This document shows, one piece after another, positions 1-64,000 of a stretch of DNA of 64,000 nucleotides (within the stretch, counting starts at the first letter, position 1; each line of letters starts with the position of its first letter). The notes under the pieces are model-generated. The model was not told the DNA's origin, did no database searches, and saw only the letters and a list, made by a program, of their open reading frames with translations. This stretch comes from Sulfuracidifex tepidarius (GTDB taxonomy: Archaea; Thermoproteota; Thermoprotei_A; Sulfolobales; Sulfolobaceae): NCBI RefSeq assembly GCF_008326425.1, contig NZ_AP018929.1, positions 2,122,875 to 2,186,874 of the forward strand, in the 5' to 3' direction. The translations under genes were made by a program, and so were the position numbers.

Positions 1-1438
1 GACTGGAGCTGGGAAGACCACAACCATAATCTCTCTGATAACATCAATAAGGAAGGCATACAATAATGCAATAATAATGATATTCGACCCTCACGGCGAT
101 ATGGCAGAAGAAGTAGCCTCCTATTTCGCCGATAACGAGAATTTAATATACTTCCACCCAGTTGAGGCTCCTCTCTCAATCAATCCCCTAGCTTTGCCCA
201 ATTTGCCTAATAAAGAACAAGCGTTGTTGTTAGGTTTCAGCAACGTTATGGAGATATTCGAGAAATTATTCGGCCTTAAGGACACTGCAGTGTATGTTAA
301 GTACATCATTCAGGTTTCAATGCAATTGCTCTACTCAAAAACTCCAGAACCCACGTTTAGGGACCTTTACAGGATCATCTACAAGCTGAGAACAGGGGAA
401 ATAGATTTGCCGGTAGACGACCCTACGTGGGAAAGTAAGCTAGAAATGTTCCAGAACATGCAGGAGCAAAGTTTCTTATCCGCAATCTCTAGGTTGGAAA
501 TGCTAGGGACAAATCCATTATTACTTAAGATATTCAGTAAGACAAAGATAGACGATAATGAGTTATTCAAGCCTGGAAATATTATAGTAATAAACGCATC
601 GAAAGCAGCTGTAGGAAATGACGCTTCATTTCTAATATTAGCTGGATGGATCTTTAAGACGTGGTATTATGCGTTGGCTAGAGCTGCATTGAATATGGAA
701 AGGATCCCAATCATAGCATTTATGGACGAGTTCCAAAATATCGCTTCCCTTAGCGTGATAGACGATATCTTAAGTGAAGCTAGAAAATATGCAATGCATA
801 TCATAATGGCGCACCAGCATACTGGACAGTTAGATATGTCACTAATTAAATCAATAATGAGTAATACGGGAGTTAAGATGTTAATGAAGGAACAAGGTGA
901 TGACGCCAAAGCATTTGCAAAGATATTCCCAGATTTCGGCTCCGAACTAGAAAAGACGCTGCCAGGTTTAGGAGTAGGCGAAGCAGTAGTAATTATTACA
1001 CCGAGGAAAGAAGGGGATAAGGTAGTTCCAGTAAGGGTTAAGATAAACTACGTCCCCACTAAAAAGGATCCGGAGAAGCTGAAGAAGGTAATAGAGAGAA
1101 TGCAGAAATACGCGACTGGAGAAGTGCCGAAGAATGAAGACATAGAGAGTATAGTAAATCCAATTATGAAATACATAGAGAAACCTCAAGTACTGGAACA
1201 GCTTGTCCTCTACCACATCTTCAGAAATGGGAAGAAGATGTATTTAGTAGACTTACTAAAGGAATTAGGCCTGGATAGGGATAAGGTAAATGACGTTGTA
1301 AATAAGCTGGAGAAGTTAGGTTATATAGATGTTGAAAAGGAAGGGAATAAGAAGATCCTTTACTACGGTAAAGGGTTATTCGGAAATGTGAAGGCGGCCG
1401 CTCCTTCGCAAGTTTCCTTATGTAGAAATGAAATGTAA
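1..1438 (+). CDS. HerA/VirD4-type ATPase of an integrated plasmid or virus (5' end outside window)
   Basis: The reading frame is already open at base 2, where it encodes a Walker A motif (TGAGKTTT), so the gene starts left of the window. An ATG at 77 is internal. Further motifs are DPHGD just after the P-loop, a Walker B (AFMDEFQN, about bases 716-740) and an AHQHTGQL motif. These fit the HerA/VirD4/TraG-like ATPases that pump DNA in crenarchaeal conjugative plasmids and viruses. The last 80 residues look like a winged helix (LLKELGLDRDKVNDVVNKLE). The final ~25 codons overlap the 3' end of the convergent integrase fragment, and the tail (KAAAPSQVSLCRNEM) looks unnatural, so the 3' end may be a recombination junction. 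The sequence is more AT-rich than most of the window, which fits foreign origin. The exact family is uncertain. Confidence 0.75.
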   Translation, partial: TGAGKTTTIISLITSIRKAYNNAIIMIFDPHGDMAEEVASYFADNENLIYFHPVEAPLSINPLALPNLPNKEQALLLGFSNVMEIFEKLFGLKDTAVYVKYIIQVSMQLLYSKTPEPTFRDLYRIIYKLRTGEIDLPVDDPTWESKLEMFQNMQEQSFLSAISRLEMLGTNPLLLKIFSKTKIDDNELFKPGNIIVINASKAAVGNDASFLILAGWIFKTWYYALARAALNMERIPIIAFMDEFQNIASLSVIDDILSEARKYAMHIIMAHQHTGQLDMSLIKSIMSNTGVKMLMKEQGDDAKAFAKIFPDFGSELEKTLPGLGVGEAVVIITPRKEGDKVVPVRVKINYVPTKKDPEKLKKVIERMQKYATGEVPKNEDIESIVNPIMKYIEKPQVLEQLVLYHIFRNGKKMYLVDLLKELGLDRDKVNDVVNKLEKLGYIDVEKEGNKKILYYGKGLFGNVKAAAPSQVSLCRNEM

Positions 1439-2289
1439 GCCCTCTTTGTCGCACTATTTTTCATTAATTTAATTATCCCATTCTCTAGATCTACTTGTTC
1501 TACAGAAAGAGAATAGACTTCCCCTACTCTTAATCCAGTCTCTGCAAGGATAAGAAAGAATGTCTTTGCACCTAAATGACCTATCAACTGAAATATATTC
1601 TTTAATATCTCTAAGGAAAGAGGAGGAGGGGAGTATTTGTAATCCACCTTTGGCACTCTGAATGAATTATAAAGTATCTGTCCCAAAATGGGATTTCTAC
1701 TTGCTACTACTTCTTTGATAAAGAGTTTAAGCGTGTTAGCCCTATGCCTCGCTACGTTGGGTCCTTCTTCTGTCATTAATTCTAATATGTATTCTTTCAA
1801 GGACTCAGGCGAGAGTGAAAAGCCTAAATCCCTCATGGCGTATTTTATATGTCTAAGTCTTTCGTCTCTAGTTGCTTTGCTCTTCTGCTCTAATATTTTC
1901 TCAAACAGTTTTAGGTCCTCTTCAGTGACTACGTAACTATTCGTATTCTGTCTAACATACTCTCCTAAGAACCTATTTAACATCATAAAAAGCAAAGAAC
2001 GGAACTGTGGATCCTCCACTGCAGTGTTTATTACTTTTAGTAGGTCGTTTATATCCGCTTTCTCTATCTTCTTACCGTAAATTATTCTAGCTATTTCATC
2101 TGGTGCTAAGAATTGCAGCACTTTCTCAATTACTTCTTTAGGTATTTCTCTCAGCCCTTTCTTATATCTCCAACCTGAAGCTTTAGAGATTCCTAATTGC
2201 TCATATGTTATTCCTTTTTCCTCAGTTGCATATGTAAATAATCTGATTTTTTGCTCATTTGTGAGCTTATCTATATCTATTAAGGCCAT
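1363..2289 (-). pseudogene. Tyrosine recombinase (integrase), N-terminal part only
   Basis: This 308-codon frame has an N-terminal helix-turn-helix-like segment (YEQLGISKASGWRYKKG), a central helical domain and the start of the catalytic domain with the active-site Arg motif (ETGLRVGEVYSL). It then runs into unrelated sequence (from about base 1440 downward) before the HxxR and the nucleophile Tyr appear. Tyrosine integrases of pNOB8-like plasmids and SSV-type viruses have these motifs in the following ~100 residues, so this copy is 3'-truncated and should be inactive alone. It resembles the int(N) half made when SSV-type elements integrate, but no tRNA-like sequence is seen at the break, so a later deletion is as likely. 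ATG at 2289 is preceded by a GGAGG-like site (2291-2298), directly beside the end of the tnpB element. Confidence 0.75.
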
Positions 2290-2297
2290 CTGACCTC

Positions 2298-3785
2298 CTC
2301 CCCGCCCTGAAGGGCGAGGGTTCCCCGAGGTCTCAAGGGTTACACCCCTTTACGGGTGCTACTCCGTTATGAAATACTAGGAAAGACAACGGTTTTTTAA
2401 CTGTTAACACTACTTTGTCTATCGCTTTCTTAAGAATGTTTAAAGCACCGTTCAAGTCGCTGTGCAATTTATGACCTAAAGGACAGCTTACTACTCCCCT
2501 AGGGTGTCTCTTCACTTCCACGTTATGGTAAGCACATAGCCTTGAAGTATTGTATTCAACAACTTCATACACTTTCATACCGTATTCTTGAGCCTTTAAT
2601 TCAATAGCTTCCATTAACTTGCGGTAAGACCACATGTTCACTGTGAACTTGTTGCCCTTGTCTTGTGCAATGTTGAAGGGGTAACCCAAGTAGATTGTAG
2701 ATACACCTAGAACGTGCAATTTCTTAACCAAATGTGACGCAAGGTTTCTATATAAGTGAAGCAAACGATTGTATAGCTTCTTAAACAACCTCCTCTTCCC
2801 TCTTACTAACTCCTCATAAGCTTCGTATTCACCAATGTTTTTAGTTTTGTCCGCTAACGATTGTGCGTCGGCGATCTTCCTTTGTAAGTAGAAGTAGTCC
2901 TCCTTAGCCCTAACACCCTTGTAGAGTAACCACGTTCCGTCGTTCACGACAACACTTGCTAATACATTGATGCCTAAGTCTATGGAGGCTATCTTATTTC
3001 CTTTCGGTGTTTCAATCTGGATTGACTTTCTTTCACCGTGAACAATATACTTGCTCTTCTTACCAGTCTTTGTTTCTTCAACCCCAACTTCAACTGGTAT
3101 GTGGGCATACCAGTGATTCGTAGTTTCATCATAGATGATCTCTAACCTACCTTGTTTACCGTACCACTTTAACCTACCTACAAACTCTATCTCCATGTGG
3201 AAGTCCTTAAAGATTATTACATGTCTTTCTTCATCAACGTCATAACGATCTTGTCTTACTACAAGGATTAGCTTTACTTCTCTTAGTCTCTCTGTCCTTC
3301 CAATACCTTGGTGGTGAAACGTAGTTCGTGTGTGATGGTAGTTTCCCTTGCTTTTTCAACTTCAGTAATGAAAAGAATGAACTCCACGCTTCGTTATTCT
3401 TCTGCATAACAGCTTGAGCGTTAACACCTAGAGTGCTTTTGTACTTCTCATAGTACTTGTCCCACGTTCCTTTTAGATCTACTTTTTCCCCATGGAAAAA
3501 TTGCTGTCTTCTCTCATAGTTTAACCCATTGAATAACTTGGAACATTCATTAGCTAATCTTCTCAATTTTCTTTCTTGAAAACCGTTTGGCAAGAGACGT
3601 ACTATGTTAGTCCTCTTGTTTGAATACTCAACTTCGTAGACACCCTCCTCTGGTATTGCGGGAGTAAATGTCGGCTCCCGCTCCTCATCCTCTGAAGGTT
3701 GACCAGAAGAGGGCGTCATAAAGAAGAATGTGTAAAAGAAGCTTAAAACTTTTTACCCCGCCCTGAAGGGCGAGGTTTGCCCTCT
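2298..3785 (-). mobile_element. IS200/IS605-family (IS1341-type) element, tnpB only
   Basis: A tnpB pseudogene is bounded by two near-identical short palindromes: CCCGCCCTGAAGGGCGAGG at about 2302-2321 and again at about 3758-3777. Imperfect hairpins at both ends are typical of single-strand transposing IS200/IS605 elements. No tnpA is present, so the element would need transposase in trans. It sits just upstream of the integrase start, between the integrase and the tRNA fragment. Exact ends are not resolved. Confidence 0.7.
2333..3719 (-). pseudogene. tnpB: TnpB RNA-guided nuclease, frameshifted
   Basis: Two frames together encode one TnpB-like protein. The N-terminal part (3719 to about 3290) carries the helical RNA-binding region. 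The rest (about 3290 to 2333) carries RuvC-I (ASIDLGINVLAS), a zinc-ribbon-like CAYH...CPLGH and RuvC-III (HSDLNGALNIL). They differ by one frameshift near 3290: the upstream frame would stop at 3240, while the other frame reads on through V-K-L-I-L-V-V-R-Q-D into the downstream ATG at 3196. At the RuvC-II position the sequence is IYLGYPFN rather than the usual acidic motif, which may mark a divergent subgroup. TnpB proteins cut DNA guided by RNA from the element's end. This copy should be inactive unless the frameshift is translationally bypassed or a sequencing error. Confidence 0.75.
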
Positions 3786-3897
3786 TTTTTATCATTAGTT
3801 TCCAGTTTGGGTTTAAGATGGTTTCCGATTTTTCCTAGATGGTTTCCGACCTCAGTCATAACCCCTCATCTGACCTTTCAATTTAAGGAAAAATTAG

Positions 3898-3938
3898 TGC
3901 CGCGGCCGGGATTTGAACCCGGGTCACGGGCTCGAAAG
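3898..3938 (-). repeat. 3' fragment of a tRNA-Glu(UUC) gene: probable attachment site
   Basis: On the minus strand this stretch reads as the anticodon loop (CTTTCGA, anticodon TTC), the 3' half of the anticodon stem (GCCCG), a complete T arm (CCGGG-TTCAAAT-CCCGG) and the 3' acceptor strand CCGCGGC with discriminator A. The 5' half of the tRNA is absent: sequence upstream of the anticodon loop is amidohydrolase coding DNA. The 3' half of a tRNA gene from the anticodon loop on is the usual att site of SSV/pNOB8-type integrases, so this is best read as an att remnant marking one edge of the integrated element. It is not a functional tRNA gene. Confidence 0.85.
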
Positions 3939-4622
3939 GTCTACGCTTCAGGGGCTTTCTCCCAAGGAGGGAAAGTTAAGGTAGCCCTAACCATAGACGA
4001 CCTCAAGGCAATAGTTGACGAAGCCCACAGCGCAGGCCTCAGGGTCGCGTCCCACGCGTACGGTGAGGAAGCAATAGCCAACAGTATTGACGCAGGGGTC
4101 GACACTCTGGAACACGGCTTAGGTCTGAACGAGGAACTAGCCAAGGAGATCAAGAGGAAGGGCATATGTTACGTGCCGACCTTAGCTACTTACGAAGTCA
4201 ACCCTAAGATATCCAAGTTAAGAGAAGAAATAAGGGAGAAAAGGGAGGAGTTAATAAGTACTCACTTCACAGAGGACATGAGAATCGCAGTTTCATTGGG
4301 GTTAAAGATTGTTGCAGGGACGGACTTCGTTGGTTCCTCAGATAGACCTCACGGTATGAACTACAAGGAGATCGTGCTCCTCAGCAAATACATGGGATTT
4401 AGCGGGTCTCTATCGGCTTCAACATCCTCCGCTTCAGAGTGCCTGGGTATCAGGGCGGGTAAAATCGAGGAAGGTTACCCCGCAGACATAACGGTCTTTG
4501 GTGAAGTTAAGACTGCCGAAGACTTGAACCCTTTTAACGTGAAGTACACCATTAAAGGAGGAGTAGTATATAATGCAGGATCCCTCAGGGACACGTTCTG
4601 GGGTACGATAAAGAGGTCATGA
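3936..4622 (+). pseudogene. Amidohydrolase-family protein, 5'-truncated at the tRNA fragment
   Basis: The C-terminal ~225 residues of a metal-dependent amidohydrolase are recognisable: KVYASGAF at the break, then EAHSAGLRVASHAYG (metal-binding His), GVDTLEHGLGL, KIVAGTDF (catalytic Asp) and the closing GKIEEGYPADITVF typical of imidazolonepropionase/prolidase-like enzymes of ~390 residues. The N-terminal half with the HxH metal motif is missing. Homology begins exactly where the tRNA-Glu fragment ends, so the frame's upstream extension to 3777 is not real coding sequence. No start codon or promoter remains for the fragment. Its original substrate cannot be told from this part. Confidence 0.8.
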
Positions 4623-4768
4623 GTTACTTGTGGTCCTTTACTGTATGAAACTCTCCGCGATGTTCTTCTCTATCTTTAATTAAGAGTCTATCACTTCACA
4701 GAATATCTTCTTTTATCTTTCCAATCCAAATAGAATTCTAGGACACCATGAGAATGGATTGAACAGTA

Positions 4769-4778
4769 TTTATAAATA
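4769..4778 (+). promoter_or_regulatory. TATA-like box of cyanase gene
   Basis: TTTATAAATA lies about 90 bases upstream of the cyanase start and is the best archaeal TATA match in this intergenic region. A transcript from it would have a leader of about 65 bases, in line with the Shine-Dalgarno-like AGGTG at 4851-4855. Confidence 0.5.
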
Positions 4779-4865
4779 CGCCAATAAAGTAGCAACATTG
4801 TATTGAAGTCATGCCTAAAAAGTTAATAATGCCTTAACGTGATAAAGATAAGGTGTAAATTTTCT

Positions 4866-5315
4866 ATGCTAGATAAATCTAAAGCTAGAGATCTCATGCT
4901 CCAGAGAAAGAGGGAAAAGAAGCTAACATGGGAGGAAATATCAAAGCACATAGGAAGAAGCCCAGTTTATACATCCATGTTGCTTTACGGCTATGGCCAA
5001 GCAACTGAGGAGGAAGCTGAGGGTTTGGTGAAGATATTGGAATTACCTCCAGAATACAAGGAGGTCTTGATGGATGTACCTATGAGGACTCCCTCTCAAC
5101 CCTGGCCTCCCACAGATCCCTTTGTATACAGACTTTATGAGGCAGTTCTCCTTTACGGACCCGCAATAAAGGACGTAGCCCATGAGATGTTTGGAGACGG
5201 GATAATGAGCATGATAGATGTGATGATAGATGTAGACAAGGTCAAGGATGAGAAAGGGAACGAAAGGATGTTGCTTAAGTTCAATGGAAAATGGTTAAAG
5301 TATAGTAGATGGTAA
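4866..5315 (+). CDS. cynS: Cyanate hydratase (cyanase)
   Basis: Cyanase converts cyanate and bicarbonate to ammonia and CO2 in the cytoplasm, for detoxification or nitrogen supply. The 149-residue protein has the normal family length. Its N-terminal half is a helix-turn-helix-like domain (LTWEEISKHIGRSPVYTSMLLYG). The C-terminal catalytic part contains PFVYRLYEAV, with the Arg and Glu of the active site, and SMIDVMIDV, with the catalytic Ser. The start is taken at ATG 4866 because it follows AGGTG at a good spacing and begins MLDKSKAR like other cyanases; a GTG at 4839 would add nine residues. The gene stands alone between the truncated amidohydrolase and a ureohydrolase. With the urease and ureohydrolases here it fits a nitrogen-scavenging theme. 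Confidence 0.93.
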   Translation: MLDKSKARDLMLQRKREKKLTWEEISKHIGRSPVYTSMLLYGYGQATEEEAEGLVKILELPPEYKEVLMDVPMRTPSQPWPPTDPFVYRLYEAVLLYGPAIKDVAHEMFGDGIMSMIDVMIDVDKVKDEKGNERMLLKFNGKWLKYSRW

Positions 5316-5387
5316 TAAAAGGAAATACAGCGTTATATACATAAAAAATAAATAAAATAAAAAGAAGAGAGGCTAAAATTCTTGTCA

Positions 5388-6338
5388 CTAAGTTAGCTCT
5401 TTTTTAGTTTCGTTTTCTAGCAACTCTTCATTTCCAGTTTCTCTGGCCTTCACACTAGCTCCTTCGTAAAGTAAATAACTTGCTAAAAGCGAAGTGACCT
5501 CGCTTACATCGTAAGGAGGAGATACTTCCACTACGTCCATCCCAACTAAATCCACGTTCAGGCTTCTCATGATTTTGAGCATTTCATAGCTAGTAAGACC
5601 TCCCACCTCGGGTGTACCAGTCCCTGGAGCAAACGCTGGGTCAACTACATCTATGTCTAGAGAAATATAGACCTTCCCTTTGATTGAGTTCAGCTTAGAA
5701 ATTACGTCGTTCATGTTCTCCTTCACCTGCTCTACGTAAACAACGTTAATTCCTAGGTCTTCTACTTCTTTGATATCATTTTTAGAGTAAAGGGGAGACC
5801 TTATTCCTACTTGATAAACCTCCCCTACCAAGCCCATCTCTATCGCTCTCCTCAACCAAGTTCCGTGGGTAAACCTCTTCCCCCAATACGAATCCCAAGT
5901 GTCGAAATGAGAGTCGAAATGTATTAAGTTGACCTTGCCTGCCTTGGAGAGCGACATGAGTACTGGAAGTGTTATAGAGTGATCCCCTCCTGCTATGAAA
6001 GGTGCTTCATAGTCCTTTACGTTGTCTAACCATTCCTCTACTTTCATCATTGTATCCTCAGTTGAACCTGGTACAACATTTACGTCTCCATGGTCACACA
6101 TGTTGAGAATATCGAAAGGATATGTATCCTGAAAACGATTGTAAGGTCTAAGCATCCTGGAGGCTTCCCTTATAGCCCTAGGGCCGAACCTAGCACCTGG
6201 CCTAAAGGAAGTGGCATCATCGAAAGGTATTCCAAGGAAAAAAGCCTTGACTTCCTCTCCCTCTTTACACTCCGGGAGCCTACCAAAGGTGGTTATTTGA
6301 GTAAACCTCGGCGACTCCAAAGCATCTATTTGACGCAT
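5388..6338 (-). CDS. Ureohydrolase (agmatinase / guanidino-acid hydrolase family), copy 1
   Basis: A member of the arginase/agmatinase family, binuclear metalloenzymes that hydrolyse guanidino groups to urea plus an amine. All metal-ligand motifs are present: AGGDHS, FDSHFDTWD and SLDIDVVDPAFAPGTGTPEVGG. The N-terminus (MRQIDALESPRFTQITTFGRLP) resembles guanidinobutyrase/guanidinopropionase-type enzymes more than E. coli SpeB, so the substrate may be a guanidino acid rather than agmatine; this is inference. Length (316) is normal; the last ~15 residues (ETGNEELLENETKKELT) form a polar tail absent from copy 2. ATG 6338 is chosen because it matches the start of copy 2 and has an A/T-rich box about 26-36 bases upstream (6363-6374), suggesting a leaderless transcript. 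Urea produced could feed the urease at 48-52 kb. Confidence 0.9.
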   Translation of the reverse strand: MRQIDALESPRFTQITTFGRLPECKEGEEVKAFFLGIPFDDATSFRPGARFGPRAIREASRMLRPYNRFQDTYPFDILNMCDHGDVNVVPGSTEDTMMKVEEWLDNVKDYEAPFIAGGDHSITLPVLMSLSKAGKVNLIHFDSHFDTWDSYWGKRFTHGTWLRRAIEMGLVGEVYQVGIRSPLYSKNDIKEVEDLGINVVYVEQVKENMNDVISKLNSIKGKVYISLDIDVVDPAFAPGTGTPEVGGLTSYEMLKIMRSLNVDLVGMDVVEVSPPYDVSEVTSLLASYLLYEGASVKARETGNEELLENETKKELT

Positions 6339-6539
6339 AAGATGAAGTCGCTTATACAGTTGATAAGCTTTAATGTAGAAATATGGAAATTGTTCAATAT
6401 ATACAAGACAAGCTATATAGGAATTTTAAGGAGGTCAGGTTAGCGTCTCTGTGTCTACTTAAAGCAGGGGACAGAAACATGTACCTAGTATTTCACTTCT
6501 TATACTTAGTCCTTAAAGGACAAGGTAACTTCATCTAGA

Positions 6540-7372
6540 GATGTCCAAGGTTCGCCGCACTTCGCACTGTACGCTAGGTCTCGTTCTCTTAGATACGGAG
6601 CGTAGGGACCTCTTAGCTCTCAAGGTTAAAATCCGTATAGGCCTTCGAGTAAGGCTTCCCCTTCAGCACTGCCCGAGGTCTCCCCCAGGCTTCTATCAGG
6701 AGGGTAAGGCGGTAGGTAAAAGGACTCCACGTTATCCTCCTCGACCTCGAGGAACTTCCTCATTTTACGTGTATCCTGGAGTTGTCCATCGCCACCTTCA
6801 CGTGCTTCATCACCTTCCTCAAGTGGGGTATGTCTCCGGAGTTCAGTGAGGCTTCTCGTAGGTCGACTAGGTAAAGCTAATCCACCTTCTGGCCGCTGTT
6901 CACCTTATCCGCGTAACTCTTCCCGTCGTTGAGCCATCATTTTCCCCCGACCTTCCCCCGACCCCCTTATTCACGGGGGAAAAGTAACACTCGTGGAATG
7001 CACGTACCCTGTGTTCCTCCCCTATTTTTAAAAGCCTCTCCCCTTCCTCCTCTCCCCGTTTCTCTACGGTCTCCTCGTCTCTGACGTAGGCCCTCTTGTC
7101 TTTCTCGTACTTGAAGCCGGTTTTCCTGAGATGGCCAAAACTCTTCGGGTTCTACTTTATCCCGAAATCTCTCTCAATCGCGCGTTATTAACTTCAAGGT
7201 CCAGAAGTGGTAGTTTAACCCGAAATCCCTAAGGATCGTCTAGACATATTTCTTCTCCTTTCTTGATCTCTACACCGAACTTCTTTAATAGCTCCTCCCC
7301 ATTAACGTTGTATTCCTACCTAAGATCGGACTTTCCACAAAGCTCTCCAACTCTATTTTCCCTATTTTTATA
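6540..7372 (-). pseudogene. IS630-family transposase relic
   Basis: No intact frame is present. Minus-strand translation in shifting frames gives pieces of an IS630-like DDE transposase: a winged-helix-like start (LLKKFGVEIKKGEE), a stretch equivalent to RKTGFKYEKDKRAYVRDEETVEKRGEE, FHECYFSP, VKVAMDNSRIH and the C-terminal hallmark FYLPPYPPDRSLGE (compare LPPYSPxLNPIE). At least four frameshifts or stops separate these, so it is a dead copy. Short direct repeats flank it (CTTAAAGGACAAGGTAAC near 6511 and CTTAAAAGACAAGGTTAT near 7383); whether they belong to the element is unclear. Confidence 0.65.
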
Positions 7373-7380
7373 CTTTGTCA

Positions 7381-7540
7381 GGCCTTAAAAGACAAGGTTA
7401 TATTTCAAATATACGCAAGTTTCGAGACATTAACGTCAAACACGAAGAGACCCCCACACTCCGTGTCTGGAGGCTAATGACCTAACAGCGTGAGGAGGTA
7501 CGGCTGACTTGGACGTCAATACTGGGTGAAGTTGCCTTGT
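7381..7540. repeat. Diverged non-coding repeat, copy A (copy B at 53617-53770)
   Basis: About 150 bases here resemble 53617-53770: both have a TTTATATTTC-like A/T-rich box, then TTCGAGACATT(A/G)ACGT, ACAC(A/G)AAGAGA and CTCCGTGTCTGG in the same order and spacing. In both copies ACAC/GTGT segments could form a hairpin. No coding frame is conserved between them. They may be ends of a lost mobile element or a small RNA gene family. Confidence 0.5.
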
Positions 7541-7543
7541 TCT

Positions 7544-7807
7544 TTAAAGCCTGATGAAGTATATTCTAGCCTTAGCGACTTTAGTCCTAACAATACCGTT
7601 AAGTGTAGCGTAAGTTCTCCAGTAGCTCTCGTCTAACTCTACACTGTTTATTTTTGGGTATAACGGGTTCGCTAAAAGCAAATAACCTGAGAAGCTCGTG
7701 TCTATTGAAGCATTGACCTCAATCGACATGTGTTTAACTATATCCGTAACGGTTATGGGAACTTCAGGTCTGTCACCTATTCTAAAGCAATCGAGGACCA
7801 TACCCAT
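7544..7807 (-). CDS. Small clan AA (retropepsin-like) aspartic protease, probably C-terminally truncated
   Basis: The 87-residue frame contains SIEVNASIDTSFSGYLLL, which fits the catalytic D-T-(S/G) and hydrophobic flank of the small archaeal 'clan AA aspartic protease' family (DTGFSGxLxL). These proteins are usually about 110-130 residues. Here the frame stops soon after VKAxIYFIRL, so a C-terminal part with the GxxxL motif appears missing. It lies just downstream of a broken DUF5678-like gene, a partner often seen in a putative two-gene cassette. ATG 7807 is the only reasonable start. The function of such pairs is not established and a toxin-antitoxin role is only a suggestion. This copy may be inactive. 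Confidence 0.5.
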   Translation of the reverse strand: MGMVLDCFRIGDRPEVPITVTDIVKHMSIEVNASIDTSFSGYLLLANPLYPKINSVELDESYWRTYATLNGIVRTKVAKARIYFIRL

Positions 7808-7864
7808 TCTCCAATTTCTTGTCTTGAATAATTTTTATTACTTATCATATACTTATTATACTCC

Positions 7865-8143
7865 TTAGCTCTCAAGGGCCTTCTTCTCGTCCTTAAAGGA
7901 CCCCACGTATTTACCGTCGCACACTAAAACGTAATTCCCCTCATTTAGAGCCTTCATTGCCTCGGGAGTAGTTTTAAGGACGGTGTAGTTTTGGTCCGAA
8001 ACGCTGTCTGTAACATTGAGCTAAAGCGATATAGCTTGCTGAATGGCATAGGAAACGTTAATCCCGAGTAATGCAGCCTTAGCCTTCAACATTTTGTAAA
8101 GTTATTCGTCCATGTTTTTTATAAGAACCTTCGTCGTCCATAG
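7865..8143 (-). pseudogene. DUF5678-like small protein, broken by stops
   Basis: Minus-strand reading gives TTKVLIKNMDE-stop-LYKMLKAKAALLGINVSYAIQQAISL-stop-LNVTDSV and then TPEAMKALNEGNYVLVCDGKYVGSFKDEKKALES-stop. The last part fits DUF5678 (GxYVxxxDGKxVxxxxD), and the front looks like a short ribbon-helix-helix/antitoxin-type domain. Two in-frame stops and no in-frame ATG make it a pseudogene. It ends 58 bases upstream of the aspartic-protease gene, consistent with a former two-gene operon. Confidence 0.5.
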
Positions 8144-8355
8144 GTCAATTTTCGATTATATATAATTAATAAAGTTTATCTTTATTAACTATATTAGAAC
8201 ATTCATGAATAAGTATAATGAGATTGATCTATAAAGTAGAAGTAATTCCAGATTTTCGATCTCAGGACCTTCTTGGCTCCAGGTAAGAATATATCGAAGG
8301 TGAAGAGGCTAGAGTCAACTGTGACGTGATATTGAGAGAGATGACTATCTTCGTT

Positions 8356-8982
8356 CTAGAAAGGCCATCTCGGCGGCCCGCTTATACCGTGGGAGACGTA
8401 AACTTTCTCCACCTTAAATTCCTTGACTTTCTCTATGCTCCTTCTCAACTGGTTTAAGTCCTCATAGATGGACGGTATCTTAAGGCCCTTCTTGTCTCCC
8501 TGTAACATATCGCCCACGATCAACGCCCTTTCGTCTTCCACATAGATCGATACCGAGTCCTCGGTATGTCCGGGTGTGAAAACTAACTGGATCCCGGGGA
8601 AGAGCTCTCCCTCATTGAGCTTCTCTACGTCGAAGACGGGACCGGACCTTCTGGTGAAGAACGGAGACCCGAGGGAAAACAACAGTTTTAGGGGAGCCGA
8701 ATGGAGGACTGGCTTCTTAGGAATTCCTTTCCTGAGGAAATCGATTCCCTTCTCGTGAATGAGGTTGTGGGGCATTTTCAGCTCACTCGCTCCACCAATG
8801 TGGTCCCCATGGGAGTGTGTGTATACTACTGTCTTAATCGACGAGGGACTCTTCCCGCTTTTCTCGAGGAACGAAATGATCTTCCTACCGCTACCAACTA
8901 CTCCCGAGTCCACCAAGAACACATTCCCCCTGGTCTCCACCAGAAAGGACTTAACGAACCGAAGGTTTAACTCAAGGATCAT
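8356..8982 (-). CDS. MBL-fold metallo-hydrolase
   Basis: A metallo-beta-lactamase-fold hydrolase of 209 residues. The metal motif THSHGDHIGG, the later VFTPGHTEDS and IVGDMLQGD supply the usual His/Asp ligands of a binuclear zinc site, and a final His is in KVYVSHG. The start is placed at ATG 8982 (MILELNLRFVKSFLVE), where homology to the family begins; the upstream extension is low-complexity and unlike the family. An A/T-rich box about 26-33 bases upstream suggests a leaderless transcript. The tail GPPRWPF after the last His looks short, but the core is complete. Substrate unknown: family members include glyoxalase II-like and lactonase-like enzymes. Confidence 0.85.
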   Translation of the reverse strand: MILELNLRFVKSFLVETRGNVFLVDSGVVGSGRKIISFLEKSGKSPSSIKTVVYTHSHGDHIGGASELKMPHNLIHEKGIDFLRKGIPKKPVLHSAPLKLLFSLGSPFFTRRSGPVFDVEKLNEGELFPGIQLVFTPGHTEDSVSIYVEDERALIVGDMLQGDKKGLKIPSIYEDLNQLRRSIEKVKEFKVEKVYVSHGISGPPRWPF

Positions 8983-9149
8983 ATAGTATAAAGAGGGAGG
9001 GAAGTTTATTATCTCTTCTTCTTGGGTACGGACACTCGCTGAATTGAAGGAGCTACCTGAATCCCTATGAGTTGATAATAATGTCAAGTCAAAGTGAAAT
9101 GAAGTGTTGTGGGTTAGGGAGCTTAGATATCTTGACAAGTTTTAATTTT

Positions 9150-9465
9150 ATAGGGGTTTAAGGTGGCGAAAATCTTCCTGCGGGTGGATAGCCCCCTTAT
9201 GTAAACTTTATTTCTATTTATTATTTATATGTCTAAATTTCCTCAGGCCTTGGATGTAAGAGTTGGATCACTATCCTCAGGACTGGGGGATCTTTCATTA
9301 TATAGAGAAAACCCTCCGTAACCTCCTACACGGGGCATTGCAGAACGGTCCCGTTCGGTAGAAAGCTGTAGGTGAGGGGGGATCGAGGTTCCTCTGAGAA
9401 GCAGGAAATCTCCATAGCGAGGTGTGGAAGCCCCGTCTGTAAGGGCGGGGTGAGTTCACTCCTTC
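9150..9465 (+). mobile_element. Mini-element (MITE) related to the TnpB element at 19.4-20.8 kb
   Basis: Both ends match the complete TnpB element further right but the gene between them is gone. The left end (about 9155-9205) carries GGATAGCCCCCTT and the preceding GGGGTTxAAGG, as upstream of tnpB at 20698-20765. The right end (about 9395-9462) carries GAAGCAGGAAA and AGCCCCGT(C/T)TGTAAGGGCGGGG, as at 19432-19465. The remainder (~315 bases) is non-coding and may retain the region that in TnpB elements produces the guide RNA. It could be mobilised by transposase in trans. Confidence 0.65.
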
Positions 9466-9498
9466 AGATAAACCCTATTATGAAAACCTTTTTTACAG

Positions 9499-9679
9499 TT
9501 ACACAGGGTTTCCTTCTTTTTGAACTTCACCTTTTCTCCATTCTAGATTGCTCTCCTCTCTCTCTTTGAAATAATTCTCCATTACTTCTTGTATGAGAGA
9601 GGAGGACATACCTCTCCTCTTAGCTTCTTCTTTTACCTTGTCCCTGAACTCGACAGGGACAAATAATTCAAATTTTACT
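9499..9679 (-). pseudogene. Ribbon-helix-helix-like small protein without a visible start codon
   Basis: Minus-strand frame of about 59 codons: KFELFVPVEFRDKVKEEAKRR, then GMSSSLIQEVMENYFKEREE and a charged tail, ending at TAA 9499-9501. The pattern (beta-strand, then two helices with MSSSLIQEVMENY) is that of CopG/RHH DNA-binding antitoxins. The codon before KFEL is GTA and an in-frame TAA lies just upstream, so the start seems lost by mutation. A TATA-like GATTTATAAT sits at about 9705-9715, at the right distance for a leaderless start near 9680. No toxin partner is visible beside it. Confidence 0.4.
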
Positions 9680-9886
9680 TATGATCTACTTTAACCGTAC
9701 GGTTATTATAAATCTAACTTAGGACGTACACGTAGCCCATTTTATAGTATATGTACTTCGTTAAGCCTAAGTAAGAATTAAGCTCAATTCCTCCTATGTC
9801 TAAGCTAATCTTTTCACATATTGAAAGAATTGGTGTAATATATTCTCAAGGAAAAGCATAGGACTGTCCTTGGGAACACTATAGGA

Positions 9887-10627
9887 TCAGTAAAAAAGGG
9901 TAGCGTAACCTCTCCTCAGTGCGGTTTTAGCTCCGGCCCTTGTAAGGAGAAGCGACGTTATACCCAAGATGATTGAGAGTGGGTAGAAAATGGGTATCAG
10001 AGCACCGCCTACTGCCATGATTAAACCACCAGTGGACATGCTTTCTACCTTGAATGTTGACCCTATGTCGTGAATCCCTATCCCTACCATGACGATCGAT
10101 GCACCGGTGAATATCTCTATGAATATCTCTATGACGCCTATGATTAACTCGCTCTGGCTAAGGGACAAAAAGTCGATTGGTGAGGGAAGAGCGAAGACCT
10201 CAAGCACGGGGTAAGCTATGATCGGTAGCACGAACACGATCAGCGTGGAGGCTATGGTCATGTATGAACCTACTGAGACCTTGTATACCCCTCTCACGCC
10301 GGAGAAGTTCACCAAACCCCTCTTCAACTGGATCAGGGAGACCACGGCCAAAGACGCTGAGGCTAACGCACCTATACCTACAACGTAGTTGAGAGTAGGG
10401 ATCAACCCCAAGGAAAAGAGGAAGAAAGGGACTAAGACACCTATAGAGAGAATGAGGGATATCAATGCAAGAGAGGAAAACCTCAATAGCTCCCTAAAGC
10501 CTACGGTTTCTCTATGCCCAAAGGGAACGGTGATGAAGCTCCTAACGAAATAGAGCGGAGTACCACAGAACTTGCATTGAGGTAAACTGTCCTCGTTTAT
10601 TCCTCCGCAGACCGGACACCTTTTCAT
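9887..10627 (-). CDS. DUF973-family membrane protein with N-terminal zinc ribbon
   Basis: The first 25 residues form a zinc ribbon (CPVCGGINEDSLPQCKFCG), and the rest has about five or six hydrophobic segments (residues ~48-75, 80-105, 122-148, 160-185, 205-235). This combination is seen in the DUF973 family of Sulfolobales, whose role is unknown. Length (246) is in the family range. ATG 10627 begins MKRCPVCGG, so the start is secure. The gene is monocistronic. The zinc ribbon is predicted cytoplasmic with the remainder embedded in the membrane; the family tie is from memory of the pattern. Confidence 0.7.
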   Translation of the reverse strand: MKRCPVCGGINEDSLPQCKFCGTPLYFVRSFITVPFGHRETVGFRELLRFSSLALISLILSIGVLVPFFLFSLGLIPTLNYVVGIGALASASLAVVSLIQLKRGLVNFSGVRGVYKVSVGSYMTIASTLIVFVLPIIAYPVLEVFALPSPIDFLSLSQSELIIGVIEIFIEIFTGASIVMVGIGIHDIGSTFKVESMSTGGLIMAVGGALIPIFYPLSIILGITSLLLTRAGAKTALRRGYATLFY

Positions 10628-10883
10628 TGCCTATATATTTCATTGCCATGAAAAAGGTTTTTCCGTCTCTTTCTCTCTTTCAGTGGATTCTTGAGTATAC
10701 TGCGCAAACTCATTTTCCCCATGTCTAGATTTTTATAAAGATAGATTAAAGTTTTCTATCGCCTTTCATACCTATTACAAAAAGTTGAAAGTCTCATGCC
10801 GGGATATTTACAGACACGACCAACGGCAGTTTAGAAGGAGAGGAATATAGACGCTTTTTAATTAAGCTTACTCAAAAATCTCC

Positions 10884-11975
10884 ATGAAATGTTTAGATTC
10901 AGCTAACTTTAGCACAGTCAACCTTAACATGAAGTTCATTTACGATGAACAACCGAACCTCTCAGGATGTGGAGTGATCAGAGTCAATGACGAGGAAGAA
11001 ATAGATCAAGTGGTCAAGGAATGCGTGAAGGAAAAGGTCCCCATCATACCTTTAGGTAGCGGAACCACGAACTTCGGGCAACTCATTCCTAACAAGCCGT
11101 CCCTTTTCGTAGATTTGAGCCAATTCAACGGGGTAATAGATGAAGACACTACCAGCGTAAAAGTGAGGTCAGGTACTAAAGTCATCGACATTTTAAACCG
11201 CCTCAGGAGGGAAGGAAAGACGTTGCCGGTATATCCAAGCAGTTTCGCGATCTCCACAATAGGAGGCTTCATAGAGGGCGGGAGCGGAGGGCCAGGGTCC
11301 TTTAAGTATGGGACACACTTCAGAGTTCTTACTAGAGAAATGGATCTGATCGCCTATGAGGACTTGAAGCTCTCAGGTAAGGAAATACTTGGAGTAACTC
11401 ATGCGTGGGGAACAACTGGAGTTCTGAAGGAGGCCACCCTTAACATAGTTGATGACCAAGACTATGAAATGCAGTACGTCCCTTTCTCTGACCTAGAGTC
11501 CCTGAGGAAGGAGATCGAGGTCTTGTTCGACCAGAAAGACCGTGTAAACTTAGTGAGCGTTTACAATAAGGAAGGGTTCACCTCTATCTTCGGAGAGCAG
11601 GAAGAGAAGGAATGGATACTGGTGGTTTCGTCTTCGAAGAGCATCGGGAGTAATCTAAAAACCGACGAGAAGTTAAGCTTCGCTACGACCGTCAGGCCTA
11701 ACTCTAAGTGGTTCGGAGCCAAACTGAGTTTGAAAGAAATTAACGTTATGAAGGAAGTAAAGAGAGGTGTAATACACGGTGAAGTGATGAATCACTTTGG
11801 AGAACCTGTTATATTCATGGACGTTTTCACTAGGGAAAACCTGAAAATGAGGGAGAACAAATTCAACACCGTGAAGGAGAGGTTGCTGGGACTGGACAAG
11901 GAAGTGTTGAACGAAGTGATGGAGCTGAAGAGAAGGGTCGACCCCTGGGACATATTCAACCCCGGTAAGCTGTGA
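10884..11975 (+). CDS. FAD-linked oxidase (GlcD/FAD_binding_4 family)
   Basis: A 363-residue protein of the vanillyl-alcohol-oxidase/GlcD fold. The N-terminal half has the FAD-binding PIIPLGSGTTNFG and the STIGGFIEGGSGGPGSFKYG loop. The C-terminus ends in VDPWDIFNPGKL, the usual end of these flavoproteins. Such enzymes oxidise 2-hydroxy acids (lactate, glycolate) or alcohols and pass electrons to an acceptor. It is shorter than glycolate oxidase GlcD (~460) and more diverged from the next two genes than they are from each other. It is convergent with them. The first ATG (10884) is used; an ATG at 10929 is an alternative. Substrate cannot be assigned. Confidence 0.85.
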   Translation: MKCLDSANFSTVNLNMKFIYDEQPNLSGCGVIRVNDEEEIDQVVKECVKEKVPIIPLGSGTTNFGQLIPNKPSLFVDLSQFNGVIDEDTTSVKVRSGTKVIDILNRLRREGKTLPVYPSSFAISTIGGFIEGGSGGPGSFKYGTHFRVLTREMDLIAYEDLKLSGKEILGVTHAWGTTGVLKEATLNIVDDQDYEMQYVPFSDLESLRKEIEVLFDQKDRVNLVSVYNKEGFTSIFGEQEEKEWILVVSSSKSIGSNLKTDEKLSFATTVRPNSKWFGAKLSLKEINVMKEVKRGVIHGEVMNHFGEPVIFMDVFTRENLKMRENKFNTVKERLLGLDKEVLNEVMELKRRVDPWDIFNPGKL

Positions 11976-12120
11976 TTCTAGTCCCTTGAGGGAGGAAAGT
12001 GGGGAAAGTGCATTTTTTAAAAAACAAACTTTAAATTTAATTGTTATTATATACAAAAGTTGAAAAGGGGATAAGAAGAGCAGAAAGGCAATGATGAAAT
12101 TTTAGTATACAAAAAGGATT

Positions 12121-13335
12121 CTAAAAAGATAATTTCCCCGGGTTGAACAAGTCCTCCTTATCGTAAGCTTTCTTATACGTGATTATTTTCTGGAGGTGGT
12201 CTCTGTCGAGCCTACCGTTTATCTTCACGTCGTGAAGGTCGAAGTTGCGCCCAGGGAAGGAATACATTACCTTCTTAACCGCATTGAAAGAGCTCGAGTC
12301 AGTCGTTATCAGAAAAGGATGCGCTATCCCTCCCCTCAGGAACTCAACCTGAACTGTAGACATGGACGACACATTAACGAGGAGTTCATGTAAGTTCTCC
12401 ACTTGAATGTCCCTGGTCAGGTAAAACACTTGTCCAAGCCGCCTCCAGAAGAACCATATTATCCCTCCAAAGAAGAGGTCTCTCCTTTCCCACAGCCTAC
12501 CTTCATCGTGGACAACCTGAGCTTTCTTTGGGACTTCCAATGTTTCCCCTTCAGGAAGGGAAATTATTACAAACCAACCGCTCGACGCAACTCCGGTCTC
12601 TCCCTCCATCGAGGTGGAAGCCCTAGGTGACCTCAACGTCATGTGATATATAGGGTAATACTCGTCATATGCGTCCAAAGAGAACTTCACTGCATCATCA
12701 ATTGACTCGAACTTGAGGGTTACCGGGACGTCATTGGCCCACTCTTTCTTGAGTAACGAGATCTCCGTTACTATTCCCGTGGTGCCCTCAGCGTGGGCAG
12801 CTACCTTCACGTCGTCTGCAGTGAGGCTCACCACCTTCCCCTTAGGATTTACCATCCTTACACTCTCAGCTTGCCACCATACTCTGTTGTACCTGAACGC
12901 TCCTATTCCCCCGCACCCTCCCTCGAAGTTCCCCCCGATAGTGACGCCGTCCCTGAAAGTGGAAGGGTAAATCCTAGCGTTGAACGTCATCCCCTCATCG
13001 AAGTATTTCACCCCAGGCTGTGTCATGAACCTCTTTTCATCCTCGTGGTGGTATGTCATCCCTCCCATGTCAAGTATTATCCCTCCTTTCATTGGGATGA
13101 CTCCCCCTATGTTGTTCCTTCCTGCTCCCCTGGGGACCAAGGGGACGTGTTCCTCTAGTGCTACTTCTACTACCTTGACCACGTCTTCCTCGCTCTTGGG
13201 GAACGCGACTAGGTCTGCCTTCCCTGACAGGTGGGATAGTTCGGGCGACATTCTTGTAAGGTCACTCGACTTCTCAGCCACTACCTCAGGGTCGGTGGAG
13301 AAGCTCACTCCAGTCTTCATCAGTTTTTTCAGCAA
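12121..13335 (-). CDS. FAD-linked oxidase (GlcD-like), paralogue B
   Basis: A GlcD-like flavoprotein of about 400 residues with PLVPRGAGRNNIGG, a GGNFEGGCGGIGAFRYN loop and the closing KAYDKEDLFNPGKL. It lies 9 bases downstream of paralogue C, so the two are probably one operon. Two tracts are base-for-base identical to paralogue C (13121-13240 and 12763-12813) while the rest is clearly diverged, pointing to gene conversion. The first possible start is TTG 13335 after AGGTAAGG; ATG 13320 is an alternative. The pair may form a heteromeric oxidase or handle related 2-hydroxy acids. The ThDP decarboxylase divergent from this pair would suit a hydroxy-acid to keto-acid to aldehyde route (inference). 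Confidence 0.85.
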   Translation of the reverse strand: MLKKLMKTGVSFSTDPEVVAEKSSDLTRMSPELSHLSGKADLVAFPKSEEDVVKVVEVALEEHVPLVPRGAGRNNIGGVIPMKGGIILDMGGMTYHHEDEKRFMTQPGVKYFDEGMTFNARIYPSTFRDGVTIGGNFEGGCGGIGAFRYNRVWWQAESVRMVNPKGKVVSLTADDVKVAAHAEGTTGIVTEISLLKKEWANDVPVTLKFESIDDAVKFSLDAYDEYYPIYHMTLRSPRASTSMEGETGVASSGWFVIISLPEGETLEVPKKAQVVHDEGRLWERRDLFFGGIIWFFWRRLGQVFYLTRDIQVENLHELLVNVSSMSTVQVEFLRGGIAHPFLITTDSSSFNAVKKVMYSFPGRNFDLHDVKINGRLDRDHLQKIITYKKAYDKEDLFNPGKLSF

Positions 13336-13344
13336 CGTCCTTAC

Positions 13345-14532
13345 CTAAATCCCTACTTTCCCCGGGTTGAACAAGTCCTCCTTATCGTAAGCTTTCTTGT
13401 AAGTTTTTATCCTGTGGAGGTGGTTCCTTGGAAGTCTGCCATCTATTCTTATGTCATGTAAGTTGAAAGTCGATGTGCCCATTATTTTCTCTATTACTAG
13501 AAATGACTCGACGTCTTCGGTCAGGAAGTACGTGTGAGCCTTTCCGTCACTGGCGAATTCAGACTCCACTATGGGTTTAGCCGATTTCACGCTCTCGATT
13601 GCCGAGGTCATGTCCTCTATCGGAATGTGGTATTGACTGTAATAGACGTTCTTTCTCATCGCGTGCATGTTAACGTATACCGCGGCAAAGAACATGTTTC
13701 GCTTGCTCCAAAGAGGGCTTCCGTCCATTCCGTCAAAATAAACTGTGGAATCCTTGGGGTAAACGACCAAGAGTTCCCACTTCCCGGTGTAATACCCAAC
13801 AGACTTCTCGGTAGCCTTGCCCATCTCGGGAGACCTCAGGGTCATGTGGTATAGGGGGACCTCGTCATCGTATATCTTCTCTATGAACTTAGACGCGTCC
13901 TGAAGAGAATCGAAGAGGATTATCTTGGACTGGTCCTCTTCATCCCTGGTCAAGATCTTTAGCTCCGTTACTATTCCCGTGGTGCCCTCAGCGTGGGCAG
14001 CTACCTTCACGTCTCCTCCCCTGAGGGTGACCAGTTTTCCCTTAGGGTTGACCATCCTTATCTCTGTGACTTGGTCCCAGTTAGGTCCGTATTGGTAAGA
14101 CCCTATACCCCAGGAACCGCCACAGAAGTACCCTCCGACGCTTGTCTTAGACCATATCGTAGGATATACCCTTGCCCTGAAGGAGAAAGGTGCTCCCGCT
14201 TGGGCCCTCACCGTGTCTTCATCTGAGATGACTTCCTTCATCAATGACATGTCTATGAGTATCCCTCCCTTGAGCGGGACTGCTCCTCCCACAGTACCGT
14301 AACCTGCTCCCCTGGGGACCAAGGGGACGTGTTCCTCTAGTGCTACTTCTACTACCTTGACCACGTCTTCCTCGCTCTTGGGGAACGCGACTAGGTCTGC
14401 CTTCCCTGACAGGTGGGATAGTCTGGGAGAGACGAAGCTCCAGTCCTTTGATTTCTCGTTCACCAAAACACTGTCATCAGTTACGTTCACTCCTTCTTTT
14501 CTTAACCTCTCCATTACAAAAGTCGTATCCAT
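13345..14532 (-). CDS. FAD-linked oxidase (GlcD-like), paralogue C
   Basis: 395 residues of the same family and architecture as paralogue B: LSHLSGKADLVAFPKSEED, PLVPRGAGYGTVGG, GGYFCGGSWGIGSYQYG and a C-terminal KAYDKEDLFNPGKV. It is the first gene of the two-gene operon, with ATG 14532 about 12 bases after GGGGAG. The glycine-rich loop contains a Cys (YFCGG), as does paralogue B in a shifted position (GGCGG); whether FAD is covalently attached cannot be told. Two tracts identical to paralogue B (14303-14422, 13963-14013) indicate recent sequence exchange. Confidence 0.85.
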   Translation of the reverse strand: MDTTFVMERLRKEGVNVTDDSVLVNEKSKDWSFVSPRLSHLSGKADLVAFPKSEEDVVKVVEVALEEHVPLVPRGAGYGTVGGAVPLKGGILIDMSLMKEVISDEDTVRAQAGAPFSFRARVYPTIWSKTSVGGYFCGGSWGIGSYQYGPNWDQVTEIRMVNPKGKLVTLRGGDVKVAAHAEGTTGIVTELKILTRDEEDQSKIILFDSLQDASKFIEKIYDDEVPLYHMTLRSPEMGKATEKSVGYYTGKWELLVVYPKDSTVYFDGMDGSPLWSKRNMFFAAVYVNMHAMRKNVYYSQYHIPIEDMTSAIESVKSAKPIVESEFASDGKAHTYFLTEDVESFLVIEKIMGTSTFNLHDIRIDGRLPRNHLHRIKTYKKAYDKEDLFNPGKVGI

Positions 14533-15103
14533 TTTTTATCCAACTCCCCTTTTATTCTAGAAGATTAAAAAGTATATAGGAGAAAGATTAAAAATTATTC
14601 TTTTATCATGTCATATTCATGAAAATAATTTACTCTGAACGGAAGATAGATTTCGTAAAAAATGAAAAGGAAAGGCTCACACAGTAAAAACAAAAGTTCA
14701 TTTCTAGGACTGGGTAAAGCACCCTAGATTAATAATTTTTTCACGATAGACGAAATGTCCATGTAAAGTTGAAGAATCGCAACCATGAGAGTTGATTAGT
14801 TTAGTGTTCATTGATGGAAACCATTCACGGCCATGCAAATTTAGTTTACTTAAGGAAATGTAAAAAATATTTATTTATAAATGCTTTTGCATCAGCAAGG
14901 AATGGGTTCACGATCGATAGTTCAGTTCGCTATGTATCAATCTTATTCATGAAATACAGTTTGTGATAGGGATCTGAATAGCCAAGATGGGTCTCTCATT
15001 TTGACATGAAAAATGCGAAACCTTCTCTTTCACCCTTGATGGACTCAATTTATCTTTCTAGTTTCCTTTATTTTATAGGATCTTAGTTGAAGCAACCAAT
15101 TTA
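14533..15103. other. Long intergenic region, no gene recognised
   Basis: About 570 A/T-rich bases between the divergent flavin-oxidase operon and the ThDP decarboxylase gene. I see no conserved frame, RNA gene or repeat. It must hold the promoters of both transcription units, and its length leaves room for regulator sites that I cannot identify. Confidence 0.5.
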
Positions 15104-15114
15104 TTTTTTATACC
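15104..15114 (+). promoter_or_regulatory. TATA-like box of ThDP decarboxylase gene
   Basis: TTTTTTATACC ends 18 bases before ATG 15133, with its centre about 25 bases upstream. This is the spacing of a leaderless archaeal transcript, and it supports ATG 15133 over the GTG at 15124. Confidence 0.55.
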
Positions 15115-15132
15115 TTCATTGAAGTGTTACTT

Positions 15133-16611
15133 ATGCTCGGGGAAAAAGTTTACAAATTCTTGAGCCTCCTTTCTGACAGGATATATGGAAACCCAGGTAC
15201 TACCGAACTATCTTTTTTAAGGGAGAAACCGGACGAGTTCAAGTACTTCCTAGCCCTTCAGGACGGCATTGCGGTGGGGATGGCTGAGGGTTACTATCTG
15301 AAGGAAGACAGGTTAGGCATAGTGAACCTTCATGCTTCCCCCGGGTTGTCTAATGCAATGGGGTTCATTAACACCGCGAGGGCGGACAGGGTTCCCTTAC
15401 TCATCATAACTGGACAACAGACCTCAGATTACCTGATCGATGAGCCAAGACTCTACGGAGATTTGACCTCCATGGCTAGGCCTTTCGTGAAGGCGTCGTT
15501 TGAGGCCAGGCGGGAAGAAGAGGTCCTAAGATACCTAGAGAGGGCTTCGAAGATCTCCCTGACTCCACCTTACGGGCCAACCATGGTTTCTATCCCTGAA
15601 GACCTACAGAGGAAGGAATACGAGGCAGAGCCGAAGTTCTCTCATGTCGTAGACGTCTGTTGTGGGGAAGAGGTCGTTAAACAAGTCATGAAAAGGTTCA
15701 ACTCATGTAAGAAGGTCGCAGTCGTAGCAGGTTACGAGATAGATGTGACTAATGCTCACGACGAGCTGAACGAGTTCGTGACACGCGCTAACGTCCCCGT
15801 TTTCGCCGAACCTTTCGCGTCCAGATCACCATTCGACGGGAATCAGTCCTTCTTCATGGGAGACTTACCTAGGAGAAGCAGTGAGATAAACAAGGTGTTA
15901 GGAGACTTCTCCCTGATCTTGATCGTAGGAGGGAGCGTGAACAACGTCCTCTTCCCCGACGATTCGTCACTCAGAGACAAGGAGGTAATACAAGTGACCA
16001 TGGACTGGGAGGAGGCTAGCAAGAGACCTTGGGAAACTGTCGTGTGTAACCCGAAACACTTCTTGAAGATGGCTAAGGGAATGGTATCCACACACGAGAT
16101 TGTTCCTAGAAGGGTGGAAACCAAGCAGACACCTGCAGACAAGATATTCCTTGAGCTGAGTAAGTACTCGGAGAAGTACGCTATCTTCGACGAGGTCCCT
16201 TCTTATAGGGAGTCACTGAGGAAAGCGTTAAGCTACAGGAGGAGGTCCTTCTTCGCTAATAGGGCCGGTTTCATAGGGTGGGCAATCCCAGCCTCATTCG
16301 GATATGCATCAGCGGGAGGTAAGTCCCTTGCCGTAGTCGGAGACGGGAGTTTCAACTACAGTTTCCAAGCCTTGTGGAGCGCGCAGAAGTACGGGGGCGT
16401 GATGAAAGTCCTCGTGGTGAACAACCAAGGTTATAACTCGTTAAGGGGGTGGTCTAACATGAACTCTGACGTTCTCTCCCCCGAGACTTCCCCTTGGAAG
16501 TTGGCTTCCAGCTACGGTTTCGAATCCAAAGAGTTCGACGATTACAGGAGAGGGATAGAGTGGCTCATGTCAGACGAGGCACAGAAGATGGTGGAGATAA
16601 GAGTTCAGTAA
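15133..16611 (+). CDS. ThDP-dependent 2-oxoacid decarboxylase (benzoylformate-decarboxylase-like)
   Basis: The 492-residue protein follows benzoylformate decarboxylase along its length: [10 protein letters not shown] near the N-terminus, [32 protein letters not shown], a central domain, then the ThDP-binding [16 protein letters not shown]...NN. His67 matches the catalytic His70 of the Pseudomonas enzyme. Two active-site positions differ: the cofactor-activating Glu47 is Asp (D44) and Ser26 is Thr (T23). The enzyme would decarboxylate a 2-oxoacid to an aldehyde. Next to three GlcD-like oxidases it could complete a 2-hydroxy acid to 2-oxoacid to aldehyde sequence, as in mandelate breakdown. Alternatively it could act on 2-ketoarginine, as the ThDP enzyme AruI does, given the guanidino theme. 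Both roles are inference. Confidence 0.8.
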
Positions 16612-16880
16612 ACTATCTTGCCCTTACGGGGTCTCTCGTGTTAAATGATGAATAAGTCGACAAGATATCAAACGGTCTAAAAATCGTCCCGAGAGGACGA
16701 AAACGAGATACTGAAGTACACCATGTGAACGTAAGAGAAATACCTCCATCAGGATCCGCCATTGTGTATACTTCTTCATTTGAGTATGCGAGTTTTCCCT
16801 TTTTAGACTTTCCCTTGTGATCCCCTCTCTAACGTTTTCGAGTTAGGTTCTATTCCTTTCCTCAAGCCTCTTGTGAAAAA
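16612..16880. other. Intergenic region before carboxypeptidase gene
   Basis: No gene seen. The stretch contains short G/C-rich segments (16675-16720) of no recognised identity and leads into the tandem repeat at 16881-16922. Confidence 0.4.
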
Positions 16881-16922
16881 CAGTGAAATCAAATAGTTAT
16901 ACAGTGAAATCAAATAGTTATA
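16881..16922 (+). promoter_or_regulatory. Perfect 21-bp tandem repeat carrying the TATA region of the M20 peptidase gene
   Basis: CAGTGAAATCAAATAGTTATA occurs twice without a gap (16881-16901 and 16902-16922); the second copy runs into TAAAGAG. ATG 16950 follows 27 bases later, so the A/T-rich TAGTTATAAAG at the end of copy 2 is the likely TATA box. The duplication places a second promoter-like copy exactly 21 bases upstream. Confidence 0.6.
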
Positions 16923-16949
16923 AAGAGTAAAGGCTCTCTATACTTACCT

Positions 16950-18146
16950 ATGAATGATTTAGTGAAAAAGGCAGAGAAGTTTCAGAAGGAAATCATCAGG
17001 ATAAGGAGGGAAATCCACGAGAACCCTGAGCTTTCCTACAAGGAAGAGAAGACGTCTTCGCTCGTGATCGAGACATTACGTTCCCTTGGGGTAGAGGTCC
17101 AGACCAACGTAGGTTTACCTACTGCAGTAGTCGGTAGGTTAAAGGGTAAAGGAAAGGGAAGCACGGTAGCCCTCAGGGCAGACATGGACGCGCTTCCGGT
17201 GAAAGAGGAGACAGACCTGCCATTCAAGTCCAAGGTGGACGGCGTGATGCACGCCTGCGGTCACGACACTCATGTGTCAATGCTTCTGGGAGCTGCAATG
17301 ATACTTTCAGAGGAGGAATTCCCAGGAGAGGTCAGGCTCCTTTTCCAGCCCGCAGAGGAGGACGGGGGTAAGGGAGGCGCCAAGCCCATGATAGAGGCTG
17401 GCGCTATGAAGGGAGTAGACTACGTCTTCGGGATACACATCTCCTCTTCCTACCCTTCCGGGGTCTTCGCGACTAGGAAGGGAGCTTTCATGGCAGTCCC
17501 TGACTCCTTCACCATCAGAGTACATGGCAGGGGAGGACACGGTTCAGCTCCCCATGAGACTGTTGACCCGATCCATACTTCAGTCCAAATAGCTAACGCG
17601 TTATACAGCGTGAACCGTTTGGTGAACCCGACTAAACCTTTCGTGCTCTCCATAACCAACATCCACTCCGGGACGACGGACAACGTGATCCCTGACGAAG
17701 CCTTTATGCAGGGCACAATCAGGAGCTTAGACGAAGACGTTAGGACGAGGGCCTTACAGTACGTTAAAGACGTGGTGTCATCAACGTGCTCAGTGTACGG
17801 TGCCGAGTGCGAAGTTAAGTTCATGGAAGACCCTTACCCTATCACGTTCAATGACCCTGATGTCACTGAGGAAGTAATGAACACCTTGAGGGAGATATCT
17901 ACAGTAGTTGAGACCAACCCGATCCTGGGAGCTGAGGACTTCTCAAGGTACCTGCAGGTTGCCCCGGGGACGTTCTTCTTCCTCGGAACTAGAAACGAGA
18001 AGAAGGGTTGCGTATATCCTAACCACAGTTCCCAGTTCTGCGTTGATGAGGACGTACTGAAGCTCGGGGCTGCAGCATACGCTTCCCTTGCTCTCAAGTT
18101 CACGAAGGAGGAGAGGAAAAAAGTGAATGATCAAGGAAAACGCTAG
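16950..18146 (+). CDS. cpsA: M20-family metallo-carboxypeptidase / amidohydrolase (CpsA-like)
   Basis: A 398-residue cytoplasmic zinc enzyme that releases C-terminal amino acids from short peptides or deacylates N-acyl amino acids. Motifs of the M20D/CPSA group are present: HACGHDTHVS (residues ~101-110, zinc His and Asp), LFQPAEEDGGKG (catalytic Glu pair ~136-137), GIHISS, the dimerisation domain with RGGHGSAPH, and C-terminal GAEDFSRYL and YPNHSSQFCVDE. Length matches the thermostable carboxypeptidase of Saccharolobus. ATG 16950 follows the promoter repeat by 27 bases, consistent with a leaderless mRNA. It is followed by a long pyrimidine-rich stretch that probably ends transcription. Amino acids released could supply the nitrogen pathways nearby. 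Confidence 0.88.
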   Translation: MNDLVKKAEKFQKEIIRIRREIHENPELSYKEEKTSSLVIETLRSLGVEVQTNVGLPTAVVGRLKGKGKGSTVALRADMDALPVKEETDLPFKSKVDGVMHACGHDTHVSMLLGAAMILSEEEFPGEVRLLFQPAEEDGGKGGAKPMIEAGAMKGVDYVFGIHISSSYPSGVFATRKGAFMAVPDSFTIRVHGRGGHGSAPHETVDPIHTSVQIANALYSVNRLVNPTKPFVLSITNIHSGTTDNVIPDEAFMQGTIRSLDEDVRTRALQYVKDVVSSTCSVYGAECEVKFMEDPYPITFNDPDVTEEVMNTLREISTVVETNPILGAEDFSRYLQVAPGTFFFLGTRNEKKGCVYPNHSSQFCVDEDVLKLGAAAYASLALKFTKEERKKVNDQGKR

Positions 18147-18275
18147 AAGTTTTCCCCTCTCTTTCCTTACCTCTTTCCCTCCTCCCTTTTTTACCTCCCT
18201 TCCCTCTCTCACTTCTTTCTCTGTCTACTATTTTATTCCTTTTTCACTTTCTTACATTTCTTTTCCTACTCTATA
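18147..18275 (+). terminator. Pyrimidine-rich tract, probable transcription termination region
   Basis: About 130 bases after the carboxypeptidase stop are almost entirely T and C on the + strand, with several runs of T (TTTTTT near 18189, TTTTT near 18239). Archaeal RNA polymerase stops at T-rich stretches, and no hairpin is needed. It lies between two + strand genes. Confidence 0.5.
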
Positions 18276-18332
18276 GATTAAGAAAGATTATTAGAAAAAC
18301 AGTTTAATACCTTGTATTACATCACTTTTAAC

Positions 18333-19376
18333 ATGAAGGCTAAATCTACTGCAGTTATTGTTCTGCTACTTGTGGTAGCGGGAGGCGTAGTGTCTTTCTT
18401 TACAATATATCACCCGGACTCCTCTTCAATACCTTCCTCAAGTTCATCCTCTAGTACCTCAAGAGAAGCGTCCTCAACGAGAGGCGAAGCGATAACTTCT
18501 TCCAGCCCTACCCCTTCTGACTCAGTCTCAGAGATACTGCTCTATAACTCCGGCGGTACGTTCACGGTCCTGGGTCACCACCAGAGCGACAGTGCTTACT
18601 CCATGGCCGAGGCATACACCCCTGACGCGTCCCTCATGGTATCTCCTTTCGTGTGGAACATGAAGGTAGCTGACGGATACGTCAACATGACCTACGACGG
18701 GCCGACCCTCAATGTGGACATAAACATGACCCACTTCCAAAAGATCACTCCTTCCATAGGTGTGAACGGCTACCCCGGGGTCATGTACGGGCAGGAGTGT
18801 TGGTTCCCCTTCGCAGGCCGTACAGTGGAGTCTCCCCTCCTTGAGTTGCCTGCACCGGTGGAGAGCTTACCTTACACCGATTCATGTCTCTCCTATTCTC
18901 TCTGGTTAGACAAGGGGTCAATTGACGACTTCTCCTACGACATATGGATGAGCCAGGACCCTAACACGACTTACTTGAAGTTCCCCGACGTAGAGATCAT
19001 GATATGGCTGTACCACCAGGAGGAAATAACCTCCAAGTACTTCGTAAATGAGGGCACCTTCACAGTGCCCGGCGTGGTTAACGGGACGCCTGAGAACATG
19101 ACTTTCTCAGTGTACGTCCTACCCCACACGGGTAGCGGAGACGGTTGGATAGGAGTCTACTACGTAAGCCAACAGGAAATGGAGGGTAAGGTCACAGTAC
19201 CTCTGACCACCATGGTTCAGGGGAGCTTCCCCTTCATGGAAAAGATATTCAAGAACATGAATGAGAGCACATATTACTTGGACGCTGTGCAGGTAGGAAT
19301 GGAGTTCAACAACGACTCTGCTGGTACAGCACTGATGGGTTACTCCTTGTACAACTGGACTATACAAGTCGGATGA
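18333..19376 (+). CDS. Secreted or membrane-anchored GH12 endo-beta-glucanase
   Basis: The 347-residue protein begins with a short charged end and one hydrophobic segment (residues ~5-25, STAVIVLLLVVAGGVVSFF), then a Ser/Thr-rich linker (~30-64) and a globular domain. The domain fits glycoside hydrolase family 12: PGVMYGQECWFPFAG, FPDVEIMIWLY with the nucleophile Glu (~E221), and VGMEFNND near the C-terminus with the acid/base Glu (~E324). GH12 enzymes cut beta-1,4-glucans; Saccharolobus has extracellular acid-stable members with the same Ser-rich linker. Many N-x-S/T sites fit a glycosylated outer-surface protein. ATG 18333 is preceded at about 26 bases by TTTAATACC, a TATA-like box. The gene stands alone. 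Confidence 0.8.
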   Translation: MKAKSTAVIVLLLVVAGGVVSFFTIYHPDSSSIPSSSSSSSTSREASSTRGEAITSSSPTPSDSVSEILLYNSGGTFTVLGHHQSDSAYSMAEAYTPDASLMVSPFVWNMKVADGYVNMTYDGPTLNVDINMTHFQKITPSIGVNGYPGVMYGQECWFPFAGRTVESPLLELPAPVESLPYTDSCLSYSLWLDKGSIDDFSYDIWMSQDPNTTYLKFPDVEIMIWLYHQEEITSKYFVNEGTFTVPGVVNGTPENMTFSVYVLPHTGSGDGWIGVYYVSQQEMEGKVTVPLTTMVQGSFPFMEKIFKNMNESTYYLDAVQVGMEFNNDSAGTALMGYSLYNWTIQVG

Positions 19377-19424
19377 GGCGTCATGAAATCTTATCCTCCC
19401 TGTGACTAGGGAGAGGAAAGTAAG

Positions 19425-20765
19425 TGAACTCACCCCGCCCTTACGGACGGGGCTTCCTGCTTCCTAGCTCCACCTTGCCAGTACCGAAGTACCGGTAGAG
19501 GGCGGAACTCCACAGGCCCTAAGGGTCGCACCGACCCCGATCTACGTAAGATGTTCAGGGAGGCGTTGTAATCACGGTCTGTGATCCATCCGCATCGCGG
19601 ACAGGAGAACACTCGGTCAAGGAGGGTTAGGTCTTCCTTCACGTAACCGCATTTGGCGCAGGTTTTGGACGTGTACGCCGGATCCACAAGGGCAATGGAT
19701 TTACCGTGCTTCTCCATCTGGTACTTCAAGATCATCTTGAGCTCGTGGAAGGCGACGTCGTGGAGCCTCATCCTCATCCTTCGGAGGGAGTTGCCCACGA
19801 GCTTCTTGACTTGTATGTCCTCCATAACGAGGACGTCGTAGTTCCTTGCAAAGTGTTTACCTAACCTCATGTAGAGGTCTTTCCTCAGGTTCTTGAGGTG
19901 CTCGTATGCCTTGGCTAACTTGATCTTTGCTTTGAACCAGTTCTTGGAGAGGAACTGCTTCCTGGACAGGATTCGGTGTAGGTGCCTCACCTTCCATAAC
20001 GCCTTCTCGTAAGGCTTCAGGTTGGGGAAGTACTCCCCATCGGAAGTCATGATGAGGGTCTTGATGCCCACATCAAGTGCAGTTACCTTGTTGACCTGAG
20101 GTAGCTTGGGGAACTCGTAATCGACCACGAAGGAGATGTAGATCCTCCCCGAAGGTATCAACTTCACGATCACTCTCTTTACCTTATCAAGGGGGAAGTC
20201 CCTATGCACCAGAACCTTGAAGACGCCCAGGTGGGAGAGGCTCAGCTTCATCAACTTCTTGGGGTGGCCCTCCCTCGCCTCTCTGCTATTCTTCCTGATT
20301 ATCTTCGCGCTCAGCACTTTCCACCCGCTCTGCGGGTACACAAGCGAGTACCATCTGTGGGGCTTCCTCTCCTTGGGGAAACGCGCCAATCCCTTGAAGA
20401 ACCTCTCCCTAGCCTCGTAGAAGCGATCTGCAACGTTCTGCGCCACCTGAGAGTGCATTTGTTTATACTCCCCGTCCTGCTTCCTCAGGTCTAGGGCTAG
20501 TTGTCTCAACTGGGTTTGATTCAGACCTTTTCCATCTCTTGCATAGAAATAGGAGTCTGCCCAACGCAGGGTGTTGTACAGCTCACACGCCATCCTTAAC
20601 TGGGCCTTTAACGCCCTCAACGTTTGCGAATTTGTGTAGGCTCGAAACCTGAATCCTACGTCAGGCATTAGGAGAATTTTGAAGAGCCGATATTTAACCT
20701 TATACAAAGGGGGCTATCCATCCCTCCCTGACGGAAGGGGTCTTCCGCCCCCTTTGAACCCCCAT
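19425..20765 (-). mobile_element. IS200/IS605-family (IS1341-type) element with intact tnpB
   Basis: The element is bounded at the tnpB 3' end by the palindrome CCCCGCCCTTACGGACGGGG (19434-19453). At the 5' end there is a structured segment (20708-20765) with GGGGGCTATCCATCC and GACGGAAGGGGTCTTCCG. The same two ends recur around the 9.3-kb mini-element. Exact boundaries need comparison with an empty site. Confidence 0.7.
19430..20668 (-). CDS. tnpB: TnpB RNA-guided nuclease, intact
   Basis: A full-length 412-residue TnpB of the IS1341 type. All catalytic parts are visible: RuvC-I ([11 protein letters not shown]), RuvC-II ([12 protein letters not shown]), a four-Cys zinc ribbon (CAKCGYV...CPRCGW) and RuvC-III ([12 protein letters not shown]). 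The N-terminal helical region ([14 protein letters not shown] onward) is complete. TnpB cuts DNA guided by an RNA from the element's right end; here the ~90 bases after the last zinc-ribbon helix overlap that end. ATG 20668 fits the family start ([11 protein letters not shown]); a TTG at 20707 would add 13 residues. No tnpA is nearby. A deleted relative lies at 9150-9465. Confidence 0.9.
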
Positions 20766-21033
20766 TAAGATAAAATAACGTGAGAGGTCATGCGAATCTT
20801 CAAGAGATCAGGGATGGAGTTAGCGGAGAAAGGTAAATAGGACTTCTTAAGTCCAAGAAAACTCAACTCTCTTAACTATATTCTATAATTGAAAACAGCG
20901 TCTTATTCGTTTATTAGACTTTTCTCCTTTCGTCCTAGGAGAGCTCAATACTCTTCCACTTTCGGCATACTGTCCCTCTATTGTAACTTATGCTCTAGTC
21001 CTCTAATAGATTAATACCAACAAATCTATATAC

Positions 21034-21372
21034 ATGATTGCTCTGGGTAGATGGAGAGCTTCCTCCTATATAAACTGCCTGAAAGACCACTTCGCAGATC
21101 AGAAGGCAGTCAGTTCTATGGCTTTCTTGATCGCTTCCTCCAAGAACGACGAGATAGACGTATTCGCCCTTGACACTGACAGCGTCATATACGTAGACAG
21201 ACTAGAAGACGTTAAAGGGGAGTGTATCTCCTATGTAAGCTTGTTTTCCTCGTACGATATCAACTTGATAAAGAAGACGAGCGTTAAGCTATGGAACTAC
21301 TACGGTAATAAGGAGATAAGTTTCGACGAAAAAGAGAAGAGACTCCTGTCGGACCTAGGGATCAAGATTTAA
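21034..21372 (+). CDS. Hypothetical protein, 112 residues
   Basis: I do not recognise this protein. It is a mixed alpha/beta sequence with no signal peptide or membrane segment and features such as FALDTDSVIYVDRLEDV and a Lys/Glu-rich C-terminus. ATG 21034 is the likely start, with an A/T-rich TAGATTAATACC about 25 bases upstream. Its 3' end overlaps the convergent HD-hydrolase gene by 11 bases. Codon use matches the neighbours, so it is probably a real gene. Confidence 0.6.
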   Translation: MIALGRWRASSYINCLKDHFADQKAVSSMAFLIASSKNDEIDVFALDTDSVIYVDRLEDVKGECISYVSLFSSYDINLIKKTSVKLWNYYGNKEISFDEKEKRLLSDLGIKI

Positions 21373-22642
21373 ACCTTAAGACGACATCAAATTCCTCTTT
21401 AAAATACTCTGAGATTTCATGGGCAGACTCATCGTCATATGTCCCTATATATACCTTATCCCTCTCCGGTGGTATGACTACGGACTCCTCATCCGACAAG
21501 CTCCTCGGAGCTTCTTTTTTCCCAAAACTCCTTTTTATTAAGATATTCCCAGTCTCCGTCTTTATTTCAACGTAGTCTAGAACTACTTTACCCTTGAACT
21601 CTAACAGCCTCTGATAGAGTTCCTTTTCGTGTCCCTTCTGAGCGATGGCTTTCATGAAATACCTAGCTTGACTTCCCTCTAATGAGGCTCTCTTATACCT
21701 TCTCCTGCAGACGAGAGCATGGTAAAAGTGAGAGAAGTCCTTGTCACCCCTCATTCCTCTAAGAACGTGAGTTACACTGTCATCAGTGAAGTTTAGGAAG
21801 TCCTTCAAGTCCGAGGGCAAAGTCAACCAGGATTTAGAGAGCGCGAAAGCAATAAAGTAAGCCATGACTGTGTTGTATATCTCGATCACAGGGTGGTTAT
21901 AGACAGAGCTATACATGTGAAATCTAGCGAGAAAGAAGTGTTCTAAGTCGTCTATGGCCTTGGAAGGGAACATGTATCCCGTGATTGAATCGGCATTCAC
22001 TGTCACATCCATGGTGTTAATTAGCCTCTCAGGATCTATGAGCCCGAACTTCGCCCCTGAGTAGTACGAGTCCCTCTGTAGGTAGTCTAGTCTATCAGCG
22101 TCAAGGTCTGAGTTAACGATCAGCTTTCCAACCTTAGTCAAGTCGTCCTTGGGCTCGCTTTTGCTGTAAACTTTAGACATAAAGTCGGATAGTTCCTTTT
22201 CTCCTAGCTCCCTGAGTATTCTCATCCCCATGACTTCATGCAGTTTAGTCTGTAACTTCTCCCTTTGCCCCACTAAACTGACAAGAGTGTGGTAGACTCC
22301 TGGGTTTAGATATTCGAGTACTTTGGCTGCGTACTCAAAGGTATGAGAGAAAGGGAAGTGTCCTATATCGTGGTATAACGCTAACCTCTTCACTCTCTCC
22401 TTTTCATCGTTCCCCAGGCTCAAACCATGGACTTTGTCAAGCATCATGGACGCAACGTGATAAGTCCCCAAGGAATGTTCAAATCTGCTGTGTCTCATGG
22501 AGGGAAACACCATGTACGCCATACCATTCTGAACTACATACCTCAGCCTCTGAAAGAAGGGATTATCAATTAAGTCTTTATCTATCCTTACAATACCGTG
22601 TATGGGGTCCCTGATGTATTTAACAGTCTTCACGTCACTCAT
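21362..22642 (-). CDS. HD-domain phosphohydrolase (dGTPase/SAMHD1-like)
   Basis: A 426-residue protein starting with the typical DPIHGIVRID. The metal site of the HD superfamily is complete: SRFEHSLGTYHVA (His), LALYHDIGHFPFSH (His-Asp) and a later DLDADRLDYLQRDSYY (Asp). The arrangement fits dNTP triphosphohydrolases and SAMHD1-like enzymes that hydrolyse nucleotides. Relatives take part in dNTP pool control or antiviral depletion, but many archaeal members are uncharacterised. ATG 22642 follows GACAGGAA. The C-terminal ~120 residues are less conserved and may be regulatory. The gene is convergent with the small hypothetical gene at 21034. Confidence 0.85.
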   Translation of the reverse strand: MSDVKTVKYIRDPIHGIVRIDKDLIDNPFFQRLRYVVQNGMAYMVFPSMRHSRFEHSLGTYHVASMMLDKVHGLSLGNDEKERVKRLALYHDIGHFPFSHTFEYAAKVLEYLNPGVYHTLVSLVGQREKLQTKLHEVMGMRILRELGEKELSDFMSKVYSKSEPKDDLTKVGKLIVNSDLDADRLDYLQRDSYYSGAKFGLIDPERLINTMDVTVNADSITGYMFPSKAIDDLEHFFLARFHMYSSVYNHPVIEIYNTVMAYFIAFALSKSWLTLPSDLKDFLNFTDDSVTHVLRGMRGDKDFSHFYHALVCRRRYKRASLEGSQARYFMKAIAQKGHEKELYQRLLEFKGKVVLDYVEIKTETGNILIKRSFGKKEAPRSLSDEESVVIPPERDKVYIGTYDDESAHEISEYFKEEFDVVLRFKS

Positions 22643-23605
22643 TTCCTGTCTTTCATAGAGAGACTGGAATAATTCTTAATTAATGTTTCTGTAGTGAAAT
22701 CTTTATAGGTTTCGGGATAGTATGAGTTACTGAAATGGAATTGTCGTGTAATATGGACTTCTCTCTAGAACCTTCTCCTATAGTAAAGGAGAGTTAGCTG
22801 GATCATTATTCTTGTGTTTCTCTATAAGAGGTGATAATAAGCAAGACGGAATACTAACTAGGATAAGCAAAAGAAATACCTTCACCTCCTCTCAATCTCT
22901 TTGTCTTGATCTTCTCTGTGGTTCCCTTAGGGTCATAGTTCACCTTCTTTACTCTATTGAGATTTTCTTTTCTCAAGTGAGTAACGCTTGTTTCTAACTT
23001 GTGTTTGCATGAAATAAAAATATTTAATGTCTCTTTTTATCATCTTATCTTTATCGCGTTAACTCAAAATGTCTTTGGACTAACGTCAATTTTAATTCGA
23101 GAGAAATGATATATTTAGAAAGCTAAGTTACATTGGGAGAAATGTTGGAAGGTTTAAAAGTGGTATCTAGATTATCATGTTTATAATATACACTCCTCAC
23201 GGACGGATAGGGGGAAAGAACTTCTTATGGAGGAGGTTCTTGAAGTGACGCCCATCTGATCGTAGTTTGCGAAGGAGAAGGACATGAAAGATCAAGTGAT
23301 AATTTAATTCGCCAAGCTAAAGAAAGGAGGTATGTAGTCTCTGCTCTCGTACTAATTATCGAATAACGTCAAGGTACTCAAGGATTTCTCCATGGCGAAG
23401 AAGCACTCCTTCAGATGCTTGAAGGCGAGCTTAGACTACGTGCACTTTGAAATGTCTTTCAGGGGTGGGAGTTCTCGGCTTAGTGGACAAGGTTTGAACG
23501 TTTCGGAACACGTCTTGCGGGCAGAACAGTCACAACGCGTTCACAGTATAGTATAGTAAAGTAAAACTTAATAGTTGTAAAGTAGACAGAAAAAATAGAT
23601 GAAAG
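22643..23605. other. Long non-coding stretch with a decayed coding remnant
   Basis: About 960 bases without an intact gene. From 23180 to 23530 short frames such as MAKKHSFRCLKASLDYVHFEMSF and VLGLVDKV...FRNTSCGQNSHNAFTV occur in different phases. This looks like a heavily decayed gene, perhaps a transposase, but I cannot name the family. The rest is A/T-rich with no repeat or RNA gene seen. Confidence 0.35.
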
Positions 23606-24100
23606 GTGGAGTTAAAACACGAGATAAAGTCAAATTTCAAAATAAATGAAAACACCGAGTTCTCGGAGGTGGTTAACTACAAGGACGGGAAGCTGATGAG
23701 CGTCCTGGATTCCCTGACCTTCAACCTAGACAACTCCAGGATAGGGATATCTGTCTCGAGGGACGAAAACGGTAATCTAAAGATTGCGATACTCAACGTT
23801 GTAAAGGACGTCAAGACAGGAAACGAGGTCGCAGAGAGGCAAGTGACCTCTTTCATCATCGACCCTCAAGGGAGGAAAGTCACTTACACCGAGGCGTCCT
23901 TTAACAAGCCCAAGGGTGTGTCTCCTCACAAGAGTGTCGAGGAAAAGTTGAAAAACGTAGACGAAATAATTAAAAAATCGATAAATGAAAGAGAGAATTA
24001 CGTGAAAACTCTTTTCAACGAAGCTAAAATCAACACCAAGGTGTTTAACATTGACACCGGCTCAGAGGAGAATACTCGAACTGACGAAAAGGAAGCCTAG
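23606..24100 (+). CDS. Hypothetical protein in operon with a wHTH regulator
   Basis: A 164-residue protein with no recognised domain. The N-terminal ~110 residues are rich in beta-strand patterns (FNLDNSRIGISVSRDENGNLKIAIL). The C-terminal ~55 form a charged helix (SVEEKLKNVDEIIKKSINERENYVKTL), possibly a coiled coil. No membrane segment. The start appears to be GTG 23606, since no in-frame ATG lies near. The gene overlaps the following winged-helix gene by 50 bases, so the two are translated together; it may be the partner or target of that regulator. Confidence 0.65.
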   Translation: MELKHEIKSNFKINENTEFSEVVNYKDGKLMSVLDSLTFNLDNSRIGISVSRDENGNLKIAILNVVKDVKTGNEVAERQVTSFIIDPQGRKVTYTEASFNKPKGVSPHKSVEEKLKNVDEIIKKSINERENYVKTLFNEAKINTKVFNIDTGSEENTRTDEKEA

Positions 24101-24443
24101 GACGTTCTCCGAGTTGAGGAGAGACACCGGGTTGACCGATGCGGGGCTTTACAAAGCGTTACAGTCCTTAGAGAAGGGTGGGTACATCCAAAAGAAAGAC
24201 TTGGGGTACACGATAACCACGAAGGGACTCAACGCGATAGAAAGAGAGAAAGTGTTTAGACAAGGGAGTATCACAGTGTTTTACGAGGGTGTCTCGGAGG
24301 AGAAAGTAAAAGAGATATGTAAAGCGCTGAGCGACGAAGAAGGTAAATTCTACATCCACGCCTTCAGAGAGGACAATCCCTCCGAGATAGACGAAATCTT
24401 GGGTCTGTCAATCCTCGTCCCTGAGCTGTTAGATAATAAATGA
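24051..24443 (+). CDS. Winged helix-turn-helix transcriptional regulator
   Basis: A 130-residue DNA-binding protein. Residues ~5-70 form a winged helix (RRILELTKRKPRTFSELRRD, GLTDAGLYKALQSLEKGGYI, then a wing ending YTITTKGLNAIE) of the ArsR/MarR/PadR type. The rest (~75-130) is a small alpha/beta domain (ITVFYEGVSEEKVKEICKALS) that could bind a ligand or mediate dimerisation. The start is TTG 24051, inside the upstream gene; this long overlap points to translational coupling. No operator could be identified. Confidence 0.75.
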   Translation: MTPAQRRILELTKRKPRTFSELRRDTGLTDAGLYKALQSLEKGGYIQKKDLGYTITTKGLNAIEREKVFRQGSITVFYEGVSEEKVKEICKALSDEEGKFYIHAFREDNPSEIDEILGLSILVPELLDNK

Positions 24444-24532
24444 CAACACTTCAATCTCCTTTTCCCCCTTTCTTCATTATAAAGAGTTTTAACATTTAGA
24501 GTATGTTTTTCCTGACCCCTCTACTAGCCTCT

Positions 24533-24937
24533 TCATTTCCCTCCGTTGTGCCATTCCGGCACCTTGGGGTTTACCGCGTCCCATGTGTCGTACGGCTTCA
24601 CGTCCAGTACGGGAGTACCGTCGAACGCGTTAACTCCCCTCACATATAACGTGTTCTTTTCCCTCTTTACTAGGCTCACTACAGAGACCCCAAGAGGATT
24701 CGGTCTGTTCTGGGACCTGGTCGAGAAGACCCCTATCACTTTCTCGCCTCTCCTCCTGGTGATCTCGTACCCCCGAGAGAGGTGGAGGTGGTAGATCAGG
24801 ATGAGGTGGGAGAACTCCTCTATCCCCTCCAGACCTTGGGAGAACTCGGGCTTCAACTCCACCCTGACCAAGGAGTCCCTTGACGAGGAACCGTCGTCCC
24901 TCTTGATGAAACCCACGTAATCGAAGCAACAGTCCAT
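24533..24937 (-). CDS. trmO: tRNA methyltransferase TrmO (TsaA/YaeB-like)
   Basis: A 134-residue protein of the TrmO family, which uses S-adenosylmethionine to N6-methylate threonylcarbamoyladenosine-37 of some tRNAs. Hallmarks are the SAM-binding GVFSTRSQNRPNPLGVSVV and the C-terminal DGTPVLDVKPYDTWD. The protein is a single beta-barrel domain of normal archaeal length. ATG 24937 is chosen over TTG 24961 because an A/T-rich AAATATTTTA lies 26-36 bases upstream of it, consistent with a leaderless mRNA. Confidence 0.85.
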   Translation of the reverse strand: MDCCFDYVGFIKRDDGSSSRDSLVRVELKPEFSQGLEGIEEFSHLILIYHLHLSRGYEITRRRGEKVIGVFSTRSQNRPNPLGVSVVSLVKREKNTLYVRGVNAFDGTPVLDVKPYDTWDAVNPKVPEWHNGGK

Positions 24938-25110
24938 GGTATTTTCTATTTGTGGAGTCAATAAAATATTTTGCTGAGAGATAAGGGAAAAAGAACAAAT
25001 CCTAGAAGAGACCAGAGGGGAATTCGTCCTCCCCTCTCTTCCTCTCTTCCTAATTCCTCTCTACCCTTCACAACGTATGTATTTTTTACTTCTCCGTCCC
25101 TTTTATCCCC

Positions 25111-26271
25111 ATGATTCTCGGAACTCTCGGGTCTGACAAGATGGTCACCACGGTGAACGCTATTCTCTCGGAAGTGTTCACGGAGGTCTTTCCCTCGGAA
25201 GTGAGGATATATACCGAGGACGATCCCTCCTTCGACTACAGCAAGATCAAGGACTTCCTGAGGGTGCTTAACGTGGACGCTGACGTTAAAGTGGTTCGGG
25301 TCGGGAAGGGGATCTCGAGGTGGAAGGACGTAATAAGCAAGGAGAGCCTAGACGTGGCTGACGTGACCCCTGGTAGGAAGTACATGGCACTGGCCCTCCA
25401 TAACTACTCCAACTCAGGTCAGGTGAGGTACGTCTACCTGGAGAACGAAAGGAAGGGGTACCGCCCTTTCGGTTATACCCCCTTTCATGAGATAAAGGTG
25501 GTCGACCTCAGGCAGGGGACAGAGGTGAAGATGAAGGCTATCAAGACTAGGGGAAGTCCCTCCGAGGTGAACCTGAACTACACAGGCCTCAGGATGACCC
25601 TGAACATGTTGTCGCTCCTGGGGGAGGTCAAGCTGGACTACACCTCAGACGAGAAGGCGGAGGAGTTCTGTAAGAGCTGGTCTGGGGAAGTCAAGTTCAA
25701 GGAGGAGAGCGAGATGGCCAAGGCTAGGGGGAGGTTGATAGCCGACACTAACGTGTACATGTCCATGGGCCCTAGGCTCCTTTACTTCGGGGACAAGGTC
25801 CTCCCCTCCTCCTCTACTTACGCCGAGCTCCTCAGCAGGACAGACTCCACACAGAAGATGAGCCCGGAGCTGACAAGGTTCCACCTAGGGATGTACGCAT
25901 TCAGGCTGGTACACGACAAGGTGCCCGACCCGTCCAAGAAGTTCGGCGACGTCCCCCTCATAAACGAGGCGAAGTACCTGAAGTCGGAAATGAGCGAGGA
26001 GGTCACTCTGGTCACGGGAGACAGCGGGGTCATGAGGTCGGCCAGATCCAAGGGTTTAAACGTGATATACCTCCACGACAGAGAGAAAGGGAAGGTAGAC
26101 TTTACCTCCAAGGCCCTGTGTTTGTCGGCATTCACTAAGGTGGACGTGAACGTGAACGGGGATACCTTCCTGAACGTGAGGGACTGGCAGTTCGAGACGT
26201 CAAAGGTGAGGAGCCTAAAGCAGGACTACAACTACGCCTACCTTTCCTACCTTCTGACAAAAAAGGAATGA
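25111..26271 (+). CDS. Candidate CARF-like sensor fused to a PIN-domain RNase
   Basis: A 386-residue protein in two parts. The N-terminal ~100 residues start MILGTLGSDKMVTTVNAILSE and contain DVADVTPGRKYMALAL (84-96). This resembles the CARF-domain pattern: a glycine loop after strand 1, then a T-x-G-x-(K/R)-x-M motif that contacts cyclic oligoadenylate. The C-terminal part (~205-386) has the acidic residues of a PIN nuclease: D212 in LIADTNVY, E239 in TYAEL and D304 in LVTGDSGVM. If right, this is a type III-linked effector that cleaves RNA when the CRISPR second messenger binds. No type III genes are in this window. ATG 25111 has a T-rich TATA-like box near -28. The PIN call is firm; the CARF call is tentative. 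Confidence 0.6.
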   Translation: MILGTLGSDKMVTTVNAILSEVFTEVFPSEVRIYTEDDPSFDYSKIKDFLRVLNVDADVKVVRVGKGISRWKDVISKESLDVADVTPGRKYMALALHNYSNSGQVRYVYLENERKGYRPFGYTPFHEIKVVDLRQGTEVKMKAIKTRGSPSEVNLNYTGLRMTLNMLSLLGEVKLDYTSDEKAEEFCKSWSGEVKFKEESEMAKARGRLIADTNVYMSMGPRLLYFGDKVLPSSSTYAELLSRTDSTQKMSPELTRFHLGMYAFRLVHDKVPDPSKKFGDVPLINEAKYLKSEMSEEVTLVTGDSGVMRSARSKGLNVIYLHDREKGKVDFTSKALCLSAFTKVDVNVNGDTFLNVRDWQFETSKVRSLKQDYNYAYLSYLLTKKE

Positions 26272-26460
26272 CTATCTTAGGAGATTAATTCAAATATTAT
26301 GAAATTATTCGCTTAGACCACACGGAATTTTCTTTTACTTTAAGATGTAATTTACAATCTAATGTTATCTAACGTATTTAACACATATACCGTAATCCTT
26401 ATTTTTTCTTATCTCTGGGCAACAAAGGTAGACTCGTGAGAAGAATGTCTCTTCATGAAG

Positions 26461-27558
26461 TTAACAAATGAAGTCTATGTACTTCACTCCCTTGTTCTCG
26501 TCCCTTTTCACCACTTTTTCCTGGTAGATTACCTCGAAGTTGTTGACCCCTGCCTCGTGAAGTATCTCCTCTAAGGTAGAGTAGTCTTTTTCGCGGAAGT
26601 TCCCTCCCCCGGTCAACTTAAGAATAGGTCTTATCTTTCTGATCTCGACCTTAGAGTCTCCCTTCAAGTAGGACAAGTTCTTAATATAGAGAAAACTATC
26701 ATCTTCATAAGCCCGTCCTTAACGTTGTCTTCGGATGGGAGAGGCTTCTTTGCAGCGTTCTTTGCCTCCACTAGGCAAGCCGCGTCTTGGTTTACGTATG
26801 CTTCATCGAGGGTGAAGTGATACAGACCCCCCAAATAATTTTGGATGTCTATGATGGCTTTCTCTCCACTTACTCTATCTGGGTTGCACAGTCCTCAATT
26901 CCCTGTTCTGAGCCATCATGGACATCTCCCTGGAGCTTCTCTTGAACTCCTCGGCATTCTTGCTTATGTCCGAGATCCTTTTCATAGCAAGACCCAAATC
27001 GTGCATCTCCATGTTTAGTTCTTTTGAAATCCTGGTGTATGACTCTATAGCTTTCCTTCCTACCTTCTCTATGTTAGAAGCCGAAAGCTGTTCAAGGTTC
27101 CAATGGTACGCGTCAGACTGATACGAGGAAAGTTCCTTGAATTTAGTTTCCAAGTAAGCGTAGTTGAACTCCTGGGAGGTCACCTTATCCTTTTCCCTGG
27201 GGCTCACGTCAGCTTTATCGTAGTATCCCACTATTACGTAGACTTGAAGCAAGGTCATGAATGAAACGGTATCCCACTGGAGAAAATCTCTATCTCCTCC
27301 CTTCCCTTCGTCCTTCAGTATTGGTATTATCGTGACCCTCTTCTGGGACTGCAACGTATTGTATACCCTAGCGTAAGGATACGACCTAGTCCTTTTGGGA
27401 GAGACCCACCAGCTCACCGCGAAGTTCTGCCCCTCACATGAGTATATGAACGAGGTCCTCCCCCTGATCCCTTCCTCAAGGTAGTCGAAACTGTCCAGCT
27501 TGGGCAACTTGAAGGTAGGCTGATAGTGTATCCCCTCCACAACGCCTTCAAACTTCAA
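26461..27558 (-). pseudogene. Type II restriction endonuclease, broken
   Basis: The gene follows the methylase by 11 bases on the same strand. The first frame (27558-26875) encodes ~227 residues, ending in a stop. Reading continues in the same strand (RVSGEKAIIDIQNYLGGLYHF, then AYVNQDAACLVEAKNAAKKPLPS and VKDGLMKMIVF) until a frameshift near 26690, after which NLSYLKGDSKVEIRKIRPIL completes the protein to 26461. The D...VEAKN stretch resembles a PD-(D/E)xK nuclease core. Position beside a DNA methylase supports a restriction enzyme. With one stop (near 26875) and one frameshift it should be inactive. Recognition site unknown. Confidence 0.55.
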
Positions 27559-27569
27559 ATTAACCCGCC

Positions 27570-28424
27570 TTACTTGTTCTCAAGTCTCTCCTTTATTTTA
27601 GTCCGCATCCCCGAGGAGAGACGTTTAGCGTCTTCTCTTTCTAGGAACTCTACCTTCTCCTCCCCGAAGAGTGTGTTCACGGGTATCCTCTCCCTTATGA
27701 CCTCTTTAAGTTCCAAGTCAATTTCATATCCTATAGCGTCCCTCCCCATCTCCTTGGCGACCTTCAAAGTAGTCCCAGTGCCAGTGAAAGGGTTAAGGAC
27801 TATGTCTCCAACGTAAGAGTACAACGTGATGACCCTACGGGCTAGCTCCTCGGGGAATGGAGCGGTGAACTTGGACAGCTTATTATTCGGTAGCACGTTA
27901 GTTATCTCCCACACGTTGGAGTACCACTTCTCCCTTTGGAACCTCGAAATGTCTATCTTGCTCTCCTCCTTGTTCCTTGGTTTGAAGTTCCCATCTTTCT
28001 TGAACACCACTATCTCTTCGTAGATGTTGTCTGGATAGAAATAGAGGGGGTAAGGGTGCTGGATCAGGACTCCTCTCCTCCTACTTATGCGTATGTAACC
28101 CTCTGGCTTCTTCCAGATTATCCTCTCCTGGTACTTGAACCCGATGTCCTGCATTATCTTTATCAAGTCAGCAACTATGGGTACAGGACACCGTCTATCC
28201 TCACATCAGCAGTGACGAAGACTACGGCTCTCCCCCTTCTCAAGCGACTTGTATACCTCCCTACCAACGTCCCTTAAGAGGTCTAGGTAGGCTGAGTAAC
28301 TCGGGAACAGGTCAGGGAAGCCGAACGGGGCGTTATAGTAAGGAGGTGATGTTAGGACTAGGCTGATGCTCTCGTCCGTAAGCTCCCTCATGTTCCTTGA
28401 ATCGCCGAAGATTACTTTAATCAT
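27570..28424 (-). pseudogene. Type II DNA methyltransferase (N4-cytosine or N6-adenine), frameshifted
   Basis: From ATG 28424 the protein begins MIKVIFGDSRNMREL and has the catalytic TSPPYY motif. After KSLEKG the frame is lost in a GGGGG run (about 28234-28238). A second frame gives RAVVFVTADVRIDGVLYP, and a third, after another shift near 28178, gives IVADLIKIMQDIGFKYQ through LNPFTGTGTTLKVAKEMG (SAM-binding motif I) to LENK at 27570. The motif order (catalytic first, SAM-binding last) is that of beta-class methylases. TSPPY suits N4-cytosine methylation but does not exclude N6-adenine. Both shifts are at short homopolymers, so sequencing error should be excluded. A TATA-like TTTTTATCTT lies about 25 bases upstream. 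Confidence 0.75.
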
Positions 28425-28620
28425 GAAGAGATCTTGCCAAGTCAAGATAAAAACTTTCCTAGCCTCCTGCTCTGAAGTGGTAGCTCGTTCCTCACTACCC
28501 TCTTACAGACTACGTTGGGGATTGCTAAAATATCAAGTCAAGAAAATAGCAACCTCCTTTTATATTCGCACGTTTAGAGACGATCAAGAAGAACGCCTAT
28601 TACCTGAGTATATAGAACGT

Positions 28621-28899
28621 CATGAAAACCATTATGATAAGAGACGACGTCTACATAACGAAAGTCAAACCCTGGATTTCCTATTAGGACTTGAGACCGT
28701 AAACGTGACAAGAGAGGACTCTTCTAGCCTCTAGGATTTACAAAGCAATGAAGGAGAAAGGCAAGCTAATAGACCTTTTGATATAATAATAGCGTCACAA
28801 GCCATAAATAGAGATCAAAAATCAGTTACTAAAGATACTGACTTTTTAAGGATGAAGGAAATAGGATTTAAAAAAAAGCTAAAACTCCCGAATGTCTGA
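28621..28899 (+). pseudogene. Decayed VapBC-type toxin-antitoxin locus
   Basis: At 28621 a frame begins MKTIMIRDDVYITKVK, like the start of VapB antitoxins of the DUF217/RHH type, but stops after about 22 codons. Further on, from about 28770 to TGA 28899, the frame reads PFDIIIASQAINRDQKSVTKDTDFLRMKEIG, the C-terminal part of a VapC PIN toxin with its Asp residues (TKDTDF). The middle is missing or out of frame, so neither protein can be made. The locus directly follows the decayed restriction-modification genes, another defence remnant. Confidence 0.6.
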
Positions 28900-29170
28900 C
28901 GAAGGCCTTACTATATTTCTCTGTCACCAAGTCAGTAAAAGCAACTACGTATTTCCTGGGAATGAAAGTGCTAGAGCGTTAATGTGTCTATGATGTGGTC
29001 TTCCTATCGGTCTTCCCACTAAGCTAAAGGGAGACCCCGAGAGCCTTGGCTTCTCTCTAAGAGTGAGCTAGGCAAATACACCATCCTTTCACGCCGTAAT
29101 CTCGATAGTTACCCCGTCTAGGTCCTCCGTCTTGATGGACAGTGAACTATTTTTCTGACCGAGGCACCAT
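28900..29170. other. Short intergenic stretch, nothing recognised
   Basis: No conserved frame, RNA or repeat seen. The last ~20 bases must hold the promoter of the reductase gene that follows. Confidence 0.4.
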
Positions 29171-29176
29171 TATCAT

Positions 29177-29743
29177 ATGAAAGCGAAAATAGTCAAGGTT
29201 GAGAGAAAAGGAGGGAAATACCTAGTTGTACACCTAGATAAGACACTGGACTTCAAGCCAGGCAACACTATAGACGTGGTCGTGGGAAACGATAGGAGGA
29301 CTTTTTCCATCGCGAGCAAGAGGGGAGAGCCACTCCTTTTCGCTACCATAGACTCGTCCCCTTTCAAGAAACATCTCGAGGAGGGGAAAGAGGTGGAGGT
29401 CGAAGGGCCCTTCGAGGACGAGTTCGTGATAAAGGAGGCAAAAGACCACGTGTTCGTGGCCAAGGGGATAGGGATAACTCCCGTGAGGCCCATGGTGTTC
29501 GACTTGATCTCAAGGGGGATGACCCCTTCCCTCTTTTACGAGACTGACCACGTCATTTTCGACGACATGAACGACATGATGATCAAGAGGATGCCAACGA
29601 CAGAGGACGTGAAGTCACACGGGGACGCTTTCTTCTACGTGAGTGGGACTCCGTCAGACACTAAGGAGATCACCTCCGTCCTGGTTAAGGCAGGAGTGAA
29701 GCCAGGTAGGTTCGTGGTGGAGCCCTTCAGCGGGTACGAGTGA
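29177..29743 (+). CDS. Ferredoxin-NAD(P)H reductase-like flavoprotein
   Basis: A 188-residue oxidoreductase of the ferredoxin-reductase fold. The FAD-binding part has RRTFSIAS (flavin isoalloxazine/phosphate motif) and the nucleotide-binding part has AKGIGITPVRPM and AFFYVSGTPSD. It is shorter than typical members (~230-250) because the N-terminal barrel is compact, and no iron-sulfur cysteines are present. It probably passes electrons between a nicotinamide and a partner carrier. Its stop overlaps a possible GTG start of the alcohol-dehydrogenase-like gene, so the two form an operon and may act on the same redox process. Confidence 0.75.
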   Translation: MKAKIVKVERKGGKYLVVHLDKTLDFKPGNTIDVVVGNDRRTFSIASKRGEPLLFATIDSSPFKKHLEEGKEVEVEGPFEDEFVIKEAKDHVFVAKGIGITPVRPMVFDLISRGMTPSLFYETDHVIFDDMNDMMIKRMPTTEDVKSHGDAFFYVSGTPSDTKEITSVLVKAGVKPGRFVVEPFSGYE

Positions 29744-29772
29744 GGGGGACTGACATACCGTGTCTCGTGGTG

Positions 29773-30669
29773 ATGATCGCGAAAGCACTAGTCTTCCACA
29801 ACGAGCTCTCCATGAAGGACGTCAAACTTGAAGGGGACTACAGAGTACTCTACGTGGGGATATGCGGGACAGACATAGCGATCCTGAAGGGGAGTTATAA
29901 GCCCAGGAAGCTACCCCTCGTGCTAGGGCACGAGTTCTCCCTGGAAGTAGACGGAAAGGTATACACGTCCGAGATCAACGTGGTTGACTGGACTTGCGAC
30001 TACTGTAGGAGAGGGGAATATACCCACTGCGAGAACAGGAAGGCGATAGGGATAGACCTAGACGGGGCCATGAGGGAGAACATCTCCGTACCAAGGTACC
30101 TCCTCCACCGCGGGAATACACCGCTTGCGTCATCCCTCGCGGAACCGACAGCTGCAGTGCTTAGGATGGTGGAACTTCTCCGTCCCTCCCCCGAGGACAG
30201 AGCGCTGGTGATAGGTGACGGTCCCGTTGGTATCATATCTGCCCTCGTGCTCTCGAGGGAAGGGCTAGACGTGACGCTCAAGGGTAAACACAGGGAAAGG
30301 ATGATGGTAGCATCCTCCATGGGGGTCAAGGTAGCTGAGCCTCAGGGGAAATACGAGGTTGTGGTCGAGGCCACGGGAGGGAACGCGCTCAACGAGGCTG
30401 TCCAACACGTGAAACCGATGGGGAAGGTAGCCGTGAAGTCTACCCACGGCCTAAACGTTCCTCTTGACCAGACTAAGGTCGCTGTGGAGGAGATCTCCGT
30501 GATAGGGAGCAGATGCGGGCCTTTCTACCTCTGGGACAAGGCAGTGAGGTACACGAAAGAGCTGGGCCTAGAGGACATGGTGAAGATGTACAGCTTTCGC
30601 GACTACGCACAAGCTTTCAGGGACGTCATGGAGAGGAGAGTCGTGAAGGCAGTCCTCGATCTCTCGTAA
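29773..30669 (+). CDS. Zinc-dependent MDR alcohol dehydrogenase-like protein
   Basis: A 298-residue member of the medium-chain dehydrogenase/reductase family, somewhat short (usual ~340). Catalytic zinc ligands are visible as GICGTDIA (Cys) and LGHEFS (His-Glu). The structural zinc loop reads DWTCDYCRRGEYTHC, with three Cys where four are usual, so this zinc may be absent. The Rossmann motif is VIGDGPVGIISA. The start is placed at ATG 29773, which follows GTGGTG and matches the family N-terminus; a GTG at 29740 would overlap the upstream stop codon. It likely oxidises an alcohol or sugar, or reduces an aldehyde; substrate unknown. Confidence 0.8.
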   Translation: MIAKALVFHNELSMKDVKLEGDYRVLYVGICGTDIAILKGSYKPRKLPLVLGHEFSLEVDGKVYTSEINVVDWTCDYCRRGEYTHCENRKAIGIDLDGAMRENISVPRYLLHRGNTPLASSLAEPTAAVLRMVELLRPSPEDRALVIGDGPVGIISALVLSREGLDVTLKGKHRERMMVASSMGVKVAEPQGKYEVVVEATGGNALNEAVQHVKPMGKVAVKSTHGLNVPLDQTKVAVEEISVIGSRCGPFYLWDKAVRYTKELGLEDMVKMYSFRDYAQAFRDVMERRVVKAVLDLS

Positions 30670-31142
30670 CTTGATATCACTTTTTTACATTAATTCAGCC
30701 TTTAGCAATTGAGTAGATAAAAATTATTGTAATTATATATGCGTGAAGACTTCAATTCCTTTCCGTGTGGAACATCAAGAGAACAGTTATTCCTAATGAT
30801 TTTTTATAGACTTTTCTATTGCTTTCTCTCTTTCCTCAAATAATAAATAAAAACCAAGATATTGCTTTAAATTCTATCAAAAATTGCTTTGAGACTCGCC
30901 TAGAGACGAAATTCAAGAAGGGACTAGGAACTCGTCTTAAAGTCCTCTCAGGGGTAATACCTAGGGACATAGAGCCGACAGGGGCAGGGCGGTGACTACG
31001 TCCTATGGAACGTCGTGGACCTTAGCGTCCCCTTACGGGAGGAAACTCCCTGAGCCTTTCTTCGCGTCGTATAGCACAAGAGGTTATCTGATGTAACTTT
31101 ACAGGTGGTCTCGGATGAGATGGCTGTATGAGGCACTCTCCT
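30670..31142. other. Intergenic region with transposon-end debris
   Basis: No gene. Bases ~31080-31142 (TTACAG, then TCTCGGATGAGATGGCTGTA and TGAGGCACTC) resemble the end of the IS1-like elements at 41.3 and 46.95 kb. The palindrome-rich 31020-31060 (CGTCCCCTTACGGGAGGAAA) recalls a TnpB element end. Both are diverged scraps. Confidence 0.4.
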
Positions 31143-31171
31143 TTTGAGACTGAAAAGGGCAGGGGCCCTTA

Positions 31172-32332
31172 CTAGACAGAGTACGCCTCGGACCCCTTCC
31201 TCTTGTCGCGTTCCTCTTTCCTGTCGTGGATCGAGAGGTAGAGGAACGATATCCCTATCCTCATCACGGCAGCTAGGAAGAGGAGTGACCTGACAGCGAC
31301 AGCGAGGGGCAGGAACGCGGAAAGGGCCACGAAAGACAATGACCCCAGGAGAGATCCCGCGATAGACCCTACCCCTTCACCCACGCTCAGGAAAGATATA
31401 GCCTTCCTCACGTTCTTAGTGTTGTCGTACACGAAGGAAGTGTAAGCTATCGCGTTCACAGGCCCGGTTACTCCCATCATGACGTAGGCTACGTATATCT
31501 CGTAAACGTTGTCTGCAAGGGAATAGGCGAGCGGGAAAGTCGCCAGGGCCACCCTTCCCACGAACATCACGACACGTCTGTTCCTGTCCATCCACTCACC
31601 TATCCTCCTCTGCAGGACTAACCCGGACACACCCCCGATCAGGGTTATGAAGGCGAGGTTGACCTCGTCCATGTGGTACACGTGCACTTCAGCCAGGGGG
31701 AAGAGTGGCCACGCGAAGGACCAAACCACGTAGAATAGGGTGTTGACCCCTATCATCCTCAACACGTCCTCCCCTACCTCCTGGGAGGGAGGCACGACGA
31801 CTTCCTCTTCCCTGATTGCAAGTGATATCCAAGAGGAGAAGAGGTAGATTGCCCCCGTCGCCAGGAAGAACCACCTCATCAGAGAGTACTGGTCCCCGAC
31901 GAGGAACCCCACCCCAACTGTGGCCACGAGGCTACCTACCCTGGCGTACTGTGCGTACTGAGACAGCACCCTCCCCCTCGCCCCCCTGCTTATCTCCTCC
32001 ATGATGAGGGAGTAACCGAACGTGGAAGACCCGGAGCCCACGGCAGCGAGGACGTACACTAACGTGGAGGTCCCACCGAAGGGGAGGAAGGATAGGATGA
32101 CCCACGCCAGGCCGCTGAGCAAGTAACCGTACACGATTAGGCTCTTAGCCCTCACTCTCAGGAAAGTGAATGTCCCCTGCACGAGGCTCGGGAAGGTGGT
32201 GAAGGAGGAGGAGACTACCCCCAGGAGGAGTCCGCTGATACCTCCGACCACACTAAGGAAAGAGAAGTAGGGCTGGGATATACTCGACGCTAGAGAGCTG
32301 AGGAGCGTTATCGTCCGCAATGGTTTTGCCAT
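31172..32332 (-). CDS. MFS transporter
   Basis: A 386-residue integral membrane protein with about 12 hydrophobic segments, an even spread of short charged loops and the loop after segments 2-3 typical of the major facilitator superfamily. A central cytoplasmic loop (REEEVVVPPSQEVGED) separates two six-helix halves. A positively charged C-terminus (HDRKEERDKRKGSE) is predicted inside. ATG 32332 is preceded at about 25-30 bases by the A/T-rich AAACCTTTAAG, suggesting a leaderless mRNA; an upstream TTG is less likely. Substrate unknown. Confidence 0.8.
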   Translation of the reverse strand: MAKPLRTITLLSSLASSISQPYFSFLSVVGGISGLLLGVVSSSFTTFPSLVQGTFTFLRVRAKSLIVYGYLLSGLAWVILSFLPFGGTSTLVYVLAAVGSGSSTFGYSLIMEEISRGARGRVLSQYAQYARVGSLVATVGVGFLVGDQYSLMRWFFLATGAIYLFSSWISLAIREEEVVVPPSQEVGEDVLRMIGVNTLFYVVWSFAWPLFPLAEVHVYHMDEVNLAFITLIGGVSGLVLQRRIGEWMDRNRRVVMFVGRVALATFPLAYSLADNVYEIYVAYVMMGVTGPVNAIAYTSFVYDNTKNVRKAISFLSVGEGVGSIAGSLLGSLSFVALSAFLPLAVAVRSLLFLAAVMRIGISFLYLSIHDRKEERDKRKGSEAYSV

Positions 32333-32344
32333 AGAGTGTACCAA

Positions 32345-32790
32345 GGGGAGAAGCTTAAAGGTTTAACTAACTGAAAAACACAGTCTTAGATGAGGTCCTC
32401 GGCAAGACAAGAGGTCTCTGAAATAGGAGACATTCCCTTAAATGATCCCATTTAAAAGTACGAAAGTTTAAGCAATAAGAATGAGGTAGTTGGGGAAAAA
32501 TCTCCTTTATCGTGAAAAGAAACCTTTATTCCCTCCATAACGTGAAGGTTATGAGGTTAACGGCCCAAAGCACAGAAAAAAGGAGGAAAAGGGAAAAATA
32601 AAGAGAAAGATATCATGTACCCCTCCCCTTGGTCTACGCTTGAGAGAGGAGTGACCGCTTGACGTAGATGTGGTCCGACCACGGGTACACGTGGTATAAA
32701 ACACAACGACATCGAACTAGAAGGCTTTCAACGAGAGGAGTTGGAAAAACCGAAATGAGGTTCTTGAGGTCTGAGACGGGGAGCCAGCGG
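32345..32790. other. Intergenic region, no gene recognised
   Basis: Short frames here (for example 32668-32856) have no recognisable domain or translation signal. The sequence leads into the non-coding repeat at 32805. Confidence 0.4.
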
Positions 32791-32804
32791 GCCAGAACAC
32801 GGGT

Positions 32805-33060
32805 AACAGTTTACGGGGTTCCCTGCTGCCTAAACGTTTTCATCTTCCAGTGTTAAGAAATTTCATCCATTTTAAGATAAGGGGGTCTTTATTACGTACA
32901 ACTAATTAATCCCCTTAATCGATCTCTGTCCTATCTCTCTCTATTAAATTATTTTTAACCTCACGTAACTCTCTAGGTTTTCAGATAAAAGCTACTCCAG
33001 ACTCTGGGTGTCATGATAGGGTTCTGGGTAACTCTCTAGGTTTTCAGATAAAAGCTACAC
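32805..33060. repeat. Non-coding repeated element, copy 1 (copy 2 at 40856-41036), with internal tandem repeat
   Basis: About 190 bases match 40856-41036: AGTTTACG(G/A)GG, CCTGCTG(C/T)CTAAA(C/T)G and TTTTCATCT near the start, CTATC near the middle, ATTAAATTATTTTTAA and GTCACGTAA-like sequence near the end, closing on GATAA(A/G)A(G/A)CTAC. At this copy the last 31 bases (TAACTCTCTAGG...GATAAAAGCTAC) are repeated once more after ~33 bases (about 32965-32995 and 33029-33059). Non-coding, size of a MITE. Confidence 0.6.
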
Positions 33061-33264
33061 GATCCTTTCTTGGTGAAGAATGACACACACCAGTTGCCTA
33101 AAGGAGAGTCCTGAGAATAGAGAGTAAAGAGGGAAAAAAGGAAGTATATAAGAGAGAGATGAGATAGGTCCTTACGATATCAGGTAAATGACATAAAGGG
33201 GAAGAGCCGATAAGACGGTGACCTTGATACACGGGAGAGTTGTAGTCTACCTCACTTCTCTCGC
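33061..33264. other. Intergenic stretch downstream of ureohydrolase copy 2
   Basis: Purine-rich on the + strand (AGAGAGTAAAGAGGGAAAAAAGG, so T/C-rich on the minus strand), which may act as a terminator for the minus-strand gene ending at 33265. Confidence 0.35.
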
Positions 33265-34173
33265 CTACCTCTTCGCCTTCACGCTCATGGCTTCGTAGAT
33301 CAGGTTAGCAGCAAGCATTGAGGTTATCTCAGACACGTCGTACGAGGGGGCTACCTCAACCACATCGAACCCGACCATGTTAACCTTGAACCCTCTCACC
33401 ATCTCCACCACCTCGAAGCTCGTCAGCCCACCCACCTCGGGAGTCCCGGTCGCGGGGGCGAAAGCGGGGTCAACTGAGTCTATGTCGAAGGAGACGTAAG
33501 TCTTTCCTTCCAGGGAGTTGATCTCCTTCATAACTCCCTCGGGGTCCCTCTTCACATCCCTGATGGTAAAGCTCTTCACTCCCAGCTTGTCCCTGTCTTG
33601 GAGGTCATCCTTGGAGAAAGTTGAACCTCTTATCCCTACCTGTACCACCTTACCCAGCAAGTTCTCCTCTAGCGCCCTCCTGAGCCAGGAACCGTGAGTG
33701 TACTTTTTTCCCCAGTACGTGTCCCAGAAGTCGTAGTGCGAGTCGAAGTGTACCAAGTTCACCTTGCCGTGTACCTTATTCATCGCCCTCAATACTGGTA
33801 GAGTAATTGAATGATCACCTCCCGCTATGAAAGGGGTAGATCCTCCCTTGATGAGTTCCACCATACCCTCCTCTATCACCTTCATGGTGTCCATGAGATA
33901 CCCGGGGATCACGTTGATGTCTCCCACGTCGCAGGCATTGAGCTCGTCGAAGGTGTACACGTCAAGGAACTGGTTGTAAGGCCTCAGGAGCCTTGACCCC
34001 TGCCTTATCCCCATCGGGCCGAAACGCGCTCCGGGCCGGTAAGTCGTCGCGTCGTCGAAGGGTATCCCCACGAAGAAGGCCTTCACGTCATGGAGGTCCT
34101 GGAGGAGGGGGAGCCTACCGAAAGTGGAGACTTGTGTGAACCTCGGTGATTTGAGAGCGTCTATTTGTCTCAT
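33265..34173 (-). CDS. Ureohydrolase (agmatinase / guanidino-acid hydrolase family), copy 2
   Basis: A 302-residue paralogue of the gene at 5388, colinear with it: MRQIDALKSPRFTQVSTFGRLP at the N-terminus, AGGDHS, FDSHYDFWD, SFDIDSVDPAFAPATGTPEVGG and VEVAPSYDVSEIT. All six metal ligands are present. Compared with copy 1 it lacks the charged C-terminal tail. The start is ATG 34173, matching copy 1; the box ATTTTTAAG about 28-36 bases upstream suggests a leaderless mRNA. The next genes upstream on the same strand are a saccharopine-dehydrogenase-like protein and an APC permease. A substrate such as agmatine or 4-guanidinobutyrate would be imported by the permease and yield urea for the urease (inference). 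Confidence 0.9.
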   Translation of the reverse strand: MRQIDALKSPRFTQVSTFGRLPLLQDLHDVKAFFVGIPFDDATTYRPGARFGPMGIRQGSRLLRPYNQFLDVYTFDELNACDVGDINVIPGYLMDTMKVIEEGMVELIKGGSTPFIAGGDHSITLPVLRAMNKVHGKVNLVHFDSHYDFWDTYWGKKYTHGSWLRRALEENLLGKVVQVGIRGSTFSKDDLQDRDKLGVKSFTIRDVKRDPEGVMKEINSLEGKTYVSFDIDSVDPAFAPATGTPEVGGLTSFEVVEMVRGFKVNMVGFDVVEVAPSYDVSEITSMLAANLIYEAMSVKAKR

Positions 34174-34642
34174 GTCTTGAAGGTAGAAGGTAAACTTAAA
34201 AATCTTTGTTCCTTTCACGGTCTCCGCTACTGTTTCGCGTCTTGAGGTTAGTTGTGAGCACTGAACTCTATGGTTGATAGAATGAAAGTTTCACTCTAGT
34301 CCTGATGAGAACTGAGGTAGTCCCGACGTAAAGAGAAGGAAGGAGAGAGCGGGAAGTGACTCTCTCGAGAGTGCTAGTTTTTCCTCAATGACCTTTTCTT
34401 GTAGCTAGGAGAAGGAGATTAGGGAAGGATATCTTGAATTACCCTAATTATCAGCGCTTACTGAACTATGTTTTAAGTAAACGTTTGCTTTGGAATGAAA
34501 TGAGGGTACATGCGTACATATATATAATATGTATATCAGCTTAATATCTAGAGGGAAAAAACAAGAATTCCACAAAGAGGTAAAGGAAGGAAAGAAGGAA
34601 AAAGGGAACAACATGATGGAGAAAGAGAATTACTTCCCTTCT
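34174..34642. other. Intergenic region with an A/T palindrome
   Basis: No gene seen. Around 34505-34540 an alternating purine-pyrimidine run (ACATATATATAATATGTATA) forms an imperfect palindrome; it could melt easily or bind a regulator, but no function is evident. Confidence 0.4.
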
Positions 34643-35671
34643 TCATAACGTCCTGAAGCTCACCTCTATCCCCTCCCTCCTCAAGGAGTCCAGGAAGGGA
34701 TCGGGGCTGATCACCTTCTCAGGGGGGAGAACTCCCTCGCCTTTCAAGCCCATCTCAAGCGCTATGACGGGAGATATACCGGTCACGAACTGGGTGCCGT
34801 CGAACTCACCCCTGGGGAAGGAGACGAACTCCGATATCACCTTTCTGTTCTCGTACACAAAGGATATCTTAGCTGCCTCGACCTCGTCGGGGGTGACTCC
34901 CCTGTAACCTATCAAGCCGTTCCTCCTCAAGGCGTCCTTCAAAACTCCCCTGTCCTTTCCGAAGAGCTTCCCCAACAGTAGGACGCACTCGAAACCCGTG
35001 CCGCCCTCCATCCAGTCTACCTTGGTCACGCCGGGGAAGGTGTAAGGGAATGTCGCGAGCTCGCTGTGTATGGTCAGGTAAGTCTTTATCTTACCGATGG
35101 AGAAGTTTACCTCCTCTGATACGGAGAAAGGTGGTAGGAACTTCATCTCGCCGTCCCAGATGGGTGCGTCCATGGTCGCCTCGTCCAGTTGCGTATCCAC
35201 GCTCCAGTTGAAGTTTTCCAAGCTGGACTTCCAACCGTCCCTTAGGTGTATCTCGAGGGGGACCCCGTACATCTCCTTAACCTTACTCGCCATAACGTTG
35301 GTGACCCCGGGCTCAGCTCCCATGCCTATCAACGCTAGGAGCCCCTCCCTCTCGAAGTCCTTGTCCATCTCCAGCTGTTTCCTCGTCATCCAGAAGAGCC
35401 CTCCTAGGTCCACGTAGTTGACCCCCGCCTTCAGGGACGCCTTCATAGCGTCCAAGTTGAAGTAGTATTGTGCTGAGTTGACCACGAAGTCGAACCCCTT
35501 CAACCTCTCAGCGGTCTCGCTCACTTCCTTCAGGTCTACCTTCACGAAGTCACCAACGTTGAATTCGGGCTTCACCAAGTCCATCACTGTCACCGTGTGG
35601 CCTCTCTTCACAAGCTCTGTCGATATCACCCTCCCTATGAGGCCTGCTCCTCCCAGTACTGCGATCTTCAT
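34643..35671 (-). CDS. Saccharopine-dehydrogenase-like NAD(P)-dependent oxidoreductase
   Basis: A 342-residue protein with a Rossmann motif at the very N-terminus (KIAVLGGAGLIGRVIS) and the family motif AEPGVTNVMASK in the middle, followed by the alpha/beta C-terminal domain. Members include saccharopine reductase, lysine 6-dehydrogenase and carboxynorspermidine synthase, all acting at a C-N bond of basic amino acids or polyamines. The permease gene upstream ends in CCGGAGTGATGG, so its stop overlaps the start region of this gene and the two are an operon. Starts at GTG 35680 or ATG 35677 are possible; ATG 35671 gives the usual N-terminus and is used. Exact substrate unknown. Confidence 0.8.
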   Translation of the reverse strand: MKIAVLGGAGLIGRVISTELVKRGHTVTVMDLVKPEFNVGDFVKVDLKEVSETAERLKGFDFVVNSAQYYFNLDAMKASLKAGVNYVDLGGLFWMTRKQLEMDKDFEREGLLALIGMGAEPGVTNVMASKVKEMYGVPLEIHLRDGWKSSLENFNWSVDTQLDEATMDAPIWDGEMKFLPPFSVSEEVNFSIGKIKTYLTIHSELATFPYTFPGVTKVDWMEGGTGFECVLLLGKLFGKDRGVLKDALRRNGLIGYRGVTPDEVEAAKISFVYENRKVISEFVSFPRGEFDGTQFVTGISPVIALEMGLKGEGVLPPEKVISPDPFLDSLRREGIEVSFRTL

Positions 35672-35676
35672 GTCCA

Positions 35677-37293
35677 TCACTCCGGAGGTATTTCCTTGAA
35701 TATCAGTTGGGGCTCTATACCCTTCTTCTTAGTGGAGACGTAGCTCCCGACGTAAATCAGTACTCCCAACCCGTATATAGCAGCGAGGGACGCTATGGTA
35801 GGGAAGTTGATGGGGAGTAGAACTGGGTTACCCCAAGTTATAGCCAGCGCGTAGACCAGGAACCCGAAGGTGAGGAAACCTAACCACGTCACCGCGGGGA
35901 TGCCGAGGAACTTCCTCCTCACCGACGCAGGGACGGTTCCCTCATAGAGGGACTTCCTGAGGAAGGGCATGAGAGCTATGGAGAAAGCGAACACAGCGTA
36001 GCTGACCTCGAATATGACTGTCACGTCAACTATAGAGATGAAGGGGACGAAGGCGTACATCAGGACACCCGCCACTCCGAGGAGGGCGACCAGAGCTGTG
36101 GACTTCACCGGCACGTGGAGCTTCGAGTTCACGTCAGCGAACCACTCCGGAAATATCCTATCGAAGGACCAAGCGAACATGTACCTGGTCAGGGATATGA
36201 CGAGGGGAGGGTTACTGTAGAAGTTAGGCAACCAGAAGGCTATGAACATGACCAAGTACATCGCAACGTTGCCTGTGGTGATGAGGACGAAGAACGGAGT
36301 GAAAGTGGAGATTGAGGACAGAGAGCTGTACACAGGGTCACTCACCCCGTTGCAGGAAATGTAACCCCAGGAGGTGAGGAACTTCTCCCCGAACGCGTCT
36401 ATGTTCAGCTGTGTGAAGAGCACGTAGTAAGCGCCTATGAGGAGTATGGCGAGTATGACGGAGTATAACACGTTCTTCTTGACGCTCTTCATCTCACCCG
36501 ACCAGGAAGCGGGGAGGTTGTACCATGTATAGAAGTACCATATGACGGGGATCCCAAGGAAAGCGGAGAGAACAGGGTTAGGTACGAAGGAGAGGCCGTT
36601 CCCCTCGGCGTTAGCGATGACCTCATGATAGGCGTTGTGTATCCCCGTAAAGGAGGAAAGGGAGGAGGCGAACTGCGTTGGGTGGATTGTGGTGAGGAGC
36701 GCGAACATCGCCACTGTAGTGACGAGGCTTATGACCCCGCTCAACAAGACGAACTTCCACAGGGCTTTCGTGTAGAAGCTGATCAATGCACCTATCACCA
36801 CTATCGCGACCCCCGTGACGACGCTCCCTACAGTGCTGGAGAAGAAATCCCCCAACGACAGGAGGGAAGAGCTCCCGTAGTACATCCCCAGCCCTGAGAA
36901 GAGGTACGCGAACCACCTAGCTCCAAGGTAGCTGTACAGCCCCAGCGAGAGGGCGAAGGCTATGAAGAGGCCGAAGTAGTTTATGAACCCTACAGCGGGA
37001 TGGAGGGCCCTGCTGTTGAACACGTAGTCCCCGCCTGACCTGGGCATAGACACGCCTGCAACGTAGAAGAGGAACGCCATGCTCAGCGTGGGTACAAGAG
37101 TGATGACGTAAGACAAGGGCCAGTTTATCCCGGGGGCGAGCCATAACCACGATATGATGAGTATCGGAACGCCTCCCGTGACCAAGGCGAATGTAGCCAT
37201 CATAGACGACCACGGGCTCACTTCCCTTACCAGACCTGAGGACTCCCTCAGGAAGACCTTTGTTTTCTTATCGACTTCTCCCATGTGAATCAT
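35677..37293 (-). CDS. APC-superfamily amino acid/amine permease 1
   Basis: A 538-residue integral membrane protein with about 12-14 hydrophobic segments and the APC hallmark near helix 1-2 ([29 protein letters not shown]). [18 protein letters not shown] corresponds to the conserved substrate-site loop. It resembles the permease at 53894 in layout, the N-terminal ESSGLVRE(V/I)S box and the C-terminal FKEIPPE/FREIPPE. These proteins import amino acids or polyamines by proton symport. The start is ATG 37293, seven bases after GGAGG. It is the first gene of an operon with the saccharopine-dehydrogenase-like gene, suggesting that the imported compound is the latter's substrate or precursor. Confidence 0.88.
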
Positions 37294-37488
37294 TTTCACT
37301 CCTCCAACAAGGTATAAATATTTTAAAGTGATTAAGGTAAAAACTTTTCAAACTTTACATGGAAAGCCGTCTCTTTAATGAAAGCTTTTAGAAACTTAAT
37401 AGGACGAATTAGAAGGGAACTTCCAGAGAAAGTCCTCCTCCTCAATCAGGCGTGGGGGCGCGTAAGGTCCCCAGGTCCTAAAACCGTA

Positions 37489-37547
37489 ATAATTCATACT
37501 TCCTCAGACCTTAAAGGGAGGTCGGTATATGTCGGTCCATGAATTAT
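37489..37547. repeat. Inverted repeat ATAATTCAT/ATGAATTAT with nested hairpin
   Basis: Nine bases (37489-37497) are exactly complementary to 37539-37547. Between them GACCT (37507-37511) pairs with AGGTC (37519-37523) around TTAAAGGG. Together they make a nested stem-loop of about 59 bases. It may be a mini-element, a regulator site or a structured RNA. Confidence 0.45.
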
Positions 37548-37636
37548 GAGCTCTAAAGGATATCACGTAATTTCGTCTTGTCATTTACATTCTAAGCGAG
37601 TATAAGGTGGAGATGAAAAGCTAAGTACTGGCGAGT

Positions 37637-37705
37637 CCCCCCGTGGTAGGTCAGCGTCGTCAATTAAACTCTTAGTCCTCAACCGACGTGAACCCTACCC
37701 ACGTA
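37637..37705. repeat. Imperfect stem-loop of about 70 bases
   Basis: CGTGG...TAGG...CGTCG on the left arm pairs with CGACG...CCTA...CCACG on the right arm (separated by an A/T-rich loop of about 24 bases). It lies in a non-coding region and has no T-loop, so it is not a tRNA. Function unknown. Confidence 0.4.
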
Positions 37706-38017
37706 AGTCCATTATTATTTTCCAATGCCTTAAATAATTTTCATCGATTTTCTTTACCTTCTCTTGCGTTTTATTCTCTTTTCACTCTCTTTTCATTCCC
37801 TCCCTTACCTACCTCTCGGTTCTCTTGAAATGTAGTTAAAATCATTCCGTCTCTTTTTAATTATTATTCACAACAAAAGGAATATAAGAGGGGTAATTGT
37901 TTATTATATCAGGTGTTCAAATTGGTATGTCGAAAGTCCCAAAACCTCTTTTTTAAGTCATCCTATTTTATGAAAACCAAACTCGTACATCTTCTCGTTT
38001 TAAAGGATTAGGTGGTG

Positions 38018-39334
38018 ATGGACTTGAAGAGCTATTCTGAAGCGACAGTTGGTTCCTTGAATCTCTTCAACGAGAACAAGAAGGTAATGCCTTACGGGGT
38101 GAGCAGTAACTACAGGTTCTTCGAACCGTACCCGCTGTATATAAAGAAAGGTAAAGGGTCGAGAGTGTGGGACGTGGACGGGAACGAGTACGTGGACTAC
38201 AACTTGGGCTTCGGAGTAATGGAGGTGGGATACGGGAACGAGAGGATAGTGAGGGAAGTGTCTAAAGTGATAGAAGAGGGAACAATACTCGGCTTCGAGT
38301 ACTACAGGACGGGGGAGTTAGCGAGGGAGATATCGAGGAGGTACGGGGCTGAGATGGTCAGGTTCTCCTCCACGGGGACGGAGGCTACCATGCACTCGAT
38401 AAGGATTGCGAGGGCTTTCACGGGGAGGAAGAAGGTAGTCAAGTTCGAGGGCCATTACCACGGGAGCCACGACCAGTTACTCGTCAACGTTAACCCGCCT
38501 AACCCCAAGGGGAAGACCATGTCTTCCTTAGGCATACCCGAGGAGACAGTCGTGAACACTATAGTGGTAGACTGGAACGATATAGACGAGGTGGAGAAGG
38601 TAATGAAAGAGGACGTCGCGGCGGTTATAATGGAACCCGTGGCTATGAACATGGGCCTGATCCCGACCAAGGAGGATTTCTTGAGGGAGGTAGTGAAGAT
38701 GTCAAAGGAAGTGGGCGCTGTAGTCATCTTCGACGAGACCAAGACGGGAGGGAAGGCCTACTCAGGCGCCTCGGGAGAGTTCGGGATAAAGCCAGACCTG
38801 ATGATACTTGGAAAGTCAATAACGGGAGGTTTCCCGCTCTCTGTAATAGGGGGGAAGAGGGAGGTCATGGAGGTGATAGGACCGGGTAAGACAGCACACG
38901 GGGGGACGTATAACGCCAACCCTGTGTCAGTCGTGTCCTCCTTGGTTACACTGAAGGAAATACTGACTGAGGACGCGTTCTACCACATGCGGAGGCTGAA
39001 CAGGATGCTGGTCAAGGGATATGAGGAGATAGGAGAGGACGTAGGTATTGACGTGTCGATATCCTCTTGGGGGACCAGCGGGACAGTGTTCTTCTCGGAC
39101 GAAGTCCCAGAGAACTACAAGGAGTTCATAGCCACGGACGTGAGGAGGTGGTTTTCCTACTTCTTCGCTTGTCTTGAAGAGGGGGTGATACCGATGGGAG
39201 GTTTTAACGAACAGTGGACCTTGTCAGTAAGCCACTCGGAGGAGGACGTGAAGAGACATCTGGAGGCAGCTGAGGCGGGACTGAAGAAGGCAAAGGAAGG
39301 GGGAATGAACTTCTCCACGGACGAGTCGTTCTGA
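38018..39334 (+). CDS. Class III aminotransferase (glutamate-1-semialdehyde aminomutase-like)
   Basis: A 438-residue PLP enzyme of the class III (omega) aminotransferases. Motifs: VDGNEYVDYNLGFGVMEVGY, RFSSTGTEATMHSIRIARAFTG, EGHYHGSHD (GSA aminomutase-like), IFDETKTGG and ILGKSITGGFPLSVIGG with the PLP-binding Lys. Although most like GSA aminomutase (HemL), its position beside an amino acid permease and ureohydrolase suggests a catabolic omega-aminotransferase, for example acting on 4-aminobutyrate or putrescine; this is inference. ATG 38018 follows AGGTGG; a GTG at 38012 would add two residues. It is transcribed divergently from the permease operon. Confidence 0.85.
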   Translation: MDLKSYSEATVGSLNLFNENKKVMPYGVSSNYRFFEPYPLYIKKGKGSRVWDVDGNEYVDYNLGFGVMEVGYGNERIVREVSKVIEEGTILGFEYYRTGELAREISRRYGAEMVRFSSTGTEATMHSIRIARAFTGRKKVVKFEGHYHGSHDQLLVNVNPPNPKGKTMSSLGIPEETVVNTIVVDWNDIDEVEKVMKEDVAAVIMEPVAMNMGLIPTKEDFLREVVKMSKEVGAVVIFDETKTGGKAYSGASGEFGIKPDLMILGKSITGGFPLSVIGGKREVMEVIGPGKTAHGGTYNANPVSVVSSLVTLKEILTEDAFYHMRRLNRMLVKGYEEIGEDVGIDVSISSWGTSGTVFFSDEVPENYKEFIATDVRRWFSYFFACLEEGVIPMGGFNEQWTLSVSHSEEDVKRHLEAAEAGLKKAKEGGMNFSTDESF

Positions 39335-39857
39335 CTCTTGCGACCTTTCTATACCCGGTAAACGGCCTAGAAGGTGATGAAAATGAAAACTCGGCGTGGT
39401 GCAGTGGTGAGGTAGTCCACCAAGGCTGTCGAGAGGAAGACACGGTACTCTGATTTCAATGGGCCTCGTTATTGGTGGACAAGAGTGTAGATAGAGAAGG
39501 AAATGACATAATAGAGAGGACTCTATCGCATAGAGGACTTATTCCTTTTATAATAGTAGCACATATGTCACAAAATGACTCTTGGTAAATTCAGAACGAT
39601 TATAGCGCCTTTGTGGACGTGTTGTGTTAACGCCTCGTTAGACTACAGCCCCTTCCCTGGGCTTGTAGTCGTGTAATTCCGATCCTTTTTTAACTCAAGA
39701 ACTGCCAGGCCATGACCAGAGCAAACTTTCCCCGATCTTTCTAAAAAGGCCTAATTTCATGTACGTGAATAAAAACGTCTTTCATGTCCTTCAGTATGTC
39801 TATAGAGTAATAATACTATCCATTATAACCTTCTACACGTAGCAAAAAAGATCAAAA
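39335..39857. other. Intergenic region, no gene recognised
   Basis: About 520 bases. I tested 39396-39460 for tRNA or C/D-box RNA features and did not find them. No conserved frame or repeat seen. Confidence 0.4.
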
Positions 39858-40442
39858 TTAAGGCTGAGGCCTACCTTCTATGTCGACGACGTAGTTCCCC
39901 TTCCTACCCCTTACGAAAAACACTTGGCCGTTGACAGTGTTCACCTCGATCTGGTAACCATTCTGCATCAAGACGTTAACCAGTTGCATGTGTTCAGGGC
40001 TTCCTCCCTGAGGGAATTGAGGGACAGGATGATACATTGGTTGCGTAGGTTGTGGAGACTGAGGCTGCGTTAACTGCGGCATAGACGATTGATATCCCTG
40101 TGCAGTAGGATATGGGGGCATAGGGCGTGGGAATTGCTGTGGGGCCTGCGGTGGCTGCATTGAAGGTTGTGAGGGCGCGGGGCCTCCGGGCTGGTTGAAC
40201 AACGGTTCAGCTATGTTCATCAGCTCCCACTCCAGCCTTCCGTGAGTTATCAACCTCACCGCGCCCCAGTCGTTGAACACTTCCACTTCTCCGTGTTCCT
40301 CTCCTCTCCTAACTAAGACCTTGAAACCGTTGTCCCTAGGTTCGTCCCTGACCACTTCGAACCCGTTGCTCTGCAACTCCCCTGTTAACCTGTCGTGTAT
40401 CGCGTTCACGTCCGTGTTGTCCATCTGAAAGGTTTTTTCCAT
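39858..40442 (-). CDS. Hypothetical protein with Pro/Gln-rich centre
   Basis: A 194-residue protein in three parts: an N-terminal alpha/beta domain (~1-80, HDRLTGELQSNGFEVVRDEP, then VEVFNDWGAVRLITHGR), a Pro/Gln-rich linker (~85-150, many PQ, QPT and PMP units) and a small C-terminal domain (~150-194) with a repeat-like GYQIEVNTVNGQVFFVRGRKG. No membrane segment or signal peptide. The linker suggests two domains that work together or bind a partner. I do not recognise the family. ATG 40442 is used; ATG 40424 is an alternative. Codon use matches the neighbours. Confidence 0.65.
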   Translation of the reverse strand: MEKTFQMDNTDVNAIHDRLTGELQSNGFEVVRDEPRDNGFKVLVRRGEEHGEVEVFNDWGAVRLITHGRLEWELMNIAEPLFNQPGGPAPSQPSMQPPQAPQQFPRPMPPYPTAQGYQSSMPQLTQPQSPQPTQPMYHPVPQFPQGGSPEHMQLVNVLMQNGYQIEVNTVNGQVFFVRGRKGNYVVDIEGRPQP

Positions 40443-40636
40443 CTTGGGTCACTATCCATTGTGCTCAATTACTATTAAACCTTCCTGTAGCTATATAAAA
40501 AATATATATATATTCTAATAGAGTTAATTAAATGATCGGTGGAGGAAAAAGGGGCTATATCCAGACAATGACAAAAGGACAGGGTTAATGATAATGCTTA
40601 AGTCACATGTAGTCCTAAAAAAGGGTTGAAGCCAAA

Positions 40637-41312
40637 CGGGAGTGCCCTCATGGAGTCACCTTATTCGAGGACATGTAGTAAAAATATTGGTATAGGGTAG
40701 AAATCTCTTCTTTTAGGGATGTGGTGGCCCTCGACTAGATTTGGGGCTGGAGGACCAAGGGAGTCCAGAGAAGAGCCATGTGCAGGTAGCGAGATCCTTT
40801 TGAGTGATAAGGTGGACCTCTTACTCAATCTACCAAGTCCTAGACAACCACGTATAGCAGTTTACGAGGATTCCTGCTGTCTAAATGTTTTCATCTAGTA
40901 CCGCCTAGAAATAAAATTTATCTATTTTATGGTGAGAAGGTCTTCCAACCTATAGCTAATTATTTGATCTCTATCCTGTCGTTATTAAATTATTTTTAAG
41001 GTCACGTAAACCTGCAAGGGTTTTCCGATAAGAACTACACGTGATAGGAAAGAGACGCACCTATACTGTAGAGAGGTACGACTCCTACTCAAGCCCCACT
41101 TGTCCAGATTGGCTGGGGACAGGAGCGGTAAACAGGGGCAGGAGGACATGGGTCGCAGCCTGTCCCTGCTTAACGTGGTTTACCCCGTCTGTCCTCACAC
41201 GAGTGGCCTCCTGGGCCAAGCCTACCTTTGGGAGTACAGTATATCAGAGATGCTCTCATATAATTTTACAGACATGTCTCGAATAAGGTGACTGCGTGAG
41301 AACACTCCCACG
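40637..41312 (+). mobile_element. IS1-like element, internally deleted relic
   Basis: Both ends match the larger copy at 46935-48095. Left: GGGAGTGCCCTCAT, TTATTCGAG, GTAAAAATAT, GGTAGAAATCTCTTCTTTTA. Right: CAGTATATCAGAGAT, ATTTTACAGACATGTCTCGA, GAACACTCCC. Between them only the end of the transposase survives (41041-41240, for example SYSSPTCPDWLGT), and a non-coding element is inserted at 40856-41036. The relic lies beside the 3' end of the cas operon; its full-length relative lies beside the 5' end. Confidence 0.7.
40856..41036. repeat. Non-coding element copy 2, inserted into the IS1-like relic
   Basis: Comparison with the uninterrupted IS1-like copy (AACCACGT|CGTCGGAAAG in transposase sense) shows about 180 extra bases here, flanked by CACGT on both sides. 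CACGT is therefore a probable 5-bp target duplication. The insert matches 32805-33060, showing that it moved as a unit. Confidence 0.65.
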
Positions 41313-41945
41313 TCATGAGATAAACTTCTTATATTCCAATATTAATAGGTTCCTGTTCCCCCCTCCCCTGTGTGCGTTAGCAGTGTAAGTATCGCATACC
41401 ATTAATGGGCCTAATATTATCGGGTATAAGTAGAACTTTTCGTTGTTTATCTTCATAAACCATGATGCGACGTCTTCTGGGGTTATGAGTTTTCTATCCA
41501 GGTTGACGCTGATGCCTATTTCCTTTGCGACCTCGTTTATATCGTCTAAGCATTCCTCATTAAACTCAAAGTTATGTAATTTTTTGTATTCTTCTGATCT
41601 TATAAGCTCAAGACCCCTCTCAACCATTGCCTGGTGGTGGCTCATTGAAGAGAGGGCCGCTATGTCCCTGAGTTCGCTGTTACAACACCCTCTTATCATA
41701 GAGCTTACAATATATCCGCTGTAAAACTCGTGACCGTAGTAAGACGTGGTATAAGCCTTTGAGGCTTTACCTACGTCATGAAAGGCTACTGCTATTTCGA
41801 TGTTCTTCTTCACAGTACTTATCTCTACACCAGTCCTGTGAGAAAGTATCGGGTTGATGTAAGCGAAGTTCCTCCTGAAGCAGTCCAAAGTCCCGAGAGC
41901 GTGGTCCTTAAAAGTCTCCTGTCCAAAAAATGCCCAACAAGTCAT
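41313..41945 (-). CDS. cas3'': Cas3'' HD nuclease of type I-A CRISPR-Cas
   Basis: A 210-residue HD-domain nuclease, the separate Cas3'' subunit that degrades target DNA with the Cas3' helicase. HD motifs: DHALGTLD, AVAFHDVGKAS (His-Asp with the conserved Lys), YGHEFYSGYI and SMSHHQAM. It is the last gene of the operon; its start overlaps the cas3' stop by four bases (ATGA). Its 3' end lies next to an IS1-like relic, which may have removed further genes. Length is normal for I-A. Confidence 0.88.
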   Translation of the reverse strand: MTCWAFFGQETFKDHALGTLDCFRRNFAYINPILSHRTGVEISTVKKNIEIAVAFHDVGKASKAYTTSYYGHEFYSGYIVSSMIRGCCNSELRDIAALSSMSHHQAMVERGLELIRSEEYKKLHNFEFNEECLDDINEVAKEIGISVNLDRKLITPEDVASWFMKINNEKFYLYPIILGPLMVCDTYTANAHRGGGNRNLLILEYKKFIS

Positions 41946-43597
41946 TTCAACCTTAACCCCTTTTTGCTATCGTAATACTCTCTTTTAACCTTTAAGCCAA
42001 GGAGTATTTTCCTATCATAAGTCACCTTCCTGTACTTCCTGCACAAGTCCTTCCAATCCCTAAATTCTATATACCCCTCAACTACTTCTACTTTATCCGT
42101 AGAGCCGTCGCTACCGTACTTCTCAAAGAAAGCCAAAACCTTATTACCTTCTCTTTCTAAAGGGGCTTTGTCTACCATCTCCCCATTGAAGGGTATCAAG
42201 TCTTCCTGAGAGTCCGGTTTATCAACTGCTAAGTTTATTATGAAGGAGTTCGTTAGCGTACAGTACTTGTCGAGGAGGTAGTCCAGATCCTTTCTAGTCA
42301 GAAAAGGGTTAATGCTTATCTTATCGAGCTCCTCAAAGAGCCTGCGGTTTATTTCGGGTTTTGTCATTATATTATCCATCACCTCAGCGTACCCCTTCTT
42401 GCCGTAGCACCCGTAAGGGTCTTTTAAGCAGACGTCATTACCCTTCAAAGCTTTAAGTGTGCTATCAACTTCGCTCTTATCATAAGGGGCGTAGTCCCCA
42501 CTCGTCCATATATATAATTTACCTCCCTCCTTTTCGTTCCTCCTCAAAAGCCTGCCGACACGCTGGACTATTGACGGTAAGGGCGCTTGCTCGGTTATCA
42601 TTACGTCAGATGACATGTCAACTCCTACCTCAATCACTTGTGTAGAAATTATCAATTGGCACTCGTCTAGGTCGATCTTCTTTCTATCTGAGACCTTAAA
42701 CCTTGAATGTATTAAGCAAGGGTTTAGGTCTCTCAGTTTTTCGTAAATTGAAATGGCCTTATCTACAGTGTTTACGACTATTACTGTCCTGCCGTCAATG
42801 TACTTTGAAAAATCGCCTTGATCAATAAACCTTACATCTATATCGGGGACTTTGACTTCATCTTTCACTTCAACTACTTTATACTTCGCTTTGCCCGCAT
42901 TGCACTCGTATTCTCCTTCTTCTCCTAATCCTCTGCATTCCCTGTTTTTCACTGAGTCGCCGTAATTCCTTACCACAGAGACCTTCACTACGTCCTTCGC
43001 GTTGTTTATTACCTCTTCCTCAAGGCCCCTGTTCGGCGTAGCTGAGGAAAGGACGAAGTTCACTCCGGTTTTTGATAAATGGTTGATAGCCCCTATTAAC
43101 GAAGTCCAACTGTTACCTTCGTTCATTAGGTGGAACTCATCGAAATGTACAAGGGAAGTATATATGGAGAACCTGGGTAAATCGTAATGTCCGTGGACCG
43201 AAAAAGGCTCCCCTACACTAGCCTTATAGAGGTTGAGGAGGAACGAGTCGTAAGTAGTTATAACGAACTTTGCTAAGAAATTTGGGGACCTTAGTTCTGA
43301 AGGTGCAAAGGAGTATTGTACTGCGTACTTTAAACTGGCAGACCTCTTAGCTATGTCCTCTACCAAAGACCTGGTAGGTACTACGTGTATTAGCCTGCTG
43401 AAGTTCGACGTACTGTGAGTAGATAACCACTTCGCTAACTCTATTGAGAGAGTAGTTTTACCATATCCCGTGGGGAAGTTTAAGATGAAGTTTAAGTCCC
43501 TGCACTCAGTGAAGCCGTTGCCATCTTTACAGTCCATCAATTCGAGGACTTTCCTAATACCTTCCCTAAGGTGAGTAAAGTCTTTGCTTAACGGCAA
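41942..43597 (-). CDS. cas3': Cas3' helicase of type I-A CRISPR-Cas
   Basis: A 551-residue superfamily 2 helicase. Walker A is NFPTGYGKTTLS, Walker B is the DEAH-box variant VHFDEFHLMNEG, motif III is VLSSATP and motif VI is VQRVGRLLRRN. It unwinds DNA for the HD nuclease encoded next. A Cys-containing insert near residues 220-250 (RECRGLGEEGEYECNAGKAKY) is not a helicase motif; the same Cys/charged style recurs in the cas7 product. The start ATG 43597 overlaps the upstream cas8a gene by 32 bases. Confidence 0.9.
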   Translation of the reverse strand: MPLSKDFTHLREGIRKVLELMDCKDGNGFTECRDLNFILNFPTGYGKTTLSIELAKWLSTHSTSNFSRLIHVVPTRSLVEDIAKRSASLKYAVQYSFAPSELRSPNFLAKFVITTYDSFLLNLYKASVGEPFSVHGHYDLPRFSIYTSLVHFDEFHLMNEGNSWTSLIGAINHLSKTGVNFVLSSATPNRGLEEEVINNAKDVVKVSVVRNYGDSVKNRECRGLGEEGEYECNAGKAKYKVVEVKDEVKVPDIDVRFIDQGDFSKYIDGRTVIVVNTVDKAISIYEKLRDLNPCLIHSRFKVSDRKKIDLDECQLIISTQVIEVGVDMSSDVMITEQAPLPSIVQRVGRLLRRNEKEGGKLYIWTSGDYAPYDKSEVDSTLKALKGNDVCLKDPYGCYGKKGYAEVMDNIMTKPEINRRLFEELDKISINPFLTRKDLDYLLDKYCTLTNSFIINLAVDKPDSQEDLIPFNGEMVDKAPLEREGNKVLAFFEKYGSDGSTDKVEVVEGYIEFRDWKDLCRKYRKVTYDRKILLGLKVKREYYDSKKGLRLK

Positions 43598-44546
43598 GGC
43601 TTATCCCTTCTTTAAGCCTCTTCACCATTCTCGGCGTAATGAAGCCAAAAGCTTCGTCCTTTAAATAGGTGTCCCTGGCTATAAAGTAAGCTACCTGCTC
43701 TGGAGAAACACTACCACTAACGGCTTCAAAAACGTAGTTAGCTATCTTATTAAATACGTCGGTGGAACTATGGTCGTCAACCAACTTCTGGTCGTTGAGT
43801 AACCTAAGGTACCTTTCTTTGTCTTTCTCGTCCTTGCTGTTAACGTTCTTCCATACCCTAATTATAGGCTCTATTGAACCAAAAGTGTCATCTTCAATTA
43901 TTTCTCCCCTGTGATTACTGAGTTTTAGGACTACTAACTTTTGGCAAACGTTATCACTGTAATGCATTGCAAACAGGAAGACCCTGCCCATGTGGGACAG
44001 CTTATCAATATTCCTAGCTTTAATCCTCTCTTCAGATATCAAGTTCCTGCATGCTTGGTACTCCATTATAGTATCTACCGGGGCAATACCTATAACGTCC
44101 GTTTTTTTAACCCTGTAGTGGAAGACAGTAAATAAGCCTAAAGCTATCCAAGCCAGGAGTGCGGACTGCTTAGAGATCTCGATGCTCTTCTTTTTCTTTC
44201 CTCCGCCGTTCCACCCGCCGTACCACCTCTCAGCCTCCATTAATTCGGGTAAAAGGAGCGTGTAGGAGTAGTCCTCTTTATCGTCATTAAAGAAGTCCTC
44301 CACCACTTTCCCTGCGTCTTCCTCAAGGATGTAGGAAGTTTGCTCCTTAAATTTACTGCTGGACTTCTTAACCAAGCTAGCTGATCTGGTTTCCCTGAAC
44401 TTCTTCAGCACATCTTCTAAGTTCCCCACATTTTCTAATTCCGCAATATCGCCCTTTATTTTGAAACTGGCCCCCGTCTCCAGTAATGCGCTCACTGTCA
44501 AGTCTCTTGCCAAGTAACCCATTGGTGGTAATTTTATTTCAGCCAT
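43566..44546 (-). CDS. cas8a: Cas8a-type large subunit of type I-A Cascade
   Basis: A 326-residue protein in the position of Cas8a2/Csa4, between cas5 and cas3'. The sequence is divergent, as usual for this subunit; I see no catalytic motif. It starts MAEIKLPPMGYLARDL and has a Lys/Ser-rich middle (KSSSKFKEQTSY) and a hydrophobic stretch (SALLAWIALGLFTVFHYR). Large subunits bind the PAM and help recruit Cas3. The call rests mainly on operon position and size. ATG 44546 overlaps the cas5 stop (shared ATGGCTGAAATAA). Confidence 0.7.
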   Translation of the reverse strand: MAEIKLPPMGYLARDLTVSALLETGASFKIKGDIAELENVGNLEDVLKKFRETRSASLVKKSSSKFKEQTSYILEEDAGKVVEDFFNDDKEDYSYTLLLPELMEAERWYGGWNGGGKKKKSIEISKQSALLAWIALGLFTVFHYRVKKTDVIGIAPVDTIMEYQACRNLISEERIKARNIDKLSHMGRVFLFAMHYSDNVCQKLVVLKLSNHRGEIIEDDTFGSIEPIIRVWKNVNSKDEKDKERYLRLLNDQKLVDDHSSTDVFNKIANYVFEAVSGSVSPEQVAYFIARDTYLKDEAFGFITPRMVKRLKEGISLAVKQRLYSP

Positions 44547-45358
44547 TTCCCTAACCCCTCCTTTACCGTTATCAAGTATTTATCTCCAAGCTTAAAGACA
44601 GTACATTCTTCGCTTACTTTACCTTTGAGCTTAACGTAACCCCCTATTAGAGGGCCGTGAGAAGGTATCCAGAACTCGTCTTCAATTCCCCCAACAGGCT
44701 CTTTAGAAAGGTTGTACGCGTTTGACACAGAGAGCTTATACGGCTCCATCCCCTCGACGTCTTGGATGCACACCTTGGGTACAAAGAAATTAGTGTAAAC
44801 CTCGAAATCAGTGGAAACCCCTTCTGTCCCAACGTCGACTGCGTCTACGACCTTTACGTCGGTAATAGTTACAATAGACTCCTTATTACCTAAAGAAACT
44901 ATTTGCCAAGCGTACTCGGATACCTGTTCTGCCTTATCCTTAACTAAAACCGCTATTGAAAACCTGACGTCCTCAGCGTAGGTCTTCCCAAAGGCGGAGA
45001 CCCCGAACCACTCTATTAAATTATCGATCTCTTTATCTTTCTCTTTCCTTGTCCTCTTCCTGTACTTATCTTGCCTATAGGAAACTCTCTGCTCCCTCAA
45101 AATGTCTGCATAGTGCAGTAACCTAGGCTCATCAGCACCATATGCAACCCAAAAAATATAGGGCTTATAATCATTAATGAACTCCTCAGTACAAGAAGTC
45201 CCGTTCTTCACGGCATAGCTACTGCAATAACCCCTGCTTAAGGCCCCCAATACCGTGGAGATTGGAACGTAAGGATAAGAGCTACCTCCGGCAGAAGCCT
45301 TTGGTGCCCTTACAGAAAAACCCCAGTGGTGCAACCCTGAGACTAAAACGCCTTTCAT
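44534..45358 (-). CDS. cas5: Cas5a subunit of type I-A Cascade
   Basis: A 274-residue Cas5. The N-terminus MKGVLVSGLHHWGFSVRAPKASAGGSSYP (first ferredoxin-like strand and substrate loop) is typical of crenarchaeal Cas5a, as is PISTVLGALSRGYC. Cas5 caps the 5' handle of the crRNA in the interference complex. An additional segment of about 30 residues (~100-125, REQRVSYRQDKYRKRTRKEKD) is rich in basic residues. The start shares ATGA with the cas7 stop. Length is slightly above typical (~240). Confidence 0.85.
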   Translation of the reverse strand: MKGVLVSGLHHWGFSVRAPKASAGGSSYPYVPISTVLGALSRGYCSSYAVKNGTSCTEEFINDYKPYIFWVAYGADEPRLLHYADILREQRVSYRQDKYRKRTRKEKDKEIDNLIEWFGVSAFGKTYAEDVRFSIAVLVKDKAEQVSEYAWQIVSLGNKESIVTITDVKVVDAVDVGTEGVSTDFEVYTNFFVPKVCIQDVEGMEPYKLSVSNAYNLSKEPVGGIEDEFWIPSHGPLIGGYVKLKGKVSEECTVFKLGDKYLITVKEGLGKWLK

Positions 45359-46386
45359 GATCCCGCTTCTTTATCTCCTTTTATTTTTCCATATTCTTCA
45401 AATACCTCCACCGGGTTACTCTTACTACCTTCAACTCCCTTAGCATAGAAGACTACTGTAGGAGTATTAATACCAAGGACTTTACCGAAAGAGTTGGCAG
45501 TGTTCCTCACCAACTCAAGGTATTCTTTAATGTTTCCGTTAATCGGCGGTATGTTGAAGGGCTTTTCCGATACGGACAGCACAAGGGCTTCTATTTCAGT
45601 GAGCGGGTTATACCTACTGCGTTTCGCGCCGAAGAGGAACTGTGTCAAAGTCAGCGTAAGTGAGTCCAGTGCACATTTCATCCTTTCTTTTCTACACTCA
45701 CTTTTTCCTTCACACTCAACTTCCTTATCTTTTCTACACTCACTTTTTCCTTCACACTCAACTTCCTTAACGGGGTAGTTCTGCGTAATACCGATCCCGT
45801 CCAAGTTTAGGTACCCTGTTAGTACATAGGAAGCGCTGGCAGTCTCCACGTTATAAAGCGACTGTATGTTTTCGTTCTTATGTTCATCGATTAACTCCTT
45901 AGTTGCATACCTGACTTGGAATTGAGAGGCAATTGCTGAAGCTTTTACCGTGTCAAGTGCTGGGATCATGTAACTGAAGGCTATGTTAGAAGTCCTCTTG
46001 ATTAACTTATTGGGGTTCATGAACCCAGCCACATCTTCTACTACGTCCTCACTTATTACACATTGTTCATAATCCGAACCTTTCTTGTCCTCACACTTAC
46101 TTTTATGTACGCTGTCCCCAGCGCCCCTCTTAAGCAGTACTCCTTGTTTTACTAGGTCTTCTACTGGCAGTCCTTTCTGAGTTGCTATGTCGGCCAGATT
46201 GGCTTGGTACCCGTGCGCTATCATTTCACCGCTCACTGCGGGGACGTAAGTTACAGAGTACGTCTTATCGTTTTCCTTAACTACTATTGGTGCCCTCCTG
46301 TGCCTTACGTAGTTGCCTGCTGACTCTACGTTGTTTAGGTCTTCAACGTTAACCAAATACCTAACCGAGAAGGATATCCACGTCAT
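45355..46386 (-). CDS. cas7: Cas7a (Csa2) backbone subunit of type I-A Cascade
   Basis: A 343-residue Cas7/DevR-family protein that forms the backbone along the crRNA. Recognised by MTWISFSVRYLVNVEDLNNVESAGNY and YVPAVSGEMIAHGYQ near the N-terminus. It is longer than common Csa2 (~320) because of a Cys-rich insert: the 14-residue unit KEVECEGKSECRKD/E is repeated twice, encoded by a perfect 42-bp tandem duplication (45686-45727 and 45728-45769). Another Cys/Lys segment (HKSKCEDKKGSDYEQC) lies earlier. ATG 46386 directly follows the csa5 stop. Confidence 0.88.
   Translation of the reverse strand: MTWISFSVRYLVNVEDLNNVESAGNYVRHRRAPIVVKENDKTYSVTYVPAVSGEMIAHGYQANLADIATQKGLPVEDLVKQGVLLKRGAGDSVHKSKCEDKKGSDYEQCVISEDVVEDVAGFMNPNKLIKRTSNIAFSYMIPALDTVKASAIASQFQVRYATKELIDEHKNENIQSLYNVETASASYVLTGYLNLDGIGITQNYPVKEVECEGKSECRKDKEVECEGKSECRKERMKCALDSLTLTLTQFLFGAKRSRYNPLTEIEALVLSVSEKPFNIPPINGNIKEYLELVRNTANSFGKVLGINTPTVVFYAKGVEGSKSNPVEVFEEYGKIKGDKEAGS
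45686..45769 (-). repeat. 42-bp perfect tandem duplication inside cas7
   Basis: Two adjacent identical 42-bp units. The length is a multiple of three, so the frame is kept and 14 residues are duplicated. The absence of any difference suggests a recent event. Confidence 0.85.
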
Positions 46387-46387
46387 T

Positions 46388-46858
46388 TTACTCACCTACA
46401 GCTATTGATATTAGGCTCCTAGCAAAGCCTATGTCTTGCTCTACGTTCTTAAGGAAGTCCTTAACCTTTCTAGGATTTACCAGGACAGGGTTACCGTGCT
46501 TAGTCCAAGTAACCGGAGAAATGCAGAGGTCGTCACTTTTATCTACCCCATGGACTATGTCAGGGTAAGCTCTTAGGAAAGTAGAAGGAATTTCACTGCT
46601 CTTAGCTGTTACTAAACAAGGGATTTGATACGTCTTTACCTGACCTTTATAGTACAAGTTAACGCTCTTAACTGTTGCAGAAGAAAGGTAAGAAGTGTAG
46701 TCCCTTAAAGCCTGTGCTATTACGTCCCTTACACAGTTAGTGTCCAGAGCGTAAATTAACGGGTCTATGTAGTTAAAACGCCTGAGGACAATGTAGAACC
46801 TAAATACCTTAACTAAACTCCTGAACTCTTTCCCTACAACTTCCGAAACCGATTCCAT
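46388..46858 (-). CDS. csa5: Csa5 (Cas11a) small subunit of type I-A Cascade
   Basis: A 156-residue mostly helical protein heading the operon, the place and size of Csa5, the small subunit of the Sulfolobales I-A complex. It contains ALRDYTSYLSSATVKSVNLYY and ends with KVKDFLKNVEQDIGFARSLISIAVG. The start is ATG 46858 (MESVSEVVGKEF): the TATA-like box at 46881-46890 lies about 27 bases upstream, so the transcript is leaderless and the longer frame beginning near 46921 is not used. No cas1, cas2, cas4, cas6 or csa3 is present in this window. Confidence 0.8.
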   Translation of the reverse strand: MESVSEVVGKEFRSLVKVFRFYIVLRRFNYIDPLIYALDTNCVRDVIAQALRDYTSYLSSATVKSVNLYYKGQVKTYQIPCLVTAKSSEIPSTFLRAYPDIVHGVDKSDDLCISPVTWTKHGNPVLVNPRKVKDFLKNVEQDIGFARSLISIAVGE

Positions 46859-46880
46859 AACAAATAACGTCACTGATATG

Positions 46881-46890
46881 TTATAAGTAT
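46881..46890 (-). promoter_or_regulatory. TATA-like box of cas operon
   Basis: Minus-strand ATACTTATAA, centred about 27 bases before the csa5 ATG. It lies between the operon and the end of the IS1-like element, so the element did not remove the promoter. Confidence 0.6.
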
Positions 46891-46934
46891 TGCGATGGAG
46901 ATACTTTGTGGACTTTCTCAATTCTAAGCAGGGG

Positions 46935-48095
46935 AAACTTCCCTCTAGAGGGGAGTGTCCTCATAAAGCCATCTTATTCGAGATGTGTCTGTAAAAATGC
47001 ATGAGATTATCTCTGATATACTGTACTCCCCTAAGGTAGACTCGGTTCAGAGGAGTATCCTCGTGTGAGGACAGACGGGGGTACACCACGTTAAGCAGGG
47101 ATAAGCTGTAGTCCACCGTCCTCCTGCTCTTATTGACTTAGTGTCCCTAGCCAGTCTGGACAGGTGGGACTTGAGTAGAAGTTGTAGCTCTCCGCGGTGT
47201 GGATATGTCTCTTTCCGACGACGTGGTTGTCTAGGACTTGGTAGATCTGATAGGAGTCGGTGAAGTGTACTTCACTCTCGGGGAGGGAGCGCCACAGGGA
47301 GCGGAAGGTAGCGTAGCCCCTGTCCCCGGTGACGAAGAAGGGGACCCCGTCCGCCAGCGTTCCACACCCAGAGGTCCTCCCTCATAGGCCCGCGCCTCAC
47401 GCGGACGTAAGTCCAGCTCTCGTCAAGCACTACACGTCCGGCCTTGAATTCCTTGAGTTGTCCCTGCAGAAAGGACAGGTTGGCGTACGCCTCAAGCCTG
47501 CCCTCTTCACGAAGCTGTAGACGGTCGTCAAGGGCTTCCTCCACCTCGGATATTCCCCAAGGTCGTCCTGTTCAAGTACTTCCTCAGGTCCCTATCCCTC
47601 TGTTCCCTGCTGATCCTGTGACTCAAGGTGGAGTAGAAAGTCCTCCCGCACCCCCTGCACTTGTACTTTATCCTCCCTCTTGAGGGACAGTCCCTCACCA
47701 CTCGGTCAGAGTTGCAGGAGGGACACCTAGGCCTCGCTTCCCTCCTCCTGACTCCCAGCTTCCCGACATAGTAGTATAGCGTGGAAGGTGGTACTTCTAG
47801 CTCCTTGACTTAGACTCCCAACAAGTAAGCTGAGACTGCAAATCCGACCTCCAACGAGTGCTTCCTCGGCCAGTTTAAAAGAGAGCGAAATTATAAGTCG
47901 CGCGAGGGCTCCGAGTTTTGTGATGTCACCCAAAAAGAACCTCGCGACCCTCACACTTAACTCTTCTCTAAATCCTTTGTCCCAAGTCTCAAATCTCGTC
48001 TAGAGTCATTACCATAAAAGAAGAGATTTCTACCATATACTAATATTTTTACACTCTTTTCTCGAATAAGATGACTACATGAGCTCCCATTTCAG
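46935..48095 (-). mobile_element. IS1-like insertion sequence, full-length but inactivated
   Basis: The element is framed by related ends: GGGGAGTGTCCTCAT...GCCATCTTATTCGAGA at the left and the inverse TCTCGAATAAGATGACTACATGAGCTCCC at the right (imperfect inverted repeats of about 30 bases). It contains a broken transposase gene and lies between the cas operon and the urease operon. Fragments of the same family occur at 40637-41312 and about 31080-31142. Confidence 0.7.
47170..47954 (-). pseudogene. IS1-like transposase, broken
   Basis: From about 47954 the frame MRVARFFLGDITKLGALARLI runs into frameshifts. In another phase an InsA-like zinc-finger domain follows (CPSCNSDRVVRDCPS, IKYKCRGCGRTFYST). 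The catalytic part has VVLDESWTYVRVRR, a second acidic motif VTGDRGYATFRSLW and HTAESYNFYSSP, in the D-D-E order of IS1 InsB. An in-frame TAG (LLGV-stop-VKELEV near 47812) and several frameshifts show that it is dead. Confidence 0.65.
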
Positions 48096-48127
48096 GGAAA
48101 GGACGGAGAGCTTCCCCCTTCGCGGCT

Positions 48128-48697
48128 CTAATGGGACGTTCTGTTTATCTCCCTCCTAACTTCAGCCTCACCGTCGACCACGCTGATCGTAGTCTTCACT
48201 GCGTCCCCTCCGAGGAAGTTGGGGTCCCTCCACTCCTCCCCTTTTATCTCCATGGTGTCGTAAACTATCAACCTACCCCTAGAGTTCCTCACCTCCGTGA
48301 CTGACCTCACCTTTCCCCTTGTAAATTCCTCTCCATGATATCTCCTACCCAGAATTATGGTTTCTTGCAAGAGGAGGTTGTCTGACCTAGCCTTCACGGT
48401 CACCTCGCAGTTAGCACCGTCGTACAGGAGGAGTGGCCTCATGACGACCTCCATTCCTTCTCCTTCCAGCACGTAAGATATCCTGACGTGGGAGTCCTTC
48501 ATCACCTTGGTGAACGACGCCTCAGTTAGCTTCATCCTCCCTACAGCTTCCACTACCAACTCGTCCTCATGTGCCATGACTTCCGCGGGGTTAGCGACTA
48601 TGACCCATCCGTCCCAAGAGGTGAGAGCGTTCACCGTCCCCTTTCTTGTCACCTTCACCCTTCCGTCCTCTCCTTCAACCCTCAGGTAGTTCCTCAA
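48128..48697 (-). CDS. ureD: Urease accessory protein UreD (UreH), short form
   Basis: UreD is the scaffold through which UreF and UreG bind apo-urease for nickel loading. This 189-residue protein is much shorter than bacterial UreD (~270), but keeps the mid-protein pattern RPLLLYDGANCEVTVKARSD, then TIILGRRYHGEEFTRGKVRSVTEV and RGRLIVYDTMEI. Only the central beta-helix-like part seems retained. It is the last gene of the operon; TTG 48697 starts one base after the ureG stop. Its position and the similarity support the assignment, though the deletion relative to typical UreD leaves some doubt. Confidence 0.75.
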   Translation of the reverse strand: MRNYLRVEGEDGRVKVTRKGTVNALTSWDGWVIVANPAEVMAHEDELVVEAVGRMKLTEASFTKVMKDSHVRISYVLEGEGMEVVMRPLLLYDGANCEVTVKARSDNLLLQETIILGRRYHGEEFTRGKVRSVTEVRNSRGRLIVYDTMEIKGEEWRDPNFLGGDAVKTTISVVDGEAEVRREINRTSH

Positions 48698-48698
48698 T

Positions 48699-49298
48699 TC
48701 ACACGCCCAGGTCGTCCCTGATTACCTTCACCATCTCGTCGAGCCCCTCGCCAGTCTTGAGGCTCACCATGACGAAGGGCTTCCCCTTCCTGACATAGAT
48801 AGCGCCTTCTCTCATTTTCTGAAGGTCTGCCCCCACATAAGGTGCTAGGTCTATCTTGTTGATCACCAAGAGGTCGCTCTCCATGATCCCGAGTCCCCCC
48901 TTCCTGGGGTACTTGTCTCCCGCAGCTGTGTCGAGGACGTACACTGTGTAGTCAGCCAACGAGGGGCTGAAGGTAGACATGACGTTGTCACCTCCGCTCT
49001 CTATGAGGATCAAGTCAGGGGAGTTCTTGGACAGCCTCTGAAGGGCCCTCAGGTTGACCGAGGGGTCCTCCCTGATGGCGGTGTGGGGGCACCCACCAGT
49101 CACTATCCCTATCACGTTTTCCCGTGGGATCACACCTGAGTCGACGAGGTCCTTATAGATCCTCTCAGCGTCGTAGTTAGAGACCACGTCGTTGGTGATT
49201 ATAGCTACCCTGTGGTAGGGCGAGAACGTCTTGGCCAAATATTCTATAAGAGTGGTCTTTCCCGATCCTACCGGTCCCAGTATGCCTATCTTCACCAT
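48699..49298 (-). CDS. ureG: Urease accessory GTPase UreG
   Basis: A 199-residue GTPase that delivers nickel to urease. Motifs: P-loop [13 protein letters not shown], the metal-binding region with a CPH triplet ([15 protein letters not shown]), ESGGDN and the G4 motif [17 protein letters not shown] 49298 is preceded by AGGTGGT. The frame is open for a further 82 codons upstream, but that part overlaps ureF in another phase and is not UreG-like. The gene lies 8 bases after ureF. Confidence 0.92.
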
Positions 49299-49306
49299 GT
49301 TACCAC

Positions 49307-49891
49307 CTATGAGTTGAACATCTTCGGCTCCCTGGACTCGTGGGAGACTGAGAGGACTTCCGTCACCGGGTTGCAGGGGAAGAACTCTTCGTATTCCCTG
49401 AACTCCATGAGGGAGGACAGGAGGTCCTGGCCCTCGTGGAAGTCCATGGCGCCCAGCTTCACGGCCGAGTACACCATTTGGGACAGCTCGCTGTAAGCCA
49501 CCCCCTCCATGCACGTCCTCAAGTCTATCCCCTGACACTTGCACACCTCTCCCACCACCGCAGGGTAAGTCCCTGGGGTCTCCCCACCCCTCACTGCCTC
49601 GAGGAAGGGAGTGTTACAGAGGCCTAAGTCGGCTAGCGCCCTGCCCATGGAGACTGAGGAGTCCTTCATTTCCCTGGTGAGCTTCGACGCGAACACTAGC
49701 TCGTCAGCGAGGAAGGGGTCCCTGAACGCGACCTTGACTGCGACCACGTCACCCCTCAGTACCACGTTGCGGTATAGTGAGGATATGTACTCCTTCACGT
49801 CGTAACCCGAGAGGAAGGCCTCCTCCACCGTAGAGGAGAAGTTGAACGAACCTATCGGAAGGGCGGAGTCGAACAGCCTGAACTCCCTCAT
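49307..49891 (-). CDS. ureF: Urease accessory protein UreF
   Basis: A 194-residue, mostly helical protein with the UreF signature near its start ([20 protein letters not shown]) and [29 protein letters not shown], where other members have the G-H-x-P-V region. UreF acts with UreD as a checkpoint for UreG GTP hydrolysis during nickel insertion. It is slightly shorter than bacterial UreF (~225). The start overlaps the ureE stop by four bases (ATGA), so translation is coupled. Confidence 0.88.
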
Positions 49892-50307
49892 TCTTCCACC
49901 TTGTTCACGTTAGGTGTGAACTTGGCCCTTCCCTGGGAGAACTCCGTCCCCTCGAGGACGTTCCTGTAGTACTCGTCGGGGAACTTCTTCGGTATCATTA
50001 CCTTGTCGTCCACTAACATCACGTTCTGGTGCAGGTTGCCGAGCTTGTACCCGAGGACGAAGGACGACTTGGGGTCTGAGAGGGAGAAGACCAGGACTGG
50101 CTCTTCCTTCTGTACCAGGACTACCTTGTCCCCGGTGTCGGTCTCGAAGACCTCACCGTCTCGTGGGGCCCTCCCCAAGTCAAGTATCACCTCTCCCTTC
50201 TCGCTGTTGAGCCTCCACCTCCTGGCCCTCTCGAAGACTTCCCTGTCAGCCTCCACGGTGATGGCACCGTCATGAGGTATGACCCCCAGACTCTTCACTA
50301 CCCTCAT
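49888..50307 (-). CDS. ureE: Urease accessory nickel chaperone UreE
   Basis: A 139-residue UreE: an N-terminal peptide-binding domain (RARRWRLNSEKGEVILDLGRAPRDGEVFETDTGDKVVLV) and a C-terminal metallochaperone-like domain (FVLGYKLGNLHQNVMLVDDKVMIP). The usual metal-binding His at the domain centre is present as LGNLHQN. There is no His-rich C-terminal tail, as in many thermophiles. ATG 50307 or the upstream GTG 50316, which overlaps the ureC stop region, may be used. Confidence 0.88.
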   Translation of the reverse strand: MRVVKSLGVIPHDGAITVEADREVFERARRWRLNSEKGEVILDLGRAPRDGEVFETDTGDKVVLVQKEEPVLVFSLSDPKSSFVLGYKLGNLHQNVMLVDDKVMIPKKFPDEYYRNVLEGTEFSQGRAKFTPNVNKVEE

Positions 50308-50315
50308 GTAGACCA

Positions 50316-51989
50316 CTAGAACAGGTGGTATAGTTGCGAGAGTGGGAGCCTCTCCGCCGGGGGTACCTTTGGGGAGACCCCGTCCACTTTCACAGTGTAC
50401 GAGTCTGGGTCGACCTCTATCCTCGGCAGCGAGGAGTTCCTCACCATGTCCCTCTTCCCTATCCTCCTGGTCCCTTTCACGGGGAGCACACCCTTCCTTA
50501 GCCCTAACTTCTTCACGTTCTCGACACCTTCAGACGAGGAGAACACGAAGGAAGTGTTCCCCGCCATTGACCCGAACATGGGCTTGTACCACACCGGTTG
50601 GGCGTAGGCCACAGACGCGTTAGTCTCCCCCATCAAGGCCCAAGCTACCGCACCCCCCTTTATTACCATGTAAGGCCTGACCGCGAAGAACCTCGGGTCC
50701 CATAGCACGATGTCGGCCACCTTCCCCGGCTGGAGGGAACCGACGTACGACGAGATACCGTGGGTTATTGCGGGGTTTATGGTGACCTTAGCTAAGTACC
50801 TCAGGACCCTGGAGTTGTCGTCCATGGCGTTGAGCCCGAGCCCCTTCATCTTGTGGGCCAGCTGGAACGTCCTTATCCCCGTCTCACCTACCCTCCCCAT
50901 TGCCTGCGAGTCCGAGCTCATCATGCTTATCCCTCCCACGTCGTGCAGGAAGTCCTCCGCCGCCATCGTCTCCTCCCTTATCCTTGACTCTGCGTAAGCT
51001 ACGTCCTCCGGTATCTTAGGGTTGAGGTGGTGTACAGCCATTAGCATCTCCAAGTGCTCCTCGTAAGTGTGGACCGTGAAGGGCTTCGTCGGGTTAGTAG
51101 ACGAGGGCAGGACGTTCGGCTCTCCCACGATCCTTATTATATCAGGCGCGTGTCCTCCCCCTGCACCCTCGACGTGGTAGGCGTGTATCGTCCTCCCCCC
51201 TATCGCCGCTATGGTGTCCTCGTAGTAACCACTCTCGTTGGACGTGTCGGTGTGAATCGTGACTTGGACGTCGTAGTCGTCCGCGGCGGAAAGCGTCTCG
51301 TCTATCACCCTGGGCATGGCACCCCAGTCCTCGTGTACCTTGAACCCCAGGGCGCCCGACGAGATCTGTCTCTCGAGCTCTGGCCTTGCCGACACCCCCT
51401 TACCTGTGAGGCCGACGTTGACCGGGAGCTGGTCCATGGCCCTGAACATCATCTCCAAGTTCCACTTACCGGGTGTTGCCGTCGTAGCCTTTGTCCCCTC
51501 AGCCGGCCCAGTCCCGCCCCCGATAATGGTCGTGAAACCCGCTGATATAGCGTCGAACGCCTGCTGTGGGGCTATCCAGTGGACGTGGGAGTCTATGAAC
51601 CCGGGCGTCGCGATCAGGCCTTCCCCTGAGAGGACCTCCGTCCCTCCACCGACAACGAAGTCGACCCCGTCCATGGTGAACGGGTTCCCGGCGTGCCCTA
51701 TGCCGCACACGACCCCGTCCTTCACCCCTATGTCTGCCTTGACCACGCCCAGAGTGGGGTCCAGTACCACTGCGTTCGTGATCACGAGGTCCATCTCTTC
51801 CTCTTCAGACGAGAAAGGGTATACCCCTATCCCGTCCCTGCTCGTCTTTCCTGCACCGAAGACCAGTTCGTCACCGTGGGATATGAGGTCCTTCTCGACG
51901 GTCACCCACAAGTCGGTGTCGGCTAACCTCAGTGAGTCACCCACGGTAGGACCGTAGAGGTCGAAGTACTTCTTCCTCTCTATCCTCAC
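50316..51989 (-). CDS. ureC: Urease alpha subunit UreC
   Basis: The 557-residue catalytic subunit; it hydrolyses urea to ammonia and carbamate at a dinickel site. By direct residue count the metal and catalytic positions coincide with Klebsiella numbering: His135/His137 (SHVHW), Lys217 for carbamylation (GFKVHEDWG), His219, His246 ([15 protein letters not shown]), His272 (AYHVEG), His320 (AVHHL) and Asp360 ([14 protein letters not shown]). The flap Cys usually found before His320 (VCHHL) is Val319 here. The N-terminus ([21 protein letters not shown]) is typical. ATG 51989 overlaps the ureAB stop (51986-51988). Urea may come from the two ureohydrolases in this window or from outside. Confidence 0.96.
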
Positions 51990-52645
51990 GCGAACCCCCT
52001 CTCCTTAGCCCTCCTCATTGCGTCCCTGCCGTTGTGGTCCGGTGACCCCTCAGTGAGTCCGTTAAGTCCGACTACCCTCCTCTTACCCCTCAACTTAGTC
52101 AGTTTCACCTCCTTCTCCTCTCCCGGCTCGAACCTCACCGACGTACCTGAGGGTATGTCGAGCCTCATCCCGAGGGCTTTCTCCCTGTCGAACGACAAGG
52201 CTTTGTTGACCTCAAAGAAGTGGTAATGAGAGCCGACTTGGATGGGCTTGTCCCCAGTGTTCCTCACTGTCAACTCCACCTCTCCCGTCTCGGGAACCTC
52301 CACGTCTTCCTCCACCAACCTCACCCTTTCCTTGCCCTTTCCCTTGATGGGGTTCCTAACCGTCACCAGCTTAGTCCCGTCCGGGAAAGTGGCCTCCACT
52401 TGGAGGACATCTATCATGTCTGGGACCTCCTCCATCACGTCCTCCTCCTTGAGGAGGCTCTGTGACTCTGATATTATCTCGTCCATCTTCTTGCCTTCCC
52501 GAGCGGACTCCATGATGAAGTCGCTTATCAACGCGACCGCCTCGGGGTAGTTCAACTTGATTCCCTTGGCTTTCCTCCTCCTGGCCAACTCAGCGGCCCA
52601 GGAGAGCAGGAGTTTTTCCATCTCACGTTGTGAAAGGAACATCAA
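51986..52645 (-). CDS. ureAB: Fused urease gamma-beta subunit (UreA-UreB)
   Basis: A 219-residue fusion of the two small urease subunits. Residues 1 to ~100 are UreA ([38 protein letters not shown]). Residues ~105-219 are UreB ([43 protein letters not shown], then LNGLTEGSP). The fusion resembles the arrangement in Helicobacter and some archaea. ATG 52645 ([11 protein letters not shown]) or the next ATG is used. It is the first gene of the urease operon; the spacer upstream is A/T-rich but I could not assign a specific TATA box. No urea channel gene is linked. Confidence 0.95.
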
Positions 52646-53178
52646 AGAGAATTATCATGAAAACAATATAAAGATTCCCGGTAATACGATGAAAAATCAT
52701 CAAAATTCCCCTCCCTGTCCAGACGAAGGACAAGTAATATGTTGACTTAGTAAGGGAGTATAGTTTCTATTTTTAAAACAGTGTCCTTGAATTACTTTCT
52801 GTCCTTGAAATATTTAAAAAATAGATCGAAGTAATTCCTGATAAACCGAAGCGACGCTCAAAGTAGCGTTAATAGACAATGAGGCGATTTACGTCTCCTT
52901 TGCGATTCGGTTTATCGAAATAGAGTGAACTTAATTGAGTGCTCTCATATGGACCAGTAAGGCTCACGCTTGACATTCCCTCTAATTGGTCTACTTTTGC
53001 CATAATTACAATTCGAAACGGAAAAAACCTAATTACCCGATAAAGAATAGGAGACTTTAACATGTGAACCTACAAGCTTAGACTAATATAGAAAGGTTAA
53101 TGATCAGGCGTACCTCCCCATGCACAATTGAGGAGAAAGTGAAATCAAAGGGGACAACACGTATATGCCTTCTCTAAC
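52646..53178. other. Intergenic region, no gene firmly recognised
   Basis: About 530 A/T-rich bases upstream of the urease operon. A minus-strand frame (53000 to 52869, MAKVDQLEGMSSVSLTGPYE) could be a fragment of something but has no recognisable domain. It must contain the urease promoter. Confidence 0.35.
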
Positions 53179-53451
53179 TTGGTATCTACCTTTAAAAACG
53201 TGAGTGCGACCACTTTAAACTCTGAAAAAATTTACTATTTTTATGCAAATGACAAGACTTACGCAGAGTTCGTAGACGTCATCGGCGACCATATCGTAGT
53301 CGTGATAAACTACTCCAACGAAAACGGAAGAAACGATATCCTAAGTTACTACAAGTCCCAAGTCCCTATCCTGCTACAACTCACCTATAACGTAAATAAT
53401 TACATGAGTCACGCGGACTCACTTTCTACACAATTTCTTCACTTAATTTAA
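53179..53451 (+). CDS. Possible small hypothetical protein
   Basis: A 90-codon frame beginning with TTG, with a plausible alpha/beta pattern (KIYYFYANDKTYAEFVDVIGDHIVVVINY). No family is recognised, there is no clear ribosome-binding site, and the true start may lie downstream. It is the only sizeable frame in this intergenic region, which supports it slightly, but it may be chance or a gene fragment. Confidence 0.35.
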   Translation: MVSTFKNVSATTLNSEKIYYFYANDKTYAEFVDVIGDHIVVVINYSNENGRNDILSYYKSQVPILLQLTYNVNNYMSHADSLSTQFLHLI

Positions 53452-53616
53452 AGTTTTTTAATAGATTTACTGAAATAAGTTGGTTCCCTCACAACGTCCA
53501 CGTATCCTCTTTCATTAGAAACTGCGTCGTCACGGGCGAAATTGGTGAAATATACCGAAGCGTATATTTGGAGTATTTCAAAACACGTCAGAATTTTGTA
53601 GGCCTAGTCCCACTTA
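53452..53616. other. Intergenic stretch, nothing recognised
   Basis: No gene, RNA or repeat seen before the diverged repeat copy B. Confidence 0.35.
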
Positions 53617-53770
53617 GTCAGATCTTAAAAACAAGATTTTTATATTTCAGATCTACACAGGCTTCGAGACATTGACGTGAGACACAAAGAGATCTCACGC
53701 TCCGTGTCTGGGAGCCACTGGCAAGACGGAGCTATGAAACAGGGAGCACTTGCAAGGGCAGGATAGCTCA
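53617..53770. repeat. Diverged non-coding repeat, copy B (copy A at 7381-7540)
   Basis: Matches copy A over about 100-150 bases: TTTATATTTC-like box, TTCGAGACATTGACGT, ACACAAAGAGA and CTCCGTGTCTGG in order. AGACAC and GTGTCT within it could pair as a hairpin of about 35 bases. Like copy A it lies in non-coding DNA at the edge of a gene block. Confidence 0.5.
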
Positions 53771-53893
53771 CTTACACGTGTCGCTGTTTTAACAAGAAAA
53801 CTAATTACAGAGATAAAAACAATAAATAAATATATATATAAAAATTAGAATTATACTTGCTCAGCTACACTCCAAGTCGTGAGTGTTTCGCCC

Positions 53894-55474
53894 TCATTCA
53901 GGGGGTATCTCCCTGAACGAGTTCCTTATATCAATGCCCTCCTTTCTGAGCCTGTACCACCTCATGACGAAGTATATCACTATTCCAGCTATGAAAGGAG
54001 AAGCCACTATCCCCCACGTCTCCGCGTTCATCGTTATCCCGAGGTAAGTAGAGGAGTTCCCGAACCAGTAATAGGCGTAGATAGACATCACTATCAAGTC
54101 CGCTATCGACACTCCCAGGATGACTGGACGTGGTCCCTTGAGCTCCATTCCTTTGGCCAACACCGAAGCCACTATGGAAGCTATTATCGTCACTATGAAA
54201 CCGAAAAGTAGGGCCATTGCGTCAGCTGTGTCCATACCGTAGAAGAAGGCTGAGCTCAGAGGGGTCACTGTTATCACTGTGAGGCTACCTATGGTTATTG
54301 CTTCATCTATCAAGTGAGCTACCACGGGAGAGTGGTACTTCTCGCTGACGTAAGAGATGACGGTGGGCAGTGCCTTGTCGAAAGCCACAGCCATGAAGTA
54401 CCTCGACACGAAGAGGGCAACGGCGAACATTATCGCTAGGTACCAGAAGTAGGACCCGATCACGAGGAAGAGGTCGAGGGGCAGGTTGTTCACTGACACC
54501 ACAGTATCGAAGACCGGGTTCAGGAGCGGAGAGGAGCTAGACATGACCCCAGCACCTATGAAGAACTTTGCAGGTAGGGAGCTCACTGAGGACGCTATGA
54601 AGAAGGTTATCAGCACACCAGCTACCACGAGTGCAGCGAGTACTCCCAGCCTGAACGCCTTGCTACCTCCCCTGACTTCTCCGGCGACGGAGGTCGCACC
54701 GTTGACGAAGGGGAGGAAGCTCGCGGTGAATACCATTAAGCCTATAGTCGCTAACACAGTGTTCCCGAACAGAGGTGTCGCTTTGGAGCTCTCAGCTATC
54801 ACCGAAGAGTAGTCGTATCCAGCTTTCGTGATATCCGCAGGGGTCACGAAGTGCATGAGTAGCCCTGCTGTGATGAAGGTGATGAGCGCTATCACTGTGA
54901 TCCCTCCCATGATGTGGTTGGTGTACTTGGGGAGGAATATGTTAATGAGTATGACCCCGGTGAACGTGATCGCACCCACAGCTAAGACAGCGAACGGGTC
55001 GGAGAGGAAAGAGGCTATTCCCCCGTAAGGACCGCCGAAGTTGACTGCGAGCGCACTGAACCCGGTCTGCAGCTGACCTACACCGTCGTAGACTATAGCA
55101 GCGTCAAATATCATTTGGGATATTCCGAACACCAGACCCACACCTACACCTACGGCGGGGTGGAGGACCCTGCTGGCGAACACGTAGTCTGCTGCCGTCC
55201 TCTGGTACTTCTCGCTTATCTTAGTCCAGAGATAAGCGTGTGGAAGGAGGACTATCCAGCTAAGCAGAGCACCTATTACTATCAGACCGTTGGGAGAGAC
55301 AGATAGGCCCGACAGGAACGATATTGGAAGTACGTAGAAGGCTATGAAGCCCATGCTTATGAACATCGCAGTTATCCAACTTATCTCCCTGACCAGTCCT
55401 GATGATTCCCTCGCGAAGAGGGATTGTCTGGGGACTTCCTTTTCAGCCCCCTTTCCTTCTTTCTTGCTTGCCAT
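53894..55474 (-). CDS. APC-superfamily amino acid/amine permease 2
   Basis: A 526-residue membrane protein with about 12-14 hydrophobic segments, of the same subfamily as the permease at 35677 ([16 protein letters not shown] at the N-terminus, AADYVFASRVLHPAVG, C-terminal NSFREIPPE). ATG 55474 is chosen because a TATA-like CTTATATTGC lies 22-31 bases upstream and the protein then starts MASKKEGKGAEKEV with a charged cytoplasmic tail. It lies next to the arginine-deiminase-type gene, divergently transcribed, so uptake of arginine or a related guanidino compound is a reasonable guess. Confidence 0.88.
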   Translation of the reverse strand: MASKKEGKGAEKEVPRQSLFARESSGLVREISWITAMFISMGFIAFYVLPISFLSGLSVSPNGLIVIGALLSWIVLLPHAYLWTKISEKYQRTAADYVFASRVLHPAVGVGVGLVFGISQMIFDAAIVYDGVGQLQTGFSALAVNFGGPYGGIASFLSDPFAVLAVGAITFTGVILINIFLPKYTNHIMGGITVIALITFITAGLLMHFVTPADITKAGYDYSSVIAESSKATPLFGNTVLATIGLMVFTASFLPFVNGATSVAGEVRGGSKAFRLGVLAALVVAGVLITFFIASSVSSLPAKFFIGAGVMSSSSPLLNPVFDTVVSVNNLPLDLFLVIGSYFWYLAIMFAVALFVSRYFMAVAFDKALPTVISYVSEKYHSPVVAHLIDEAITIGSLTVITVTPLSSAFFYGMDTADAMALLFGFIVTIIASIVASVLAKGMELKGPRPVILGVSIADLIVMSIYAYYWFGNSSTYLGITMNAETWGIVASPFIAGIVIYFVMRWYRLRKEGIDIRNSFREIPPE

Positions 55475-55768
55475 AGAGAATGAGAAACGGCTATGCAATA
55501 TAAGTCTTGATAAGATTTTTCTAAAATATTTTCTAAAAGTATAAGCAGAAAATTTTATATTTTTCAATAACATGGGGACGTGGTCTAAGAAGTCACGAAA
55601 CTTTTTTCACTTCCGTAAGTATCATCAAGAATACTCAAAAGAGCTGGAGAGACACCCTGTTTGTTAAAGACTCTTTTTCTTGATGACGTAGTCAAAAAAT
55701 ATTTTTTAAAATCCAGGAGAGAGACCGAGGAGAAACTGAAACGATTTAAAATTTTTCATGAAGATACG
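55475..55768. other. Divergent promoter region of permease 2 and the deiminase gene
   Basis: About 300 A/T-rich bases carrying both promoters. No gene or repeat seen. Confidence 0.4.
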
Positions 55769-55778
55769 TATTTAAATT
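55769..55778 (+). promoter_or_regulatory. TATA-like box of the deiminase gene
   Basis: TATTTAAATT lies 20-29 bases upstream of ATG 55798, as expected for a leaderless transcript, and supports that start. Confidence 0.6.
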
Positions 55779-55797
55779 AAAACTAATTTCATAGGTC

Positions 55798-56934
55798 ATG
55801 CTAGACGTAAAAGCCGAATACGCACCCCTAAGAAGGGTGGTAGTCGCAACTCCAGGAAAGGAAAAGCAGAGGCTCACGCCTAAGACCCTTTACGAGCTAC
55901 AGTACGCGGAGATCCCCGACTTGGTGGAGCTGAGGAACGAACACGACGTCTTCGTGGACAAGCTCTCCTCCCTGGGGATAGAGGTAGTGAACCTTAGAAA
56001 GGAGGTGAACAAGCTCTCCAAGGAGGAGCTCATCGACTTCGTGGAGGCTAATAGCGAGTGTGAGATTCCTAGACAGAAGCTGGAGGACATGGACGAGGGG
56101 GAACTGGGGGACATGGTTATATCGGGCCTCACCGCGACGGAAGCAAAGAGGATCGGAGGTAAGCTCGTGGTCGCGGAGGACGAGGAGTTCTGCTTGAAAC
56201 CTTTGGTGAATGTAATGTTCACGAGAGACCCAGGAATGGTGATAGGGAAGACATACGTTAAGGGTAAGATGAGGTGGGAGTCGAGGAGGAAGGAGCCGGA
56301 CCTCTTCGTGAAGATACTCAAGCCCGAGAAGGTCTTAGAGGTTAAGAGAGGGTTCTTCGAAGGAGGAGATTTCTTCCCCATAGAGGGGAGACTCCTGATG
56401 GGGTTCGGGACCAGGAGCAGCGGACTAGGGGTGAGCTACGCTATACCTAAGCTGATAGATGAAGGTGAGATAGACGAGGCAATACTGGTGAAGCTCGACA
56501 CCCCAGAGTTGCACCCTAACAAGGGAATAGGACACCTAGATACCGTGATGGGTGTCCCGGCAAAAGACGTAGTGATATATTACAAGAGCTTGTTGGACAA
56601 GGCTAAGGTGTTCCTATACAAGGGAAAGGACACCGTGAGGGACCAGAGGAAGCTGTCAGAGGTGTTGAAGGACTATTTGAACAGGGACCTGAGGATAGTC
56701 AACATAGGGAACGCTGATTATTACGACGAGGAGAGGGAACACTGGCTATTGGCAAGCAACGTGATAGTGGTGGACAAGAACAAGATGGTAGCGTATGAAC
56801 ACAATAGGATCACGAACAAGTTAGCTGAGGAGGCGGGAATTGAGGTGATCACGTTCAAGGGAAATGAAATCATAAAGGAAGGTGGGGAGAGGAGTGGGCC
56901 CCGCTGCATGACGTTACCTTTAGTGAAGTCGTGA
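55798..56934 (+). CDS. arcA: Arginine deiminase-type guanidino-modifying enzyme
   Basis: A 378-residue member of the guanidino-group-modifying superfamily, closest to arginine deiminase, which converts arginine to citrulline and ammonia. Catalytic motifs are all present: FTRDP (141-145), FFEGGDFF (Glu188, Asp191), HLDTVMG (His246, Asp248) and GPRCMTLP with the nucleophile Cys370. Length is slightly below the bacterial enzyme (~410). The gene is preceded by a TATA box for a leaderless mRNA and is divergent from an amino acid permease. No ornithine carbamoyltransferase or carbamate kinase lies nearby, so it is not a classic arcABC operon; other substrates in the superfamily cannot be excluded. 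Confidence 0.8.
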   Translation: MLDVKAEYAPLRRVVVATPGKEKQRLTPKTLYELQYAEIPDLVELRNEHDVFVDKLSSLGIEVVNLRKEVNKLSKEELIDFVEANSECEIPRQKLEDMDEGELGDMVISGLTATEAKRIGGKLVVAEDEEFCLKPLVNVMFTRDPGMVIGKTYVKGKMRWESRRKEPDLFVKILKPEKVLEVKRGFFEGGDFFPIEGRLLMGFGTRSSGLGVSYAIPKLIDEGEIDEAILVKLDTPELHPNKGIGHLDTVMGVPAKDVVIYYKSLLDKAKVFLYKGKDTVRDQRKLSEVLKDYLNRDLRIVNIGNADYYDEEREHWLLASNVIVVDKNKMVAYEHNRITNKLAEEAGIEVITFKGNEIIKEGGERSGPRCMTLPLVKS

Positions 56935-57386
56935 GATAGAGAGAAAAGAACGGGGTGTTAAGGTAAAGGAGTACTTCCTCTTCCTTCCCTTACTTTCATT
57001 TTTTTCTACCTTCTCCGTACTCTTTTCTGATCAAATAAGAAAGTCTGAAGACAGTTTCAGACTTTTCACGAGCTCGGGGTTAAGAACTGAGGAGAGAGAA
57101 CGACGAGATTACTAGTTGAGGACAGAGACGGAAATGCAGGTAGGCCGGACTGAGGTATTTTCGCTGCTTATATATCTAATCCCTTTAAGTATGTATGTGT
57201 TCTCACGACATAGAGAACCTCGATCTGAACAACGAACTTGATTTTGGATTTACGTATAGAAGTGGAGTTGAACTCTTTACATATCAGCCTTGCTTCTCCA
57301 TTATTTTATATATTGGATTTATAAAAGGATAATGTATCACCAATTTTTTTCTGTGTTTAAAAATTTTCAGATAGTAGAAGGAAGTC
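56935..57386. other. Region between deiminase gene and CRISPR leader
   Basis: Begins with a pyrimidine-rich stretch (56980-57030, including TTTTTTT) that probably terminates the deiminase transcript, followed by A/T-rich sequence. No gene seen. The right part probably belongs to the CRISPR leader. Confidence 0.45.
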
Positions 57387-57545
57387 AAAAATTCGGCAGT
57401 GAAAGGGAGAACGAAATATGTTTTTCAAAACATATTATTTTTCACGTAAAACTCCCTCGGCAGTGAAAGGGAAGTTGATGGTGCGACTTCACTGCCGAAT
57501 TCAGAGTAACGTTTTTTAGGGAGTTTTTACATAATGTTAAGCAGG
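57387..57545 (+). promoter_or_regulatory. CRISPR leader with repeated motif and hairpin
   Basis: The A/T-rich stretch before the first repeat contains TCGGCAGTGAAAGGGA twice (57393-57408, 57457-57472) and an inverted copy TTCACTGCCGAAT (57488-57500). Between them a perfect 10-bp inverted repeat (57415-57424 with 57427-57436; arms AATATGTTTT and AAAACATATT) is present. Position on the left matches the repeat orientation (repeats end in GAAAC), so pre-crRNA is read to the right and new spacers should enter at 57546. Confidence 0.6.
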
Positions 57546-60500
57546 GTTTGTAGTGATCCTTAGAGGGTTTGAAACGTAGGGATGGATCCAGAGAATGGAT
57601 ATGTGGAAGGCGGTTTGTAGTGATCCTTAGAGGGTTTGAAACCTTCATTTATGCTGTGGGACTTCTTTGACAGAAAGTAAGTTTGTAGTGATCCTTAGAG
57701 GGTTTGAAACTGTCAATGATTTGGGGCTTCATGCCCCTTGTCAAGGTTTGTAGTGATCCTTAGAGGGTTTGAAACTAGTTCCCGAAAAAGGGGTACACTG
57801 TTTTCGCTTTCCGTTTGTAGTGATCCTTAGAGGGTTTGAAACAAAGAGCTAAGAATAAAAGAGATTAAGCTTTTCTTGAGTTTGTAGTGATCCTTAGAGG
57901 GTTTGAAACTTCCGTCTTCTTCTCTAAGGATCATCAATATTTTCCCAGTTTGTAGTGATCCTTAGAGGGTTTGAAACCTTTTTCTCTTGTTTCGCTTTTT
58001 CTATCTTCTCTTGGTTTGTAGTGATCCTTAGAGGGTTTGAAACCTAACATCGTTTTCGCGGTTCCGGGCGGGCCGATAGTTTGTAGTGATCCTTAGAGGG
58101 TTTGAAACGGAAAAACGTCCACAAATTCATTCAATCCTGCAGATTGTTTGTAGTGATCCTTAGAGGGTTTGAAACAGAACTAGGTGCAAAGTAATACCCA
58201 GCAAAGCCTGGGTTTGTAGTGATCCTTAGAGGGTTTGAAACTGAAAGTCAGGTAGTAGACCTGGTAAATTCTGTATTGTTTGTAGTGATCCTTAGAGGGT
58301 TTGAAACGATAGAAGTTGTAAGGTTTGTTCCTCAATGACGACGGTTTGTAGTGATCCTTAGAGGGTTTGAAACAGCCATTTCGTTATCTTATCCAGCCCG
58401 CTTATTGTAGGTTTGTAGTGATCCTTAGAGGGTTTGAAACAAGATCTTAGACGGCGAGCCCGAAAAGGCTGGAGCTCTGTTTGTAGTGATCCTTAGAGGG
58501 TTTGAAACCATGGTGAATTAGATGGTTGGTAGAGAGATCATCATGTTTGTAGTGATCCTTAGAGGGTTTGAAACTGTCTTCTACAATTATGTCGTTGTAC
58601 TCACTTATCTCCTGTTTGTAGTGATCCTTAGAGGGTTTGAAACCTAACACAAACGCCTAAGTTCCAAAACGTGTCCATTACGGGTTTGTAGTGATCCTTA
58701 GAGGGTTTGAAACTTCAAAATTTGAGGGAGAAAAAAGAGAGAGATGTGACGTTTGTAGTGATCCTTAGAGGGTTTGAAACTGAAATAACTACTAGTGACA
58801 TGTACCAATTACAACTTAGTTTGTAGTGATCCTTAGAGGGTTTGAAACTATATACCGAGGTCGGAAAGGGATAACGTAATTAAAGGTTTGTAGTGATCCT
58901 TAGAGGGTTTGAAACGCCGAAGGCACCATCATTACAAGTGAAAAAGAGTTAGGTTTGTAGTGATCCTTAGAGGGTTTGAAACTCTTTTGTTCATGATAAA
59001 CCCGACGTGCCCATTTTCGGTTTGTAGTGATCCTTAGAGGGTTTGAAACCAAAGTCCTCGTTAATTTTTTTGTCTAACTCTTCCCGTTTGTAGTGATCCT
59101 TAGAGGGTTTGAAACGAATCCCTTGTCCCCTGCCTGGGCTGTTCGTCAGAAAGTTTGTAGTGATCCTTAGAGGGTTTGAAACCCGGGGTAGACACATCAA
59201 AAATCGGTATCAATGAGGTTTGTAGTGATCCTTAGAGGGTTTGAAACTGTTCAAGTGCCAAAGCGGGCTCATCGTTTTCCCACCCGTGTTTGTAGTGATC
59301 CTTAGAGGGTTTGAAACCTTCTCTCATTACCTCATTTATATCGCATACCATACTAGTTTGTAGTGATCCTTAGAGGGTTTGAAACCGGGACTGGAATAAT
59401 TCTAGCTAGTCAGCGAATTTAGTTTGTAGTGATCCTTAGAGGGTTTGAAACTGAACGCTGAAATACAAAAAAAGTTAGATAAGATGCAGTTTGTAGTGAT
59501 CCTTAGAGGGTTTGAAACAACACTTCCCAAGCTCTCTTGTTGAATGAGGATTTCAGTTTGTAGTGATCCTTAGAGGGTTTGAAACGACGGGGGGAAAAGT
59601 ATAGATCGTGATATAGAAATTGGAGTTTGTAGTGATCCTTAGAGGGTTTGAAACTCTGTCAATCAATGGGAGACAAAACCCGCACTGGGCGAGTTTGTAG
59701 TGATCCTTAGAGGGTTTGAAACAGGGGGTGTCTAGAATGAGGGTCATCACGTTTAAAGGTTTGTAGTGATCCTTAGAGGGTTTGAAACTTCCTTGATTCC
59801 GAACACGACATCCCCGCTGATATCTAGTTTGTAGTGATCCTTAGAGGGTTTGAAACCGCAATATACCGGATCCTTTTAAGAAATCTAGCGAAGTTTGTAG
59901 TGATCCTTAGAGGGTTTGAAACTAGGTCATCCCAGTATACTTCTTCCCTCTCTTGTCCAGTTTGTAGTGATCCTTAGAGGGTTTGAAACTACGACAATGA
60001 TATCTCCACACATATTGTCATTATCTGTTTGTAGTGATCCTTAGAGGGTTTGAAACAACACCGTAAGCGGGAAAGCATATTACTCAACTATTGTTTGTAG
60101 TGATCCTTAGAGGGTTTGAAACTCGATGACGCAATAGAGGAAATGGAAGAAGATCAAGTTTGTAGTGATCCTTAGAGGGTTTGAAACTATTGAATGAAGC
60201 ACCTGTAAAAGCGTCATACGTTCCATGTTTGTAGTGATCCTTAGAGGGTTTGAAACTCTTCTACGCGTTCCTGTGCTAATTTGCTATCTACAGTTTGTAG
60301 TGATCCTTAGAGGGTTTGAAACCTTCATGTCCCACGGCGGATATAAACCCGCCTGATAGGTTTGTAGTGATCCTTAGAGGGTTTGAAACGAGGGGATAAA
60401 ATGGGAAAAACGTATCTCGTCAACGGTTTGTAGTGATCCTTAGAGGGTTTGAAACAAAAACTAGGGAAAAAGTTGAATGTCTTTTTAGTTGAGTTTGTAG

Positions 60501-62527
60501 TGATCCTTAGAGGGTTTGAAACGGTAAAACGCTATAGACCCTCCGCTGACGCCACCGTGTTTGTAGTGATCCTTAGAGGGTTTGAAACCTACTACCATAA
60601 GAAGAAGCATCATCACGGGTGACAGTGTTTGTAGTGATCCTTAGAGGGTTTGAAACTCAATAAAAAATGACCCCTGTCGGGGTCATGGGGTATAGTTTGT
60701 AGTGATCCTTAGAGGGTTTGAAACTATGTCTTCTCGTTTGACAAAGGTTGGCAAACTATGTGTTTGTAGTGATCCTTAGAGGGTTTGAAACCTCCTTTCC
60801 ATAGTGCTAGACCGTTACCCGTATAAAGTTTGTAGTGATCCTTAGAGGGTTTGAAACCTACTACCATAAGAAGAAGCATCATCACGGGTGACAGTGTTTG
60901 TAGTGATCCTTAGAGGGTTTGAAACTCAATAAAAAATGACCCCTGTCGGGGTCATGGGGTATAGTTTGTAGTGATCCTTAGAGGGTTTGAAACTATGTCT
61001 TCTCGTTTGACAAAGGTTGGCAAACTATGTGTTTGTAGTGATCCTTAGAGGGTTTGAAACCTCCTTTCCATAGTGCTAGACCGTTACCCGTATAAAGTTT
61101 GTAGTGATCCTTAGAGGGTTTGAAACCAAAGCTCTTTGTATTTGCTATTTCGGTATTTGCAGTTTGTAGTGATCCTTAGAGGGTTTGAAACCGGATAATG
61201 AGATAAATCAGGTGAATCTCATACAGCAAGTTTGTAGTGATCCTTAGAGGGTTTGAAACGATTTCGGTGAAAACACTAAAATATATTCAACATGGGGTTT
61301 GTAGTGATCCTTAGAGGGTTTGAAACTCCTGCTCTTCATTAGACCTATTGTCTTCAACGTAAAGTTTGTAGTGATCCTTAGAGGGTTTGAAACAGTAGTT
61401 GAGAATTGACTAGATTCGATTAGTTCGTGTTTGTAGTGATCCTTAGAGGGTTTGAAACTGTAAGTGTGGAAGATAGACCGAATCTTCTTCTAGCGTTTGT
61501 AGTGATCCTTAGAGGGTTTGAAACTATCCCCGCACCTTGAATTCTGACTTCCTCGCCGCCGTTTGTAGTGATCCTTAGAGGGTTTGAAACTTTTTAGGGG
61601 GGCTTACACACGTTCCTTCCTCCACGTGGTTTGTAGTGATCCTTAGAGGGTTTGAAACGAGGAGTAATAGACGTAGCTTCCTTAACGGGGATCCTGTTTG
61701 TAGTGATCCTTAGAGGGTTTGAAACTCATCACAATCATGTTGGAAATTAAACCACTGTTAAGTTTGTAGTGATCCTTAGAGGGTTTGAAACTATGCTATT
61801 TCTTTCTTCTCCTTCTTCTCCATCTTCTTGTTTGTAGTGATCCTTAGAGGGTTTGAAACATAATGATACCGACAACCTAACTCGTTTAATAATAAGGGTT
61901 TGTAGTGATCCTTAGAGGGTTTGAAACCAATTTAACACGGCACAACCCATAACCATAAACCTGGTTTGTAGTGATCCTTAGAGGGTTTGAAACTCTTAAG
62001 CCCTTTCTGAAATCCTCTAAGTTTGAGAAGAGTTTGTAGTGATCCTTAGAGGGTTTGAAACTCACTATACGGTCAATATGGAGGATTCATAGAAAATGGT
62101 TTGTAGTGATCCTTAGAGGGTTTGAAACATGATACAACTAGCGTGACCCAATCGAGCAATGGAAGTTTGTAGTGATCCTTAGAGGGTTTGAAACACAGTT
62201 TCAAAACTAAAAAACTCCTCATCCTCTTCAGTTTGTAGTGATCCTTAGAGGGTTTGAAACGGAGCTGAGCTAGCGGGTACATTGAAAGTGGGGATTTGTT
62301 TGTAGTGATCCTTAGAGGGTTTGAAACTCTCGTTCCTCAACAATTCAGCCAAATCCTTAAGTTCGTTTGTAGTGATCCTTAGAGGGTTTGAAACCAGTTA
62401 GCCCCTATATTCATAGCACCTTTCGTGTTATAGTTTGTAGTGATCCTTAGAGGGTTTGAAACTATATGCTTGAGAGGTACTTATACCCCTCTGAATGGTT
62501 TGTAGTGATCCTTAGAGGGTTTGAAAC
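57546..62527 (+). CRISPR. CRISPR array, 75 repeats / 74 spacers
   Basis: The 30-bp repeat begins GTTTGTAGTG and ends GGTTTGAAAC, with the central ATCCTTAGAG able to form only a weak hairpin. I counted 75 copies by eye, with no variant noticed, at an average period of 67 bases; spacers are about 35-40 bases. The first repeat starts at 57546 and the last ends at 62527. The GAAAC end fits Sulfolobales repeats and sets the direction of transcription to the right. Four consecutive spacers are duplicated (60559-61096). The repeat is longer than the 24-25-bp repeats common in Saccharolobus. The type I-A operon 11 kb to the left is a likely user, but cas6 and adaptation genes are not in this window. 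Confidence 0.98.
60559..61096 (+). repeat. Tandem duplication of four repeat-spacer units in the array
   Basis: The 269-bp segment 60559-60827 (spacers beginning CTACTACCAT, TCAATAAAAA, TATGTCTTCT, CTCCTTTCCA) is followed immediately by a second copy, 60828-61096, with the same four spacers in the same order. This is recombination between repeats, not independent acquisition. Confidence 0.9.
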
Positions 62528-62554
62528 TGGAGTGATTTTGCTATCGTTATGTTC

Positions 62555-63373
62555 TCAATTTCTCCTGGTTGCTACGAAGGAGCTCAGTATAATGACGGCA
62601 AACCCCGCTAACTGAAGCAGTGTCAAGGTCTCCTTTAATATCAACCAAGATAGCACAACCGTAAACACGGGCTCCATCGAAGTCACTATCGAGGCTATTA
62701 TCGAGTCTGTCCTCCTCATCCCCCTGTAAAAGAAGATGTAAGCTATGACTGTTGCGACAACTCCAAGGTAGATCCCAGTAAGGGTAGAGGAGACCGACAC
62801 GTCTGGAGACAACAGGAAGGAGATCACCATGGTCATGGGGAGTCCCCATACAGACTGCGAGGAGATGATCTCCATGTCTGACATCCCCTTCATCTGCATG
62901 AACCTGGAGAACACTATGAGGAGGGCGTAGGTTAAGCCTGACGCTACCCCTAAGGCAAGGTCGAGCGTAGTTACGTCCGAGAGGTATATCAGGTATACTC
63001 CGAGGAAAACCATCACGGACGCCACCACCTTACTGAAGGTTATAGCGTCCTGAGTGACGACCTTTGAGAGGACTACCACGAACAAGGGAGCAGTGTAAAG
63101 GAAAACTGCAGACAACGGGGCGCCAATGACCTCTATGGTGAAGACGTAGACCTCATAGAAGGCCGTTGAGATAGCCCCCATTATCAAGTTTTCCCTCGAA
63201 GGTACTAGGGATTTCCTTCCCACCGCCGACAAGGAGAAGACCGACGCTACTACCGATCGTATTAGGACGCTCGCGAAGGAGTTGGCACCATAGTCGTAAC
63301 CTATCTCAGTCACTATCCCTATAGTCCCCCAAATGAATGAAGCAGTCAAGAGGTCTGGTACTCCCTTTTTCAA
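62555..63373 (-). CDS. EamA/DMT-family transporter
   Basis: A 272-residue membrane protein with about ten hydrophobic segments arranged as two EamA repeats (LLTASFIWGTIGIVTEIG near the start; SGLTYALLIVFSRFMQMKG opening the second half; SMEPVFTVVLSWLILKETLTLLQLAGFAVI near the end). This is the drug/metabolite transporter superfamily, which exports or imports small metabolites. ATG 63373 begins MKKGVPDLL. Its stop lies 28 bases after the last CRISPR repeat, so the gene is convergent with the array. Substrate unknown. Confidence 0.88.
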   Translation of the reverse strand: MKKGVPDLLTASFIWGTIGIVTEIGYDYGANSFASVLIRSVVASVFSLSAVGRKSLVPSRENLIMGAISTAFYEVYVFTIEVIGAPLSAVFLYTAPLFVVVLSKVVTQDAITFSKVVASVMVFLGVYLIYLSDVTTLDLALGVASGLTYALLIVFSRFMQMKGMSDMEIISSQSVWGLPMTMVISFLLSPDVSVSSTLTGIYLGVVATVIAYIFFYRGMRRTDSIIASIVTSMEPVFTVVLSWLILKETLTLLQLAGFAVIILSSFVATRRN

Positions 63374-64000
63374 GAAATTCCCTCACACACAGGTCTTATC
63401 ACCTTGGTCATAAAAAATTTACATCTCTCTTTTTTACATCTCCGACGAGCTACGCACTGAAGGTCCCACGGGACTTCATAGTCTTCTCAAGGCTCTGATT
63501 TGCTTAGTGCTTTGTGAGTTTGTGCAGATATATCTCAACGAACTCCCTCTCGTAGAGGCGAGTTCTCGCCCTTCAACCCTGGTAAAGACTAGAGTTCAGC
63601 TCGCTGCTCCGACTTCTCTTATCGGCTCTCTTAATGACCGAGGGACAAAAAATGATAAGGGAAAAGGGAGGAGGGGGGAAAGGGTCCCCTGAATTGTCAG
63701 AGCTCGTTCCTTTCAAAACGAAAGTAGTTTTTCCCATAGCGTAAACTAAAAGGACCTCTATAATGTACCTCCTCCGTGTGTGACTATCGCGTCAGCAGAC
63801 CTTATTAGGTGAATTGATTTAGATCTGTACTCACTTCCGCTGTTTACCCTGACTTTCAGGAAAAAGATTGTCTTCGCGGTTTGATACGTTCAGGAAGCTA
63901 TAAATTACCTGAAAGAGAAGGGTTTCATGATTGGAGTGAGAGCAAGGTACGCTTGAGCGTCTCCTGTCCCCTATCGCAGTCCTCCCATTCAGTCCACTCT
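63374..64000. other. Right-edge region, no complete gene
   Basis: The first ~100 bases hold the transporter promoter. Near 63890-63953 a + frame reads VQEAINYLKEKGFMIGVRARYA before a stop, possibly the tail of a decayed gene. No other feature seen. Confidence 0.35.

What the first reader, a model, noticed from the sequence alone, without database searches (positions are those of the whole stretch)
57387..57545. CRISPR leader with direct and inverted TCGGCAGTGAA motifs and a perfect hairpin
Two direct copies of TCGGCAGTGAAAGGGA plus an inverted TTCACTGCCGAAT within 110 bases of the first repeat, with a 10-bp perfect inverted repeat between them. Such an arrangement could be a docking site for Cas1-Cas2, a regulator such as Csa3, or a spacer-integration anchor. 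I do not know this pattern from described leaders.
Basis: partly seen in the sequence, partly recalled or inferred. Interest (0 to 1): 0.55.

Follow-up and report, generated by a model that had tools for sequence, protein, structure and literature searches.

The report
Three-site landing platform in CRISPR leaders
In a group of archaea, the DNA just upstream of a CRISPR array carries three copies of a short motif at fixed spacing, and in two species all three copies have changed together, which suggests that one dedicated protein reads them, most likely to guide new spacers into the array.

Summary
Two direct copies (M1, M2) and one inverted copy (M3) of TCGGCAGTGAA precede a 75-repeat array. 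The trio recurs in the genome's four intact leaders of this repeat type and in seven other species of the family (20 leaders, eight species). M1-M2 is 64-65 bp, the M2-M3 outer span 40 bp, and M3's core ends 48-49 bp before the repeat. All 12 exact copies of the 11-mer in the genome lie in these leaders. The linked adaptation genes are type I-B. In two species the 3' half of the motif has changed in all three sites while the geometry held, on one branch of the Cas1 tree; this points to one trans-acting reader of all three sites. Leaders of 25-nt-repeat (type I-A) arrays show the same direct-direct-inverted plan with an unrelated motif (TGCGACC). The exact 10-bp hairpin was seen only in two species of the window's genus. 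Csa3 is unlikely: four of eight species have no Csa3 above the family cut-off. Best reading: a docking platform for the spacer-adaptation machinery, a new variant of a known kind. A dedicated activator of array transcription is the main rival. No binding or acquisition data exist here.

The parts
57366..57545 (+). CRISPR leader unit (about 180 bp); upstream of it the G000 leaders stop being alike
57393..57408 (+). M1, first direct copy (core CGGCA starts at -152)
57415..57436 (.). AT-rich dyad AATATGTTTT/AAAACATATT between M1 and M2; exact 10-bp arms only in G000 and G001
57457..57472 (+). M2, second direct copy (core CGGCA starts at -88)
57488..57501 (-). M3, inverted copy (core TGCCG starts at -53); outer span from CGGCA of M2 to TGCCG of M3 is 40 bp
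57512..57519 (+). TATA-like TTTTTTAG of the presumed array promoter
   Evidence: position and similar T-rich stretches in relatives; function inferred, no promoter test for archaea was run
57546..62527 (+). CRISPR array, 75 exact copies of GTTTGTAGTGATCCTTAGAGGGTTTGAAAC, 74 spacers

Best explanation
The three motif copies are three binding sites for one dedicated sequence-specific component of the spacer-acquisition machinery of this type I-B system (Cas1b-Cas2-Cas4, or a partner that recruits them). Bound at fixed distances, M2 and M3 (an inverted pair, fitting a two-fold symmetric complex) and M1 further up would let the leader fold and present the leader-repeat junction to the integrase, doing in an archaeon without IHF what IHF plus upstream motifs do in some bacterial systems. 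Shown: the sites, their geometry, their restriction to leaders, their concerted change, and agreement of leader family with Cas1 clade.
For: (1) Geometry in 19 leaders of eight species: M1-M2 64 or 65, M2..M3 outer span 40 in 19 of 19, M3 core to repeat 48 or 49; each leader has just these two CGGCA/G and one TGCCG in the 190 bp scanned. A 20th leader (G006) reads the same by eye. (2) Exact TCGGCAGTGAA: 34 of 37 genome-wide copies in six genomes lie in these leaders, 12 of 12 in G000; reversed-pattern control 0 or 1 per genome. (3) In G006 and G023 the 3' half of all three sites has changed (GTGAAAG to ACCCCAC / ATCTCCC-like) with geometry kept; on the Cas1 tree these two are sisters next to G022, which keeps the other motif in M1 and M2, so one switch on one branch is the simplest account. 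(4) In six of the eight species an intact Cas1 of this clade lies within 5 kb of a leader; in G023 it is about 16 kb off, across the array; in G011 only a 99-aa Cas1 fragment is left there. In G000 the locus is type I-B. (5) Leader and repeat families agree with Cas1 clades on the tree. (6) Leaders of 25-nt-repeat arrays show the same plan with another motif, 12 of 18 by a strict scan, with changed sites in G013 and G023. (7) Published: Cas1-2AB of S. solfataricus integrates specifically at leader A even with repeat C, and not at the CD locus (PMC5815122, section 16). (8) The two arrays seen with a broken trio (G000 relic, one repeat; G011 second array, seven repeats) are short and degenerate.
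Against: No binding or acquisition data for this system. The core of M3 ends 14 bp upstream of a TATA-like stretch, so a dedicated activator of array transcription fits points 1, 2, 3 and 5 as well. M3 varies more than M1 and M2 (G010 CGGCAATTC, G022 CGGCAGCGT). The switch is one event in I-B; the permutation result (1 of 20000) ignores relatedness. The strict scan finds the trio in 0 of 31 flanks of 24-nt-repeat arrays and 1 of 7 leaders of the third repeat family, and no common plan stood out in other families of the order, so it is not a universal requirement. S. solfataricus leader A needs at least 400 bp in vitro (PMC5815122, section 18), more than the roughly 200 bp that hold the trio in 25-nt-repeat leaders.
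Confidence: 0.6

Rival explanations
1. The sites bind a dedicated transcription factor that switches array (pre-crRNA) transcription, with M3 just upstream of the promoter, and play no direct role in spacer insertion.
For: The core of M3 ends 14 bp upstream of a T-rich TATA-like stretch, and a like stretch stands there in all eight species compared; a leader-only motif fits a regulator of these promoters alone.
Against: Between I-B leaders and 25-nt-repeat leaders the M2-M3 span is about the same (44 bp for TTCGGCA..TGCCGAA, by adding two bases a side to the 40; 44-46 for TGCGACC..GGTCGCA) while M3-to-repeat differs (48-49 vs 76-78); this comparison depends on where the motif ends are drawn. 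Published chimeras place integrase specificity in the leader (PMC5815122).
Confidence: 0.25
2. The sites bind Csa3 (Csa3a or Csa3b), as the leader-distal motif of S. islandicus does.
For: Csa3a binds a leader motif at -143..-94 in S. islandicus and mutating it cuts acquisition (PMC9456107); M1 and the dyad lie at a like distance.
Against: Best TIGR01884 hits in G000, G001 and G006 are 41.3, 37.7 and 40.9 bits (cut-off 60.2) and cover only positions 105-197 of 202; G009 has 50.9 bits over nearly the whole profile, so a divergent Csa3 is possible there; G010, G011, G022 and G023 are above the cut-off. S. solfataricus A and B leaders are said to lack the Csa3a site (PMC10883916, passage).
Confidence: 0.07
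3. The copies act as an RNA or cruciform hairpin (M2/M3 stem, or the AT hairpin) rather than as protein sites.
For: M2 and M3 can pair over 11 bp; Cas1 of S. islandicus prefers a stem-loop near the repeat in vitro (PMC9456107).
Against: M3 changes in G010 and G022 break pairing with an unchanged M2; M1 switches along with M2 and M3 in G006 and G023 although a M2/M3 stem does not need it; the AT hairpin is exact in two species only.
Confidence: 0.04
4. No function: the likeness only reflects recent copying of one leader.
For: The four G000 leaders are 98-100% alike.
Against: Across eight species the core columns are 88-100% conserved and the spacings hold, against a mean of 66% for the columns between M1 and M2; the three sites switch together in G006 and G023.
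Confidence: 0.04

Closest known systems
Type I-F leader inverted-repeat motifs with IHF (Cas1-2/3 integrase)
   Same: Inverted motifs in the leader; in I-F they are contacted by Cas2 in a leader folded with IHF (PMC12259127, a preprint, passages).
   Different: Archaeal, and archaea are said to lack an IHF-like bender (PMC5815122, passage); a third, direct copy; no structure or binding shown here.
S. islandicus type I-A leader (Csa3a distal motif, Cas1 proximal stem-loop)
   Same: Sulfolobales leader with two regions that affect acquisition (PMC9456107).
   Different: 24-nt-repeat leaders gave no trio in the strict scan (0 of 31 flanks); Csa3 has no hit above cut-off in four of eight trio-bearing species. 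That S. islandicus REY15A belongs to the 24-nt-repeat family is recalled.
S. solfataricus leader A with Cas1-2AB
   Same: The leader decides specificity for its own Cas1-Cas2, with unknown host factors (PMC5815122). That leader A belongs to the 25-nt-repeat family with the TGCGACC trio is recalled, not tested.
   Different: Type I-A, other motif, longer spacing to the repeat.
Conserved motifs in type I-A leaders of Sulfolobales (PMC4390879, Fig. 3 legend)
   Same: Conserved blocks within about 230 bp of the repeat (passages).
   Different: Another leader subfamily (PAM CCN); no three-site layout is stated in the passages that I saw; figures are not held.

Membership tests
Leader of a type I-B CRISPR array | Directly upstream of the first repeat of an array, shared by arrays with the same repeat | tested here: met
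Leader of a type I-B CRISPR array | Linked locus with Cas1b and I-B interference genes | tested here: met
   G000 only: Cas1b 359.2 bits (cut-off 304.1), Csh2 210.1 (171.55), Cas2, Cas3 core and HD over cut-off; Cas8b/Csh1, Cas5b and Cas4 hits below their cut-offs. The other species were placed by Cas1 clade only
Csa3a-binding leader motif | Csa3 present in the genomes that carry the motif | tested here: not met
   no hit above cut-off in G000, G001, G006, G009; above in G010, G011, G022, G023
IHF-dependent leader (I-E, I-F) | IHF present and IHF site in the leader | not tested
   lack of an IHF-like bender in archaea taken from a passage of PMC5815122
Integrase-recognised upstream motif | Bound by Cas1-Cas2 or partner and needed for acquisition | not testable with these tools
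   needs binding and acquisition assays
Integrase-recognised upstream motif | Fixed phasing to the leader-repeat junction | tested here: met
   M1 -152 to -154, M2 -88/-89, M3 -53/-54 in 19 of 19 leaders

The most novel reading that the evidence does not exclude
Leaders of two CRISPR subtypes in this family (I-B, and I-A with 25-nt repeats) share one sequence-independent blueprint: direct site, AT-rich stretch, direct site, inverted site at about 45 bp outer span. Each Cas1 clade reads its own motif made of a constant core and a switchable half, so leaders and integrases form lock-and-key pairs that can change specificity by concerted rewriting of all three sites.
Probability: 0.4. Interest if true: 0.72.

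Novelty: new variant of a known kind. Interest (0 to 1): 0.55.

Why it matters
How archaeal CRISPR integrases find the leader without IHF is left open in the papers read (PMC5815122, PMC9456107). Here are three defined sites of about 10-11 bp with fixed geometry, natural variants in which all three have switched, and natural leaders that lost them, so site recognition, partner specificity and DNA folding can be tested directly. If right, it would also explain how two leader/Cas1 families stay separate in one cell (G000 carries both).

Tried and rejected
Csa3 as the shared reader: disfavoured. Hairpin as a core element: not conserved. M2/M3 as a paired stem: M3 changes in G010 and G022 are not matched by M2. 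Likeness of motif and repeat (GCAGTGA vs GTAGTGA): dropped by eye, because the repeats of G001, G009 and G022 differ there while their motif does not. Spread: the doublet pattern in genome contigs gave two loci of one record, Metallosphaera javensis; viral contigs none; plasmids none; in all three the tool may leave out records of genomes near the window's. The repeat itself had no exact match in genome contigs. Distant relatives of this Cas1 (G278, G221, G218, G247; 41-49% identity) have leaders without this motif by eye.

Wider scan: arrays in 40 loci of other families of the order and six loci of the distant relatives gave 92 flanks; both sides of an array were used, so many are not leaders. 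Eleven flanks scored, with shuffle counts from 0 to 27 of 200, six of them at 2 or fewer, under wider limits than. Some may be real trios with other spacing (L148 three arrays, L144, L145); this was not followed, and no general blueprint is claimed. The distance limits of the scan were set after I had seen examples in both families, so its hit rate is not a blind test.

Rows dropped before counts: the G000 relic leader and the G002 contig-edge fragment (M1 only) are not among the 19; the fourth G006 leader was added by eye; a further G006 array start (L080 and L182) was cut by the fetched stretch; the G011 second array has lost the trio. In one search two G011 flanks appear twice (29 different sequences among the 31) and at least one of the 31 (L106_13919) does not look like a leader. 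The 19 I-B leaders hold 18 different sequences and the 18 of the 25-nt family 16. In the Cas1 tree loci were labelled by repeat and leader; L104, L105 and L107 by repeat alone; rows of L076, L083, L084, L132 and L137 were left out, and loci without a Cas1 hit at E 1e-5 (for instance L106, L110, L127, L128) are not in it. The tree is a quick one with SH-aLRT support only, midpoint-rooted, with a warning on long branches; its I-B group has support 67. One search printed nothing because of a faulty pattern and was redone.

Papers: PMC9456107: abstract, introduction, results 2.1-2.2, end of 2.4, 2.5, discussion, figure legends. PMC5815122: passages and sections 16 and 18. PMC4390879, PMC7694759, PMC12259127, PMC10883916, PMC3839810: passages only. 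The statement that the layout was not found in print rests on the paper searches; most subscription papers are not in that library.

Full report
What is there. The array at 57546-62527 has 75 exact copies of a 30-nt repeat. The 180 bp before it hold two direct copies of TCGGCAGTGAAAGGGA (57393, 57457), a perfect inverted copy (57488-57501) and a 10-bp AT-rich hairpin between the first two. A direct repeat this long arose in 0 of 3000 shuffles, an inverted pair of 14 or more in 1 of 3000, and one of 10 or more in 39 of 3000.

Same genome. The leader occurs four times, 98-100% alike, each in front of an array with the same repeat, plus a fifth relic at 736855 that lost M2 and has one degenerate repeat. 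All 12 exact copies of TCGGCAGTGAA in the 2.56-Mb genome are in the four leaders; the reversed control pattern gives none. Over six genomes 34 of 37 exact copies are in such leaders (G006 and G023 were not in that search). The three others were not looked at. Diverged copies elsewhere were not searched genome-wide.

Relatives. A DNA search of the family hit 9 of 31 genomes at the set threshold. Two of these (G015, G029) are weak short hits that are not leaders by eye and G002 is a contig-edge fragment. Sixteen sequences are aligned in A1. Two more genomes, G006 and G023, were missed by the DNA search but have a Cas1 in the same high-scoring band and related repeats. Their leaders keep the arrangement with an altered motif: M1 CGGCAACCCC / CGGCAATCTC, M2 CGGCAACCTC / CGGCAACCTA, M3 (reverse complement) CGGCAATCTC / CGGCAATCTC. 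In the other six species M1 and M2 read CGGCAGTGAAAG or differ by one base; M3 follows with more change. One of the genomes, G010, has the contig length of the Metallosphaera javensis record, whose family is Sulfolobaceae.

Geometry. In 19 leaders of eight species, counted from the first base of the repeat, the cores start at -152 to -154, -88/-89 and -53/-54; M1-M2 is 64 or 65; the outer span from M2 to M3 is 40 in all 19. A fourth G006 leader reads the same. Core columns are 88-100% conserved over the eight species; the columns between M1 and M2 average 66%. The exact AT hairpin is limited to G000 and G001.

Concerted change. On a Cas1 tree of 41 sequences G006 and G023 are sisters (SH-aLRT 96) and G022, whose M1 and M2 have the GTGAAAG form, is their sister (99). 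The simplest account is one switch of all three sites on one branch. A permutation of site labels among species reached the observed within-leader identity in 1 of 20000, without correction for relatedness.

The cas genes. Next to the G000 leader at 518 kb lie Cas4, Cas1b (TIGR03641, 359 bits, cut-off 304), a Cas8b-like protein, Csh2, Cas5, Cas2 and Cas3, a type I-B set. The window itself holds a type I-A interference operon at 41942-46921 (Cas3', Cas5a, Csa2, Csa5), about 10 kb before the array, and no cas1. Type I-B is known but rare in Sulfolobales: 5 loci against 33 of I-A in one survey (PMC7694759, passage).

A second leader family with the same plan. Another array of G000 (repeat GTTGAACCCATAACGGGATTGAAAG, about 0.1 kb from the second cas1) has TGCGACC twice and an inverted, changed copy. 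Leaders taken around Cas1 genes across the family show that arrays with 25-nt repeats share this: TGCGACC at about -199 and -122 and GGTCGCA ending at about -77; M1-M2 76-78, outer span 44-46. One such array (G016, L111) lies beside Cas5a and Csa2 over their cut-offs, so it is type I-A; the others were not typed, and the G000 Cas1 of this kind has no subtype call. A scan for any direct-direct-inverted trio found it in 19 of 19 I-B leaders, 12 of 18 leaders with 25-nt repeats (10 genomes), 0 of 31 flanks with 24-nt repeats and 1 of 7 of the third family; for the hits, 0-3 of 200 shuffles reached the score. Of the six 25-nt misses, five keep changed or partial sites at or near the same places (L116 has two arrays with one leader sequence), and in G013 and G023 the ACC half reads AAC, TAC or TAT in all three sites. 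The sixth (L129_13680) shows no such leader. The two families have unrelated motifs and deeply split Cas1 clades, so the shared plan suggests a common way of docking; chance or convergence in a two-family comparison is not excluded. Exact dyads between M1 and M2 in this family vary in place and sequence, and two of the 12 leaders have none of 6 bp or more.

Mechanism. I commit to docking of the adaptation machinery (0.6). M2 and M3 face each other, as expected for a two-fold symmetric complex such as Cas1-Cas2; M1 would be a further contact, reached by bending the AT-rich stretch (inference). The type I-F integrase contacts inverted leader motifs in a folded leader (PMC12259127, passages). In S. 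solfataricus, Cas1-2AB follows its own leader rather than the repeat, and needs unknown host factors and ATP (PMC5815122). The main rival is a transcription factor dedicated to the array promoter (0.25). Csa3 is unlikely (PMC10883916).

Membership. It is a leader of a type I-B array (met in G000). It is not filed as a Csa3a leader motif (presence of Csa3 not met in four of eight species). It works like an integrase-recognised upstream motif, but membership there needs binding data.

Limits. All evidence is comparative. The switch in I-B is a single event. The trio is not general in the order.

Noticed in passing
window 60589-61096: Four consecutive spacers are duplicated in order within the array (60589, 60657, 60725, 60792 again at 60858, 60926, 60994, 61061), an internal tandem duplication.
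   Followed up: partly
L012 / G000:C1:736855-737048: Relic leader in the same genome: M2 deleted, one degenerate repeat, no array.
   Followed up: partly
L074 (G011:C1:1128001-1146000), second array on the minus strand: Array of seven degenerate repeats whose leader has lost M1-M3; upstream now reads like a cas3-type coding fragment (by eye, untested), and the genome's Cas1b match is only a 99-aa open frame.
   Followed up: partly
L070 / G009 Cas1: G009 groups with G000 and G001 on the Cas1 tree although it shares a genus label with G010, suggesting transfer of the I-B set between genera.
   Followed up: no
window 41942-46921: Type I-A interference operon (Cas3', Cas5a, Csa2, Csa5) with no cas1 in the window; the genome's second Cas1 is at 2055650, outside the window.
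   Followed up: no
L098 (G218), flank of the array at 1628-8443: A distant Cas1 relative has its own direct pair ATACGACTAG around an AT-rich stretch in the flank that looks like its leader.
   Followed up: no
L148 (G178), L144 (G228), L145 (G246): Array flanks in other families of the order with possible direct-direct-inverted trios of other motif and spacing.
   Followed up: no
L066:11882-13786: TPR plus protein-kinase protein between cas2 and cas3 of the I-B locus.
   Followed up: no
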